A DNA stretch of 64,000 nt from Pseudomonadota bacterium (GTDB lineage Bacteria > Pseudomonadota > Gammaproteobacteria > Burkholderiales > Gallionellaceae). Shown here in pieces: positions 1-64,000 of this stretch. The notes beneath the pieces were generated by a model. The model was not told where the DNA came from, did no database searches, and saw only the letters and a program-made list of their open reading frames with translations. How positions within the stretch are numbered: the first letter of the stretch is position 1; each line of letters begins with the position of its first letter. The stretch covers positions 1 through 64,000 of the forward strand of contig JAPLQK010000024.1 in NCBI GenBank assembly GCA_026399735.1, written 5' to 3'. The position numbers and the translations under genes were made by a program.

Positions 1-252
1 GGCGACACCCTGCCGGAAAAGAAACCGCATCCGATGCCGTTGCTGCATGCCGCAAAGTTCTTCGGCGTGCCGATCGATCAATTGCTGTTAATTGGCGATT
101 CGCTGAATGACACGATTGCAGCGCGTGCCGCCGAATGCCCGGTATTCTGCGTACCTTACGGCTACAACCACGGTGAACCGGTGGAAACACTGGATCTGGA
201 TGCGGTCATCGCCAATCTTCCGGCCGCCTTACCGTTGATGAAACTGGCCTGA
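1..252 (+). CDS. gph: Phosphoglycolate phosphatase (HAD family), C-terminal part, truncated by window start
   Basis: Open from base 1 (GDTLPEKKPHPMPLLHAAKFFGVPIDQLLLIGDSLNDTIAARAAECPVFCVPYGYNHGEP), HAD motif GDSxND; followed by trpE as is common in betaproteobacteria. Confidence 0.85.
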   Translation, partial: GDTLPEKKPHPMPLLHAAKFFGVPIDQLLLIGDSLNDTIAARAAECPVFCVPYGYNHGEPVETLDLDAVIANLPAALPLMKLA

Positions 253-318
253 AAAGCAGTTGCTAGACGCTAGCGCGTAGCGGCAGTTGTCGCTACGCGA
301 ATCAGCTCAGGAGATTTC

Positions 319-1806
319 ATGTTGCACCCGATGACCGAACAAGAATTTAAAGCACTGGCTGAGCAAGGCTATAACCGCATTCCACTGGTCGCAGAGACCT
401 TCGCCGATCTCGACACGCCGTTGTCGCTGTACCTCAAACTCGCCAACAAACCGTTTTCCTATTTACTGGAATCCGTTCAGGGCGGCGAGCGCTTCGGGCG
501 TTATTCCTTCATCGGACTGCCTGCCGATACGCGCATCACGGTGCGCGGCAAACAAGTCACGCTGACCTGTGCCTCGGGCGAAACCACGCAACAAGTAGAT
601 CATCCGCTGGATTATATCGAGGAATATCAGGCGCGCTTCAAAGTCGCCCCTTTGTCCGGCCTGCCGCGTTACACCGGCGGCCTTGCCGGATATTTCGCTT
701 ATGAAACAATACGTTATATAGAACCTCGCCTGTCCGGCGTGCAAAAGCCGGATGCCATCGGCACACCCGATATTCTGCTGATGCTCACCGAGCAACTGGC
801 GGTAGTGGACAACTTATCCGGCAAGCTGACCTTCATCGTCTACGCAGACCCCGCGCAGGATGACGCCTACCCGCTGGCACGCGAACGTCTGCGCGAACTG
901 ATCGACATGTTGCGACGGCCGGCGGACATTCCCTTTGCGCCGCCCGCACAACGCTTCTATGCGAAATCCGAATTCGGTGAGACTGCCTTTAAGGCGGCAG
1001 TGGAGAAAGCCAAACAATACATTTTCGACGGCGACATCATGCAGGTGGTACTGTCACAACGCATGGCGCAACCCTTCCCCGCAGAACCCTTATCGCTGTA
1101 CCGCGCGCTGCGCAGCATCAATCCTTCGCCCTACATGTTCTACTACGACATGGGCGATCATCACGTGGTCGGCTCATCGCCCGAAATATTGGCGCGCCTG
1201 GAAGGCGATACCGTCACCGTGCGTCCGATTGCCGGAACCCGTCCGCGCGGCAAGACGCCTGAACAGGATGCAGAACTGGCGGCGGAATTACTGGCCGATC
1301 CGAAAGAGCTGGCGGAACACCTGATGCTGATCGATCTGGGGCGTAACGACATCGGCCGCGTCGCACAGAACGGCACCGTAAAATTAACCGACAAGATGGT
1401 GATCGAGCGCTATTCGCACGTGATGCACATCGTCTCCAACGTCGATGCAAAACTAAAACCCGGACTTTCCGCGATGGACGTACTCAAAGCCACCTTCCCG
1501 GCCGGCACGGTATCGGGTGCGGCAAAGGTGCGTGCAATGGAGATCATTGACGAACTGGAACCCACCAAACGCGGCATCTACGCCGGTGCGGTCGGCTATC
1601 TGGGATTTAACGGCGACATGGATGTCGCCATCGCGTTGCGCACGGCCGTGGTGAAAAACGGCACACTGTATGTACAGGCGGGTGCTGGCATCGTTGCCGA
1701 CTCGGTAGCGAGCAGCGAATGGCAGGAAACACAGAACAAGGCACGCGCCGTACTGCGCGCAGCCGAAATGGTGCTGGACGGACTGGATGCACAGGCGCAC
1801 CGGTAA
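319..1806 (+). CDS. trpE: Anthranilate synthase component I
   Basis: Full-length 495 aa chorismate-binding enzyme ([56 protein letters not shown]). Confidence 0.97.
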
Positions 1807-1904
1807 TATTCACCGACAGCTGCTGAGCAACATGTAAAATTTTTATACATGCCTTTTTATTCGGGCCTGCGCTAATATCCAAGACGTATTTTTAATCTTG
1901 GGGA

Positions 1905-2618
1905 ATGATCATGAGAACCGGCATCATAAAAATCCTGGCTGTTGCAGCCATGATGATAGCAGGGCTTTTTGCGTCCCTGCCTGCCGCAGCAGGACTGTTG
2001 ACGACACCGGCGCAAATTCAAGCATTCAGCTTTGCCACGCCGAATAATACGACGCTGTCTTTTAACGGCTTTGACAGCACATTAGGCACGCTCAATAGCG
2101 TCCATTTCGTCTGGTCGCTGGATCAGACGCTTAACAATACCGTGATCAATACGAATGCCGGGCCATCGTCAGTGGGCAATCCGGTTCCGCTGACGGCAAC
2201 CGCGACCACGACCTTCACAGGCACCGGCGTTGCCGTTCTGTTAACAGGTACGAATACGTTAACGACCGCAGGCTTTACCGGATCGGTGCCAGGCGGCATG
2301 GCAGTCACAACCGTCGGAACGGCTTCCGTGACCGGAATGACAGGCGGCGTCTGTTTGAGCAATGATCTTTCATGCGGCGCAGGCAATACCAACCTGGCCG
2401 CTTATATCGGCGGCCTGAACTTGTTCAATATCGACATTTCAGGCATCGGCAATCAGGGCGGCACCGTACCTGCCGGCGTTTTTTCAGGAAACAACAGCAA
2501 CGCTTCCGGATCGCTCAGCATCACCTACGACTACACGGCACCCGTTTCTGCACCGGCCACATCCGCACTGTTGCTGATCGGACTGGTTGGCATGATCGGA
2601 TTGCGCCGTAAATCCTGA
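1905..2618 (+). CDS. PEP-CTERM-like sorting domain protein, secreted
   Basis: N-terminal signal peptide; Thr/Asn-rich body; C-terminus VSAPATSALLLIGLVGMIGLRRKS resembles PEP-CTERM anchor. Confidence 0.7.
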   Translation: MIMRTGIIKILAVAAMMIAGLFASLPAAAGLLTTPAQIQAFSFATPNNTTLSFNGFDSTLGTLNSVHFVWSLDQTLNNTVINTNAGPSSVGNPVPLTATATTTFTGTGVAVLLTGTNTLTTAGFTGSVPGGMAVTTVGTASVTGMTGGVCLSNDLSCGAGNTNLAAYIGGLNLFNIDISGIGNQGGTVPAGVFSGNNSNASGSLSITYDYTAPVSAPATSALLLIGLVGMIGLRRKS

Positions 2619-2641
2619 TCAGGTTTTGAGCATTTCAATCA

Positions 2642-2666
2642 AACCGCTCAAAAGAGCGGTTTTTTT
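2642..2666 (+). terminator. Rho-independent terminator after the PEP-CTERM-like gene
   Basis: aaccgctc-aaaa-gagcggtt followed by T-run. Confidence 0.85.
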
Positions 2667-2722
2667 ATGTCTGAAATGGTACGCTTAGGCAACCTGCCAA
2701 AACCTTACTGGAGGTTAGCTTC

Positions 2723-2989
2723 ATGCTTGCCGTCGAAATTGAAGCACCCATCGTTAATCATAGACTCAACATCTTCAGTGATCGGCTTCCGGCCCAGTCG
2801 CGCCTGGCAAAGATCATCGTAATGTATAGCGAAGAGAAATCTGACGCGCCTGCGCAAGGTGTTCTGTCACGTTTGCGCGCACATATCCCGCCCAGATCAA
2901 AGGTGAGGGCTTGTCGATCAAACGAGATGATTTATATGACCGCACCAGTGTTCGTTGATACCAACATCTGGTTCTACGCATTGAACTGA
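2723..2989 (+). pseudogene. Disrupted VapBC-type toxin-antitoxin locus (frameshifted antitoxin, PIN toxin truncated after ~17 aa)
   Basis: Antitoxin-like N-terminus; its C-terminus (KGEGLSIKRDDLYDR) is in another frame; toxin start MTAPVFVDTNIWFYALN at 2937 then stop. Confidence 0.6.
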
Positions 2990-3027
2990 CGAAAGTGGCA
3001 ATATGAGGGTATTATTGTCTATGTAGA

Positions 3028-3126
3028 TGCTGATTTATTCGTCATCTCCGCGAAAGCGGAGATCCAGCGTCTTGATTTAACTGGATTCCCGCCTGCGCGG
3101 GAATGACAAAACCGAATAAATCAGCA
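3028..3126. repeat. MITE/NIME-like palindromic repeat
   Basis: Perfect 14-bp terminal inverted repeats tgctgatttattcg / cgaataaatcagca enclosing gtcatctccgcgaaagcggagatccag...ctggattcccgcctgcgcgggaatgac. Confidence 0.75.
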
Positions 3127-3161
3127 CATCCCTAGAATCACATTAACAATGGAACACGCTG

Positions 3162-3410
3162 ATGAAGCTTAATCTCGCTATTGCGCAACACGTGGAAAAA
3201 CTCCCCCTTCCCCGCCAGAGCGAAGTATTAGATTACGTACTTTATCTGGAACAAAAAACAGCAAACCTATCCATCAGCGATAGTGAACGCAGTAAACAAC
3301 TGACTGCCGCGCTGAAAAAAGTGGTGGATATGAACCCCTATGCCAAAATCGACCCGATAGCATGGCTGCAAGAACAAAGAATTGAACGTTCCCTGCCGGG
3401 ACGAGATTAG
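3162..3410 (+). CDS. DUF2281-like antitoxin
   Basis: 82 aa, MKLNLAIAQHVEKLPLPRQSEVLDYVLYLEQK; directly followed by PIN toxin. Confidence 0.7.
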   Translation: MKLNLAIAQHVEKLPLPRQSEVLDYVLYLEQKTANLSISDSERSKQLTAALKKVVDMNPYAKIDPIAWLQEQRIERSLPGRD

Positions 3411-3414
3411 CCAC

Positions 3415-3783
3415 ATGCTGGCTGACAGCAACATCCTGATTTACGCCACGAAGCCGGAACACGCGGAACTTCGCCAATGGCTGATTGAGACCCTGCCCAA
3501 AGTATCTGTCATCAGCAAAGTGGAAATTCTCGGCTACCACAAGCTACATGCCGCCGAAAAAATTGCGCTGACAGAATTACTGAACAGCTTGGAACTGATT
3601 TACCTGACAGCTTCAAGCTACGAAATCGCCATCCAATTACGCCAGCAACGCAAACTCACACTCGGCGATGCCCTTATCGCAGCCACCTGTCTTGAACGGG
3701 GATACACACTGGCAACCCGTAACACACTGGATTTCACTTGGATTGAGGAATTGAAAGTAATCAATCCGTTGGAAGCACATTGA
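3415..3783 (+). CDS. PIN-domain ribonuclease toxin (VapC-like)
   Basis: MLADSNILIYATK... LGDALIAATCLERGYTLATRNTLDF, acidic PIN residues D4, E, D. Confidence 0.85.
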   Translation: MLADSNILIYATKPEHAELRQWLIETLPKVSVISKVEILGYHKLHAAEKIALTELLNSLELIYLTASSYEIAIQLRQQRKLTLGDALIAATCLERGYTLATRNTLDFTWIEELKVINPLEAH

Positions 3784-3904
3784 TGCCGAACGAATACAAC
3801 AATTGTATGATCGAAGCAAGGGCAATCGAAATCTGTTTTTTTGTCCTGTCAGTAGACGTGTGCTATATGAGATTTTTTGCAAAAGGAATGAATATGGAGA
3901 TTAG

Positions 3905-4903
3905 ATGTACGAATTAACAAAGTCCACGCGATGGTTCATTGTCCTAGTGGCACTAGCACTCTGCCCCATTACGACTTTTGCAATCAACTTCAACCCCGCA
4001 TCAGTAAAGGGGCTTGCACAGGCTTACGGATTCATCCTCGGGCAAGAGTATTCATTATCGCGCATAGAAACTGACTTCCCAGAAATGGCAACTCGCGTGG
4101 CGTTAGCTCGCGCACAGTTTGGCGCTACATTTCCCGATATCAAAACCAAGCTGGAAACACAACTCCAGAGCATCATGAGTGAAAAGCAATTTCAAGAAAC
4201 AGCATCCACTCTGCAAACCAGAACGCAAGAGATTTTTGCGCGTCAGCCTATCACGAGAGAAATTGCGGCCAATTTCTTTGAGCAGGTCAAAGACAGATCA
4301 AAGGGTGAAATCGAAAGCACTGTACTTGAGTACCTGCTTGCCGTGAAATACGCAGACCACCCAGTTGACGAGTTTTCAGATGGCTTTCGGCAACGATACC
4401 AAACGGATGGGACTGGCAAATCTCAAGGCATCAAGTTAAAGCTGCAACTCCCTCGGTCTTGGCTTGGTAAGGATGGAGAACGTCCACATATAGCTCAGAA
4501 ATGGATGAGCGAAAATGGGACAGGGTTAAACATTATCATGCTGATAATAGGCGATACAAAAGGCAACAATCCGACGAAAAAAGAAATTAATGAGTTGGTT
4601 CGCTCTGGTGAAGTGAAAAGTATTGCACCAGAAGGGTCTCGGTTCATAGATGCAGGGAATTTTAATTTAGAAAAACAGACTGGGTACTGGATGCAAGTAT
4701 CTATGCCAATCGAACGTGCTGGAATGAAAATGTACCAAGATATTCTGATCTATCAGCTTTTCTTTCGCGGCAAGGGCATTAGCATTCAGTGTGCTGCCGC
4801 AGGACAAGCAGATGAAATAACAAAAGTGGATGATGCTTTCAAAAGAATGAAGCCGTTATGCCAGCAGGTATTAAACAGCCTCGTGCTGACTCAAGCTTAC
4901 TAA
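3905..4903 (+). CDS. Secreted protein of unknown function
   Basis: 332 aa ORF with signal peptide; no recognised domain. Confidence 0.6.
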   Translation: MYELTKSTRWFIVLVALALCPITTFAINFNPASVKGLAQAYGFILGQEYSLSRIETDFPEMATRVALARAQFGATFPDIKTKLETQLQSIMSEKQFQETASTLQTRTQEIFARQPITREIAANFFEQVKDRSKGEIESTVLEYLLAVKYADHPVDEFSDGFRQRYQTDGTGKSQGIKLKLQLPRSWLGKDGERPHIAQKWMSENGTGLNIIMLIIGDTKGNNPTKKEINELVRSGEVKSIAPEGSRFIDAGNFNLEKQTGYWMQVSMPIERAGMKMYQDILIYQLFFRGKGISIQCAAAGQADEITKVDDAFKRMKPLCQQVLNSLVLTQAY

Positions 4904-4928
4904 CGTAGACCCGCTGCAATACGAATCA

Positions 4929-6605
4929 ATGAAAGCAAACATACCAATAAAACAAACAACAATCCCTTTGCTTGCGATTTTTCTTCTGATTCTCGCTGGA
5001 TGTGATGAGCGTGTTTCCAATAAAAGCACCGAAACTGCCGCCTCGTCAGTGCCAGTTGTAACGGCGAAAGAACCCACGCTGGAAGAAAAGTTTGTAGAGA
5101 CGAAAAAGAAGGCGGAAGCAGGGAACGCGGAAGCTCAATACAGCCTTGGTGAAATGTATTTCCAAGACAAAGCCCCCTCTGGCCCATGGGAAAAGTATCA
5201 AGAAAAAACAATCCTTACAAAAGAAAACATGGCTCATGCTCTTGAGTGGTTTCAGAAGGCTGCCAATCAAGGAAATGTAGATGCGCAATTCAATCTCGCG
5301 GTTATGTATATCCAAGGCAATGGGTGCGTTTCAGATAGCGCCAAAGCAGTTGAGTGGTTAGAAAAATCAGCCGTTAAAGGGCACGCAGAGGCTCAGTTGA
5401 GGCTTGGAATGATGTATGAGCATGGTGCTGGCATACCACAAAATATGGCCCAAGCAATCTTGTGGTATCAGAAAGCAGCTGCGCAGAATAATGCTGACGC
5501 GCAATTGATTATTGGCAATAGATATGAGCTGGGTTTGGGGTTGCCCTCAAGTATAGACAAAGCAAATGAGTGGTATCAAAAGGCTGCGGCTCAAGGTAAT
5601 GCTTTGGCGCAATTCAGACTTGGTTTTAACTACATGAAAGGTGATGGGTTGCCGAAAGATGCAGTTAAAGCAATGGTATGGCTTCAAAAATCTGCGGCGC
5701 AGGGGGAATCAAATGCACAGGCCAATCTGGGTATTTTGTATGAATTAGGACTCGGGGTGAATAAAGATATGATTCTAGCCTACGCGTGGTCCAACCTGGC
5801 TGCGGGTCAAGGAATAAGAGCTGCTAGAGTAAATCGTGACAATTATGAATCTCAATTAACCCCAGAGCAACTAACCGAAGGTCAACGATTGGCATCAAAC
5901 TGGAAAAAAGGCGATATATTACAATCGTCTAGTGACAGCGCCGCTGGTGCAACTTCGCCTGATGGCAAGCCAACTAAACAATCAACTGGTACAGCTTTCG
6001 CGGTCAGCAATGAAGGTCACGCACTTACCAATCATCACGTTATCAATGGTTGCTCCGAGGTGAAAATTGCGGGTCGTGAAGGCATAGTCAAAGTCATCAC
6101 TTCCGACAGCGTGAACGACCTCGCCCTACTACAATTGCCGGGCAAAGCTAACGACATCGCCAATCTCAATCCCGACTTGGGTAAATTGCGTCAGGGTGAT
6201 GACATCATCGTCTTTGGCTATCCGCTCAATTGGGTACTTTCTTCCGGTGGAAACCTAACGCCTGGCACGATTAGCGCGCTCACCGGACTGGGCAACAACA
6301 CCAACCAAATTCAAATCACAGCCCCTATTCAACCCGGTTCCAGCGGCAGCCCGGTGATGGATAAAAAAGGCAACGTAGTAGGCGTGGTTTCGATGAAACT
6401 ATCCGACACCAAGATGGTGAAATCAACGGGTTCTGTAGGGCAGAACGTCAACTTTGCCGTGAATGGTCAAACAGTAAAATCTTTTCTTGATGCAAACAAA
6501 GTACCCTATAAAACCGGCGGCGGATTTTTTTCGCGTGAAAAGAGCAATGCCGACATAGCTGAGGAAGCGCGTAAATCGACCATGTTGATTGAGTGCTGGA
6601 AGTAG
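4929..6605 (+). CDS. Lipoprotein with Sel1-like repeats fused to a trypsin-like (S1C) serine protease domain
   Basis: Lipobox LLILAGC; repeated A.YxLGxxYexG.G...d..kA..Wy.kAA.qGna units; catalytic H (TNHHVI), D (NDLALLQL), S (PGSSGSPV). Confidence 0.88.
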   Translation: MKANIPIKQTTIPLLAIFLLILAGCDERVSNKSTETAASSVPVVTAKEPTLEEKFVETKKKAEAGNAEAQYSLGEMYFQDKAPSGPWEKYQEKTILTKENMAHALEWFQKAANQGNVDAQFNLAVMYIQGNGCVSDSAKAVEWLEKSAVKGHAEAQLRLGMMYEHGAGIPQNMAQAILWYQKAAAQNNADAQLIIGNRYELGLGLPSSIDKANEWYQKAAAQGNALAQFRLGFNYMKGDGLPKDAVKAMVWLQKSAAQGESNAQANLGILYELGLGVNKDMILAYAWSNLAAGQGIRAARVNRDNYESQLTPEQLTEGQRLASNWKKGDILQSSSDSAAGATSPDGKPTKQSTGTAFAVSNEGHALTNHHVINGCSEVKIAGREGIVKVITSDSVNDLALLQLPGKANDIANLNPDLGKLRQGDDIIVFGYPLNWVLSSGGNLTPGTISALTGLGNNTNQIQITAPIQPGSSGSPVMDKKGNVVGVVSMKLSDTKMVKSTGSVGQNVNFAVNGQTVKSFLDANKVPYKTGGGFFSREKSNADIAEEARKSTMLIECWK

Positions 6606-6608
6606 AAA

Positions 6609-7289
6609 ATGTCGGATATATGTACAGAGATGATCAAAGGCGCTTTTACCTTAGTAGCCGTTGCACTCGGAGCGTTCATCGCGCTACAAGTTTACTTCAG
6701 GCAGAAAGAATATGAACTCATCAAACAGCGGTATCTTGAGGGTGGTGTTGATGTTGTCGCTTCGGAGCTTGAATCAACATTAGGAGTTGTTAGCCACAAT
6801 TGGGCACGATGCCTTCATGTATGCAAGTCATTCAGAGATGTCGGCGCCAACTTTGATATTAAGGAAATTGAACGCGGCTTCTTGAATATAGACAGTTCAC
6901 ATTTTCAGCAAATTGCTCATCATCGAATCAGTTCACTTATTAACTCAGATATCATCTGGGAATCATTTCAATTGGCAATGGCCTATGCTGATTCTGCAAA
7001 CTCTATGTTCACCAAAGAGATGCCAGAGACGATACGCTTACGTTGTACCACCGATCTTATGACCCAAGATCATGAAAGTATGGCCAACGCGATGTTGGAT
7101 AATTTACGCGAAACTAATGAGCGTGGTTTTAAGTACGCACTAATTACCCGTGAGCTGCATGCCTTGGGGTTAATGCTGGAAGTAGAAAAACTAAATATCA
7201 AGGCAATTACCAAGTTCTCAAAACGCCACGAGGTGCAACAACTCATTGAGAGACTACGTGCTGCTTTTCCGGAACAAGAACCCACGTAG
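6609..7289 (+). CDS. Hypothetical protein with N-terminal TM segment
   Basis: 226 aa ORF starting 3 nt after the Sel1/protease gene. Confidence 0.55.
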   Translation: MSDICTEMIKGAFTLVAVALGAFIALQVYFRQKEYELIKQRYLEGGVDVVASELESTLGVVSHNWARCLHVCKSFRDVGANFDIKEIERGFLNIDSSHFQQIAHHRISSLINSDIIWESFQLAMAYADSANSMFTKEMPETIRLRCTTDLMTQDHESMANAMLDNLRETNERGFKYALITRELHALGLMLEVEKLNIKAITKFSKRHEVQQLIERLRAAFPEQEPT

Positions 7290-7369
7290 CATGTTGAATC
7301 CGCCTCCAAATTACATAGATGCATTCGGCGGCTGGCGTTGCGCTCTTCTTCCATAGAAAAATTTAAAAT

Positions 7370-8986
7370 ATGTTACGTTTAACCGAAATCAAACTACCCA
7401 TCGGCCATCAGGATGGCGAAATCAGGACAGCGATCCTGAAACGACTGGGCATAGCCGACAATGAGCTTGTCAGCCATGTCATTTTCAAGCGCGGCGTAGA
7501 TGCGCGAAAAGCGCACGCCATTCTGTTCACCTACACCTTGCTGGTGGAAGTGCGGAATGAAGCCGAGGTTCTGGCGAAATTTGCGAACGATCCGCATGTC
7601 AGAATCGCACCCGACACCCGTTATCATTTCGTCGCGCAAGCGCCGCAGAGTATGACTTCCCGACCGGTCGTCGTCGGCATGGGACCTGCCGGGCTGTTTG
7701 CCGGACTGCTGTTGGCGCAGATGGGATTTCGTCCGCTGATACTGGAACGCGGCAAGGCAGTGCGTGAAAGAACCAAGGATACCTTCGGATTATGGCGCCA
7801 GGGCGTGCTGAATCCGGAATCCAACGTGCAATTCGGCGAAGGCGGTGCCGGAACTTTTTCGGACGGCAAGCTGTATAGCCAGATCAAGGATCCGCGCCAT
7901 CTGAGTCGCAAAGTGCTGGACGAATTCGTCAAGGCAGGCGCGCCGGAAGAAATATTGTATGAAAGCCACCCGCATATCGGCACCTTCCGTCTGGTGGGCA
8001 TGGTCGAAAAAATGCGCGAAACCATCCAGCAGCTGGGCGGCGAAATCCGTTTTGGCAGCCGCGTGGATGACATCGAGATTGAAAATGGCGCGGTAACGGC
8101 TGTCAAGTTGGCCAGCGGCGAACGCATCGCGACCTGCCATCTGGTGCTGGCGGTCGGCCACAGCGCACGCGACACCTTCGAGATGATCCACAAACGCGGC
8201 ATCTATATCGAAGCCAAACCCTTTTCCATCGGCTTTCGCATCGAACATCCCCAGTCACTGATAGACCGCGCCCGTTTCGGCAAGAACGCAGGCAATGAGT
8301 TGCTAGGCGCTGCGGATTACAAGCTGGTGCATCACGCCAGCAACGGACGTTCCGTGTACAGTTTCTGCATGTGCCCCGGCGGCACGGTGGTCGCGGCAAC
8401 TTCCGAAGTCGGGCGCGTCGTCACCAACGGCATGAGCCAGTATTCGCGCAATGAGCGCAACGCCAACGCCGGCATCGTTGTGGGCATTACACCCGAACAG
8501 GATTACCCCGGCGACCCGCTGGCGGGAATGGCGTTCCAGCGCCGCTGGGAATCACAAGCCTTCAAGCTGGGCGGCGAAACCTATCAGGCGCCAGGGCAAC
8601 TGGTCGGCGATTTTCTGGCAGGCCGTGCATCGACCAAATTCGGCGAGGTTCAGCCGTCCTACACCCCCGGCGTACACCTGACCGACCTGTCCACCGCACT
8701 GCCCGATTACGCCATTGAGGCAATCAAAGAGGCGATTCCGGCTTTTGCCAAACAAATCAAAGGGTTCGATCTTGCCGATGCGGTGCTGACCGGCGTGGAA
8801 ACGCGCACTTCCTCGCCGATCCGCATCAAGCGCAATGCCGATGACTTGCAGAGCATCAACACCCGTGGCCTGTATCCGACCGGCGAGGGTGCAGGCTATG
8901 CGGGCGGGATTTTATCGGCGGCGGTGGACGGCATCGAGGTCGCCGAAGCGGTAGCGTTAAGCCTGCTGTCAGCCGCTGCGAAATAA
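7370..8986 (+). CDS. FAD-dependent oxidoreductase/dehydrogenase
   Basis: PVVVGMGPAGLFAGLLLAQMGFRPLILERG dinucleotide-binding motif, 538 aa. Confidence 0.9.
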   Translation: MLRLTEIKLPIGHQDGEIRTAILKRLGIADNELVSHVIFKRGVDARKAHAILFTYTLLVEVRNEAEVLAKFANDPHVRIAPDTRYHFVAQAPQSMTSRPVVVGMGPAGLFAGLLLAQMGFRPLILERGKAVRERTKDTFGLWRQGVLNPESNVQFGEGGAGTFSDGKLYSQIKDPRHLSRKVLDEFVKAGAPEEILYESHPHIGTFRLVGMVEKMRETIQQLGGEIRFGSRVDDIEIENGAVTAVKLASGERIATCHLVLAVGHSARDTFEMIHKRGIYIEAKPFSIGFRIEHPQSLIDRARFGKNAGNELLGAADYKLVHHASNGRSVYSFCMCPGGTVVAATSEVGRVVTNGMSQYSRNERNANAGIVVGITPEQDYPGDPLAGMAFQRRWESQAFKLGGETYQAPGQLVGDFLAGRASTKFGEVQPSYTPGVHLTDLSTALPDYAIEAIKEAIPAFAKQIKGFDLADAVLTGVETRTSSPIRIKRNADDLQSINTRGLYPTGEGAGYAGGILSAAVDGIEVAEAVALSLLSAAAK

Positions 8987-8999
8987 CGGAGCGAATACC

Positions 9000-9992
9000 G
9001 TGGGGGAGTTGAGCGTCATCGAATTGTTGTCTCCCCCGGACGATTTTCTGCCGAATGAGCCGGAAGGCGCGGCCTTTCACAAGGCGTTTCTAGCCTCCGG
9101 CATTATCAATTTCAACTGTCGCTATTTAGCGATTTTCAGGGACGAACAGCGCATTGCGGTGATTCCCTATTTTTTGAGCACCTTCAGTCTAGGCACCCTG
9201 CTGCCGGATAGTTTGCTGAAAAGCTTGCTTGCCTGGATAAAGTTTAGCTATGTTTGCGTCGGACATCCTTCGACCGACTTTGGCATGATAGACGGGGAAG
9301 TTTCTGCAGAAGTCCTGGCATTGGTCAATACGACGCTGGGAAAAAAGGCCGCGCTGATCGCCTACAAGGGTTTTTCAGAGAAACTGCCGCTGGAAGGTTT
9401 TACCCGGGCGCGCGGTCTGCCCGTGGCAGTACTGAACATCGAGCATGATTATTATTCTGAAATTGATGGGCACAGACGCCGCGACTTCAAACATAAACTG
9501 GAAAAAGCGCAATCTCTGCGCTTCGAAACCTGCGCAAGCTTGTCCGCGCAACTTGCGCTTCAGGTATTCGAGCTCTACCTGAACACTTACAACCATGCAC
9601 CGCTGAAATTCGAACGACTGACACTGGCCTATTTTCAGCAAACCGCTGCCATCAGTCGCTTCCTGCTGTTCTTCGAAGCGGACACACTGATCGGTTTTGC
9701 CCAGATCATCGGGAAAAATCAAAAGGCGCTGTTCAAGTATGTCGGCATGAATTATCTGCATAATCGCCAATACGGGCTATATTACGTGATGTGCCTGAAA
9801 GGCATCGAAGTCTGTGAGCGCAAGGGTTACCATCAACTGGAGTTGGGTGTCACTTCCTACCATTTCAAACGCCTGCTGGGCGGCCAACTGGTTGAAACCG
9901 GCCTGTATTTCCGCCACAGCCATCCTCTGATCAATTACCTGCTCGGCAAATTCAAATTTTTGATCGAGCCAACAGCAGATGAGTTGATGTAA
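9000..9992 (+). CDS. GNAT/FemAB-like N-acetyltransferase
   Basis: 330 aa, GTG start; C-terminal acyltransferase-like region (FAQIIGKNQKALFKYVGMNYLHNRQYGLYYVMCLKGIEVCERKGYHQLELG). Confidence 0.55.
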   Translation: MGELSVIELLSPPDDFLPNEPEGAAFHKAFLASGIINFNCRYLAIFRDEQRIAVIPYFLSTFSLGTLLPDSLLKSLLAWIKFSYVCVGHPSTDFGMIDGEVSAEVLALVNTTLGKKAALIAYKGFSEKLPLEGFTRARGLPVAVLNIEHDYYSEIDGHRRRDFKHKLEKAQSLRFETCASLSAQLALQVFELYLNTYNHAPLKFERLTLAYFQQTAAISRFLLFFEADTLIGFAQIIGKNQKALFKYVGMNYLHNRQYGLYYVMCLKGIEVCERKGYHQLELGVTSYHFKRLLGGQLVETGLYFRHSHPLINYLLGKFKFLIEPTADELM

Positions 9993-10106
9993 ACTCTGCG
10001 ACCTGAAAATAGCCACTGCATCGGCACACAAGACTTAACCTGACCGGAACCACACATCATGCTTTTGATGATTATCCAATAGCATCCATTGCAATCAAAG
10101 AAATAT

Positions 10107-10128
10107 GGGGGTATCGTTGGGGGTATCA
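10107..10128. repeat. Putative attL direct repeat
   Basis: gggggtatcgttgggggtatca, matches 24807-24828 with 1 mismatch. Confidence 0.8.
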
Positions 10129-10153
10129 ATCTCACGCAAGCTCTAATACCCCC

Positions 10154-11389
10154 ATGCCACTTACCGACATAGCAGTACGAAATGCAAAACCTAAAGAGAA
10201 ACTTTATAAGCTCAGTGACATGGGAGGACTTCAGCTTCATGTAAGTCCAACCGGTGCAAGGCTATGGCGTTACAAATATAGAATTGCCGGAAAGGAGAGT
10301 AGCTTTTCCATTGGCAACTACCCCGATACAACTCTTGCAAAGGCTCGTGAAATTCACGGCAAGGCTCGTGATCTGGTTCAGCAAGGAATTCACCCAATAC
10401 ACCATCGCAAACAGCAAGAGCTTGAAAGATTCCTCGCGTCAGGCAATACTTTCAAGTCTATAGCCACAGATTGGATTGCCCAAAAAAAATCCAAATGGTC
10501 AGCCTATTATCAACTACAAGTTGAAAGAGGGATGCGTGTTGACGTGTATCCAGACATCGGCTCGATTCCGATCAAACAGATCACCGCAGCTCACATTTTG
10601 AAAATTGTTCGAACCGTAGAGAAGCGCGGCGCACCTACAGTTGCCATATTGATTCAACAATGGTGTTCATCAATTTTTTCCTATGCAGTGGTAAACCTTA
10701 AAGCTGACTACAACCCCGTGGCTGCGATCAAGGGCGTAATTGATCGCCCCAACGTAGAGCACAATAAATCACTTTTGATAGAGGAAATCCCAGATTTTAT
10801 CCGCGCCCTTAGTGATTATGGTGGGTATCGCACCACCTGCATCGCCATTAAACTATTAATGCTCACTTTCGTCCGCACAGCGGAACTTAGAAAGGCCGAA
10901 TGGAAAGAATTCGATTTTGAAAAAGCGATTTGGCTCATCCCAGCGCATAAAATGAAAATGCGACGACCACACATTGTCCCTCTCTCAAAACAATCTATTA
11001 AGTTATTGCTAGAGCTCAAAGAATGGACAGGCAGTCGCAGCGTCTTGTTCCCAAACTATCGGAATCCATCAACATGCATGACAGCAACAACTATAAACCG
11101 CGCCATTGAACGCATGGGCTACTCAGGGCGTTTCTCTGCCCATGGATTTAGATCAACTGCCTCAACCATCCTGCGTGAGACCAAGAAAATCCCGGTTGTT
11201 TACATTGAGCGACAACTAGCCCATGCACACAAAAACCAAACCGAAGCTGCATATGACCACGCTCAATACTTAGATGACAGAATAGAAATGATGCAGATTT
11301 GGGCTGATTTCATCGACACTTTACCGAATAAATCACCCATGCAAGTTGAAGCAACTTCTGCTGAAGCCATAGAGGCCCAGCTCATTTGA
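10154..11389 (+). CDS. P4-type tyrosine integrase (DUF4102 N-terminus)
   Basis: MPLTDIAVRNAKPKEKLYKLSDMGGLQLHVSPTGARLWRYKYRIAGKESSFSIGNYPDTTLAKAR; catalytic R (TFVRTAELRKAEW), HxxR (HGFRSTAST), H, Y. Confidence 0.96.
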   Translation: MPLTDIAVRNAKPKEKLYKLSDMGGLQLHVSPTGARLWRYKYRIAGKESSFSIGNYPDTTLAKAREIHGKARDLVQQGIHPIHHRKQQELERFLASGNTFKSIATDWIAQKKSKWSAYYQLQVERGMRVDVYPDIGSIPIKQITAAHILKIVRTVEKRGAPTVAILIQQWCSSIFSYAVVNLKADYNPVAAIKGVIDRPNVEHNKSLLIEEIPDFIRALSDYGGYRTTCIAIKLLMLTFVRTAELRKAEWKEFDFEKAIWLIPAHKMKMRRPHIVPLSKQSIKLLLELKEWTGSRSVLFPNYRNPSTCMTATTINRAIERMGYSGRFSAHGFRSTASTILRETKKIPVVYIERQLAHAHKNQTEAAYDHAQYLDDRIEMMQIWADFIDTLPNKSPMQVEATSAEAIEAQLI

Positions 11390-11496
11390 CAAACGCAACA
11401 AACTTGATACGTAACACAATGATTATAAATAAGTTATTGACCTGAACTATCCATACATGTAAGATAATCAGGCAAGTCTAGCAACACACCACTTAT

Positions 11497-11600
11497 GTCA
11501 AGGAGGACGGTGCTACAGATGTTTAGTAGCCGAGTGGACAGAGGCTACTGACGTTAGTAGCTGAGGTTTACACCCGCAATGGGTACTGTTTCTCCTTGAC
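11497..11600 (+). ncRNA. Candidate structured RNA (unassigned)
   Basis: 9-bp closing stem gtcaaggag/ctccttgac, internal hairpins agtagcc/ggctact and accc/gggt. Confidence 0.35.
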
Positions 11601-11658
11601 GTACCATTTCCGCTATTTGGTGCTTCAGGAATTATTCAACTATTCTGAGGAGTATCAA

Positions 11659-11922
11659 ATGCTAGTTAAACCAGCTCATGCAAAGTCGACCGCTCACATC
11701 GTGCCGCGTCGCGTGGGTCATACCCGCCCCAAAGCCCCGCTAATATCACTCAACAGCCTAGGACGACTGCGCGTATCAAACGTCATGGCGTTACTTTCCA
11801 TCTCACATTCAACGCTATACGCTGGCATTAAAACAGGACGCTATCCCCAACCTGACGGGCGTGACGGAAAATTCCCATACTGGCAAACCCACACAATTCG
11901 TGATTTCTTGAATAGCGCGTAA
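11659..11922 (+). CDS. AlpA-like DNA-binding regulator
   Basis: LRVSNVMALLSISHSTLYAGIKTGRYPQPDGRDGKFPYWQTHTIRDFL is AlpA-like. Confidence 0.7.
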   Translation: MLVKPAHAKSTAHIVPRRVGHTRPKAPLISLNSLGRLRVSNVMALLSISHSTLYAGIKTGRYPQPDGRDGKFPYWQTHTIRDFLNSA

Positions 11923-12034
11923 TTTACGCCTCACCCAGAATCTTTGGTTAAATGGATAAATCCTTTTTATTCAAAAGGTAAATCATATTTTTTAAATTAC
12001 TTGTTTGATTTTCAGTAATCAAGGGGGGAGTATT

Positions 12035-12232
12035 GTGTTGCCAACCCACGTAAAAAATGAAGTTTTAATGAACCGTCAAGAGGCTGCCCAGTATCTGGGC
12101 GTGTCCCCCTCGACGCTCGCCAACTGGGTATCTACCCGAAAATTCAAAATCCCGTACTTTAAAGTCGGGAAAGCTGTGCGCTACCGTAAGTGTGATCTAG
12201 ATGCCTTTATCGAGAGAGGCAGAGTTGATTAG
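12035..12232 (+). CDS. Helix-turn-helix excisionase-like protein
   Basis: MNRQEAAQYLGVSPSTLANWVSTRKFKIPYFKVGKAVRYRKCDLDAFIERGR (HTH_17/excisionase fold). Confidence 0.85.
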   Translation: MLPTHVKNEVLMNRQEAAQYLGVSPSTLANWVSTRKFKIPYFKVGKAVRYRKCDLDAFIERGRVD

Positions 12233-12244
12233 GCGCTCGCGTAT

Positions 12245-13249
12245 ATGCGCGCACGATTGATTAAATCCAGCATTGAAGAAAAACCTATAAAGATTAAGAA
12301 GATAGCAATGAAAATAGAGATGATGATAGAAGGCTCAATGGTGATAGTCGGGTTAGATAAAACCGTGATAGGCATCGAATATCCAAAATTGCCTAAGCCT
12401 GATGAACAGAACCCAATCACGCAAGAGCTGATAGCTCAGGTGAATGCAGACAAGAACGAGTTTGTATCAAACATGAAGCATATTGAGAGCATGATTAAAA
12501 TCGGCCCCCACTACGTCAGCTACACCAAAAACAAAGATTTGAAACGTTACAAGGTGCTGTCGGAAATTGACGGGGGACTGCTCTGCATATTTTCCCTCGG
12601 CTTCAGCTTCGGGACTGCGGTAATCAACTTCGAGATCAATCCGTCCCGCCTTACCCCCGAAAAATGGGATGAGCTTCTTGGCCTACTGAGTGTTATGTTC
12701 AACGATCACTATGATGAGATTTACACTAAGGGCGTACTTGCCCACGCAGAGTTTTGCATCGACGTTTCCGGGGAGGATTTATCCGACCTTGTTCTGATTG
12801 ATAAAGGCCGCCGCGCCTACACCAGATTTAAGGGGACGACCTACCTTGGACGGAGGAAGTCCCATCTCTCTACCGTCATGTATGACAAATCCAAGGAACA
12901 AAAGCAGGAAGGGAATCTTGTCCGTATCGAGGCGCGCCTGTCCGACCGCACCATACGAGTCCCCGACCTCGTTGAGACCGATCTGTTTAATCCATTCAGT
13001 AACTGCTTAGTCGTAGATGTAAACCAGCTGCACTCAGCTTCAATTGCATTAAAAAATCCGGCTCTGCCCAACATGATTCGTGAACTAGGGTTGGCGGGTG
13101 CGGTCGCAAATAAGTACGCACGGCAATCTATACTGAGCCACCTCGAAGAGAATGCCGCCCCTTGGTGGAAGCCGACCTTGTACTGGGCTGCACATCGGGA
13201 GTTGTTGCAGCAGCTCAAACCTTCACAGATAGAGAGCTTGACGCAGTAG
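12245..13249 (+). CDS. Replication initiation factor-like protein (Rep_trans-like)
   Basis: AEFCIDVSGEDL...RFKGTTYLGRRKSHLSTVMYDKSKEQ...LVRIEARL resembles Rep_trans phage/plasmid initiators. Confidence 0.65.
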   Translation: MRARLIKSSIEEKPIKIKKIAMKIEMMIEGSMVIVGLDKTVIGIEYPKLPKPDEQNPITQELIAQVNADKNEFVSNMKHIESMIKIGPHYVSYTKNKDLKRYKVLSEIDGGLLCIFSLGFSFGTAVINFEINPSRLTPEKWDELLGLLSVMFNDHYDEIYTKGVLAHAEFCIDVSGEDLSDLVLIDKGRRAYTRFKGTTYLGRRKSHLSTVMYDKSKEQKQEGNLVRIEARLSDRTIRVPDLVETDLFNPFSNCLVVDVNQLHSASIALKNPALPNMIRELGLAGAVANKYARQSILSHLEENAAPWWKPTLYWAAHRELLQQLKPSQIESLTQ

Positions 13250-13440
13250 GCTGACTCTCCTCAAGTGAGTGTTACGATGGCCGTTACGAGGTGTAAATAT
13301 GTGTTCGTAACACCTCAACAATAACGCCTACGAGAAAACTGATATACCCGCAACCTACTGTCCTTAAAGGGTATTTGTCCATTTGTTGATTTCTCAAAAA
13401 CCATGGTCTAAGCATAATTCCCCCTGATAACGGATCACCC

Positions 13441-13511
13441 GATAACCCGTTGATTTATTTGACAAACTCGACAAACCTGCTAAGATAACGTCATGTAATC
13501 AATGGGTTATC
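13441..13511. repeat. Inverted repeat upstream of the second recombinase
   Basis: gataacccgttgatt (13441-13455) / aatcaatgggttatc (13497-13511), 14 of 15 positions complementary. Confidence 0.7.
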
Positions 13512-13515
13512 TAGC

Positions 13516-14661
13516 TTGCCTGAGCTACCAAACTTTGAGGGAATTTCATCAAAAATAGCGAGGGCAAAATCACAGCACGTATCACCGGCATCACTTCCAG
13601 CAGCAAGCTCCCCACATATCATTTTTAGCGCAAAGGCGATCATGGCTCATCAGTCGCCATCCGCCATAGCCGCACGATTTTCTGGTTCAATTCTAACCTC
13701 TGATAATTCCCAATTATCGGAAGCTAGAAAGGCCGATGGCACACCCGATTTTGTGCAAATTACCGCACCAGAAATTCACCACGCCAAACTGACTCAGTAC
13801 CTTCAGGCATCGCTGTCAGACAACAGTAAGCGCGCTTACTTAAATGATGTTCGGCATTTCCTAGCTTGGGGAGGCAACATCCCATCTACGCCGGATCAAG
13901 TTGCAGGATACCTCGTCGCTCAGGCGGAGACACATTCCAACGCAACGCTGACGCGCCGATTGGTCAGCCTCTCTCGTGCACACACTTCACAAGGCCACGC
14001 CTCCCCGACAAAAACCGACTTGGTGAAAGCCACTCTGCACGGAATCAGGCGTGTACATGGCACCGCCCAGCATCAAGTCAGCCCGATCCTGAAAGCGGAC
14101 ATCATGGGGATGGTCGATAACCTCACCGGCATGATTGGTGTGCGGGACAAGGCATTACTACTGATCGGATTCGCTGGAGCTTTCCGGCGTTCTGAGCTGG
14201 TTGCCCTCACTGGTGCTGACCTCAGTTTTGTCGAGCAAGGGTTAGTCATCCATATCCGCCGTTCCAAGACCGATCAGACGGGCGAAGGCAGAAAGGTAGC
14301 CATTCCCTACGCCAGAGGTAGGCATTGCCCTGTCCTCGCACTCAAGCACTGGCTGTCCACTGCCGGAATCAGCGATGGCCTGATATTCCGCCCGATCACC
14401 CGTCATGGGCATGTTCAGCAGTCAGCCCTTTCAACAGAGGCCGTGGCCTTGATCGTCAAGAAACGGGCGCAAGCGATTGGCCTAGACCCTAGCCAGTTCT
14501 CTGGTCACTCGCTTCGCGCTGGGCTGGCGACAAGTGCCGCTCAAGCTGGCGTGTCGGCACACAAAATTCAGCAACAAACAGGACACAAGTCAATTGAGAT
14601 GCTGTCTCGCTACATCCGTGACGCGAACATCTTTGTTGATAACGCCGGTTCAATTTTATGA
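13516..14661 (+). CDS. XerC/D-like tyrosine recombinase
   Basis: RRSELVALTGADL, HSLRAGLATSAAQAGVSAHKIQQQTGHKSIEMLSRYIRDANIF; R..HxxR..H..Y. Start uncertain (TTG 13516 or internal ATG). Confidence 0.9.
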   Translation: MPELPNFEGISSKIARAKSQHVSPASLPAASSPHIIFSAKAIMAHQSPSAIAARFSGSILTSDNSQLSEARKADGTPDFVQITAPEIHHAKLTQYLQASLSDNSKRAYLNDVRHFLAWGGNIPSTPDQVAGYLVAQAETHSNATLTRRLVSLSRAHTSQGHASPTKTDLVKATLHGIRRVHGTAQHQVSPILKADIMGMVDNLTGMIGVRDKALLLIGFAGAFRRSELVALTGADLSFVEQGLVIHIRRSKTDQTGEGRKVAIPYARGRHCPVLALKHWLSTAGISDGLIFRPITRHGHVQQSALSTEAVALIVKKRAQAIGLDPSQFSGHSLRAGLATSAAQAGVSAHKIQQQTGHKSIEMLSRYIRDANIFVDNAGSIL

Positions 14662-14671
14662 AAGGAATCAA

Positions 14672-15751
14672 ATGAAAATCATGTTGGAATCGTTCACCCA
14701 CTCGGAAACGCACTACGAAGTCGATAAGGATGCGAAGCACTGCTCATGTCCGGCATTCACCCTGAATGGTCACTGCAAGCATCTAGCGGGAGTCGGAATA
14801 TACAAGCAGCGTCATGCCACCCTGACCACCCGACCGAATTACTCTCAAGCCTTGTCAGCACTGGTGAAGAGTATCCGCCTACGGGACATCAATGAAGGCG
14901 CGTACTGGCTGAACTATTGCTGGAGTTTTAATGACCGTTTGGCGGGGTCTCAATTCAGAACGGTGCGCCGTCTACTGATTGGCTCCTCAGAAGATGGGCA
15001 CAGCATTGCTGTCATGGAGAAGATGGCAGCGAACTTCCCTGCCTTGTTATCAAAACAGGTCGCACTTGAACGAGTTCTGGCAGAACTGATACGTATCTGC
15101 AAAGTGCCAAACTGGTGGAATCCCGATTCAGGCGGGCATAACTACATTCACTGCGGGATGCTGGCAATGCGCAAAGGATTCTACAGCCCCGCACAGTGCA
15201 GCCTTGCTGACTGTCTGAGCGGTTTGGTGCTGTCCATCGACCAGCAAAACAAGGTTGGCGCGCTGTACTGGACGATGGCGGCACACGGCGCGGGAAAAGG
15301 GGCTGGCCTTCAACTGGCACAAAAGCTCTACACCCTCGCCACCGAGCAGGACTGCACCCCAGCCCTGCGGCTGATGAAAAACGTCTATCTGCCTCACGCC
15401 AAGTCTTTGAGTGCTGATTCCAACTTTACGTGCCAAGCAGCATGGTTTCTGGCGGGAGGTGTCTCGCCCGTCATCGACCAGATCGAAACCGTCACCCTCG
15501 GAGAAATCCGCCAGCTTTTGGACAAGGTGCGAGACACATCACCCTATGTGGTGCCTGAGTGGTGCTGCGATGGAATTCACTGTGCTGGCAACGATCTGCG
15601 CTATGCGGGGATGTGGGATCGCATGTTTGCCGTCTGCAACCAATTCAGCCACTACGGGAGAGTGAGTCCCGTTGATGAATGGCTGGAGCCGAAGTTCTAT
15701 TCAGTAGCCGGTCTGAAGCTGGAAGGAGGAATGATGTCTGAAGATAAGTAA
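14672..15751 (+). CDS. SWIM zinc-finger protein
   Basis: N-terminal SWIM motif CSCPAFTLNGHCKHLAGV; starts 11 nt after the recombinase gene. Confidence 0.8.
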   Translation: MKIMLESFTHSETHYEVDKDAKHCSCPAFTLNGHCKHLAGVGIYKQRHATLTTRPNYSQALSALVKSIRLRDINEGAYWLNYCWSFNDRLAGSQFRTVRRLLIGSSEDGHSIAVMEKMAANFPALLSKQVALERVLAELIRICKVPNWWNPDSGGHNYIHCGMLAMRKGFYSPAQCSLADCLSGLVLSIDQQNKVGALYWTMAAHGAGKGAGLQLAQKLYTLATEQDCTPALRLMKNVYLPHAKSLSADSNFTCQAAWFLAGGVSPVIDQIETVTLGEIRQLLDKVRDTSPYVVPEWCCDGIHCAGNDLRYAGMWDRMFAVCNQFSHYGRVSPVDEWLEPKFYSVAGLKLEGGMMSEDK

Positions 15752-15859
15752 TTGCAATCAGTTGGACAAAACCGAGGTGAATAGCTCACCGGAATCGGCG
15801 GGGAGGGATGCGTCAACATCCCCACCGCCTGACCACACCAAACTAAGAAGGAGTTTGAA

Positions 15860-16294
15860 ATGGCTACTGAGAATGTTAGCAGGACGATCTACAACCGTAT
15901 ATACCACAAGCTGTTTGATGTAATCCCCGATCTGCTCACGATAGAAGAAGCAGGCAAATCGGAGGTAGATGGATTTATGAAACTTAATCTCGATGTCCTG
16001 CACAAGCGGTCGAGTCGTATTGTGATCGCGCTGTCGCATTACTATCGTCACCCGTCTGGCGACATGATCCCCGATCCTGACATGGAGCTTGTCGTCTATC
16101 CCGGCAAAGAAATGGCTGAAGCCCTCGCCTATCAGGATTGTTACTGCTACCGCCGTGTGTATGGTGATGATGGCGCAACGGAGGACATCAAGGCCAAGAA
16201 GGAGTTAAACGCTTTCCTCGATCAATGGCTGTCCAACCTGATTGAGCAAGGCCACCACATCAAGGTTGTACCGGAGGCTGACGATGGAGAGTGA
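15860..16294 (+). CDS. Hypothetical protein
   Basis: 144 aa ORF with preceding purine-rich RBS (aagaaggag). Confidence 0.6.
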   Translation: MATENVSRTIYNRIYHKLFDVIPDLLTIEEAGKSEVDGFMKLNLDVLHKRSSRIVIALSHYYRHPSGDMIPDPDMELVVYPGKEMAEALAYQDCYCYRRVYGDDGATEDIKAKKELNAFLDQWLSNLIEQGHHIKVVPEADDGE

Positions 16295-16298
16295 TACG

Positions 16299-16613
16299 TT
16301 AGCCGGGCCGAATGACAGTGACAGCTCGGCGCAATTCAGCTTCGTCCATGATGCTGATCGACTGCACCAACCTGTCGCGCAGCATGTCGGCGGTTTCGTC
16401 TTCGGGGAAGATGAAGAACTCTTTCAGCGGGACGTGCAAGTGCTGTGCAATCAGTTCGAGGGTATCAATGCTAGGGTAATGGATGCCACGCTCAAGGCGG
16501 GACAGGTGGTGAGGGTCGATTGTCACGAGACCGGCAAGCCCTTCCTGCGTCAGGCCAGCTTTCTTGCGAAGTTCCTTGATCCGCCGCCCGATTTGTACCT
16601 TCGTATTCGCCAT
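16299..16613 (-). CDS. XRE-family HTH transcriptional regulator
   Basis: IGRRIKELRKKAGLTQEGLAGLVTIDPHHLSRLERGIHYPSIDTLELIAQHLHVPLKEFF. Confidence 0.93.
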   Translation of the reverse strand: MANTKVQIGRRIKELRKKAGLTQEGLAGLVTIDPHHLSRLERGIHYPSIDTLELIAQHLHVPLKEFFIFPEDETADMLRDRLVQSISIMDEAELRRAVTVIRPG

Positions 16614-16826
16614 TCCCCAAACCCCTGTTGTATCGGGGTAATCTCCCATAGAGGGCAACGATATAACAGGGCGCAAAAAATCCATTTATTTAAGCCTTGT
16701 AGGCTTTTAAAGTTCACTTATGCAGTTTCTACCGATACAATCGCCGCCGGACATTCACTTTTTAAGTTTTTTGTGTTGCGATACATCCAAAAAGCTCCTT
16801 CCATGAAGATAGTACGAGGTCAATAA

Positions 16827-17906
16827 ATGATTCATAAAAAAGCCAACGATGTTGAAAGATTGAGCAAGTTGTTTTGGGGTGGAGTAATTCTTCTAGTTCT
16901 AGTCATCGCTGCGGTACGCTATACCGATTATGCTGAAAGCGACCGTATAGAGCAGGGTAAAATTGATTTTGCCACGAGCATTAAGCCGGACGTTCTGAAA
17001 AAAGCAAAAGAGGCGTTCTCTCAAGGAAAATATGCAGAGGTTCGTCAACTCCTTGGAGGATATACTCAATTTGGCGACGCCGACTTTCTTCAGCTTTCCA
17101 AAAATGCGGATAAAGCCGAAGTGTTTGCATATCAGCTAGAGCAAAGCGATTTCTACAAGAAAAACCCTCCAGTTAAGGTTGATCAGTGGAGCTTAAAAAC
17201 TGGTGGGATAAACTATTCCTATTCGTTTACAGATACGGCGTCCAGCTATGAACAGGTGGGCGTTGAATTCAATCATGACAAAACTGGCAAAGCACATGTG
17301 TCTGTCATGTGGCACGGTTCTAATATAAGCTCACCGGCAACACTGACAATCGAACGTGAGCAATTTATCATCGGATTGGTAAATGCCATATTTCCACAAA
17401 TCGAGATTCCAAAGCTGATTGCATACATCCGAGCCAACCAGAACAAGAGCAGCGCAAAAGGATGGGATGCCCTACCAAGGGCTGAGATCAATGGCGTCAG
17501 AGTTTATGTCGGCGTGGATAGTCCGAATCTCATGGTTGGATTTGGGGGTGGAACAAGCGAGGAACTATTAAAGGTTATTGAACCCGCTCCCCAGCAAAGT
17601 ACAGAGCAGAGTGGAAATTCGAGTACATTCCACAGCAATGACATTCCCGGCGGCCCCTCAGTCAATTCAAAAACAGGGGATTTAAGTGAAGAGCAGTTAG
17701 ACGGCTGCTTTTTATCAGGCGAGTCTGCAGCCACGGCCTACATTTCCGACATGGCGAAATATGCCAATAGCGGACTCATGCCATCCACAGTTATGGAAAA
17801 GGGGTGTGAGCGTAAAGGGAATGAGACCGCTGATCCTAAGGCTTGCATTCAAACCTGTGAGATGGGGTTCAGAAAAGTTGCCAAAGATGTATTGAACGGG
17901 CGTTGA
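16827..17906 (+). CDS. Membrane-anchored protein of unknown function
   Basis: 359 aa, N-terminal TM helix LFWGGVILLVLVIAAV, soluble C-terminal region. Confidence 0.6.
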   Translation: MIHKKANDVERLSKLFWGGVILLVLVIAAVRYTDYAESDRIEQGKIDFATSIKPDVLKKAKEAFSQGKYAEVRQLLGGYTQFGDADFLQLSKNADKAEVFAYQLEQSDFYKKNPPVKVDQWSLKTGGINYSYSFTDTASSYEQVGVEFNHDKTGKAHVSVMWHGSNISSPATLTIEREQFIIGLVNAIFPQIEIPKLIAYIRANQNKSSAKGWDALPRAEINGVRVYVGVDSPNLMVGFGGGTSEELLKVIEPAPQQSTEQSGNSSTFHSNDIPGGPSVNSKTGDLSEEQLDGCFLSGESAATAYISDMAKYANSGLMPSTVMEKGCERKGNETADPKACIQTCEMGFRKVAKDVLNGR

Positions 17907-17933
17907 TGCCACAACCATAAATAGGACAATTAA

Positions 17934-18341
17934 ATGAAAAATCTACTCAGCGTTTTAATGCTTAGCTTCGCAATTGCTGGATGTGCAACCAGCCCAATTA
18001 CTACGACCAGCGCGCAACCAGTTCCAGCCAGTCAGATTCTAAGTGCTGAATTGGTCACGCAGACAAGCGGCTCTGCCGAGGTCGTCGTTAAGCGTGACAG
18101 CGGGATGCGCGGCATGGGATGTATGGTGCGTATCTATGCCGATGCCAAACCTGTTGCTGACTTATGGCGGAGCGAGAAGGTCGTTATGTATCTGCCAGAA
18201 GGCGACCACATCATCAGTGCATCAACCTGCGGCGGGGGTGTTGTAGAAATCCAAACCATCGTGAAAGCAGGCAAAGCGAACACCTATCGCGTTGGGTTCG
18301 GGGTCGTTTCTGAACTTGGAATATTCCCAACGGCTTTTTAG
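17934..18341 (+). CDS. Small lipoprotein
   Basis: Lipobox LSFAIAGCATSP, 135 aa. Confidence 0.7.
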   Translation: MKNLLSVLMLSFAIAGCATSPITTTSAQPVPASQILSAELVTQTSGSAEVVVKRDSGMRGMGCMVRIYADAKPVADLWRSEKVVMYLPEGDHIISASTCGGGVVEIQTIVKAGKANTYRVGFGVVSELGIFPTAF

Positions 18342-18690
18342 TTGCCGGGGAGTTGCGGCAACGTGCCGTTTATTCTCCCCGTCACCTCCGAGCAAGCCAG
18401 CCTTCGCAATGAAGGCCAACCTTCTTGAACACTTGCTCGGATCACCCAAAGTTCTGCATGTCTAGTCAAAACAGCATAGGCCATTCGGTCTATCTGGCAC
18501 GATAAATAGTTACAGATTTGATCCGTCCCTTGTTTTGCCGGGGCAGAAATCACACTGATGATTGAACACGAAGTATCATGCCAACATATTGGACGTAATC
18601 CCGCATCTATGGCGGCTTGGCATCATGCCTTGCCCCTGTCGGGGTTGCCCGCGAAGTGCTTAATGAAATCACAAAGAAGAATAGAAAACG

Positions 18691-20199
18691 ATGCCATTTT
18701 TAGATTGGGTCAATAAGAATCAGGCCAAAGAAACTACCCGCGACGTGCCTTACCATCTGCTGAAACAGGAATCCGTTTATGGCGCGGGCGATGAAAACAT
18801 GCTGATACAGGGTGATAACCTGCTGGCACTCAAGGCATTGATTCCATTTTATGCCGGGCAGGTGAAGTGTATTTTCATTGATCCACCGTACAACACGCAG
18901 AGCGCATTCGATCATTACGACGATAAATTGGAGCATAGCCAGTGGCTTTCTATGATGTATCCGCGCTTGGTGCTGCTGCGCGAAATGCTGGCTGAGGACG
19001 GTTGCATCTGGGTCACGATTGATGATAATGAGGCTCACTATCTGAAGGTGCTGATGGATGAGGTGTTTGGTCGCAGGAATTTTGTGTCAAATGTCCTATG
19101 GCAGAAAAGAACCTCTCCTGATGCCCGTATTCAACTTGGAGCCGCTCATGACCATGTTATGGTCTTCGCTAAGGAAATTGAGAGAGTTAAGTTTAACAAA
19201 CTCTCTCTTTCCCCGGAGCAGGCTCAGAATTTCAAAAACCCTGACAATGATCGGCGAGGCCCTTGGGCATCCACAGATTTCACCGCTCAAGGCTGGCGAC
19301 CCAACCAGATGTACAAGTTACAATCGCCGAGCGGCGTTGAGTTTGAACCGCCTCCTGGGCGTTGCTGGTCAAACATTGAGAGTGAGTATCGTCGGCTTCT
19401 AGCTGAAGGGCGCATGTACTTTGGTAAGAACGATACTGCGCGTCCACGGGTGAAGAACTATCTTTCTGAAAGCGATGGAATTAGCTCGTGGTCATGGTGG
19501 GGTAACTCAGAGGTCGGGCATAACCAAGAAGCGAAAAAAGAAATTAACGTGCTGTTTGGGGCTGATGATGCCTTTGGCACGCCAAAGCCAGAACGACTTT
19601 TACAGCGAATTATCAGCCTTTCAACCAAGCCCGGCGATCTTGTGCTTGATAGCTTTCTGGGTAGCGCAACCACCTCTGTCGTAGCCCATAAAATGGGTCG
19701 CCGCTATATCGGTATCGAAATGGGTGAACATGCCCGCACTCACTGCATCCCGCGTTTGCAGAAGGTTATCGACGGTGAGCAAGGTGGTATCAGTGAGGCG
19801 GTCGATTGGAAAGGCGGTGGCGGATTCCGTTTCTGCACGCTGGGCGAACCAGCGTTTGATTCGCATGGACGCATCAACACGGCTGTGCATTTCGAGACTT
19901 TGGCGGCTTACGTGTGGCACTATGAAACGAGCGTACCCGGACAGCAAACATTCGACAAGCCACTGCTGGGAATTGAAGACGGCACAGCCTATTATTTACT
20001 GTACAACGGCATACTGGGTGATCGTCGTCCAGTAAGCGGCAATGTATTGACTCATGCCGTACTGGAGACTATCAAGGAGCTATTTCCACACGACGGGCCA
20101 AAGGTGATTTACGGCGAAACAACCCGACTGGGTGCTGCCCGCCTCGCTGCTGAGAACATCACGTTCAAGCAGATTCCCTATGACGTGAAGATGCGCTGA
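18691..20199 (+). CDS. Type III-like site-specific DNA-methyltransferase (Mod)
   Basis: Beta-class order: FIDPPYNT (motif IV) before DSFLGSATTSVVAHKMGRRYIGIEM (motif I). Confidence 0.93.
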   Translation: MPFLDWVNKNQAKETTRDVPYHLLKQESVYGAGDENMLIQGDNLLALKALIPFYAGQVKCIFIDPPYNTQSAFDHYDDKLEHSQWLSMMYPRLVLLREMLAEDGCIWVTIDDNEAHYLKVLMDEVFGRRNFVSNVLWQKRTSPDARIQLGAAHDHVMVFAKEIERVKFNKLSLSPEQAQNFKNPDNDRRGPWASTDFTAQGWRPNQMYKLQSPSGVEFEPPPGRCWSNIESEYRRLLAEGRMYFGKNDTARPRVKNYLSESDGISSWSWWGNSEVGHNQEAKKEINVLFGADDAFGTPKPERLLQRIISLSTKPGDLVLDSFLGSATTSVVAHKMGRRYIGIEMGEHARTHCIPRLQKVIDGEQGGISEAVDWKGGGGFRFCTLGEPAFDSHGRINTAVHFETLAAYVWHYETSVPGQQTFDKPLLGIEDGTAYYLLYNGILGDRRPVSGNVLTHAVLETIKELFPHDGPKVIYGETTRLGAARLAAENITFKQIPYDVKMR

Positions 20200-20203
20200 C
20201 ACT

Positions 20204-22885
20204 ATGTTTGAACTCAAAACCTACCAAAAAAATACACTGACCGCGTTAAATCAGTTCCTGCAATCCTGCCGTAGTGTGCCGATTTCGGATGCGTTCCATG
20301 CGATGCTGGCAACTCAAAATCGTAGCGGCGAACGGTATCAGCCCGTGTTCGATGATGTGCCTTGCGTATGTTTGCGCATCCCAACGGGCGGCGGAAAAAC
20401 CGTGCTTGCCGCTCATGCTGTGGCACTGGCTGGCAAGGCCGTCCTTGATAGCGACTCACCTATTGCCCTGTGGCTTACGCCTTCAGACACCATTCGATCA
20501 CAGACGCTGGACGCGCTGTCCAATGCCCGGCATCCGTATCGTCAGGCATTGGCGCATTACTTCGGCGACCGTGTGCAAGTGTGTGATCTGGAAAGCCTGC
20601 AAACGATCAGCCCACATGATGTCGGCAAGGCCTGTATTGTTGTGGTTGCCACGATTCAATCCTTCAATGTCACGGATACTGCCAAGCGCAATGTTTATTC
20701 GTTCTTCGAGGAACTTGCGCCACACTTCGATAATCTGCCTGCCAATCTAACCGCCAACTTGGAGAAGGTGACGGAGGCTGATTTACAAAATCAGCGGTAT
20801 CTGACTGCTGCTGACATCGGGCGGGTGAAGTATTCCCTTGCGAACTGGTTGCACCTGCGTCAGCCCGTCGTCATCGTGGATGAGGCGCATAACAATCGCA
20901 CTGACCGATTCTTTAAGACGCTGGGCCGACTGAATCCCAGTTGTGTGGTGGAGCTTACCGCAACGCCTGTTGCCGGAAATAATGTGCTGTATCACGTATC
21001 CGCGCAAGAACTGAAAGCCGAACAGATGATTAAGCTGCCGATTGTATTGGCAGAGCATCCCGAAGGTTGGCGCGAGTGTTTGCGAGATGCGGTACTTACC
21101 CGTGACGGACTGGAATTGACGGCGCAGAAAGAAACAGACTACATACGCCCTATCGTACTGGTGCAGGCCGCGCCCAAGGGCAACGAGGCCACTGTTGACG
21201 TGGTACGTCAGCACTTGATCGAACAGGAAAACATCCCGGAAAACCAAATCGCAGTAGCGACAGGTTCACAGAAAGAGTTGGAAGGGATCAACCTGTTTGA
21301 GCGTAGTTGCCAGATTCGTTATGTCATCACCGTGGAGGCATTGAAAGAAGGTTGGGACTGCTCGTTTGCCTATGTGCTGGCATCATTGCAATCTGTGAGG
21401 TCTGCCAAGGATGTTGAGCAGTTGCTGGGGCGTGTGCTGCGTATGCCTTACGCAAAACAACGTCAACAGGATGCGCTGAATAAAGCCTACGCCCACATCG
21501 TTGCCGAAAACTTTGCCGAAGCCGCTGCCACCCTTAAAGACCGCATGGTACAAAACATGGGCTTCGAGCGACTGGAAACGGGCGCGCTGATTATCCCTCA
21601 GCAACCTTTGCCGCTGACGGGCGGGCAAGGTGGTAGCACTCCAATTGCACCTGTTATTCCCGACTGCCATATCGAAGTGCCGCAAATGCCGGACACACAG
21701 CACTGGCCTGAAGAGATCAAGGCGGCGGTACAAATTCGCGTCACGACACAAGGTGCGACGATCCTGCTGAAAGGTAATGTCGATTCGGACACATTGGCGC
21801 AAGCAGAGGCGTTTATCAGCAAGACGTTGCCAGAGAAAGCGCGTATCGCCGTCAAAGAGCAATTCGATGCGCACCGCGCTGTCCGTCAGGCACTACGCGC
21901 CCCGGCACAGTTGGGATTGAACTTCGCACTGATTCCGCAGCTTTGTTTGCAGTTGGATGGTTATCTTGAAATCGTGGAGAAGGAAACGCTGTCCAGCATT
22001 GGTGATTGGGATTTGCTCGATCAGCCCGTGCAACTTGCCGGATTTACCATCCGCGAGAGTATCAATTCGTTTGAGATTGATGTGAATGGTCAACAGGTCA
22101 AATATCGCCACATTGACGCGCAACAACTTAAACTGAACGATGTTGTCAGTCATGTTTCTGAACAAGACCTCGTGCGTTGGCTGGATTTGGAGGTGCGCAA
22201 GCCCTATGTCTCGCAGCTACAGTTGCAAGCATATTTGCTGAAGATGCTGTCGCACCTGATCCATGATCGTGGACTGACTTTAACCACATTGGTTCGGGCG
22301 CGATTCCAGCTTGCTCAAGCCGTTAGCCGCGAGATTGAGCGGTTGCGACAACTCGCAATGGAGAAGGGATTCCAAGGGCGACTGTTTGAAATGTCCGTGC
22401 CACCTGCTGATAGTTCCGTGTATTACAGCTTTGAGTTTCAGGCGGGTATGTATCCTGCTCGGCAGTGCTATCAAGGCAGCTACGAATTCAGCAAGCATTT
22501 CTACCCAGTGATTCACGACCTGCGCGAGAAAACGGGCGCGGGCAAGACTGCGGAAGAGTTCCAATGCGCGCAGGCCATTGATGCTCACCCGATGGTCAAG
22601 CAGTGGGTGCGTAACATCGAGAGGCAGGAAAAGTTTTCCTTCTGGCTGCCGACTTCCAGCGACTATTTCTATCCCGATTTTGTGGCGGAACTCACCGATG
22701 GTCGTGTGTTAGCTGTCGAGTACAAAGGCGAACCCTACAAAACCAATGATGACTCACGCGAGAAAAAGCAGGTCGGTGATCGTTGGGAGAAATCCAGCGA
22801 TGGCCGTTGCTTATTCATGTTTGCCGTGGCAGAAGATGAGTCTGGGCGAACGGTATTCCAGCAACTTGCGGAAAAGCTGATTTGA
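20204..22885 (+). CDS. Type III-like restriction endonuclease subunit (Res), SF2 helicase plus C-terminal nuclease
   Basis: Walker A RIPTGGGKTVLAAH, DEAH VIVDEAHN, ELTATPV, LLGRVLRMPYA; C-terminal YPDFVAELTDGRVLAVEYKGE resembles a PD-ExK site. Confidence 0.93.
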   Translation: MFELKTYQKNTLTALNQFLQSCRSVPISDAFHAMLATQNRSGERYQPVFDDVPCVCLRIPTGGGKTVLAAHAVALAGKAVLDSDSPIALWLTPSDTIRSQTLDALSNARHPYRQALAHYFGDRVQVCDLESLQTISPHDVGKACIVVVATIQSFNVTDTAKRNVYSFFEELAPHFDNLPANLTANLEKVTEADLQNQRYLTAADIGRVKYSLANWLHLRQPVVIVDEAHNNRTDRFFKTLGRLNPSCVVELTATPVAGNNVLYHVSAQELKAEQMIKLPIVLAEHPEGWRECLRDAVLTRDGLELTAQKETDYIRPIVLVQAAPKGNEATVDVVRQHLIEQENIPENQIAVATGSQKELEGINLFERSCQIRYVITVEALKEGWDCSFAYVLASLQSVRSAKDVEQLLGRVLRMPYAKQRQQDALNKAYAHIVAENFAEAAATLKDRMVQNMGFERLETGALIIPQQPLPLTGGQGGSTPIAPVIPDCHIEVPQMPDTQHWPEEIKAAVQIRVTTQGATILLKGNVDSDTLAQAEAFISKTLPEKARIAVKEQFDAHRAVRQALRAPAQLGLNFALIPQLCLQLDGYLEIVEKETLSSIGDWDLLDQPVQLAGFTIRESINSFEIDVNGQQVKYRHIDAQQLKLNDVVSHVSEQDLVRWLDLEVRKPYVSQLQLQAYLLKMLSHLIHDRGLTLTTLVRARFQLAQAVSREIERLRQLAMEKGFQGRLFEMSVPPADSSVYYSFEFQAGMYPARQCYQGSYEFSKHFYPVIHDLREKTGAGKTAEEFQCAQAIDAHPMVKQWVRNIERQEKFSFWLPTSSDYFYPDFVAELTDGRVLAVEYKGEPYKTNDDSREKKQVGDRWEKSSDGRCLFMFAVAEDESGRTVFQQLAEKLI

Positions 22886-22926
22886 TCAATGCGTTATAGG
22901 TTATGAAATAGCAGGGAGCTACATCT

Positions 22927-23658
22927 ATGGCGATTCAGATTATGGAAATTCTTGGGCGTTCTATTCAAGGTGTAACCCGCCCATTTCAATGCCGATGTGA
23001 AAACGGTGAACTTTATTATGTTAAAGGTCGCGGAGCTGGCAGAAAGAGCTTGATCGCTGAATATGTATGCGGCAGATTGGCACGTAGTTTTGGATTGCCT
23101 GTTGCGGAATTTGAGGTTGTGGAGGTTCCACAAGAACTGATTGCATGGGGAAATGTTTCTGATTTACATGAGCTGGGGGCTGGACTGGCCTTCGGATCAA
23201 AGGCATTGCCTCATGTCCTAGAGTTTTCTCTTTCCAATTTGCCGGATGTGCCTCAGGAGCTGCGGAAAGATGTAGTGCTATTTGACTGGTGGATACATAA
23301 TGCAGACCGGACACTGTCCAAGCTGGGCGGCAATCCCAATCTTCTTTGGGATCAAGAAGCTCGTGGTTTGGCGGTGATCGACCATAATCAGGCATTTGAT
23401 GATTCGTTCAATCCCACCAACTTTGCAGAACTGCATGTATTTCATGCAGATTTGCCAGTAATTTTTGATGACTGGGTGGAACGGCAGGCTTATGCTGATC
23501 GTCTGGCTGCTACGATTGCTGAATTCGACTTAGCTTGCGATAATGTTCCACCTGAATGGTGGTGGGTGGATAATGGTGTCCCCGCTAGTTTTGACAGGGA
23601 TTCTGCACGGGAAATTCTGGGGCGGTTTAATGATGATAACTTTTGGAGGGTAGCGTGA
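22927..23658 (+). CDS. HipA-like kinase (HipA_2 type)
   Basis: YYVKGRGAGRKSLIAEYVCGRLARSFGLPV; DWWIHNADRTLSKLGGNPNLLWD; LAVIDHNQAFDDSF. Confidence 0.85.
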   Translation: MAIQIMEILGRSIQGVTRPFQCRCENGELYYVKGRGAGRKSLIAEYVCGRLARSFGLPVAEFEVVEVPQELIAWGNVSDLHELGAGLAFGSKALPHVLEFSLSNLPDVPQELRKDVVLFDWWIHNADRTLSKLGGNPNLLWDQEARGLAVIDHNQAFDDSFNPTNFAELHVFHADLPVIFDDWVERQAYADRLAATIAEFDLACDNVPPEWWWVDNGVPASFDRDSAREILGRFNDDNFWRVA

Positions 23659-24485
23659 TGAAAAAATATGCATGTCAGTACGCTATCGTCCGTTTCCTGC
23701 CGTATCTGGAAACAGGCGAATTTGCCAACGTGGGCATTGTTATGGCTTGTCCCGCTACAGGCTATTTCGACTTCAAGTTGATGACACGAATTCGACGAAT
23801 CTCAGCCTTTTTTGAGGAGCTTGATACTGGGATTTACCGTAGTGCCAAAAGTGACTTTCAGCAAGAGTTGAAGCGTGTTCATAATTGGCTTGACCCTCAA
23901 AAGGGTGGCATCCATACGCCAGAATTTTTACGTCTCTTTTTTGCCGAACTGACTCGTCCACGCGAGGCAATGATGCGTTTCGAGGGTGCTCGGGTATTGA
24001 TGACCGATGATCCGGCACAACAACTTGATGAGTTGTTTGGATACTACGTGGAGCGGAATTTTTCTACCAAGGCATATCAAGAGCAATTACTCGACAAGAC
24101 GGTTCGTAAGGTTTTGCTTAATGCGCAACTGAATAAGCAGTTCCAAGCTAACACCATCGGAAACACCGATTCTTATCATGCCAAATTTCCATTTGTGCAG
24201 TTTGATAATGGACGAGCCCTTAAAGCGATTAAGCCGCTGCATCTCGCACAGACCGATCCTGCTGCAATTTTCGATCACGGCTGGGCGTGGTTAGGTAAGG
24301 TACAAAAACTCAGAGCATTGCGCGTCTTACCTGAAGGCGTACTGTTTCCAGTGCAAGGACCAACAGAGGCTGAAGGTGAGCGATTCGAGATGTTTCAAGA
24401 CATCACTGCACAACTCGCAGCAAACGACGTGCAGGTTGTAGCAACTACTGAAATAGAAAAGATAGTTGCCTTCGCACGAAACTAG
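23658..24485 (+). CDS. DUF3037 domain protein
   Basis: MKKYACQYAIVRFLPYLETGEFANVGIVMACPATGYFDFKL; start overlaps HipA stop (TGATG). Confidence 0.85.
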   Translation: MKKYACQYAIVRFLPYLETGEFANVGIVMACPATGYFDFKLMTRIRRISAFFEELDTGIYRSAKSDFQQELKRVHNWLDPQKGGIHTPEFLRLFFAELTRPREAMMRFEGARVLMTDDPAQQLDELFGYYVERNFSTKAYQEQLLDKTVRKVLLNAQLNKQFQANTIGNTDSYHAKFPFVQFDNGRALKAIKPLHLAQTDPAAIFDHGWAWLGKVQKLRALRVLPEGVLFPVQGPTEAEGERFEMFQDITAQLAANDVQVVATTEIEKIVAFARN

Positions 24486-24806
24486 CACAAGCTAGGGATA
24501 ACGATCTATTTGCAAAAAACTCCACGCATTACCAAGTGCAGAAAAGCCTACGAGAGGCTTCTCAATGGTGTTACCAGCCCCAACCATTAAATCGCGCAGA
24601 CAACTGCACTATCAGGCGTCTAACAAGCCACAAAAGTGAATTATGTAGAACAAGACTGCACGAAACTGTGTTGGCTAATCTGCTGGTTATCTTCCAAGGC
24701 ATCCTGCACAGTGCGATAATAGCAAGGTTGGCATGTTCATCTAATGCATAGGGTTCGTTACGCCCCCTATTTGCCCAATTACACCTAAAGCACAGGAAAT
24801 GAAATT

Positions 24807-24828
24807 GGGGGTATCCTTGGGGGTATCA
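24807..24828. repeat. Putative attR direct repeat
   Basis: gggggtatccttgggggtatca. Confidence 0.8.
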
Positions 24829-24879
24829 TCAGTAGATTGAAGGCGGCCACTCTTTTATAATCAAATGGATACAGTCACT

Positions 24880-25384
24880 ATGCTGCTGATGATCGACAAC
24901 TACGACTCTTTCACCTACAACCTGGTACAGTATTTCAGTGAACTGGGCGCGGACGTCGAAGTGCATCGCAACGACGAAATCACCGTCGGACAAATTGAGA
25001 AAATGAACCCGCAGCATATCGTGGTATCGCCCGGCTGTCTTAGGCGTGTGCCTGGGACATCAGAGTATCGGACAGGCTTTCGGCGGCAAGATTGTCCACG
25101 CCAAACAACTGATGCACGGCAAGACTTCCTTGATCCATCACCACAGCAACAGCGTATTCACCGGCCTGCCCAATCCGTTCACCGCGACGCGCTATCACTC
25201 GCTGGTCATCGAACGCGAAAGCCTGCCGGACTGCCTGGAGATCACCGCATGGACTGATGACGGCGAAATCATGGGCGTGCGCCATAAGCGGCTTTCGGTA
25301 CACGGCGTGCAGTTTCATCCCGAATCCATCCTCACCGAACACGGCCACGACATGCTGAAAAATTTTCTGGAAGGCAAACCATGA
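24880..25384 (+). pseudogene. trpG: Anthranilate synthase component II, internal deletion and frameshift
   Basis: [52 protein letters not shown] in frame 1, [21 protein letters not shown]...[23 protein letters not shown] in another frame; residues normally between SPG and VLGVCLGH are missing. Confidence 0.85.
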
Positions 25385-26415
25385 TCACGCCGCAACAAGC
25401 GCTGACCCGGCTGATCGAACAGCGGGAAATTTTCTACGACGAGATGTTGTCGCTGATGCGGCAGATCATGAGCGGCGAAGTCTCGAGCGCCCAGATCGCG
25501 GGAATACTGGTCGGCTTGCGCGTCAAGAAGGAAACGGTCGGTGAAATCGCAGCCGCCGCGTTTGTGATGCGCGAATTCGCCACCAAAGTGCCTGTCGCAA
25601 ATCGTGAATATCTGGTGGATACCTGCGGCACGGGAGGAGACGGCATCAGCACCTTCAACGTCTCCACCACCAGCGCATTCGTCGCAGCGGCGGCCGGGGC
25701 GCGCGTCGCCAAGCACGGCGGGCGCTCGGTATCCTCAACCTGCGGCAGCGCAGATGTGCTGGAAAAGCTGGGCGTAAATCTCAACCTGACACCCGAACAA
25801 GTCGCGCGTTGCGTGGATACCATCGGCATCGGTTTCATGTTCGCGCCCAATTTTCACGGTGCGATGAAATACGCTGCCCCGGTGCGAAAAGAGCTCGGCG
25901 TGCGTACAATGTTCAACGTGCTGGGGCCGCTGACCAATCCGGCGGGCGCAGACAATCAGGTGCTGGGCGTATTCCATCCCGATCTGGTCGGCATCATGGC
26001 GCGCGTGCTGCAGCGCTTGGGCAGCCACCATGTGCTGGTCGTACACGGCGCTGACGGCATGGATGAAATATCAATAAATTCAAATAGTTACATTGCAGAA
26101 CTAAAAAACGGCGAAATCAGCGAATACACGGTGAGTCCGGAACAGTTCGGCATGAACTGCGCTTCCAACGATCTGCTCCGCGTGGAAAATGCCAGGGATG
26201 CCTGCGCAATGCTGACCAGCGTTCTGGACAACCAACCCGGCGCACCCCGAGACATCGTGCAACTGAATGCGGGCGCGGCAATTTATGTGGCGGGATTGAG
26301 TAACTCATTGAGCAATGGCATCGCCCGCGCCGGAGAAGTAATCGCCAGCGGCGCAGCCAAAGCAAAACTGGAGCAACTGATCGAATTCAGCGGGAAGCTT
26401 TCAATGAACAATTAA
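25381..26415 (+). CDS. trpD: Anthranilate phosphoribosyltransferase
   Basis: [53 protein letters not shown]. Confidence 0.97.
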
Positions 26416-26417
26416 AC

Positions 26418-26485
26418 AATTAGGGTCAGAGTCGATTTTTTCAGGCATTTTTTCTTAATGAGAAAAATCGACTCTGACCCTAATT
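26418..26485. repeat. REPIN/MITE-like perfect palindrome
   Basis: aattagggtcagagtcgattttt (26418-26440) and aaaaatcgactctgaccctaatt (26463-26485), 23/23 complementary with 22-nt spacer. Confidence 0.85.
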
Positions 26486-26580
26486 GCCAAAGATCTCAAG
26501 ATGGCTGATGTCAACCTCTTGAAATTCCGCATTCCCACCCCATCTACCACGCACTTTACTCACACATCAAAGGGACTGGC

Positions 26581-28479
26581 ATGACTGCAAGCACGAATCG
26601 CGAAACGATGGGATTTCAAACCGAAGTCAAACAACTTCTGCAATTGATGATTCACTCCTTGTACTCCAACCGCGAAATTTTCCTGCGCGAACTGGTATCC
26701 AATGCATCGGACGCATGCGACAAACTGCGTTTCGAAGCGCTGCACAATGACTCGATGTTCGAGAGCGATTCCGAACTGAAAATCAGCTTAAGTTACGACA
26801 AGGAAGCGCGCACGCTGACGATTAGTGACAACGGCATCGGCATGAACCGCGACGAAGTCATCAACAATCTGGGCACCATCGCAAAATCAGGTACCCGCGA
26901 ATTCTTCTCGCGTTTGAGCGGCGATCAACAAAAAGATGCCGGACTGATCGGCCAGTTCGGCGTCGGTTTCTATTCCGCATTTATCGTGGCCGACAAGGTC
27001 GTGGTCACCACACGCCGTGCCGGTGAAAATACCGATCAGGGCGTGTCCTGGGAATCGGACGGCGGCGGCGAATTCTCCATCGAAATGGTTGAAAAAGCCA
27101 GTCGCGGCACCACCATCACGCTGCATCTGCGCGAAGAACAGGATGACCTGCTCTCCGGCCACAAGATTCGCTCCATCGTTCACAAGTATTCCGACCACAT
27201 CGTTCAGCCGATCGTGATGAAAAAGGAAGAATGGAAAGACGGCGCGCAGATCACCACCGATGAAGACGAAACGGTCAATCAGGCGTCCGCCTTGTGGGCA
27301 CGTTCCAAGAACGAAATTTCAGACGACGAATACAAGGCGTTCTACCGTCATGTCGGCCACGACTACGAAGACCCGCTGGCATGGACCCATGCGCGCGTGG
27401 AAGGCCGTCAGGAATACACGCAACTGCTGTACATTCCGGGTCATGCACCGCTCGACATGTGGGATCACAACGCGCAGCACGGCATCAAGCTGTATGTGAA
27501 ACGCGTGTTCATCATGGACGATGCGGAGCAGCTGCTGCCGCCCTATCTGCGCTTCGTGCGCGGCGTGGTCGATTCCAACAATCTGCCGCTGAACGTGTCG
27601 CGTGAAATCCTTCAGGAATCCAAAGACATCAAGGCGATCCGCGAAGGCTGCACCAAGAAAGTGCTCGGCCTGCTCGAAGACATGGCTGCCAATGACACCG
27701 AAAAATATACCGAATTCTGGAGTCAGTTCGGCCAGGTGATCAAGGAAGGCGCGGGGCAGGACTTTGCCAACAAGGATCGGATCGCCGGCCTGTTGCGCTT
27801 CGCGTCCACTCACAATGACACCAGTGCTGAAAACGTCTCGTTTGCCGACTACATCGGCCGGATGAAGGAAGGTCAGGACAAGATTTATTACATCACCGCC
27901 GACACCTTCAATGCGGCAAAAAATAGCCCGCATCTGGAAGTATTCCGCAAGAAGGGTATCGAAGTGCTGCTGCTCTCAGCCCGCGTGGATGAATGGGTGG
28001 TCGGTTCACTGACTGAATTCAAGGAAAAGACGCTGGTCTCCGTTGCCAAGGGCGGACTGGATCTGGGTACGCTCGAAGATGAAGCGGAAAAACAGGATCA
28101 GGAAAAGCAAGCCTCTGATTATAAGGAACTGACTGACAAGATCAAAACCAGTCTGGACGGACGCGTCAAAGAAGTTCGCGTCACGCACCGTTTGACCGAT
28201 TCTCCGGCCTGCCTGGTTGCAGACGAAGACGACATGAGCGGCAACATGGCGCGCATGCTGAAAGCGGCAGGCCAGAAAATACCGGAAACCGTACCGTTCC
28301 TGGAAATCAATCCGCAGCATCCCGTTGTGATCCGCCTGAAGGAAGAAACGTTGCACTTCGATGATTGGGCAGCGGTGTTGTTTGACCAGGCCTTGCTGGC
28401 TGAAGGCGGCCAGCTCGACGATCCGGCAGGCTTCGTCAAGCGCATCAACCATCTGATGCTGGAAATGCGCGCCGGCTGA
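26581..28479 (+). CDS. htpG: Chaperone HtpG (Hsp90)
   Basis: [41 protein letters not shown]. Confidence 0.98.
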
Positions 28480-28513
28480 TGTGTCACCCCCGCGCTTGCG
28501 GGGATTCAGTCAT

Positions 28514-28544
28514 CAACAAAGCCGGAGCTAATCCGGCTTTGTTG
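28514..28544. terminator. Bidirectional terminator between convergent htpG and epimerase
   Basis: caacaaagccgga-gctaa-tccggctttgttg, 13-bp perfect IR. Confidence 0.8.
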
Positions 28545-29400
28545 TTTGTGCAAAGAAATTAGCCAGCGTCGGATAACGTAACTTAACCTTCAACTCATCC
28601 TTCATCCGCCCGTTGATCAGCCTTCTGGATTCGTTCATGAACGAGTACATCATAGGCGAAACTGCGCGTTGTACTTCGATTCGCGACAGGCGCGGCGGTC
28701 GCGGCAAGTGATATGCATCGGCCACTGCATCAAAATAACCGCCCATTCTCATTTCATCGTCATCCGTCGCATGATAAATGCGGCACGGTTTTCCATGTTG
28801 CAGCGCCGCCACCGCGATGCGCGCCAGATCGTCTGCATGGATATGATTGCTGTAGCCGTCCTCGCTCTCAATGATGACGGGCAAACCCGCACGCAGTCGT
28901 TCAAGCGGCAATCGTTCGGCGGCATAAATCCCCGGTACGCGCAAGATGCTGGCATTCACCCGGTTTCGCTTTGCCCAGTCGCGAATTTGCAGCTCGGCAT
29001 CCAGCCGTCGTTGCCCACGCGCAGACCCTGCGTTCACAGGTCGGGTTTCGTTCACAATCTCCCCGCCACAATCGCCATACACGCCGCTGGTACTGATATA
29101 AACCAGACGGCTGGGTTTAGCACCTTGCGACAGCGCGCTTAACAGGTTTTGTGTTCTTGTATCCGTCTTACCTGTCTGAGAAGGCGGCGCGAAATGCAGC
29201 ACCGCATCGGCCAGTCCCTTGATTCGAGCCAGACTTGCACGGTCATCCAGATCGCCGATAACCGGTATCGCGCCGATACCACGCAATTTTTCACAGTAAG
29301 CCGGATTACGCACCAAAGCATAGACACGATGGCGCGGCACAAGCAAAGGAATGGTGCGCAGAGCAATGTCACCACATCCGATAATCAGTATTCGTTCCAT
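28528..29400 (-). CDS. NAD-dependent epimerase/dehydratase family protein (SDR)
   Basis: MERILIIGCGDIALRTIPLL Rossmann motif; VYISTSGVYGDCGG. Confidence 0.88.
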   Translation of the reverse strand: MERILIIGCGDIALRTIPLLVPRHRVYALVRNPAYCEKLRGIGAIPVIGDLDDRASLARIKGLADAVLHFAPPSQTGKTDTRTQNLLSALSQGAKPSRLVYISTSGVYGDCGGEIVNETRPVNAGSARGQRRLDAELQIRDWAKRNRVNASILRVPGIYAAERLPLERLRAGLPVIIESEDGYSNHIHADDLARIAVAALQHGKPCRIYHATDDDEMRMGGYFDAVADAYHLPRPPRLSRIEVQRAVSPMMYSFMNESRRLINGRMKDELKVKLRYPTLANFFAQTTKPD

Positions 29401-29459
29401 AGGCGAATTATGCGTTAAAATTCGGTTTTCGCGTAAAGCACCCTACACCTGCACAGATC

Positions 29460-30476
29460 ATGACCTTCCAGACCACAATCCAACCCAGCGGCCACCAGTT
29501 CCTCATCGAAGAGCACGAAACTATCCTTGAAGCCGCACTCAAACACGGCTATACCCTGCCCTACAGCTGCCGCGACGGCGTGTGCGGCGTATGCAAGGGA
29601 AAAGTACTGCAAGGACAGGTGGACCATGGCAAGGCACAGGCATTGCCTGACGCCGAAAAAAATGACGGCATGGCCTTGTTCTGCTGCGCAAAGCCGCTCT
29701 CCGACTTAATCATCGAGTGCAAGGAAGTCAGTGCCGTCAAGGATATTCAGGTGAAAACCATGCCATGCCGCGTACACAGCATGGAAAAACCAGCTGAAGA
29801 TGTGATGGTGCTCAAACTCAAGCTGCCGGCCAATGAACGCCTGCAATTTCTGGCAGGTCAGTACATCGACATCCTGCTCAAGGATCAGAAGCCGCGCAGT
29901 TTTTCGCTGGCCAATGCACCGCACACCGACGAATTTCTGGAACTGCATATCCGCAATATCGCGGGCGGCGCATTCACCCAACACGTCTTTAACGAAATGA
30001 AGGAGCGTGACATCCTGCGCTTCAAGGGTCCGCTCGGCACTTTTTTCCTGCGCGAAGATTCCGACAAACCGATCATTTTAGTAGCATCAGGCACCGGTTT
30101 TGCGCCGATCAAGGCCATCATCGAACACGCACTGTATATCGGTATCAAGCGGACTATGCATTTTTACTGGGGCGCACGCAAACTGTCCGACCTGTACATG
30201 CTGGACATGGCAAAACAATGGGAAGCGCAAGGCATTGTATTCACTCCGGTTCTCTCGGATGCATTGCCTGAAGACAACTGGCAGGGCCGCACCGGCTTCG
30301 TGCACCGCGCTGTACTGGAAGACTACAGCGACCTGTCAGCTCATGAAGTTTACGCCTGCGGTGCACCCGTCGTCGTCGAAGCCGCGCATACCGACTTCAC
30401 CACCACGCGCGGCCTGCCGAACGAATCGTTCTTCTCTGACGCCTTCACTTTCGCACCCAAGACCCCGACAGTCTAG
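29460..30476 (+). CDS. 2Fe-2S ferredoxin/FNR-type reductase (CDP-6-deoxy-delta-3,4-glucoseen reductase-like)
   Basis: Ferredoxin CxxxxCxxC (SCRDGVCGVC), FAD RSFSLAN, NAD GTGFAPIKAI. Confidence 0.88.
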   Translation: MTFQTTIQPSGHQFLIEEHETILEAALKHGYTLPYSCRDGVCGVCKGKVLQGQVDHGKAQALPDAEKNDGMALFCCAKPLSDLIIECKEVSAVKDIQVKTMPCRVHSMEKPAEDVMVLKLKLPANERLQFLAGQYIDILLKDQKPRSFSLANAPHTDEFLELHIRNIAGGAFTQHVFNEMKERDILRFKGPLGTFFLREDSDKPIILVASGTGFAPIKAIIEHALYIGIKRTMHFYWGARKLSDLYMLDMAKQWEAQGIVFTPVLSDALPEDNWQGRTGFVHRAVLEDYSDLSAHEVYACGAPVVVEAAHTDFTTTRGLPNESFFSDAFTFAPKTPTV

Positions 30477-30501
30477 TGTTGCCGGCGGCAGACCGGCATA
30501 G

Positions 30502-31860
30502 TTATCCTGCCACTCTCAGCACCAACCCCTTCAGATAAGCGCCTTCCGGGAAGCTGAGCAGCACCGGATGGTCGGCGCTGGCATGCAGATGATGGACGAT
30601 CTGCGCATCGACGCCGGCATCGAGTGCGGCACCGGCGATGATCTTCTGGAACAGTTCTTCACTGATGCCGCCCGAGCAGGAGTAGGTGAACAGCAGACCG
30701 CCCGGACGCAGCAGCTTGAAGCCCAACAGGTTGATGTCCTTGTAGCCGCGCGCGGCTTTTTCGGCGAAGGCGGCGGTCGGCGCAAACTTGGGCGGATCGA
30801 GGATAATCATGTCAAAACTGCGCCCCTGGTCGCGCAGTTTGCGCAACGCTAAAAATACATCGGCATCCTGCCATTCGGCACGCGATTCATCCAGTCCATT
30901 GCGCGTCAGGTTTTCTGCCGCTATGTGCAATGCTTCAGCGGATGCATCCATCGACAGCACCGATTTCGCACCGCCACGCAGCGCATATAGCGAGAAGCCG
31001 CCTGTGTAGCAGAAACAATTCAACACATCGCGATCCAAAGCCAGCGTTTCGGTAAGCTTACGGTTGTCGCGCTGGTCCAGATAAAACCCGGTCTTCTGGC
31101 CTTCCGCCACATCCACACCGAAACGCAGGCCGTGTTCCACCACTTCCACAGCCTCAGGCAAGATGCCGCGCAGCACGCCGCAGCGCAACTCAAGACCTTC
31201 CAGCGTGCGCGAATCGGAGTCCGAGCGCTCGTAAATACATGCCGGCCTGCAAAGCTCCTGCAAAATATCCGCGATCGCCTCGCGCCAGTGTTCCGCACCC
31301 GCGCTGCCGACCTGCATCACCAGCACGTCGCCGTATTGATCCACAATCAGCCCCGGCAGCCCGTCAGATTCGGCATGAATCAGGCGCATGCCGCTGCTGT
31401 TTTTCGCCAGATTGAGTCCGGTTCGCGCGGCGATCGCCGTGCTAATTTTGCGGCGGAAAAAGGCGGCATCAATCGCTTCATCCGGATTCCATGACCAGAC
31501 CCGCGCAGTGATTTGCGAGGCGGCGTTGTAGGCGGCCCAGGCAATGAACTTTCCGGTTGAATCCATAACCTGCAAGGTATCGCCGCTGGCAGGCGCACCA
31601 TCGATGCGCTCGATTGCACCGGAAAACACCCACGGGTGACGACGCAGCAACGATTTTTCACGTCCCTCTCTGAGGATAATCGCAACCTGCGCACCAGCAT
31701 CACCGACGACAGGCATGCTTCGTACTTGGGGTGCCTCGGATGGACGCTCATCCCGCCGCGTGCGTTTGCGAAAATCGCGATTGCCCTGGGATGCACGGTG
31801 CGGCGTAGAGGGTGAGCGATTTTTGTTAGTATTTGATTTACTTGAATTTTTTCCGGTCAT
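30502..31860 (-). CDS. Class I SAM-dependent rRNA methyltransferase (RlmI-like)
   Basis: PUA-like N-terminus (SLLRRHPWVFSGAI), NCFCYTGGFSLYALRGGAKSVLSMD, LDPPKFAP. Confidence 0.88.
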   Translation of the reverse strand: MTGKNSSKSNTNKNRSPSTPHRASQGNRDFRKRTRRDERPSEAPQVRSMPVVGDAGAQVAIILREGREKSLLRRHPWVFSGAIERIDGAPASGDTLQVMDSTGKFIAWAAYNAASQITARVWSWNPDEAIDAAFFRRKISTAIAARTGLNLAKNSSGMRLIHAESDGLPGLIVDQYGDVLVMQVGSAGAEHWREAIADILQELCRPACIYERSDSDSRTLEGLELRCGVLRGILPEAVEVVEHGLRFGVDVAEGQKTGFYLDQRDNRKLTETLALDRDVLNCFCYTGGFSLYALRGGAKSVLSMDASAEALHIAAENLTRNGLDESRAEWQDADVFLALRKLRDQGRSFDMIILDPPKFAPTAAFAEKAARGYKDINLLGFKLLRPGGLLFTYSCSGGISEELFQKIIAGAALDAGVDAQIVHHLHASADHPVLLSFPEGAYLKGLVLRVAG

Positions 31861-32759
31861 GGTTTTCTCTTGGCGCGCGGATGCACGGCGTCGTAAATTT
31901 TGCTCAGATATTGAAAATCAAGGTGGGTATAAACCTGCGTGGTGGAAATACTGGCGTGCCCGAGCATTTCCTGTACCGCACGCAGATCGCCCGAAGATTG
32001 CAGCACATGGGTGGCAAACGAGTGACGCAACACATGCGGGTGCACGTTGCTGGCGATCCCTTGCCTGACTCCCCATTGCTTCATGCGTAGTTGCACTACG
32101 CGCGGCGAAATTCGCGCCCCTCGCGCACCAACGAACAGTGCAGTCTCGCCCGCATTGGCCAGCTGCGGCCTCACAGCCAGCCACTCATTTAACGCGCTGA
32201 CAGCAAAGCTGCCCAGCGGCACGATACGCGTCTTGTTGCCCTTGCCGGTCACGCGCACTTCGCCTGCGCCGATGTCCGCTCGCATAGACTCAAGTTCGAG
32301 ACCGAGCAATTCAGCCAGCCGCAGTCCTGATGAATAAAACAGTTCGAACATCGCCTTGTCGCGTATCGAATCAGGCGCATCGCACGGCAAGTCCACCATG
32401 CGTATCGCCTGGTCGGGCGACAGCACTTGCGGCAAAGCTTTGGCTGATTTTGGCGCACGCAAGCCGACACAAGGATTGTCGGTAAAACCGTGATTGCGCA
32501 GCAGATAATTATAAAAACCGCGCCAGGCCGATAACAGACGCGACAGCGAACGTCCGCCCAAACCTGAACTATGCAGTTGCGCAATGTAGCGGCGGATATG
32601 ATAAACCTTGAGCTCGTTTAGCTGCGTATTGCCACTCAGTTCAAACAGATGTTGCAAATCGCGCGCGTAATTTTCGGCGGTCAGCTTCGAATAACGCTTC
32701 TCACCTAGCAGCCACGCCAGATAGCCCTGTAAATACTCATTGTTAAGGCCTGTGCTCAT
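31857..32759 (-). CDS. xerC: Site-specific tyrosine recombinase XerC
   Basis: MSTGLNNEYLQGYLAWLLGEKRYSKLTAENYARDLQHL; HVLRHSFATHVLQSSGDLRAVQEMLGHASISTTQVYTHLD; in xerC-DUF484-dapF order. Confidence 0.93.
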   Translation of the reverse strand: MSTGLNNEYLQGYLAWLLGEKRYSKLTAENYARDLQHLFELSGNTQLNELKVYHIRRYIAQLHSSGLGGRSLSRLLSAWRGFYNYLLRNHGFTDNPCVGLRAPKSAKALPQVLSPDQAIRMVDLPCDAPDSIRDKAMFELFYSSGLRLAELLGLELESMRADIGAGEVRVTGKGNKTRIVPLGSFAVSALNEWLAVRPQLANAGETALFVGARGARISPRVVQLRMKQWGVRQGIASNVHPHVLRHSFATHVLQSSGDLRAVQEMLGHASISTTQVYTHLDFQYLSKIYDAVHPRAKRKP

Positions 32760-32775
32760 ACCGGCCTCACGCTGA

Positions 32776-33408
32776 TTAGTGATCGAGATACGGATGCAGC
32801 GCGCTGCTGGCGGCGTCGCTGATACGTTGCAGGAACACCGTGCCCATTTCCGGATAGAAGCGCTGCTTATCCTCGGAAGCCAGCACCAGCAGGCCGATGG
32901 AAACGCTGCCAGCATGCAACGGCAGATACGCAAAAGAATGCAGCTGCTTCGCGCTTTCACCGAACCAGCTCGCCGTATCGTGCGCTGCCTGATGCAGACA
33001 AACTGGTTTAGCTTGCGCATCGGTAAACATCAGCACTTCCATACTGGGAGGACTGGTCTGCCAGAGGTGCATCGCCACATGCGGCACAGAAAAAATCTCG
33101 CGCAACAAATGAGGAAGCATTTCCTGCAAAGTGGCCAGATCGCGAGCGGCAAACAGCATCGTTGTAAATTCATGCACTTTATACTGCAGCGCGTCATTTT
33201 CTTTGGCGAATTCGAGCATCTCGTACAGTTGCTTTTCCAGCACCTTGTTCTTCTCGCGCAAGGCAAACAACTGACGCTCACTCAGCGAAATCGTACGCCC
33301 GCCATGCGGGTGCGGCAGTGTGATTTGCGCCAGCGTCTCGACATGCTCCTCAAAAAACTCCGGCGTATTCAACAAATAATGTGCAACATCTTCTGAATTC
33401 ATGCTCAT
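32776..33408 (-). CDS. DUF484 family protein
   Basis: MNSEDVAHYLLNTPEFFEEHVETLAQITLPHPHGGRTISLSERQLFALREKN. Confidence 0.9.
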   Translation of the reverse strand: MSMNSEDVAHYLLNTPEFFEEHVETLAQITLPHPHGGRTISLSERQLFALREKNKVLEKQLYEMLEFAKENDALQYKVHEFTTMLFAARDLATLQEMLPHLLREIFSVPHVAMHLWQTSPPSMEVLMFTDAQAKPVCLHQAAHDTASWFGESAKQLHSFAYLPLHAGSVSIGLLVLASEDKQRFYPEMGTVFLQRISDAASSALHPYLDH

Positions 33409-33411
33409 ACC

Positions 33412-34242
33412 TTATAAATTAATTTCGCCCGAGAATACACTGATTGCAGGCCCTGTCATCAATACCGGCGTATCTTCGCCGCCCCAGGCAATAATCAACG
33501 TGCCGCCATGTGTCGCAACCGTCACAGGGCTGTCCAGCAAACCAAGTCTGATACCTGCCACCACCGCAGCACAAGCGCCCGTCCCGCAAGACAGCGTCTC
33601 GCCGGAACCACGTTCATACACGCGCAGCCGCACACTTTGCCTGTCCATCACCTGCATGAAGCCTGCATTGACACGTTTCGGAAAGCGCGGGTGTCGCTCG
33701 ATCAAGGGGCCAATTTCCCCGACGGCTGCAGACTCAATATCCTCAACGACCAGTACGGCATGCGGATTGCCCATGGATAACGCACTGATGGTCAGCATCC
33801 GGCCTGACACATCCAGCGGTTCACTTGCCGCCCCCGTACCGTCGGTAAAGGGCAGGCGTGCCGCATCAAACACCGGCGCACCCATATTCACCGTCACCCG
33901 ACCATCTTCTTCCAGGCGCGGCCTGATTAAACCATTTTTCGTTTCGACCACGATCTCCGGTTTGCCGGTTAATTTCTGGTCATGCACAAAATGCACAAAG
34001 CAGCGCGCACCGTTGCCGCATTGCTCAACTTCGCCGCCATCGGCATTGAAGATGCGGTAACGAAAATCTGCACTTGCATCATGTGCTTTTTCAACCAGCA
34101 ATATCTGATCGCAACCCACACCGAAATGCCGGTCAGCCAGCAAGCGCATCTGTTCCTGACTTAGCGAAATGCGCTGTCGTATGCCATCCAGCACCACGAA
34201 ATCATTGCCGGCACCGTGCATCTTGGTAAATTTCAATAACAT
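33412..34242 (-). CDS. dapF: Diaminopimelate epimerase
   Basis: [39 protein letters not shown]. Confidence 0.97.
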
Positions 34243-34280
34243 CCTATTGATTCCTTTGTACTTTTATTATAGCTACACAT

Positions 34281-34871
34281 TCAAACGACAGGAAAGCATT
34301 TGAGTTCTGCATGCCGAAAGCAATCCTGCGTATGGTCATTGACCATGCCGGTCGCCTGCATCAGAGCGTAGCAAATCGTCGTCCCGACAAATTTGAAACC
34401 CCTGCGCTTTAACTCGCGACTCATCGCATCCGATTGGGGCGTACTCGCCGGCACCTCAGCCGGACTACACCAGTTGTTTTGCACCGGTTTGCCGCCAACA
34501 AACTGCCATAAAAAATTCGCGAAACTGCCAAACTCATGCTGCACACGCAGGTATTGTTGCGCATTGACAACCGTTGATTGCAGTTTGAGCCGGTTGCGCA
34601 CAATGCCCGCATTGAGCATCAGCGCCGCTATTTTATCAGTGTCGTAAGCCGCAATGCGCACAGCATCAAAATTATCAAAGGCCGCGCGATAATTTTCGCG
34701 TTTCCGCAAGATGGTAATCCAGTTCAAACCGGCCTGTGCACCCTCCAGAATCAGAAATTCGAACAGGCGCTGATCGTTGCGGAGCGGCACGCCCCATTCT
34801 GTATCATGATATTGCCGGTACAAGGCATCATTGTCCGCCCATACGCAACGCGGCTTTTCCTGAAGCGTCAT
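34281..34871 (-). CDS. tag: DNA-3-methyladenine glycosylase I
   Basis: RCVWADNDALYRQYHDTEWGVPLRNDQRLFEFLILEGAQAGLNWITIL. Confidence 0.95.
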   Translation of the reverse strand: MTLQEKPRCVWADNDALYRQYHDTEWGVPLRNDQRLFEFLILEGAQAGLNWITILRKRENYRAAFDNFDAVRIAAYDTDKIAALMLNAGIVRNRLKLQSTVVNAQQYLRVQHEFGSFANFLWQFVGGKPVQNNWCSPAEVPASTPQSDAMSRELKRRGFKFVGTTICYALMQATGMVNDHTQDCFRHAELKCFPVV

Positions 34872-35284
34872 TGAGCGCAAAGCTGCATGCAGTCGCGCCA
34901 CACACAGCGATCCATGACCACGATGATACCTGCCTGCTGTGCGCGTATCGCTGCCGCTTCGTGAATAACGCCATCTTGCAGCCAGAGCCGTTTAATGCCT
35001 AAATTAATGCAGATCTCCACGATGGCAGGAACATGCTCGGCGGCACGAAATACATCCACCATATCCGGTATTTCCGGCAGGCTTTCCAGATCCGGCCAGG
35101 CTTTTTCACCCAATACTTCGTTAATCATGGGGCGTACGGGAATAATACGATATCCCAGACTTTGCAGTCCTTTTGCCACCCGAAAACTCGGACGGGATTC
35201 GTTGGAGGACAAGCCGACCACCGCAACAGTGTGTATTTGTTGCAGCATCAGGCGGATGGCTTCAGTATCTGGATTGGTAAACAT
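34868..35284 (-). CDS. CoA-binding domain protein (YccU-like)
   Basis: IHTVAVVGLSSNESRPSFRVAKGLQSLGYRIIPVRP. Confidence 0.88.
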   Translation of the reverse strand: MFTNPDTEAIRLMLQQIHTVAVVGLSSNESRPSFRVAKGLQSLGYRIIPVRPMINEVLGEKAWPDLESLPEIPDMVDVFRAAEHVPAIVEICINLGIKRLWLQDGVIHEAAAIRAQQAGIIVVMDRCVWRDCMQLCAQ

Positions 35285-35464
35285 GTGGATATGGTATTAC
35301 AAACAGACAAGAATAGCTGTGCGCATTTTCCACAATATTCCCGCCGCTATCAAGGCTAGTCATGGACGAACACACTAAAAACCGCTATGCTTCGCCCGCT
35401 TTTGCAATGTAATAAATAATTTTTCTGTAAGTTCGGGTTGTAACAATTGCAATTTTCACCATAC

Positions 35465-35541
35465 GCGCCCGTAGCTCATTTGGATAGAGTATTGGTTTCC
35501 GAAGCTTACGGTCATTCGGGCGTTATAGTGTAAAATGACCG
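35465..35541 (+). pseudogene. Degenerate tRNA-Arg(CCG) copy lacking a normal T-arm
   Basis: gcgcccgtagctcatttggatagagtattggtttccgaagctta..., close to the intact tRNA 115 bp downstream, T-arm region replaced. Confidence 0.65.
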
Positions 35542-35579
35542 TTGGTTCAATTTGTAGTATTCGTGCCTTTTCAAAATAC

Positions 35580-35656
35580 GCGCTCGTAGCTCAGCTGGAT
35601 AGAGTATCGGTTTCCGAAGCCGAGGGTCGTGGGTTCGACTCCCGCCGAGCGCACCA
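35580..35656 (+). tRNA. tRNA-Arg(CCG)
   Basis: GCGCTCG TA GCTC..GAGT A TCGGT TTCCGAA GCCGA GGGTC GTGGG TTCGACT CCCGC CGAGCGC A CCA; full cloverleaf with encoded CCA. Confidence 0.95.
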
Positions 35657-35865
35657 AATTCAGACTTATGGTCATGTGACTTGAGGTCATCGAAATCTTC
35701 CAAAAAGTCTTGGTGACCTTTTGGTGACTACGTAAAATCCAACTTGTTCACTTATTAAAAATTATGACAGCGTGCTAATCGAAGGCGTTCATTACTTCCG
35801 TCCATTTGGCGGTAGGAAGATTCTGTATATATGGAAAGTCATTAAACGCGACATGAAAAATTCAT

Positions 35866-36431
35866 TCACCCATTTTGGAATTCCAATGGCAAACGGGGAG
35901 GTGTGTAATGGCTAGCATTCAAACACGAAAAAGGGATAACACCCTGATTATCGGTTTCTATAATAAAGGTGCTCGCTGTCGCGAACAAACTGCCCTCACT
36001 GACAACGCAGCTAAGTGCGGAAATATTACGCGAAATGGTCAATATCGTTTCCACCTCTCCCAGCGTCCCGAATTCCGGCACAACACTTGTGTGGTAGTGC
36101 TTAACAGTGCCATCTGCATCCACAATTTCGGATTCAAATAGTCCTGGTGCGCCGGTCAAAAGCGCCTGTCTTAGTACTTCGGTGGCATCCTTTATTGGCT
36201 TCGGAAAGTCTTGGTCTTGCACGGCCTTGCCCAATAAAGAAGAAACATCTATACCGGTCAATTGCGTCAATGCCTGGTTGGCATAAACCAGCTCAATGTG
36301 GCAGACTTTTCCTGCGTTGATAACTGGATAGGCCACTCCATTTCATCAAGTTCGACATGAGCGCGGCAACCAACGGCAGTCGGCATATTAACAAACGCAT
36401 CCAGCGAAAGTCGAGCCACATGGTCAGCCAT
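35866..36431 (-). pseudogene. Frameshifted PAS-domain fragment
   Basis: MADHVARLSLDAFVNMPTAVGCRAHVELDEMEWPI in one frame, continued by VINAGKVCHIELVYANQALTQLTGIDVSSLLGK... in another. Confidence 0.6.
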
Positions 36432-36614
36432 TAGATATTTTGATTAATCAGTTGCTCAGATCAAGTTGTCATGTTGCTTCAATAACATCGGCAAAATCAG
36501 GCACCTCTCCAAAAACCATTCCCGACATCGCTTGATAATCTCGCTTGAGCGCGTTCTCCATAGCTGATGTAGTTTTCGAGCCATTTCCGTTATCTGACCT
36601 CCCAGATAGCTGAA

Positions 36615-39506
36615 TCAGCTTTGTTCTAACAATACCTCAAACTGCTCAATTGGAACCGGTTTGCTAAAAAAGTATCCCTGATAAGCCATGCAGTCATATT
36701 TTTTAAGCATAACCAGTTGCGCTTCAACCTCGACTCCTTCGGCAATCACATTCAGTCGGAAGTTTATCGCCAAATCGATGATGGTTTTTACCATAACCGC
36801 ATCATTTGGATCGGTGGTCATGTCACGGACAAAGCTCTGATCTATCTTAATCTGGTCCAGCGGCAATTGCTTCAAGTACGACAAGGACGAATAGCCCGTG
36901 CCGAAATCATCCATCGACAGCATGACACCGAGCGCTTTTAAAGCATGCATCTTAGTCACTATGTCGGCAACATCATTCAGCACCACGCTCTCGGTTAACT
37001 CAAGTTTTAAACTGGACGGCAACACTTCATGCATGCGCAGCACGGAAGATACTTTTTCCACAAAGTCATGCTGCTTGAATTGTTGAGCACTCACATTCAC
37101 AGCAAGTGTCAGGTGACGAGTCTTCTCGGAAGATGCCCAAACGCCAAGTTGGCTGCAAGCAGTATCCAGCACCCAATCTCCCAGTTCGAGGATTAACGAG
37201 CTTTCCTCTGCAATCGGAATGAATTTAATCGGGGAAATCATCCCGCGCGTCGGATGTATCCAACGTATCAATGCCTCTGCCCCAATCGGACGAAGTTCGT
37301 TATCTACCTGTATCTGATAGTGCAATTGCAGTTGCCGATCAGGGACAGCATGACGCAAGTCAGCTTCCAGCGCAGCCCGGGTTTCAACTGCCAACTGCAT
37401 CGCAGGATCAAAGAAACGCACTGCATTTCGCCCGTTATCTTTGACTTGGTACATTGCCATGTCGGCATGTTTTAGAAGTGTATCAGCGGACTCTTTATTG
37501 CCGAGGTACAAACACACTCCGATACTGGGTGAGCTGTGCTGTTCATTACCATTTAGCTGGTATGGCAGCGTTAGCGCGACACGTATTTTCTCGGCAATCA
37601 TCGCAACTTTGCGTGACGCTTCCTCCGTGTTTTCATCAATTTCTTCAAGCAAAACAACAAACTCATCACCGCCCAAACGAGCTACGGTATCTACTTCACG
37701 TATGCAAGACTGGATGCGCTGAGCTACTTCAATCAATAACAAATCACCATAATCATGACCTAGAGTATCGTTAATGGTTTTGAATCTATCCAGATCAAGA
37801 AACAGGATCGCGCCATATTGATGGTTGCGCGCAGTCGTTGATAGTGCCGAGCGCAGACGATCTATCAGTAAGCGTCGATTGGGTAGGTGGGTCAACGCAT
37901 CATAGAACGCAAGATTATGAATTTCTTCATCGGCTTTTTTTCGTTCGGTAATGTCGCTAAAAATGGCAACGTAGGCGGTGATTTTTTCAGTATTATCCTT
38001 TACAGCAGTAATGGTCAGCCACTTTGGATAAATCTGTCCGCTCTTGCGTTTATCCCATATCTCGCCGCTCCAAGTGCCGTGGGTCAACAGTTGCTGCCAC
38101 ATGTCCTCATAAAATTTTCTATCCTGACGTCCGGAGCCGAAAATACGCGGATTCTTGCCCAATACGTCTTCCGAGCTATAACCGGTAATGTCCTGAAACG
38201 CTTTGTTGACGCGAATAATGTTGGCGTTAACATCGGTGATCACGATGGCTTCGTGAGTTTCAAATGCAACAGACGATTCCCGCAGGCGATCTTCAATCAA
38301 TTTTCGTTCAGTGATATCGTCACACATCGTGGCGAAAAAACGTCCCTCCAGCGCAAAAGCTTGAATATGAAATTGTCTTTGCTTTGGCGCAAAGTAATAT
38401 TCGAATTCTTCAGGCTTACCGGTTTCGATGACACGCACAAAAGTGTTGAGCAGCAAGGAATCAATCGAGCCATAGATTTCGCCGGACAGCTTACCGAGAA
38501 CCTGATTTACAGTAAGTCCGGTATGTTTTTCAAAGAAAGGATTTACTTTGATTGTCCGGAAATCCACGGGAAATCCGTCTGCACCATAGATCATTTCGTA
38601 CATCGCTATCGCTTCGGTCGAATTGACAAATAAGGCTTCAAAACGGGAATCGCTACGAGCCAATTCTTCATTATGGTGTTGTTGCAGGTCAAATTCGACC
38701 TTGGCAAGAAGACGACGATTTTCCAGCAGAGATGATATGCGCACCAACAGTTCGTTCTCCGCTATTGGCTTTAGGATGTAGTCAGTCACGCCCAGATTGT
38801 ATAATTCGAGGCGACGCGTAGGATCGTTAAAAGCCGTCACAGCTATAATAGGAATATCTCCTTTAGAATCTGTCCGGCGGCGAATTTGATTTGCCAGTGC
38901 AACCCCGCTCATCGTGCCCTCAAGTACGATGTCCGTCAGCACTAAGTCGTAGTCATTTTCATGAAATTGCAATAAAGCTGCTTCTGCTGATGAAAATGCA
39001 TCGACTACAAGCCCACGATTCTCAAGTATTGCCTTGAGAATAAGACGCTGGCTTCTTTCGTCTTCAACGTACAGCACGCGCCCGAAGATTCTTGTATGCG
39101 CTGAGGGAAAGCGCTTTATAAAGGCCAGAAGCTGATCAATATCCTTTCTGCGAAAAACATCTGTCACACCAGCGGGAAGTGCATCAACAAGGTCATTCGT
39201 ACTGTCACCGGAAGCTATCAGTACAAAGGGCTTCGGGGCATGTTGTGTTAGGTCGCGCACTCTACGGCATAGCTCGATGCCGCCTATGTCAGGCAAATAA
39301 TAACTGGCACAAACGAAATCAACGTATTGGCTGCTAATTAGTTTTAGTGCGTCTTCGCCATTGCTGCAAACAAACAGCTCACAGTCATCCTCACTTAGCG
39401 TTGCTTTGAAAATATTCTGAAAAGTTCTACTATCTTCAACTAACAAAATCTTCCGGCGAAGAAATGGAATTTTTTTCTTGATGTTATTTTTAGCTGCGGT
39501 TTGCAT
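36615..39506 (-). CDS. Multidomain response regulator: two REC, PAS, GGDEF, EAL
   Basis: REC (KILLVEDSRTF; RVLYVEDERSQR), PAS, GGDEF (RLGGDEFVVLLEE), EAL (GAEALIRW...). Confidence 0.93.
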   Translation of the reverse strand: MQTAAKNNIKKKIPFLRRKILLVEDSRTFQNIFKATLSEDDCELFVCSNGEDALKLISSQYVDFVCASYYLPDIGGIELCRRVRDLTQHAPKPFVLIASGDSTNDLVDALPAGVTDVFRRKDIDQLLAFIKRFPSAHTRIFGRVLYVEDERSQRLILKAILENRGLVVDAFSSAEAALLQFHENDYDLVLTDIVLEGTMSGVALANQIRRRTDSKGDIPIIAVTAFNDPTRRLELYNLGVTDYILKPIAENELLVRISSLLENRRLLAKVEFDLQQHHNEELARSDSRFEALFVNSTEAIAMYEMIYGADGFPVDFRTIKVNPFFEKHTGLTVNQVLGKLSGEIYGSIDSLLLNTFVRVIETGKPEEFEYYFAPKQRQFHIQAFALEGRFFATMCDDITERKLIEDRLRESSVAFETHEAIVITDVNANIIRVNKAFQDITGYSSEDVLGKNPRIFGSGRQDRKFYEDMWQQLLTHGTWSGEIWDKRKSGQIYPKWLTITAVKDNTEKITAYVAIFSDITERKKADEEIHNLAFYDALTHLPNRRLLIDRLRSALSTTARNHQYGAILFLDLDRFKTINDTLGHDYGDLLLIEVAQRIQSCIREVDTVARLGGDEFVVLLEEIDENTEEASRKVAMIAEKIRVALTLPYQLNGNEQHSSPSIGVCLYLGNKESADTLLKHADMAMYQVKDNGRNAVRFFDPAMQLAVETRAALEADLRHAVPDRQLQLHYQIQVDNELRPIGAEALIRWIHPTRGMISPIKFIPIAEESSLILELGDWVLDTACSQLGVWASSEKTRHLTLAVNVSAQQFKQHDFVEKVSSVLRMHEVLPSSLKLELTESVVLNDVADIVTKMHALKALGVMLSMDDFGTGYSSLSYLKQLPLDQIKIDQSFVRDMTTDPNDAVMVKTIIDLAINFRLNVIAEGVEVEAQLVMLKKYDCMAYQGYFFSKPVPIEQFEVLLEQS

Positions 39507-39672
39507 TGTAATTGATACTCAAGTAAATTCAGATTGTCAGATATTGCCCTTACCCTAGTCCATCGACCCGTATTATTGCGCGGCAAAAAAGCGGACGTTC
39601 GAGTTTTCGCCTAAGTGGTTTTTTCAGTCTACCAGAAACCTACTTTTCGCCAATTAACGCTGTCGAGAGGAG

Positions 39673-40263
39673 ATGCTGGCATTTTATTACATATCTCAAT
39701 CCTGCCGCAGTAACGCATCAAACTGTTCAATCTATCGGGCGGGACGAGGGTTGGATCATAGTGAGGTCGCATCGTTGGCATTGTGCGACTGGATCAGAAA
39801 CGGCATCAATCTGATCATCACGGGACCTACGGGCTGCGGCAAGACGTGGCTGGGTTGCGCGCTGGGAAATCAGGCATGCCGTCAAGGATTGACGGTGCTG
39901 TTCCAGCGGTTGCCGCTGTTGCTGGAAGATCTGGCGGTTTCGCATGGGGACGGCAGTTTTCGCAAGCGGCTCGCTCAGCTGGCCAAGGTCGATCTTTTAA
40001 TTTTGGATGACTTTGGGATGGCGACGCTCAATGCGGTGGGCCGGAATGATTTGCTGGAGGTGATTGAGCAGCGTTGCGGCAATCGTTCGACCTTGCTGAC
40101 CAGTCAATTGCCGGTGAACCGTTGGCACGATTATTTGAGTGGCGGCAACCCGACGGTGGCGGATGCGATTCTGGACCGTCTGGTCGGCGGATCGAACCGG
40201 ATCGAGCTCAAAGGGGAGTCGATGCGCAAGATGCGCGCCAAGAATAAAACTTCTATCACTTAA
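39673..40263 (+). pseudogene. istB: IS21-family helper ATPase IstB remnant (N-terminal truncated)
   Basis: [39 protein letters not shown]; no istA upstream. Confidence 0.85.
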
Positions 40264-40298
40264 AAGCGTTCCCTGACAAAATCACCAAGAGGTTTGAT

Positions 40299-40517
40299 AT
40301 GCCCGATACTTCCAAAATGCATCCGCTGTTGCCATCGGATTTGCCACATCTATCTGACGAAGCTGCCGTTGAAGTGCTCGACTTTCTGCACGAGTTGGTC
40401 TTTCGCTTCGAGGCGCATTACTGCGGGCAGATTCACCGACATTACGATCAGCAAGAACAGGCGCAACGATTGTCGAAAATTGCAGCAGGTGTGAGATTTA
40501 GCGATCCGCCTTTCTGA
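40299..40517 (+). CDS. Small hypothetical protein, likely IS21-associated passenger
   Basis: 72 aa ORF just after istB and before terminal repeats. Confidence 0.4.
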   Translation: MPDTSKMHPLLPSDLPHLSDEAAVEVLDFLHELVFRFEAHYCGQIHRHYDQQEQAQRLSKIAAGVRFSDPPF

Positions 40518-40552
40518 TATAACTAAATAGTAATGGCAATTTAGACTCGCCC

Positions 40553-40645
40553 GAGTGGCGGGTTTATGTCGGAACGGGTGGCGGGTTTGGGTTCGGAATC
40601 AGTGGCGGGTTTGGGATTGGAATGAGTGGCGGAGTTCATCGGAAT
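40553..40645. repeat. IS21-type terminal tandem repeats
   Basis: Four ~24-bp units: gagtggcgggtttatgtcggaac / gggtggcgggtttgggttcggaatc / agtggcgggtttgggattggaatg / agtggcggagttcatcggaat. Confidence 0.8.
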
Positions 40646-40701
40646 ACACAGTCAACACTGGTTGAGCCGGGTTATTGCCGTTGCATGTTATTATCACAGC
40701 C

Positions 40702-41577
40702 ATGAAATCTCATCCTGACTCTCTGCGCCGCTTCTTGTTCGAACATGCACCGATCCGCGGTGAACGTGTGCATCTGGACACCTCATGGCGCAGCGTGCTG
40801 AAACGCCACGACTACCCGCCACTGTTACGCCAGATGATGGGGGAGTTGACTGCGGCCGCTGTGCTGCTGGCTGCCACGCTCAAACTGGACGGCTCGCTCC
40901 TGTTGCAAATACAGGGAACTGGCCAGATCAAATTGCTGGTAGTGGAATGCAGCGGAAACCTGAAACTGCGTGCAACCGCGAAGTGGGAGGGCTTGTTGCA
41001 AGGCAGTTTATCTGAACTTTTCGGGGACGGGCGCTTCGTCATCACGCTCGTCCAAAAGGATGGCAAACCGGCTTATCAGGGTATCGTAGAACTGGAAGGG
41101 GAGAGTGTTGCAGAAATTTTGCAGAACTACCTGTCCCGTTCCGAACAATTGGAGACCCGGTTGTGGCTGGCGGCCGACGAAAACTCGGCTTCAGGGATGC
41201 TGCTGCAGAAGCTGCCTGATCAGGCTGAAAGTGATGCCGATGCCTGGTCGCGCTTCACACAACTGGCTGACACATTGCGTCCTGATGAGCTGATGCAGTT
41301 GCCGACTGAGGCGTTGCTGCACAGGCTCTTCCACGAGGAAGATGTGCGCTTATTTGAAGAGCAGCCTGTTTCGTTCCATTGCACCTGTACCCGCGACAAC
41401 GTCGCGCAGATGCTGCAAATGTTCGGCATTGAGGAAGTCGAGGCTATCCTGACCGAACGACAAACCATCGAGGTGCATTGTGAATTCTGCAATCACCGCT
41501 ACGAATTCGACAAGGTCGATGCGGCACAGATATTTTCTGTGACCGCAGCAGTGGCGACCAGCGAAATTCGCCATTAG
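40702..41577 (+). CDS. hslO: Redox-regulated chaperone Hsp33
   Basis: CTCTRDNV...CEFCNHRYEFD zinc-binding cysteines. Confidence 0.96.
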   Translation: MKSHPDSLRRFLFEHAPIRGERVHLDTSWRSVLKRHDYPPLLRQMMGELTAAAVLLAATLKLDGSLLLQIQGTGQIKLLVVECSGNLKLRATAKWEGLLQGSLSELFGDGRFVITLVQKDGKPAYQGIVELEGESVAEILQNYLSRSEQLETRLWLAADENSASGMLLQKLPDQAESDADAWSRFTQLADTLRPDELMQLPTEALLHRLFHEEDVRLFEEQPVSFHCTCTRDNVAQMLQMFGIEEVEAILTERQTIEVHCEFCNHRYEFDKVDAAQIFSVTAAVATSEIRH

Positions 41578-41694
41578 CGCTTTCCGCCCGTTCAGCAGCG
41601 GAATTTATTCGGAAAGCGGGCCTGAACTTTCCATCTTGTATCTTACAAGTTAGAATTGAATTCGCCATAAATCTGGCGAAATTGCAACAATCCA

Positions 41695-43521
41695 TCACTC
41701 TACCGTGACGGACTTCGCAAGATTACGAGGCTTGTCTACATCGGTACCTTTTTGCAGCGCCACGTAATATGCCAGCATTTGCAGCGGAATCGTGTGCAGG
41801 ATGGGACTCAGGTAACCTGCGTGTTCGGGCATTTGCATGATGTGAACGCCATCTTCCGCACGAATATGCGTATTCGCATCGGCGAATACATACAACTCGC
41901 CACCACGTGCGCGGACTTCATGCAGATTTGATTTCAATTTTTCCAGCAGCACATCATTCGGTGCGACCGAGATCACCGGCATATCCTTGTCAACCAGTGC
42001 CAGCGGCCCGTGTTTGAGCTCTCCGGCAGGATAAGCTTCAGCATGAATATACGAAATCTCCTTGAGCTTGAGCGCACCTTCCAGCGCGATCGGATAATGC
42101 AGGCCGCGTCCCAGGAACAAGGCATGCTGCTTATTGGCAAACTGCTCGGCCAATTTTGCGATCTGCGGTTCCAGATCCAGTACCTTTTGTGTGGCGGCCG
42201 GCAAATGACGCAACGCCTGCAAATGCTGCTGTTCGGCCTCAAACGTCAAACGATTTCGCTGCTTGGCCAACACCAGCGTCAACAGGAACAGCGCTACCAG
42301 CTGCGTGGTAAACGCCTTGGTTGAAGCCACGCCGATCTCCGGGCCCGCGCGCGTCAGGAAACGCAACTTGGCCAGCCTGACCAGCGCACTTTCCGGCACG
42401 TTACAGATTGCAAGTGTGTGAATATGGCCCAATGCAATCGCGTGATTGAGTGCTGCCTGCGTATCGGCTGTTTCACCCGATTGTGAAAGCACCACAACCA
42501 GCGTTTTCGGATCCGGAACACTGGTTCGGTAACGATATTCACTGGCGATTTCCACCGTGCATCGAATACCGGCAATTTCCTCCAGCCAGTAGCGCGCGAC
42601 CAGTCCTGCGTGATAGCTGGTGCCGCAAGCCAGAATTAAAATACTGTCAATTGCCAAAAAAGATGCGGCGGCTTCGGCACCAAATATTCCCGGAACGATG
42701 GATTGACTGTTGCAGACGGCTTCGAGAGTATCTGCTATCGCCTGAGGTTGTTCGTGAATTTCCTTCTGCATGTAGTGGCGATAATTCCCCAGCGACACGC
42801 TTTCGTTGCTGATTTCGCTGATCTGAACAGGGCGCACAATCAGATTGCCGGCAGCATTGTAAATGCGATAACTCAGCCGCTCGATTTCAACCACATCCCC
42901 TTCTTCAAGATAGATGACCCGACTTGTCACGGGCAATAATGCCGACACATCCGACGCGATGAAATTTTCACCGATACCGATTCCCATCAGCAAGGGACTA
43001 CCGCGTCGCGAGCAAATCAGCTGATCCGGATTATCTGCAGCAATAACCCCGATGGCATAGGCGCCAATCAGTTCAGTCAGCGCCGCACGGGTCGCATCCA
43101 GCAAAGACTTGCCGGTCACATAATGACTGTGAACAAGATGTGCAATGACTTCCGTATCCGTGTCTGAGGTGAATTCGTATCCGTCTGCCGTCAGGCGGGT
43201 ACGCAACATTTCGTAGTTTTCAATAATGCCGTTATGCACAACCGAAATCAAATCGCAGCTCATGTGTGGATGCGCATTGCGTTCGCTCGGTATGCCATGC
43301 GTCGCCCATCGGGTATGCGCGATACCGATCAATCCGCGGGTATCTGCACTCTTGATCACGAGCTCGGCGACACGCCCGGTGCTTCTGACCCGCTCCAGAC
43401 GACCGTCATGTACCACGACCAGTCCTGCTGAGTCATAGCCCCGATATTCCAGTCGCTGCAATCCTTCCAAAAGGATAGGAACAACATTGCGTTGTGCTAC
43501 TGCGCCTACGATTCCACACAT
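41695..43521 (-). CDS. glmS: Glutamine-fructose-6-phosphate aminotransferase
   Basis: [34 protein letters not shown]-terminal [13 protein letters not shown]. Confidence 0.98.
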
Positions 43522-43545
43522 GATAGATAACCTAAAAAGTTGTTA

Positions 43546-43587
43546 GTGGTAAGTGGTAAGTGGTAAGTGGTAAGTGGTAAGTGGTAA
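43546..43587. repeat. Microsatellite (GTGGTAA)6 upstream of glmS
   Basis: Six perfect consecutive 7-bp units, 25 bp from glmS start. Confidence 0.95.
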
Positions 43588-43619
43588 GTCAATGCAAGCT
43601 ACTTACGACTCCCCACTCA

Positions 43620-44990
43620 CTACTTACTAATCGCTTTCTTGACCGGCCTTGACCATCCGCTGATCGTCATCTGTTTGCTGCGCGACAAGGTAAGTTCACC
43701 TTCAGGCGTATTGCGCGTTATAGTCGATCCGGCACCAATGGTGGAACCCTTTGCGACGGTCACAGGCGCGACGAGTTGTGTATCAGAACCGATAAACACG
43801 TCGTCTTCGATGATCGTCCTGAATTTGTTGGCACCGTCGTAATTACAGGTGATGGTTCCCGCGCCGATATTTACCCTGCTGCCTATCGTCGTGTCACCAA
43901 TATAACTCAAATGATTGGCCTTGCTTCCCTTGTCGATTTCACTGTTCTTGATTTCGACAAAATTGCCGACATGAACATCATCGTGTAGTTTTGATCCCGG
44001 CCTCAGGCGCGCATAGGGACCGATACGGCAGTTTTCACCGACATCGCTCGAATCGATATGGCTATACGGTGCAATCTGCGTGCCGTCGGCGATGGAGGCA
44101 TTTCTGATGATGCAATACGCGCCGATTTGCACCCTGTTTCCCAGTGTAACGTTGCCTTCAAAGATGCAACCAACGTCAATTTCCACATCGCGCCCGCAAC
44201 CAAGCGCCCCGCGCACATCAATACGATCAGGGTCAGCCAGTGTCACTCCTTGTGACAGTAGCCGTTGAGCTTCAACTTGCTGCCAGGTACGTTCCAGAAC
44301 TGCCAACTGCGACTTGCTGTTTATGCCGTGAATTTCCCATTCCTGGCCGGGCTGTGCGGTGTGAACCGCGATGCCGTCAGCAACGGCCATCCCAACGATA
44401 TCGGTCAGATAATATTCGCCCTGGCTGTTATTGGTACGCAATTTGGCCAGCCATGTTCTCAGCTGTCGGGTCGGAGCCAGCATAATGCCGGTGTTTACTT
44501 CCCTGATCAGCAACTCATCCTCTGTGGCGTCCTTTTGCTCCACAATCCCCGTCACATCACCCTGTCCGTTTCGCACGATGCGACCATAACCGGCAGGATT
44601 GTCCATATTGACCGTAAGCAAGGTCAGACCGCTGCCCGCTTGCTGCATCTGATGCAAGGTTGCATGTTGTATCAGCGGCACATCGCCATACAGCACCAGC
44701 GTCTGTCCCTCGTCATCAAGGTGTGACATGGCCTGCTGAACGGCGTGGCCTGTGCCAAGTTGCGGCTCCTGGATCGCAAACAATACATCAGATGTTTTTA
44801 ATGCGAGAGGAACTGCGTCACCGCCATGACCATACACAACGACGATTTGCTGCGGATCAAGCTTTTTCGCGCAATCCACCACATGCTGAACCATCGCTTT
44901 GCCTGCCAGTGCATGCAAAACTTTGGGTTTATCGGAGTACATGCGTGTGCCCTTGCCGGCCGCGAGAATAACCACGTCGAGAAGATTCAT
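43620..44990 (-). CDS. glmU: Bifunctional UDP-GlcNAc pyrophosphorylase/GlcN-1-P acetyltransferase
   Basis: [37 protein letters not shown]; left-handed beta-helix repeats. Confidence 0.97.
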
Positions 44991-45086
44991 AATCACCCGT
45001 TTTCTGTTTACAGTTCCCTGTTTAAGTGCGTAGTTTACCTGAAACTGAAAACAGGATACCGGCAACTGAAAACTGTTTTTTTGGCA

Positions 45087-45111
45087 CAAAAAAAGCAGCC
45101 TAGGCTGCTTT
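45087..45111 (-). terminator. Rho-independent terminator of the atp operon
   Basis: aaagcagcctaggctgcttt palindrome (45092-45111) with T-run on minus strand. Confidence 0.88.
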
Positions 45112-45131
45112 CTCTGAACTGATACTTGATA

Positions 45132-45560
45132 CTAATGACCGACCTGCTTGCGAATTTGCGCAATCAGTCGCAATTGTGCAATCGCTTGCGCCAATTCCGA
45201 TTCTGCCTGTGCGTAATCGAGATCAGAAGTACGGTTCTTCATCGCTTCTTCGGCTGCCTGTTTGGCTTCCATTGCACGCGCTTCATCCAGATCTTTGCCA
45301 CGAATGGCGGTGTCTGAAAGAATCGTCACGACATCGGGCTGCACTTCAAGCATGCCACCGGAAACATAGATCAACTCTTCACCAGCCTGATCCGGACGTC
45401 GAATTCTGACTGAACCCGGCTTGATGCGAGTCAACAAGGGTGTATGCCGGGGATAAATCCCCAGTTCACCCATTTCTCCCGGAACGATGACTATTTCTGC
45501 AAGTCCGGAGAAAATCAATTCCTCCGCACTTACTACATCGACGTGTACTGTCATTGCCAT
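45132..45560 (-). CDS. atpC: ATP synthase epsilon subunit
   Basis: [44 protein letters not shown]. Confidence 0.97.
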
Positions 45561-45574
45561 GGCTGTCCCCTTTA

Positions 45575-46987
<1,413 letters not shown>

Positions 46988-47034
46988 CTAAATTAAATTT
47001 GGTTACCGCTGTATTCAAATATACAGTCACGCAA

Positions 47035-47901
47035 TTAGCCAACCGCCGCCGCTCCGCTGCAAATCTCGGAAATCTCGCGGGTAATTGCTGCCTGACGCGC
47101 CTTGTTGTATACCAGCTTGAGATCAGCGATAACGCTTTTGGCATTGTCAGATGCGGATTTCATCGCCACCATACGCGAACTCTGTTCGGAAGCCATATTT
47201 TCTACAACGCCCTGGTAAACCAGAGATTCGATGTAGCGCAACAACAATTCATCGATAACGACTTTGGCTTCAGGCTCGTAAAGATAATCCCAATTGCCTC
47301 GCGGTGCGCCCAGCTGCTCGCTACTTAACGGCAGCAACTGCTCAACACAAGGCTCCTGCTTCATGGTGTTCACAAAATGGTTGTAGCAAATGTGAATGGC
47401 ATCGATTTCGCCGTCCACATAAGCATCAAGCATAACCTTAACCGCGCCAATCAGGCTCTCCACATGCGGTGCATCGCCCAAACCGATCAGGTTTGACTTG
47501 ATTTCCGCACCCATTCGATTCATGAAGCCCAAACCCTTGTTGCCGATGGCACAAACTGCAATTTTCTTGCCCTCTGAATCCCAGTTCTTCATTCGGCTTA
47601 CGACCAGACGAAGCAAGTTGCTGTTCAAACCACCGCACAACCCCTTGTCCGAGGTAATCAGAATAATGCCAACCTTCTTGATGCTTTCCCGTTTTACCAG
47701 AAAAGCATGCTTGTATTCAGGATGTGCTTGAGACAAGTGAGCCGCCACTACGCGAATCTTCTCCGCGTAAGGACGGGCAGCGCGCATGCGCTCTTGTGCC
47801 TTGCGCATCTTGGCAGCGGCAACCATTTCCATGGCGCGTGTAATCTTGCGTGTATTTTCTACACTCTTGATTTTCGTGCGGATTTCTTTACTGCCAGCCA
47901 T
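47035..47901 (-). CDS. atpG: ATP synthase gamma subunit
   Basis: [36 protein letters not shown]. Confidence 0.98.
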
Positions 47902-47914
47902 TTCTCACCCCGCC

Positions 47915-49456
47915 TTAATAAACTGCAGTTGCTTTGAATTCCTCAATCGCAGCAGACAACAGCTTTTCATTATCCGCACTCAGGTCTTTTTTGGATTCAA
48001 TCGTATCCATCAATTCCTTGTTTTTGGACTTCAGGTAAGCATGTACCGCAGATTCGAATGCCAGCGCTTTAGGCACTGCAACGTCATCAAAGTATCCTTT
48101 GTTCACGCAGAACAACGTAACAGCCATTTCAGCAACAGACAACGGGCAATATTGCAATTGCTTCATCAGTTCTGTTACCAGCTTGCCGCGCTCAAGTTGT
48201 TTGCGTGTTGCTTCATCCAGATCAGATGCGAACTGAGCGAAAGCTGCCAATTCACGATACTGAGCCAGCGCCAGACGCACACCGCCACCCAGCTTCTTGA
48301 TAACCTTGGTCTGTGCAGCACCACCGACGCGAGATACCGAAACACCGGCATTGATCGCAGGACGGATACCGGCGTTGAACAAGTCTGTTTCAAGGAAGAT
48401 CTGACCGTCGGTAATCGAAATTACGTTGGTTGGAACGAACGCAGAAACGTCGCCAGCCTGAGTTTCAATGATAGGCAAAGCGGTCAGTGAACCAGTGCGA
48501 CCCTTAACTTCGCCCTTGGTAAACTTTTCTACGTAGTCAGCATTGACGCGCGCTGCGCGTTCCAGCAAACGGGAATGCAGGTAGAACACGTCGCCAGGAT
48601 AAGCTTCGCGACCTGGTGGACGGCGCAGCAACAATGAAATCTGACGATAGGCCCAAGCTTGCTTGGTCAAATCATCGTATACGATCAGTGCATCTTCACC
48701 GCGATCGCGGAAGTATTCACCCATGGTGCAACCGGCGTATGGCGCCAGGAATTGCATCGCTGCGGAATCGGAAGCGGTCGCAGCAACCACGATGGTGTAA
48801 CCCAGTGCGCCGTGCTCTTCAAGTTTACGTACCACGTTAACGACGGTCGATGCCTTTTGACCAACAGCAACATAGATACAGGTAATTCCCTGACCCTTTT
48901 GGTTGATGATCGCATCAATCGCTACCGCTGTCTTGCCGGTTTGGCGATCGCCGATGATCAGTTCGCGTTGTCCGCGACCAACCGGCACCATCGAATCAAT
49001 TGACTTCAGACCGGTTTGCACAGGCTGATCAACTGATTGACGCTCGATAACGCCAGGAGCGACCTTTTCGATCTTATCGGTCAGCTTCGCGTTGATCGGG
49101 CCTTTGCCGTCGATAGGCTGTCCCAACGCGTTCACAACGCGACCGCACAATTCAGGACCAACAGGTACTTCCAGAATACGTCCGGTACACTTTACAGTAT
49201 CGCCTTCGGTAATGTGCTCGTATTCACCGAGAATAACCGCACCTACGGAATCACGTTCCAGGTTCAATGCCAAACCGAACGTATTGCCCGGGAATTCCAA
49301 CATTTCACCTTGCATTACATCGGACAAACCATACACACGTACGATACCGTCAGTCACACTGACAACAGTACCTTCGGTGCGCGCCTGGGTCAGCGCTTCG
49401 AAATTATCGATGCGGCTGCGAATCAAATTGCTTATTTCAGAAGGGTCAAGCTTCAT
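47915..49456 (-). CDS. atpA: ATP synthase alpha subunit
   Basis: [19 protein letters not shown]. Confidence 0.98.
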
Positions 49457-49486
49457 CTGGATTTCCTTATCTTGATAAATCTATTA

Positions 49487-50020
49487 TCAGGCCAGGGCGG
49501 TTGCCATTTCGCCCAGACGTGTGCGCACTGAACCATCTATTACGCTGTCTCCTGTACGAATGACGACACCACCTAGCAAATCTTTATTGATACTACAGAC
49601 CAGCTTAATGTCACGACCCAGGCGTTTCTTCATCGAGACGCTGATCGTTTCCTGCTGCTTGGGCGTCAAATCAAAAGCTGATTCCACCACAACGTGAGCG
49701 GTCTTTTCTGCTTCTGCGCGCAATGCTTCAAAGATTTCCGAAATTTCCGGCAGTTCGCTTAAACGGCGTTTTTCAACCAGAACCCGAACGAAATTTTGCA
49801 GCGCAAGCGATGCTTTACCGCCCAGCAAACCGAGCAACAAGTTTTCAAGTTGAGCCTTCGGAACTTTCGGGCTGTCTATGATAGCTTGCACATCAGGATG
49901 GCTGATTGAACCAGCCAGCGATGAAATGGCATCAGACCAACTCTTTAAATCTGACGCACTCTGTGCTACGTCAAATGCGGCTTGTGCATAGGGTCGTGCT
50001 GTTGTTATGGCTTCAGACAT
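49487..50020 (-). CDS. atpH: ATP synthase delta subunit
   Basis: ARPYAQAAFDVAQ; GGVVIRTGDSVIDGSVRTRL. Confidence 0.97.
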   Translation of the reverse strand: MSEAITTARPYAQAAFDVAQSASDLKSWSDAISSLAGSISHPDVQAIIDSPKVPKAQLENLLLGLLGGKASLALQNFVRVLVEKRRLSELPEISEIFEALRAEAEKTAHVVVESAFDLTPKQQETISVSMKKRLGRDIKLVCSINKDLLGGVVIRTGDSVIDGSVRTRLGEMATALA

Positions 50021-50025
50021 GATGA

Positions 50026-50496
50026 TTACATTTCCGCAACAAGTTTATCGAGCAGGTCGTTATGCGCCTTGGAATCAACTTCACGACCCAGAATCTTGGC
50101 AGCACCCGCCAGGGCGATTGCAGATACCTGAGAACGCAATTGCTCTTTGGCGCGGAAAGCTTCCTGTTCGATTTCAGCCGTAGCACCAGCGATGATGCGA
50201 TCAGCTTCAACTTTTGCCTGAAGCTTGGCAGCCTCAATGATTTCACTGGCACGCTTATCTCCGGCAGCAAGAATATCAGCCGCCTTTTCTTTCGCTTCAC
50301 GCAACAGTTCCGCAGAACGCTTTGCAGCCAGGTCAAGATCATGCTTCCCACGCTCAGCAGCAGCCAAGCCATCAGCTATGGTTTTTTGGCGATTTTCAAT
50401 CGCCGACATCACTGGCGGCCAGACGAACTTTGCCGTAAACCATATCAAAATGGCAAACGTCAAAGCTTGTGCAATCAGTGTAAAAGTAATATCCAT
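50026..50496 (-). CDS. atpF: ATP synthase subunit b
   Basis: MDITFTLIAQALTFAILIWFTAKFVWPPV. Confidence 0.97.
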   Translation of the reverse strand: MDITFTLIAQALTFAILIWFTAKFVWPPVMSAIENRQKTIADGLAAAERGKHDLDLAAKRSAELLREAKEKAADILAAGDKRASEIIEAAKLQAKVEADRIIAGATAEIEQEAFRAKEQLRSQVSAIALAGAAKILGREVDSKAHNDLLDKLVAEM

Positions 50497-50540
50497 TTCA
50501 GCTCCTTACGTCGGCCAAGACAATGTTGGCCAAGCTCAAA

Positions 50541-50840
<300 letters not shown>

Positions 50841-50872
50841 TTATAAAATTTACTGCGACTACATTGCTACTA

Positions 50873-51682
50873 CTAGTGACTTTCATGTGCCATTGCGAGA
50901 TACACAACGGTCAACATCATGAAAATAAATGCTTGCAATACAACAATCAGGATATGGAAAATGGACCATCCAACACCCAACAGCGCGCCAAAAATGGTGC
51001 CGACCAAACCGGTTGCCGCCCACATTCCCAACAACAGGAAGATGATTTCTCCGGCATACATATTACCGAACAGACGCAGCGAGTGTGACAGCGGCTTGGA
51101 AACATATTCAATCAGGTTGAACAGGAAGTTTGCCGGCCAGACTAACGGATTTGAACCGAACGGTGAGCAGAACAATTCATGTATCCAGCCACCCAGGCCC
51201 TTGACCTTGATACTGAAGAAAATCATCAGGAACCATACCGACAGCGCCAGCGCGAATGTCGCGTTAATATCTGAAGTCGGTACCGCACGGAAATGCTCCT
51301 GCCCGAATACGTGCTCATAGACCCACGCCATCACGTCGATAGGCAGGAAATCCATTGCATTCATCATCAATACCCAGACGAATACAGTCAGCGCCAGCGG
51401 TGCAATAAACTTGCTCCTGTCGCCATGAAAAATTCCCTTTACCTGATCATCGACAAACTCCACCAGCAATTCGATCGCCGCCTGACGCTTGCCCGGCACA
51501 CCCGAAGTGGCGCCACGAACAATCCACCACATCAGACCGAATGTAACTAAACCGAGCAGACCGGATACGACCAGTGTATCCATATGCAGGGACCAGAATC
51601 CGCCATTACCGATAGACTGGGAATTGAAGGTTAAATGATGAGTGATATAGCTAGATGGTGTTAGTACGTGTTCGGTTGACAT
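50873..51682 (-). CDS. atpB: ATP synthase subunit a
   Basis: [15 protein letters not shown]. Confidence 0.97.
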
Positions 51683-51694
51683 TCAGTAATCCAG

Positions 51695-52081
51695 TTATTT
51701 TTTATTATTCCCTACAGCCCCTAATCCTGCACCTGAAACAAGCACAGAAGCAGCCAGCCCGCCTATCAGAGCTATTGGTACCAGCCCGTTATAAAGTTTA
51801 AATATCATCAGCAATTGCAAACAGATCACCATTATTTTGGTGGCTTCTGCCTTGAGCAAAGCAACCAGCACACTGCCTGCCGACTGATCGACGCGTCTGC
51901 GCGTCATCAGTACTCCAGCATAACCGCCTGTTAGTGCCGCCGCACCACCCAAAAATGAGGAAATTGCCGCATTTACACTACTAAACAGCAGATATATGGC
52001 GCAGAAAGCCAGCGTTACGATTATTTGCCAGCGCGCAGCCTTCTTGAAGGCTTGATTTATTGTTATTTTTGTATCGTCCAT
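51695..52081 (-). CDS. atpI: ATP synthase subunit I
   Basis: 128 aa membrane protein at head of atp operon. Confidence 0.85.
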   Translation of the reverse strand: MDDTKITINQAFKKAARWQIIVTLAFCAIYLLFSSVNAAISSFLGGAAALTGGYAGVLMTRRRVDQSAGSVLVALLKAEATKIMVICLQLLMIFKLYNGLVPIALIGGLAASVLVSGAGLGAVGNNKK

Positions 52082-52157
52082 ACTAAAGATTATATTTACC
52101 TTTCAATCCCTAGCGTTTCCGAATGGGCGGCATTGTCATTGATTTCAGCAACAAAAG

Positions 52158-53018
52158 TCAAGCCAAATTTTTGAAATTCTTTAGATTAACAATGAGTTCT
52201 TCAAGGTGCTCGTGGCTGACATAGTCAATTATCATTTGCCCCGCTCCCTTGCTTTTTTCCCTTATTGTCACGTTTGCAGCCATATATTCAGACAATTCTT
52301 CCTGCAAATTGAGCAGGTCACGGCTCTTGACCGTTTTTTCATGCGGCGGTTTAGGGTTCAACCAGCCTTGTATCAGTTTTTCCGTTTCGCGCACGGACAA
52401 TCCATCAATACTTATCTTAGTCGCAGCCGCTATTTGCTGCGCACCCTCCAGCGCCAGCAAAGCGCGCGCATGCCCCATATCCAGCTTATTTTCCATCAAC
52501 ATCGACTGCACTACTGCCGGTAGTTTGAGCAGGCGCAACAAATTACTGGCTGCGCTGCGCGAACGCCCTACCGCATCCGCTGCCGTCTGATGAGTCATCT
52601 CAAATTCATCGATCAGTCGCTGTATCCCGACCGCTTCTTCCAACGGATTAAGATTTTCCCGTTGAATATTTTCGATCAACGCCATCGCCAGCGCAGCTTT
52701 ATCAGCCACGCTGCGCACCAGAACCGGCACATGAGTCAAGCCCGCAATTTGTGCAGCGCGCCAGCGTCGTTCGCCCGCAATGATTTCGTAACTGTCATCC
52801 ATCAACTGACGCACCAGGATGGGCTGAATCACGCCCTGAACCCGGATCGAAGAAGCCAGTTCCTGCAGCGACGCTTCGTCCATATTGGTACGCGGCTGGT
52901 ACTTCCCCGGTTTGAGCAGGGTGACACTCAAATCGCGCAGCACATCGTCCTTCTCGCTTTTACCGCCGGACAGCAGTGCTTCCAGTCCGCGTCCCAGGCC
53001 TTTTTGTGGTTTTGTCAT
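52158..53018 (-). CDS. parB: Chromosome partitioning protein ParB
   Basis: KGLGRGLEALL; GERRWRAAQIAGL. Confidence 0.97.
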   Translation of the reverse strand: MTKPQKGLGRGLEALLSGGKSEKDDVLRDLSVTLLKPGKYQPRTNMDEASLQELASSIRVQGVIQPILVRQLMDDSYEIIAGERRWRAAQIAGLTHVPVLVRSVADKAALAMALIENIQRENLNPLEEAVGIQRLIDEFEMTHQTAADAVGRSRSAASNLLRLLKLPAVVQSMLMENKLDMGHARALLALEGAQQIAAATKISIDGLSVRETEKLIQGWLNPKPPHEKTVKSRDLLNLQEELSEYMAANVTIREKSKGAGQMIIDYVSHEHLEELIVNLKNFKNLA

Positions 53019-53161
53019 ACTTCAATCCTTTATCTAGAAACGGCTTTTATCCACGAAAAGCACGAAATAAAACACAAAAAAATTCTTACCTGTGAATTGC
53101 ACATCAGATATTTGCTTTTTTCGTATTTTTTGTGTCTTTCGTGGACATGTCGTTTTAAGGT

Positions 53162-53944
53162 TTATAGCGTCGCTGCGGATTTCGCCGCAATATTCAACAG
53201 CTCATTGGCCAGCGCCAGATAAGCCTGAGTCCCTTTGGAAGCCTTGTCGTGATACAGCACGGGAACACCATAACTGGGCGCCTCCGCCAGACGGACATTA
53301 CGGGGAATCACGGTGCAATAGACTTTATTGCCAAAATGCTCCTGCAACTGATTGGATACCTGCTGCGCCAGCGTGTTGCGCGGATCAAACATGGTGCGCA
53401 GCAGGCCTTCAATTTCCAGAACCGGATTCAAACTGGCGCGCACACGGCGTATGGTATTCACCAGATCGCTCAAGCCCTCCAGTGCATAGTATTCGCATTG
53501 CATCGGAATCATCACCGACTTGGCCGCACATAAACCATTTAAAGTCAACAAGTTAAGTGCAGGTGGGCAATCGATCAGCACGTAATCGTATTCGGTTTCG
53601 ACCAGTTTCAGCGCATCCCGCAATCGCGTTTCGCGATGCGAGAAATCGACCAGCTCAATTTCCGCGCCTGCCAGATCCCGGTTGGCCGGCAACACATCGT
53701 ATTTGCCCAGCTCGGATCTTTTCCGAGCCTCGGAGATGGTTTTGCGACCCAGCAGCACATGATAAACCGTGATCTCCAGATCCCGCTTCTCTATCCCGCT
53801 GCCCATCGTCGCATTGCCTTGCGGATCCAGGTCAATCAGCAGCACGCGCATATTCGAGGCGGCAAGACTGGCGGCCAGATTCACGGTCGTAGTGGTTTTT
53901 CCCACACCGCCCTTCTGATTCGTGATGGCCAGTATTTTAGTCAT
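53162..53944 (-). CDS. parA: Chromosome partitioning ATPase ParA
   Basis: [28 protein letters not shown]. Confidence 0.97.
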   Translation of the reverse strand: MTKILAITNQKGGVGKTTTTVNLAASLAASNMRVLLIDLDPQGNATMGSGIEKRDLEITVYHVLLGRKTISEARKRSELGKYDVLPANRDLAGAEIELVDFSHRETRLRDALKLVETEYDYVLIDCPPALNLLTLNGLCAAKSVMIPMQCEYYALEGLSDLVNTIRRVRASLNPVLEIEGLLRTMFDPRNTLAQQVSNQLQEHFGNKVYCTVIPRNVRLAEAPSYGVPVLYHDKASKGTQAYLALANELLNIAAKSAATL

Positions 53945-54590
53945 GTTTTTCTCCGGGTGTTGCAATGACCAGACAGCGCGCCGCATTCAGCCCCGGCACG
54001 ACAAGAGGGACGATCTGTTCAACAGCACAATCTTCCGGCACGCCGGGTAATTCTTTTTCCGGCAGGCCTTTCATGGCCACCCAGCGACCGTCATCCGCGA
54101 TCAGATGGCGAGTTATGCACAGAAAATCTCCCAACTCAGTAAAGGCGCGGGAAATAATTCCCTGAAACTTTTCTGTCGCCTGGAAATCCTCCACCCTGGC
54201 GCAGCACACCTGAGCATTGCGCAGCCCGAGTTCGATGATGACCTGTTGCACAAAACCGGTTTTCTTGCTGTTGCTGTCCAGCAAGGTGATGTGCCAGTCC
54301 GGCTGACAAATTGCCAGCACCAGCCCCGGCAAACCCGCACCACACCCGACATCCAGCCAGCGCCCGGCATTCAGATGCGGCATCACAGCCAGACTGTCCA
54401 GTAAATGATGACAGACCATTTGTTGCGGGTCGCGGATAGCAGTCAGGTTATAAACCTTGTTCCATTTCACCAGCAAGGCCAGATAGGCCAGCAACCTTTC
54501 CTGAGCCTCCCGGCTGACGGACAGCCCAAGTTGCAGAATCCCGCGCTGCAACGCTTCGGCCAAAGCGTTATTATTCTGGTTTGGCATCAC
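53937..54590 (-). CDS. rsmG: 16S rRNA G527 methyltransferase
   Basis: [39 protein letters not shown]. Confidence 0.96.
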
Positions 54591-56460
54591 GAAATCCGCG
54601 CTTTAAATGCACCAGTAACAAGGAGATAGCCGCCGGCGTGATGCCGGAAATTCTTGCCGCCTGACCTACTGTTTCAGGTTTATGCCCATTTAGTTTTTGC
54701 TGAACCTCGATGGACAAACCGCGCACCTCTCGATAATCCAGATTATCCGGCAACAACAACGTTTCGTTCTTTTCGCCGCTTTTGATTTCTGCGTGCTGCC
54801 GGTCGATATAGCCCTGATATTTGGCCTGAATTTCCACCTGCTCGGACACACTGGGATCTGCTGTTGCGGCTCCCGCACCCGGCAAGGTTATCAGAGCGGC
54901 ATAGTTCACATCCGGGCGCAGCAGCAATTCGTGCAGCGAATATTCGTGATCGATATTTTTTCCCAGCACGCGCTCTGCCTCCTCTGCAGGCAGATTGCGC
55001 GGACTCAGCCAGGTGCTGCGCAGACGCTGCTGTTCGATGGCAATCGCCTCGCGCTTGATCTCAAAAGCCTGCCAGCGCGCGTCATCAACGATGCCCAGTT
55101 TCCGGCCGATCTCGGTCAGGCGCAAATCGGCATTGTCTTCACGCAATTGCAACCGGTATTCGGCGCGGCTGGTAAACATGCGATACGGCTCGGAGACGCC
55201 CTGCGTGATCAGATCATCGACCAGCACCCCGAGATAGGCTTCATCCCGGCGCGGGCACCAGGCGTCCATTTCACGCACCTGTAATGATGCATTCAGCCCG
55301 GCGAGCAACCCTTGCGCTGCTGCCTCTTCATAACCGGTCGTGCCGTTGATTTGCCCGGCGAAGAATAATCCACCTATTGCCTTTGTTTCTAAAGAACTTT
55401 TCAGGCCGCAAGGATTAAAATAATCGTATTCGATTGCATAGCCGGGACGCAAAATATGCGCATTTTCCATGCCTTTGATGGAACGCACCAGTTCCAGCTG
55501 CACATCAAAAGGCAGGCTGGTCGAAATACCGTTCGGATAAACCTCATGTGTCGTCAATCCTTCCGGCTCCAGAAAAATCTGGTGCGAAGTCTTGCCGGCA
55601 AAGCGGGTGATTTTATCTTCGATGGACGGGCAATAACGCGGCCCTACCCCTTCGATCACGCCGGTGAACAAGGGCGATCTGTCCAGACCGCCACGTATGA
55701 TGTCGTGCGTACGTTCGCTGGTTTCCGTGATCCAGCAAGGTAATTGGCGCGGATGCTGCGCCGCATTGCCCATAAAGGAAAATACCGGCACCGGATCGTC
55801 TCCTGCCTGCTCCTGCAACACGGAATAATCGATGGTGCGCCCGTCGATGCGTGGCGGCGTGCCCGTTTTCAAACGCCCTGCCGGCAAACTTAACTCGCGC
55901 AGGCGATGCGCCAAACTGAGCGAGGGGGGATCACCTGCACGGCCTGCCTGATAATTTGCCTGCCCCACGTGAATCAGTCCGCCCAGAAAAGTCCCCGCTG
56001 TCAACACCACCGTTTTTGCACCAAAACGCAGGCCGAGTTGTGTCACCACGCCGGTGACTCTGTCCTGCTCTACAATCAGATCATCCACCGCCTGCTGGAA
56101 TAACCACAGATCGGGCTGATTTTCCAGCATGGTGCGGATGGCCTGCTTGTACAACATGCGATCAGCCTGCGCACGGGTGGCGCGCACAGCATAGCCCTTG
56201 CTCGAATTCAGGATACGGAACTGAATGCCGCCGATATCGGTGGCCATCGCCATGGCACCGCCCAGCGCGTCCACTTCCTTGACCAGGTGACCTTTGCCGA
56301 TACCGCCGATGGAAGGATTGCACGACATTTGTCCCAGCGTCTCGATATTGTGGCTCAGCAGCAAGGTTTTACAACCCGCGCGCGCGCTGGCCAGTGCCGC
56401 CTCAGTTCCGGCATGCCCTCCACCCACCACAATTACATCGAATACATCAGGAAATTTCAT
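54571..56460 (-). CDS. mnmG: tRNA uridine-5-carboxymethylaminomethyl modification enzyme
   Basis: [46 protein letters not shown]. Confidence 0.98.
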
Positions 56461-56727
56461 GTCGCTACAGATTTTTAGAAGTGCCGCATCATACAATAGA
56501 CCGGCCTTAATCTGAAATGAGCTATTGCAACGTGTACGAAAACAGGCGCCTCCTGACGCTTTATTTCATTTCTCCTGTATACAACAAGAATCCCCCTGCT
56601 GATGATTAAACTGTGGATAATGGGACATTTTAAGCAACTGCAGGCAGGGACTTAACTCGCTACATATTGGTTGGCCCGGGCACTGACGTGAAACGCCTGC
56701 ATTAATCTCTGTATCAATGAGGGCCAA

Positions 56728-58047
56728 ATGAAAAACGGTTCGGGTTGTCTGCAAAAAAAATATCACTTCGGTACCGGCGGCCCATCCCCGCGTTTCGTCA
56801 GCGGCCTCACCAAAAATACTTATGCGATGGTTTTGGCAGGCGGCCATAACAACCGGCTGTATCAACTCACCGATCACTGCGCCAAAGCCGCCGTTCCTTT
56901 CGGCGGCAAATTTCGCATCATCGATTTTGTACTGTCCAATTGCATCAATTCGGGGGTACGCCATATCGGTGTGGCAACACAATACAAATCACATCAGCTG
57001 ATTCAGCACCTTAAACGCGGCTGGTCATTTTTGAATGGTCACTTCAGCGAATTTGTAAATTTGCTGCCCGCCCAACAACGCCCCGGCGATTCACACCGTT
57101 ATCAGGGCACAGCCAATGCTGTTTACCAGAATCTCGATATTTTGCATGAGCACAACCCTGAGTTTGTATTGATCCTGTCCGGCGACCATGTTTATAAAAT
57201 GGATTACAGCAAATTGCTGGCTTTTCATGCTGAGAATCAGGCTGACATGACGATTGCCTGTGTGGAAGTCCCGATCGCCGACGCGACTGCGTATGGCGTA
57301 ATCGGGGTAAACGATAACTCAAGGGTAGTCGAATTCGCCGAGAAGCCCGTCAGGCCTGCAGCCATTCCGGACCAGCCCGGCAAGTCATTGGTCAGCATGG
57401 GCATCTATGTATTTAACACGAAATTTCTGTTCGAGCAGCTGATACTTGATGCGGAAGATCCCTGTTCCAGCCATGACTTCGGCAAGGATTTAATCCCGCG
57501 TCTGGTTGAAAACTATCGCGTATTTGCACAAAATTTTGAACACAGTTGCGTGGGCATTCACAATTTGCCCTATTGGCGCGATATAAGATCTATCGACTCC
57601 TACTGGGAAGCCAATCTGGGACTTTCCAACGTGACCCCGGACTTGAATATCTACGATCATGAGTGGCCGATCTGGACGCGGCATGAACAATCACCGCCGG
57701 CGAAATTTGTCTATGATGAAGAGGGTATGCGCGGAATGGCGGTTGATTCGCTGGTGTCAGGCGGCTGTATTGTCTGCGGTTCGGCGGTACGCCGCTCGTT
57801 GCTGTTTTATGACGTGCGCGTGGACTGTTTTTCCAATATTGAAGATTCAGTATTGCTGCCAGACGTGAATGTCGGTCGTCATGTGACCTTGAAGAAGGTC
57901 ATCGTTGACAGGAATTGCCGCATTCCGGATGGGCTGGAAGTCGGCATCAATCCGGATGAGGATCGCAAGCATTTTTATGTCAGCCCGAAAGGGGTTACGC
58001 TCATCACATCTGAAGCGCTTGGACAAAACGCGCTTAGTTTTTATTAA
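56728..58047 (+). CDS. glgC: Glucose-1-phosphate adenylyltransferase family protein, divergent active-site loop
   Basis: AVPFGGKFRIIDFVLSNCINSGVRHIGVATQYKSHQLIQHLKRGWSF; GDHVYKMDYSKLL; but GGHNNRL in place of GGRGTRL. Confidence 0.85.
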   Translation: MKNGSGCLQKKYHFGTGGPSPRFVSGLTKNTYAMVLAGGHNNRLYQLTDHCAKAAVPFGGKFRIIDFVLSNCINSGVRHIGVATQYKSHQLIQHLKRGWSFLNGHFSEFVNLLPAQQRPGDSHRYQGTANAVYQNLDILHEHNPEFVLILSGDHVYKMDYSKLLAFHAENQADMTIACVEVPIADATAYGVIGVNDNSRVVEFAEKPVRPAAIPDQPGKSLVSMGIYVFNTKFLFEQLILDAEDPCSSHDFGKDLIPRLVENYRVFAQNFEHSCVGIHNLPYWRDIRSIDSYWEANLGLSNVTPDLNIYDHEWPIWTRHEQSPPAKFVYDEEGMRGMAVDSLVSGGCIVCGSAVRRSLLFYDVRVDCFSNIEDSVLLPDVNVGRHVTLKKVIVDRNCRIPDGLEVGINPDEDRKHFYVSPKGVTLITSEALGQNALSFY

Positions 58048-58096
58048 GTCAAACCCAGATCTTGAAGCACCCGCGCAGGAACGGAGACAAAATGGA

Positions 58097-61000
58097 TTAT
58101 CTGCTGTTGGATTTATCGTTTTCCGAAGCACCCGCCGGCACTGAAATCCTGGCCACCGTGCCCAGCACCAGTTTTACCGGCACATCGCGCCCGCCAGCCG
58201 CCACTTTTTCGACGGCCAGCATCGCCAGTTGATCGGTCGGCGCACCGGCCTCCTTCAGCGCTGCCGCTGTCGCATCCCCACGTGCTGCGGCCAAGACCAG
58301 TAGTTGCTTGTCGTCAACAACCACGGTACTGCGCAAACGCTCGAACAAAACTGCATAAAAATCAACATCTTTCAGACTGGCGACTTCTGGCTCACTCAAG
58401 ATTCGCTTTGCACGGAACAGTCCCGTCAGACCGGACAGCACTTTACCCGTCGTACTCTCTTCGAGTTTGCCGGGGTTGGCACGGCGAAATCCTTCCTTGA
58501 GCGCCGCCAATTCCCCGCCGCCCAGTGTGTCCGAACACATCGATTCCAGTGCTTTCTGAACCTTGATCTGATGCAGAGCCACAGGCCCCGGATCCTCGCC
58601 CGCTTCCAGATGCTGACCGATCATCTTTGCCAGCGTGCTGCGCAACTGTAAATCCTGAAGTGCCACACGATCCGTATCGGCATATACACCATGCACCGAG
58701 ATGGCAAGCGAGGGACGTTTTACAAGAATACCCGCCAGCCGCACCAGTTTTTCGCGCTCAGGTGGCGTCAGCTGTGCGTTGCCGGCCTCAAACACGATAT
58801 TCTCGAACTTTTCGTCACCTCCGAACAGCGCACCGAGCGCCCTGAAAGGTGCAGTGGCGATCCTGGAAAGAATATTAGTAATTGCCTTCCAGACAAGGCC
58901 ACCATAACTGAATTTAGGATCGTCCAGACTGCCTGAGATAGGCAGTCCAAGATCAATTCGCCCGTCAGAATCCTGCAAAATCCCGATGGCCAAATCCAGC
59001 GGCAGGCTCCTGGCTTCCGGACTGTCCACCTTTTCGCCCAGGATCAACTGATCCATGACCACCTGGTTCTTGCCCTCCAGCTGACGCTGTTTGATCTTGT
59101 ATTCCAGATCCAGAGACAATTTTCCGGAAGCAATCTTGCGCCCGGCGAAAGTGGCCGAATAAGGGGTCAGGCGGGACATTTCGATATTACGGAATACGAC
59201 CTTGATATCCGTGAAGTCGGTGGGATTCATCAAATCGATCTTGCCAACCGCGCGCGCGACGCCATATTCATCCACCTGGCCGTCCAGTTCCAGTTGGCCC
59301 AGCGCATCAGGTCGTGTGGAGAGCCCCGTAATCGCGCCCTTGAGATCGTGAATCCGGGTACCGAATGGCAAGGCCAGCGAGTAATCAGCGAAGTCCATTT
59401 CGCCACGAATAAAGCGCAACCGGTCTATGTTGACAAGGAAGGCATGCGCCGAATCTGTGGGCGTAACCGGCTGCGTGGCAGGTGCGGCATCAGGCTGCCT
59501 CAGGATGCGCTTGAAGCTGACCGATTTATCCTTATTGATGATCAGTTTGGTGTCGAGCCCGTTGACGGCGAGTTCGCCAATATCCAGTTTTGACGGTGAG
59601 ACTTCAAAGGCACTGCTGCCAAGCGACTTCCAGGCCAGAAAAAGCTCGCCGGTATCGGCCTCGTTGAGCAGCAGATCGCGCAACGCGAAACTACCCTTGA
59701 AGTGAGCGCCCTGTGCGTCGAAGCTCGCGCGCCCCTCTGTGGACAGCCGTCCGTTTACCAGCTTCAGTCTGGCAACGCCCGACAAGTAAGGTTGTGCAGG
59801 CTTAAGACTCAGTTCCGAGAGCTTGAGCTGAATATCCGCCGCCGGCACGGCGGGAACGACATTACCCGCCGCCTCAAAGCTACCCCCGTCCGGCACCGTG
59901 AAAGAAGCCTTGAGCGGTACGGCCACATTCCAGTCTTCGCTGATGCCATTGAGCTCAAGCGCGATATCTGTTGCTGCCAGCTGCGCCGCCGGTGTGACGG
60001 TTTCGTCGCTGAATGCGGCATCGAAGCAGGTCAGCTCCAGCTTTCCCAGCTTGTAACGCCAGGATGAACCCAGGTTTGCGGCTTTAGCGTTTACAGTTTT
60101 CGGTTTGGCCGTTTCCAGTTTGGCTGTCTCGGATTTGACCGTTTTCAGTTGAGCCGTTTTCGGGGCGTGCGTTCGTGTTTTCAACGCTTCCAGAATATCG
60201 ATGTGACCACGCGCATCCCGAGCGACCCGGATGTGCCCGTCACTCAGCGCAATGCGTCCCATTGTCGCCTGGTGCGCGTTCAGGTTGACCCGTACATCTT
60301 CAACGGCGAGATGGCCAAGTTCCAGGGGGTGCGGCGCTTTATCACGCTGCAAAGCCAGCTTGCTGCCCGAGATATTAAGCCTGCCAAGCGCAATGCTGTT
60401 CTTTGCCAGATCGAAGCTGCCGTCATGGGCTTCAATGGCGTCTACCGTAACGGCAGGTCCTGCGGTTTGTTCAATTTTGAGGCCGGTCAATTTTGCGGCC
60501 ACGCGTTCCAGATTAATTTCCAGCTTGCCGCTGTTGAAACCCACCCGGTAGTTGGCCGACAAGCCGGCCATACCCGCAGGCGGTGCAACCGGTAACACTT
60601 CCTTGAAATAAGTCGAAAGAGAAGCAAGGTTCACCTCCTCAACCTTGAAACTGCCCGATGCGGCCAGAGGCAACAGACTGACGCCACCCTGCCACGCCAA
60701 GCGGGCGCCGAATGAGGTGCGGGCTGAAAACTTGTACTGCCCCTTATCGCCCGGCAATGAGGAAAATTCGGTAAGATCCAGATCGACCGGTTCTATTCGG
60801 GTAATAAATGCAGGCACCATACGATGGTCAGCAAAATCGAGCCTGGTGCCGGATAAAGTGAAGCGATGAATATCGAAGCGTGGCAAGGGCGAGTCCGGTG
60901 TCTGCTCGCGGCTTTGCAGCCCGGCTATCAGGGCCGACCAGTTCAAATTGCCGTTTGCCAGCAGTACCGCTGTCGCTTCAAGCCCGTCGAGACGAATGCC

Positions 61001-61306
61001 GTCAAAAACCAGTGCGCCGCGATACAGGCTGGCGGCAGACAGATCAACCACCAGCTCACGAAAAGCCAGCAGAGGCTTGCCGTCGGGTTCTGTAAGGCGC
61101 AATCCTGACAGACGCAGGCTAAGCTCGAAAGGATTGAACTCGGGCCGGTTCATGGCCAGGTGATGACCGGTCTTTTCGGCGATGAACTTTTCTGCCTGTG
61201 ACTGCAAGATTCGCGGCAATGCAAGCCAGCTGAACAGCAGACAGGAAACGATGATGCCGGCGAGCATCAGCGCTAATTTTTTACTTAATGAAAATCGAAG
61301 AGTCAT
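58097..61306 (-). CDS. AsmA-like DUF748 family protein
   Basis: 1069 aa, N-terminal TM, DUF748-like body and OmpA-like C-terminal segment. Confidence 0.85.
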   Translation of the reverse strand: MTLRFSLSKKLALMLAGIIVSCLLFSWLALPRILQSQAEKFIAEKTGHHLAMNRPEFNPFELSLRLSGLRLTEPDGKPLLAFRELVVDLSAASLYRGALVFDGIRLDGLEATAVLLANGNLNWSALIAGLQSREQTPDSPLPRFDIHRFTLSGTRLDFADHRMVPAFITRIEPVDLDLTEFSSLPGDKGQYKFSARTSFGARLAWQGGVSLLPLAASGSFKVEEVNLASLSTYFKEVLPVAPPAGMAGLSANYRVGFNSGKLEINLERVAAKLTGLKIEQTAGPAVTVDAIEAHDGSFDLAKNSIALGRLNISGSKLALQRDKAPHPLELGHLAVEDVRVNLNAHQATMGRIALSDGHIRVARDARGHIDILEALKTRTHAPKTAQLKTVKSETAKLETAKPKTVNAKAANLGSSWRYKLGKLELTCFDAAFSDETVTPAAQLAATDIALELNGISEDWNVAVPLKASFTVPDGGSFEAAGNVVPAVPAADIQLKLSELSLKPAQPYLSGVARLKLVNGRLSTEGRASFDAQGAHFKGSFALRDLLLNEADTGELFLAWKSLGSSAFEVSPSKLDIGELAVNGLDTKLIINKDKSVSFKRILRQPDAAPATQPVTPTDSAHAFLVNIDRLRFIRGEMDFADYSLALPFGTRIHDLKGAITGLSTRPDALGQLELDGQVDEYGVARAVGKIDLMNPTDFTDIKVVFRNIEMSRLTPYSATFAGRKIASGKLSLDLEYKIKQRQLEGKNQVVMDQLILGEKVDSPEARSLPLDLAIGILQDSDGRIDLGLPISGSLDDPKFSYGGLVWKAITNILSRIATAPFRALGALFGGDEKFENIVFEAGNAQLTPPEREKLVRLAGILVKRPSLAISVHGVYADTDRVALQDLQLRSTLAKMIGQHLEAGEDPGPVALHQIKVQKALESMCSDTLGGGELAALKEGFRRANPGKLEESTTGKVLSGLTGLFRAKRILSEPEVASLKDVDFYAVLFERLRSTVVVDDKQLLVLAAARGDATAAALKEAGAPTDQLAMLAVEKVAAGGRDVPVKLVLGTVARISVPAGASENDKSNSR

Positions 61307-61478
61307 ACCCGTTTTTGAAATAGCGAATGTGTGGCGATTTTAGTCCCTGACCATGCGATTGCATAGCGTCGTTGCGATACACACCAAAACCGATACATCA
61401 ATCGTCATCGCACTGTCATATTTTTGTCACACCATCGCGCTAGTGTGCGGCCCTCAAGACAGATTAAGGAATTCAATC

Positions 61479-63335
61479 ATGTTAGCCACCCTGCCAGTCG
61501 AAAACTATCATTCCAACGGACGCTCACTGCACGTTGAATTCCCGGACAATTTTGATCTGGCACAGGGCAGCGTCATGACGCCGCTTCAGGAAATCATTGC
61601 ACACCGCAAACTGAGCGCCCTGTTCCAGCCCATTATCGATCTGAAGAGCGGTGAATTTTTAGGCTTTGAGGGTCTGATACGCGGTCCGGCGGACAGCACG
61701 CTGCATTCGCCGGTCAACCTGTTTGGCGCGGCACAGCAGCAGAACCTGTCGCTGGAAGTCGAAATGTTGTCGCGCCAGATTGTGCTGGAAACATTTGCCA
61801 GACTGAAATTGCCGGGCAATCTGTTCCTCAACATCAGCCCGGAAACGATGGCTCATCCCAGCTTCAAAAACGGTCAGACGCTGGAATTCATGCAAAAGCT
61901 GGGTATTGATCCTGCACGCGTCGTGATGGAGATCACCGAAAATCAACCCACCTACGATTTCGAAGAAATGCGCGCTGCGCTGCTGCATTATCGCCAAATG
62001 GGTTTCCGGACAGCCATCGACGATCTGGGCGAAGGCTTTTCCAGTTTGCGCTTATGGTCGGAACTGCGCCCGGAATATATCAAGATCGATATGCATTTCG
62101 TCCAGGGCGTGGATCACGACCCGATCAAACTGCAATTCTTGAAATCCATACAGCAGATTGCCGAAAGTTGCGGCACACGCGTCATCGCTGAAGGCATTGA
62201 AACCGAAGGCGAGTTGCGCGTGGTCAAGGATATCGGCATCGCACTCGGCCAGGGATATTTTATTGCACGCCCGAGCCCCACACCGCCCTTGCTGGCATCC
62301 AAAGAAACCAGCCACATTATCAACTCAAACAATATTTCAATATTTCCTGCCAGCGCGTCGAGCCACCGCTCGCAAATGACAGCGCGAAAGTTATTGAGTT
62401 ATGTTGAACCGGTTCAGCCTGAAACATCAAACGACCAGGTTTTTGAACGCTTTTCCGGCAACCCGGCATTACACATCATCCCGGTAGTCAAGAACGGACT
62501 GCCGGTCGGACTCATCAACCGTTATCAGTTCATCGACGCCTTCGCCAAGCCGTTCCAGCGCGAATTGATCGGTAAAAAGTCCTGCTATAAATTGATTCAG
62601 TCCGAACCGCTGCTGGTAGAAAAAAACATGCCGATCGAGGAACTGAGCCATTTTCTGGCGGAAGCGGATACCCGTCATTTCGCCGATGGTTTCATCATCA
62701 CCGAAAATGGCCGCTATATCGGCGTCGCCTCCGGACAGGATTTGTTGCGTGAGTTAACGAAAATGCAGCTGGAGTCCGCACGTTATGCCAATCCACTCAG
62801 CCTGCTGCCGGGCAACGTGCCGATCAACGAACATATTGAACGCCTGCTGCAGGCTAACACCTCGTTCATCGCCTGCTATTGCGACCTCGATCATTTCAAG
62901 CCTTTCAATGACGCCTACAGCTATCGCAAAGGCGATGAAATGATCCAGCTCACCGCACGCCTGCTGGGCTGGGCATGCGATCACAATCAGGATTTCATCG
63001 GTCATATCGGTGGCGATGATTTCATCCTGTTAATGCAAAGCCGCGACTGGAAGACGCGTTGCGAGCAGGCCTTGCGCTCGTTCGAGCAAGCCGCCTCCTT
63101 GCTTTTCAAGGAAGAACACCTGATCGACGGCGGCTATTCCAGCGAAGGCCGCGACGGCCAGATTCATTTTCATCCGCTGACCAGCCTGTCGATCGGCGCA
63201 ATTTCTGTCTCACCCGGACAATTCATGTCGCATCACGAAGTATCTGCTGCGATGAGCTGCGCCAAAAAAATGGCGAAGAAAATACCGGGCAACAGCCTGT
63301 TCATCGAACAACGTACGATCGGGAGCTCACTTTGA
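61479..63335 (+). CDS. EAL-CBS-GGDEF domain regulator
   Basis: EAL-like LFQPIIDLKSGEFLGFEGLIRG; CBS-like middle; GGDDFILLMQ. Alternative upstream start 61353. Confidence 0.88.
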   Translation: MLATLPVENYHSNGRSLHVEFPDNFDLAQGSVMTPLQEIIAHRKLSALFQPIIDLKSGEFLGFEGLIRGPADSTLHSPVNLFGAAQQQNLSLEVEMLSRQIVLETFARLKLPGNLFLNISPETMAHPSFKNGQTLEFMQKLGIDPARVVMEITENQPTYDFEEMRAALLHYRQMGFRTAIDDLGEGFSSLRLWSELRPEYIKIDMHFVQGVDHDPIKLQFLKSIQQIAESCGTRVIAEGIETEGELRVVKDIGIALGQGYFIARPSPTPPLLASKETSHIINSNNISIFPASASSHRSQMTARKLLSYVEPVQPETSNDQVFERFSGNPALHIIPVVKNGLPVGLINRYQFIDAFAKPFQRELIGKKSCYKLIQSEPLLVEKNMPIEELSHFLAEADTRHFADGFIITENGRYIGVASGQDLLRELTKMQLESARYANPLSLLPGNVPINEHIERLLQANTSFIACYCDLDHFKPFNDAYSYRKGDEMIQLTARLLGWACDHNQDFIGHIGGDDFILLMQSRDWKTRCEQALRSFEQAASLLFKEEHLIDGGYSSEGRDGQIHFHPLTSLSIGAISVSPGQFMSHHEVSAAMSCAKKMAKKIPGNSLFIEQRTIGSSL

Positions 63336-64000
63336 CGCTGCAAGCCCAATTACGCCTGATCGCCATCATCACGCTGATCAGTCTGTCCGGCGTCGTCATT
63401 TTTGCCGTGATACAACTTTCCATGTTACGCAACACGTTCGACCAGTATCAAAATCAACAGGTATATGCCGCCAATTTGTCAGCAATCAAAAGCGAAGCCC
63501 TGGCCATTTCACGGGCAGACCCGATTCTTCAGGAAACAGCACAGGAACTGGCATTGGCAGACAAGAAAATTCACACCCTGCATCAAAGCACGCTGCTTGC
63601 GGCCCAACCAGGCGTGGATCAAGCCAAACTAAAACAACTGCTCAATGCCTGGGAAGCCTATGCCAAGGGACTGGCACTGGCCACCCGCATTGCCAGTACC
63701 AGCCCGGCGGATGCGGTGACCGCGCAGGATATGCTGTACGGCATGCATACCGGACCGATGATTACCGACATCAACGCGCTGCTGGAGGCCAACAAATCAG
63801 CATGGGCTGACTCTAACGCCTCTATCAACAGCGCCGTCGATCGAATTATCTGGATTATCGTATTGCCGCTGGTTTTTGCCGGGATCGTCATCATTGCTTT
63901 TCAGGCGCGCTTCAACCGTCATTTGAAAAAGCGCGTGGATGATGTCATCCGCGCCATGGATCATCTGATCAACGGGGATCTCACTCACCGCCTGCCCACC
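63332..64000 (+). CDS. Methyl-accepting chemotaxis-like sensor, N-terminal part (runs off window)
   Basis: TTG start overlapping previous stop (TTGA); N-terminal TM, second TM WIIVLPLVFAGIVIIAF, HAMP RFNRHLKKRVDDVIRAMDHLINGDLTHRLPT; open to the window end. Confidence 0.8.
   Translation, partial: MTLQAQLRLIAIITLISLSGVVIFAVIQLSMLRNTFDQYQNQQVYAANLSAIKSEALAISRADPILQETAQELALADKKIHTLHQSTLLAAQPGVDQAKLKQLLNAWEAYAKGLALATRIASTSPADAVTAQDMLYGMHTGPMITDINALLEANKSAWADSNASINSAVDRIIWIIVLPLVFAGIVIIAFQARFNRHLKKRVDDVIRAMDHLINGDLTHRLPT

Follow-up and report, generated by a model that had tools for sequence, protein, structure and literature searches.

HipA-like kinases that are encoded together with a DUF3037 protein and without HipB constitute the HipAD system (PDC-M66 in PADLOC; DS-6), an anti-phage system published in 2025-2026. 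In Retron-Sda1, deletion of the HipA kinase abolished defence against Bas51 and deletion of the DUF3037 gene was toxic; the retron itself was dispensable for the defence provided by HipA and DUF3037 (PMC12548924). In DS-6, renamed HipAD, defence was lost when a catalytic residue was mutated, and the kinase and the DUF3037 protein were predicted by AlphaFold3 to form a complex, with an ipTM of 0.76-0.79 (PMC13092281). Another homologue, found by tblastn, is present in Escherichia phage PhiR5_1 (PV340545), whose record names the products HipA toxin and HipD antitoxin; a survey of 5,426 E. coli genomes found this pair in 284.

The two genes considered here lie in the window, i.e. the whole 64,000-nt stretch of DNA that was analysed (Table 1), and are a new copy of this already described system. 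The kinase is 34% identical to that of PhiR5_1 over 212 aa, and the DUF3037 protein, HipD, is 28% identical to its PhiR5_1 counterpart over 274 aa, with 98% coverage (tblastn). This identification removes a false novelty; the HipA-like toxin-antitoxin reading of the original prediction is nevertheless supported, though for a known system, by the papers on homologues, by conserved catalytic residues and by decayed loci that lose the kinase and keep HipD. Taking sequence and analogy together, the pair can be regarded, with a probability of about 0.86, as a HipAD-type two-gene toxin-antitoxin anti-phage module.

Table 1. Features of the hipAD locus and its surroundings in the window
Feature	Position	Strand	Remarks
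hipA-like kinase gene (PF20613 HipA_2, 243 aa; proposed toxin)	22927..23658	+	ATG 22927, TGA 23656-23658
hipD gene (DUF3037 protein, 275 aa; proposed antitoxin)	23658..24485	+	ATG 23658, stop at 24485
TGATG stop/start overlap	23656..23660	+	A at 23658 common to both genes; relatives similar
GGAGG Shine-Dalgarno-like stretch for hipD	23645..23649	+	within kinase 3' end; similar stretches in relatives
DUF3037 domain, residues 8-131	23679..24050	+	sole domain of the partner in a divergent subfamily
HipD C-terminal domain, residues 138-275	24069..24482	+	predicted PD-(D/E)XK nuclease-like fold without acidic catalytic residues
Integrative island carrying hipAD, at trpG 5' end	10059..24880	.	integrases, type III R-M, hipAD
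Tyrosine integrase at island start	10154-11389
Second integrase of island	13516-14661
trpE	319-1806		trpE and trpG flank the variable region
Type III R-M methyltransferase (mod)	18691..20199	+	upstream; context, outside the pair
Type III R-M restriction subunit (res)	20204..22885	+	41 nt before kinase; context, outside the pair

The kinase gene is preceded by the type III res gene, and hipD is followed by trpG at about 24865; no HTH or HipB gene adjoins the pair. The original prediction had described both this absence of a HipB-like HTH ORF beside the kinase and the A shared by stop and start in TGATG, and it was right on both counts. Two other starts are available for hipD, an in-frame GTG at 23655, which would give the usual 4-nt overlap (GTGA), and a TTG at 23643; when relatives are aligned, the ATG at 23658 is the preferred start. 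A promoter and terminator scan of 18300-24900 remained below shuffle expectation and was uninformative, so that the co-transcription of mod, res and hipAD is one that we infer from spacing only.

At the family level, the kinase is assigned to HipA_2 (E=1e-88, residues 5-242) and matches PDC-M66A with a modest score, over residues 14-158 only (E=8.5e-12). Residues K33, N125, D127, R128, N138 and D152 are invariant in an alignment of 57 sequences; presumably they correspond to the ATP-binding lysine, the catalytic loop and the metal-binding residues of the HipA-like fold. The motifs DWWIHNADRT and VIDHNQAF, previously pointed out as signs of an active enzyme, are present and contain four of these residues (N125, D127, R128 and D152), and the catalytic residues of the window kinase are, as judged from the alignment, intact. 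The predicted model (pLDDT 95.6) gives weak fold matches to PI4KII, actin-fragmin kinase, CtkA, CotH, HipT-Lp and HipA, with a best E of 9.7e-5 and TMq values of about 0.41-0.55. Searches of PDB sequences with the single protein and with a profile returned a weak match to actin-fragmin kinase only, and no HipA; in NCBIfam neither the kinase nor HipD was matched.

HipD matches DUF3037 (PF11236, E=4e-25) in its N-terminal part and PDC-M66B over residues 1-270 (E=7.5e-24). Nine positions, P15, T19, E21, F22, N24, G26, R47, F51 and W211, are invariant among 59 sequences. The predicted model (pLDDT 95.0, pTM 0.69) appears to consist of two domains, the second of which is built as helix-strand-strand-strand-helix-strand, a succession characteristic of PD-(D/E)XK nucleases. 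Most of the PDB fold matches belong to this superfamily (Can2, BstEII, XPF, Card1, the XisH-like 2okf and EcoO109I), although individually they are weak (best E 2.3e-3, TMq 0.34), and restriction-endonuclease and PD-(D/E)XK entries are also found among the weak matches to viral models; at the sequence level, neither single-protein nor profile searches of the PDB yielded a homologue that could be used. The acidic residues of PD-(D/E)XK enzymes, which would fall at positions 179 and 190 (strands 174-183 and 186-191), are absent in all 59 HipD relatives, and K192 is kept in 55 of the 59; because neither position carries an acid, the C-terminal domain is unlikely to be an active nuclease. A role in DNA binding would fit the report that the Sda1 DUF3037 protein resembles, at its C-terminus, a retron DNA-binding protein (PMC12548924). 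One could go further and suppose that this dead nuclease is a sensor bound to DNA or to a partner restriction-modification (R-M) complex; dislodged by phage DNA or by an R-M inhibitor, it would set the kinase free, so that R-M-linked copies would form a built-in second line that fires once restriction is defeated; we consider this proposal unlikely. A divergent subfamily (e.g. L043) has a HipD of only about 130 aa, which indicates that DUF3037 alone is probably sufficient for pairing with the kinase.

The association of the two genes is conserved far beyond chance. DUF3037 genes were found in 23 of 399 genomes of the phylum, the window's own included; in 22 of them a HipA_2 match directly precedes the DUF3037 gene on its strand, and in the last (G040) the upstream kinase was recovered with an iterated profile, so that all 23 are paired. 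In a set of 161 phage-contig loci (one of them bacterial and one from a MAG), in which several contigs contribute two loci, so that not all are independent, both genes are present in 158, and a 4-nt stop/start overlap is found in 155 of the 157 with assessable spacing. The single window kinase, used as query against genome contigs, retrieved only two loci. In L048, L050, L052 and L056, where a weak HipA_2 relative has no Pfam DUF3037 partner, the kinase is followed by a protein of about 280-305 aa with no significant Pfam match and, by eye, a DUF3037-like N-terminus; these proteins are possibly diverged HipD families. In L054 and L058 the protein that follows a weak HipA_2-like kinase was judged by eye to be HipS-plus-HTH-like and HIRAN-like, respectively.

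Loci in decay reveal a polarity. The kinase is interrupted and HipD intact in G006 and G296, the kinase is split beside an intact HipD in L173, and in L177 only a C-terminal scrap of the kinase remains with an intact HipD; among close relatives no intact kinase without HipD was found. These counts are small and come from loci found partly through the pair itself; the direction of decay fits a toxin with its antitoxin. The original prediction had placed DUF3037 where either an antitoxin or a substrate adaptor would stand. Of these, the antitoxin role agrees with the toxicity of the DUF3037 deletion in Sda1 (PMC12548924), and the adaptor role is unsupported. A strict 1:1 pairing with overlapping genes could be accounted for just as well by an obligate heteromeric enzyme, in which DUF3037 is a substrate adaptor or an activating co-subunit and the kinase, e.g. 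an island signalling kinase, acts only in the complex, and the complex predicted by AlphaFold3 for DS-6 (PMC13092281) is compatible with such an arrangement; however, loss of the Sda1 DUF3037 protein is toxic rather than inactivating, and kinases are broken beside intact HipD, with the reverse absent among close relatives, which makes this alternative very improbable.

As a toxin-antitoxin module, the pair could operate as follows. The kinase gene would be translated first and HipD from the overlapping start; since this start has its own Shine-Dalgarno sequence, HipD would be made together with the kinase. In uninfected cells HipD would bind and silence the kinase; upon infection some trigger would relieve this inhibition, and the freed kinase would phosphorylate an essential target of the host (or of the phage), stopping growth before phage release. 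Binding, trigger and target are what we infer for the window copy. Membership of the family, intact catalytic residues, the conserved overlap and the decay polarity are observations on this pair and its relatives; the need for the kinase and for its catalytic residue, as well as the toxicity of DUF3037 loss, were established by the published work on homologues, and by analogy may hold here.

The position of the pair 41 nt downstream of res, on the same strand, raises the possibility of a functional link with R-M. PrrC, which is held by EcoprrI, is a precedent for a toxin guarding an R-M system, and the hipAD pair might likewise be an accessory of the R-M operon, firing on R-M loss or phage block and having no stand-alone role. 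Among the 28 canonical loci with flanks (the window, L003-L006, L096-L105, L281-L292 and L296), R-M genes adjoin the pair in eight, a lower bound obtained with nine R-M queries and selected PADLOC scans, without a formal random control; the systems are of type III (window), type IIG (L099) and type I (L096, L102, L281, L283, L284 and L291), and in L283, L284 and L291 no more than 8 nt separate the pair from the R-M gene before it. In a tree of the kinases, L283 (type I; 63% identity) groups as sister to the window copy, and at least five changes of the R-M state are needed on well-supported branches; thus the linkage was gained or lost repeatedly. Against an obligate guard, R-M neighbours were not seen at the other 20 of the 28 loci, and in PhiR5_1 the pair stands by itself. 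Moreover, DS-6 is a two-protein system (PMC13092281) and the Sda1 pair defended without the retron (PMC12548924). Clustering in shared defence islands is the simple explanation for the linkage; a guard relation is possible in principle, but dependence of the pair on R-M seems quite unlikely. In seven divergent loci (L293-L295 and L297-L300) no R-M neighbour was found (0/7). In L103 (8506-12771) the pair adjoins a helicase gene of the GajB/RTasHel type together with a 615-aa gene on the opposite strand, a further defence-like neighbourhood.

The R-M operon and the pair lie on the same mobile element. In sister genomes (L066, L069 and others), homologues of window 7370-8986 or 9000-9989 run directly into trpG; thus, by this comparison, the region from about 10,059 to 24,880 of the window is an insertion of about 14.8 kb. 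Its ends carry an imperfect 14-bp match (ATGCTTTTGATGAT versus ATGCTGCTGATGAT) and TGGGGGTATC repeats. Within the cargo, hipAD lies at the greatest distance from the integrase. The stretch that separates the first integrase from the R-M genes (12245-18341) holds ORFs of 334 (faint Rep_trans), 405, 194, 359 and 135 aa, for which Pfam gives a weak match or nothing informative. The trpG gene of the window (24865-25384) lacks about 65 bp that are kept in the compared sister genomes, and the gap at 25035/25043 causes a frameshift; either trpG is a genuine pseudogene here, or the assembly of this 82%-complete genome is wrong at this point. No plasmid record carries the window island. The island is absent from sister species, with a scar in one: in L095/L106, segments within 3094-3465 match window 18558-18664, 23394-23616 and 24436-24482 with 89-93% identity, showing that the island was deleted stepwise, both hipA and hipD included. 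In this sister genome (G400, uncultured Nitrosomonadales, L106), kinase residues of about 157-232 are left, fused to the last hipD codons, the catalytic half of the kinase and nearly all of hipD having been deleted together. Such a jointly inactivated scar, all that remains of the pair in a genome from which most of the island has disappeared, and the distal position of the pair on an integrase island would suit a module whose chief effect is to keep the island in place through addiction, phage defence being a by-product. One role does not preclude the other, but homologues have been shown to defend (PMC12548924, PMC13092281), and addiction as the main role is therefore rather unlikely.

To the published description this copy adds the location of the pair as the final cargo genes of an integrase island of about 14.8 kb at the trpG 5' end, its position behind a type III R-M operon together with the repeated linkage to different R-M types, and a C-terminal half of HipD with a predicted PD-(D/E)XK fold devoid of acidic residues. 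The predicted inactive-nuclease fold, the natural DUF3037-only subfamily and the R-M linkage make phage sensing by the antitoxin experimentally accessible.

Among the known systems, HipBA of E. coli K-12 has in common with the window pair a HipA-like kinase fold as toxin (weak match to 4pu5, TMq 0.43), but the window kinase has only 243 aa; membership in HipBA was rejected, since no HipB HTH gene adjoins the pair. HipBST also has a short kinase (HipT-Lp, 8ezr, TMq 0.49) with a non-HTH antitoxin; however, the window has two genes with the kinase first, and membership was rejected in view of the lack of HipB and of a hipB-hipS-hipT order. HipD shows no likeness to HipS by sequence or among the PDB fold matches listed. 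PDC-M66 and Retron-Sda1 share the two-gene architecture, and the window genes match the PDC-M66A and PDC-M66B models, whereas no retron RT or ncRNA was noted in the window island. The DS-6B protein has been reported to combine DUF3037 with DUF1829, the latter not being a trait that defines the pair; the window HipD has no Pfam match to DUF1829, which is also absent among the families matched at E<=0.1 by 17 HipD proteins, PhiR5_1 HipD included. In PhiR5_1 the pair is flanked by cI and kil in a lambda-like prophage, whereas the window pair resides in an integrase island behind type III R-M. As in the window, HipAD/DS-6 of E. coli (PMC13092281; PhiR5_1) has a HipA_2-like kinase followed, with a stop/start overlap, by a DUF3037 protein of about 275 aa; the pairs are only 28-34% identical, yet homologous over nearly their full length.
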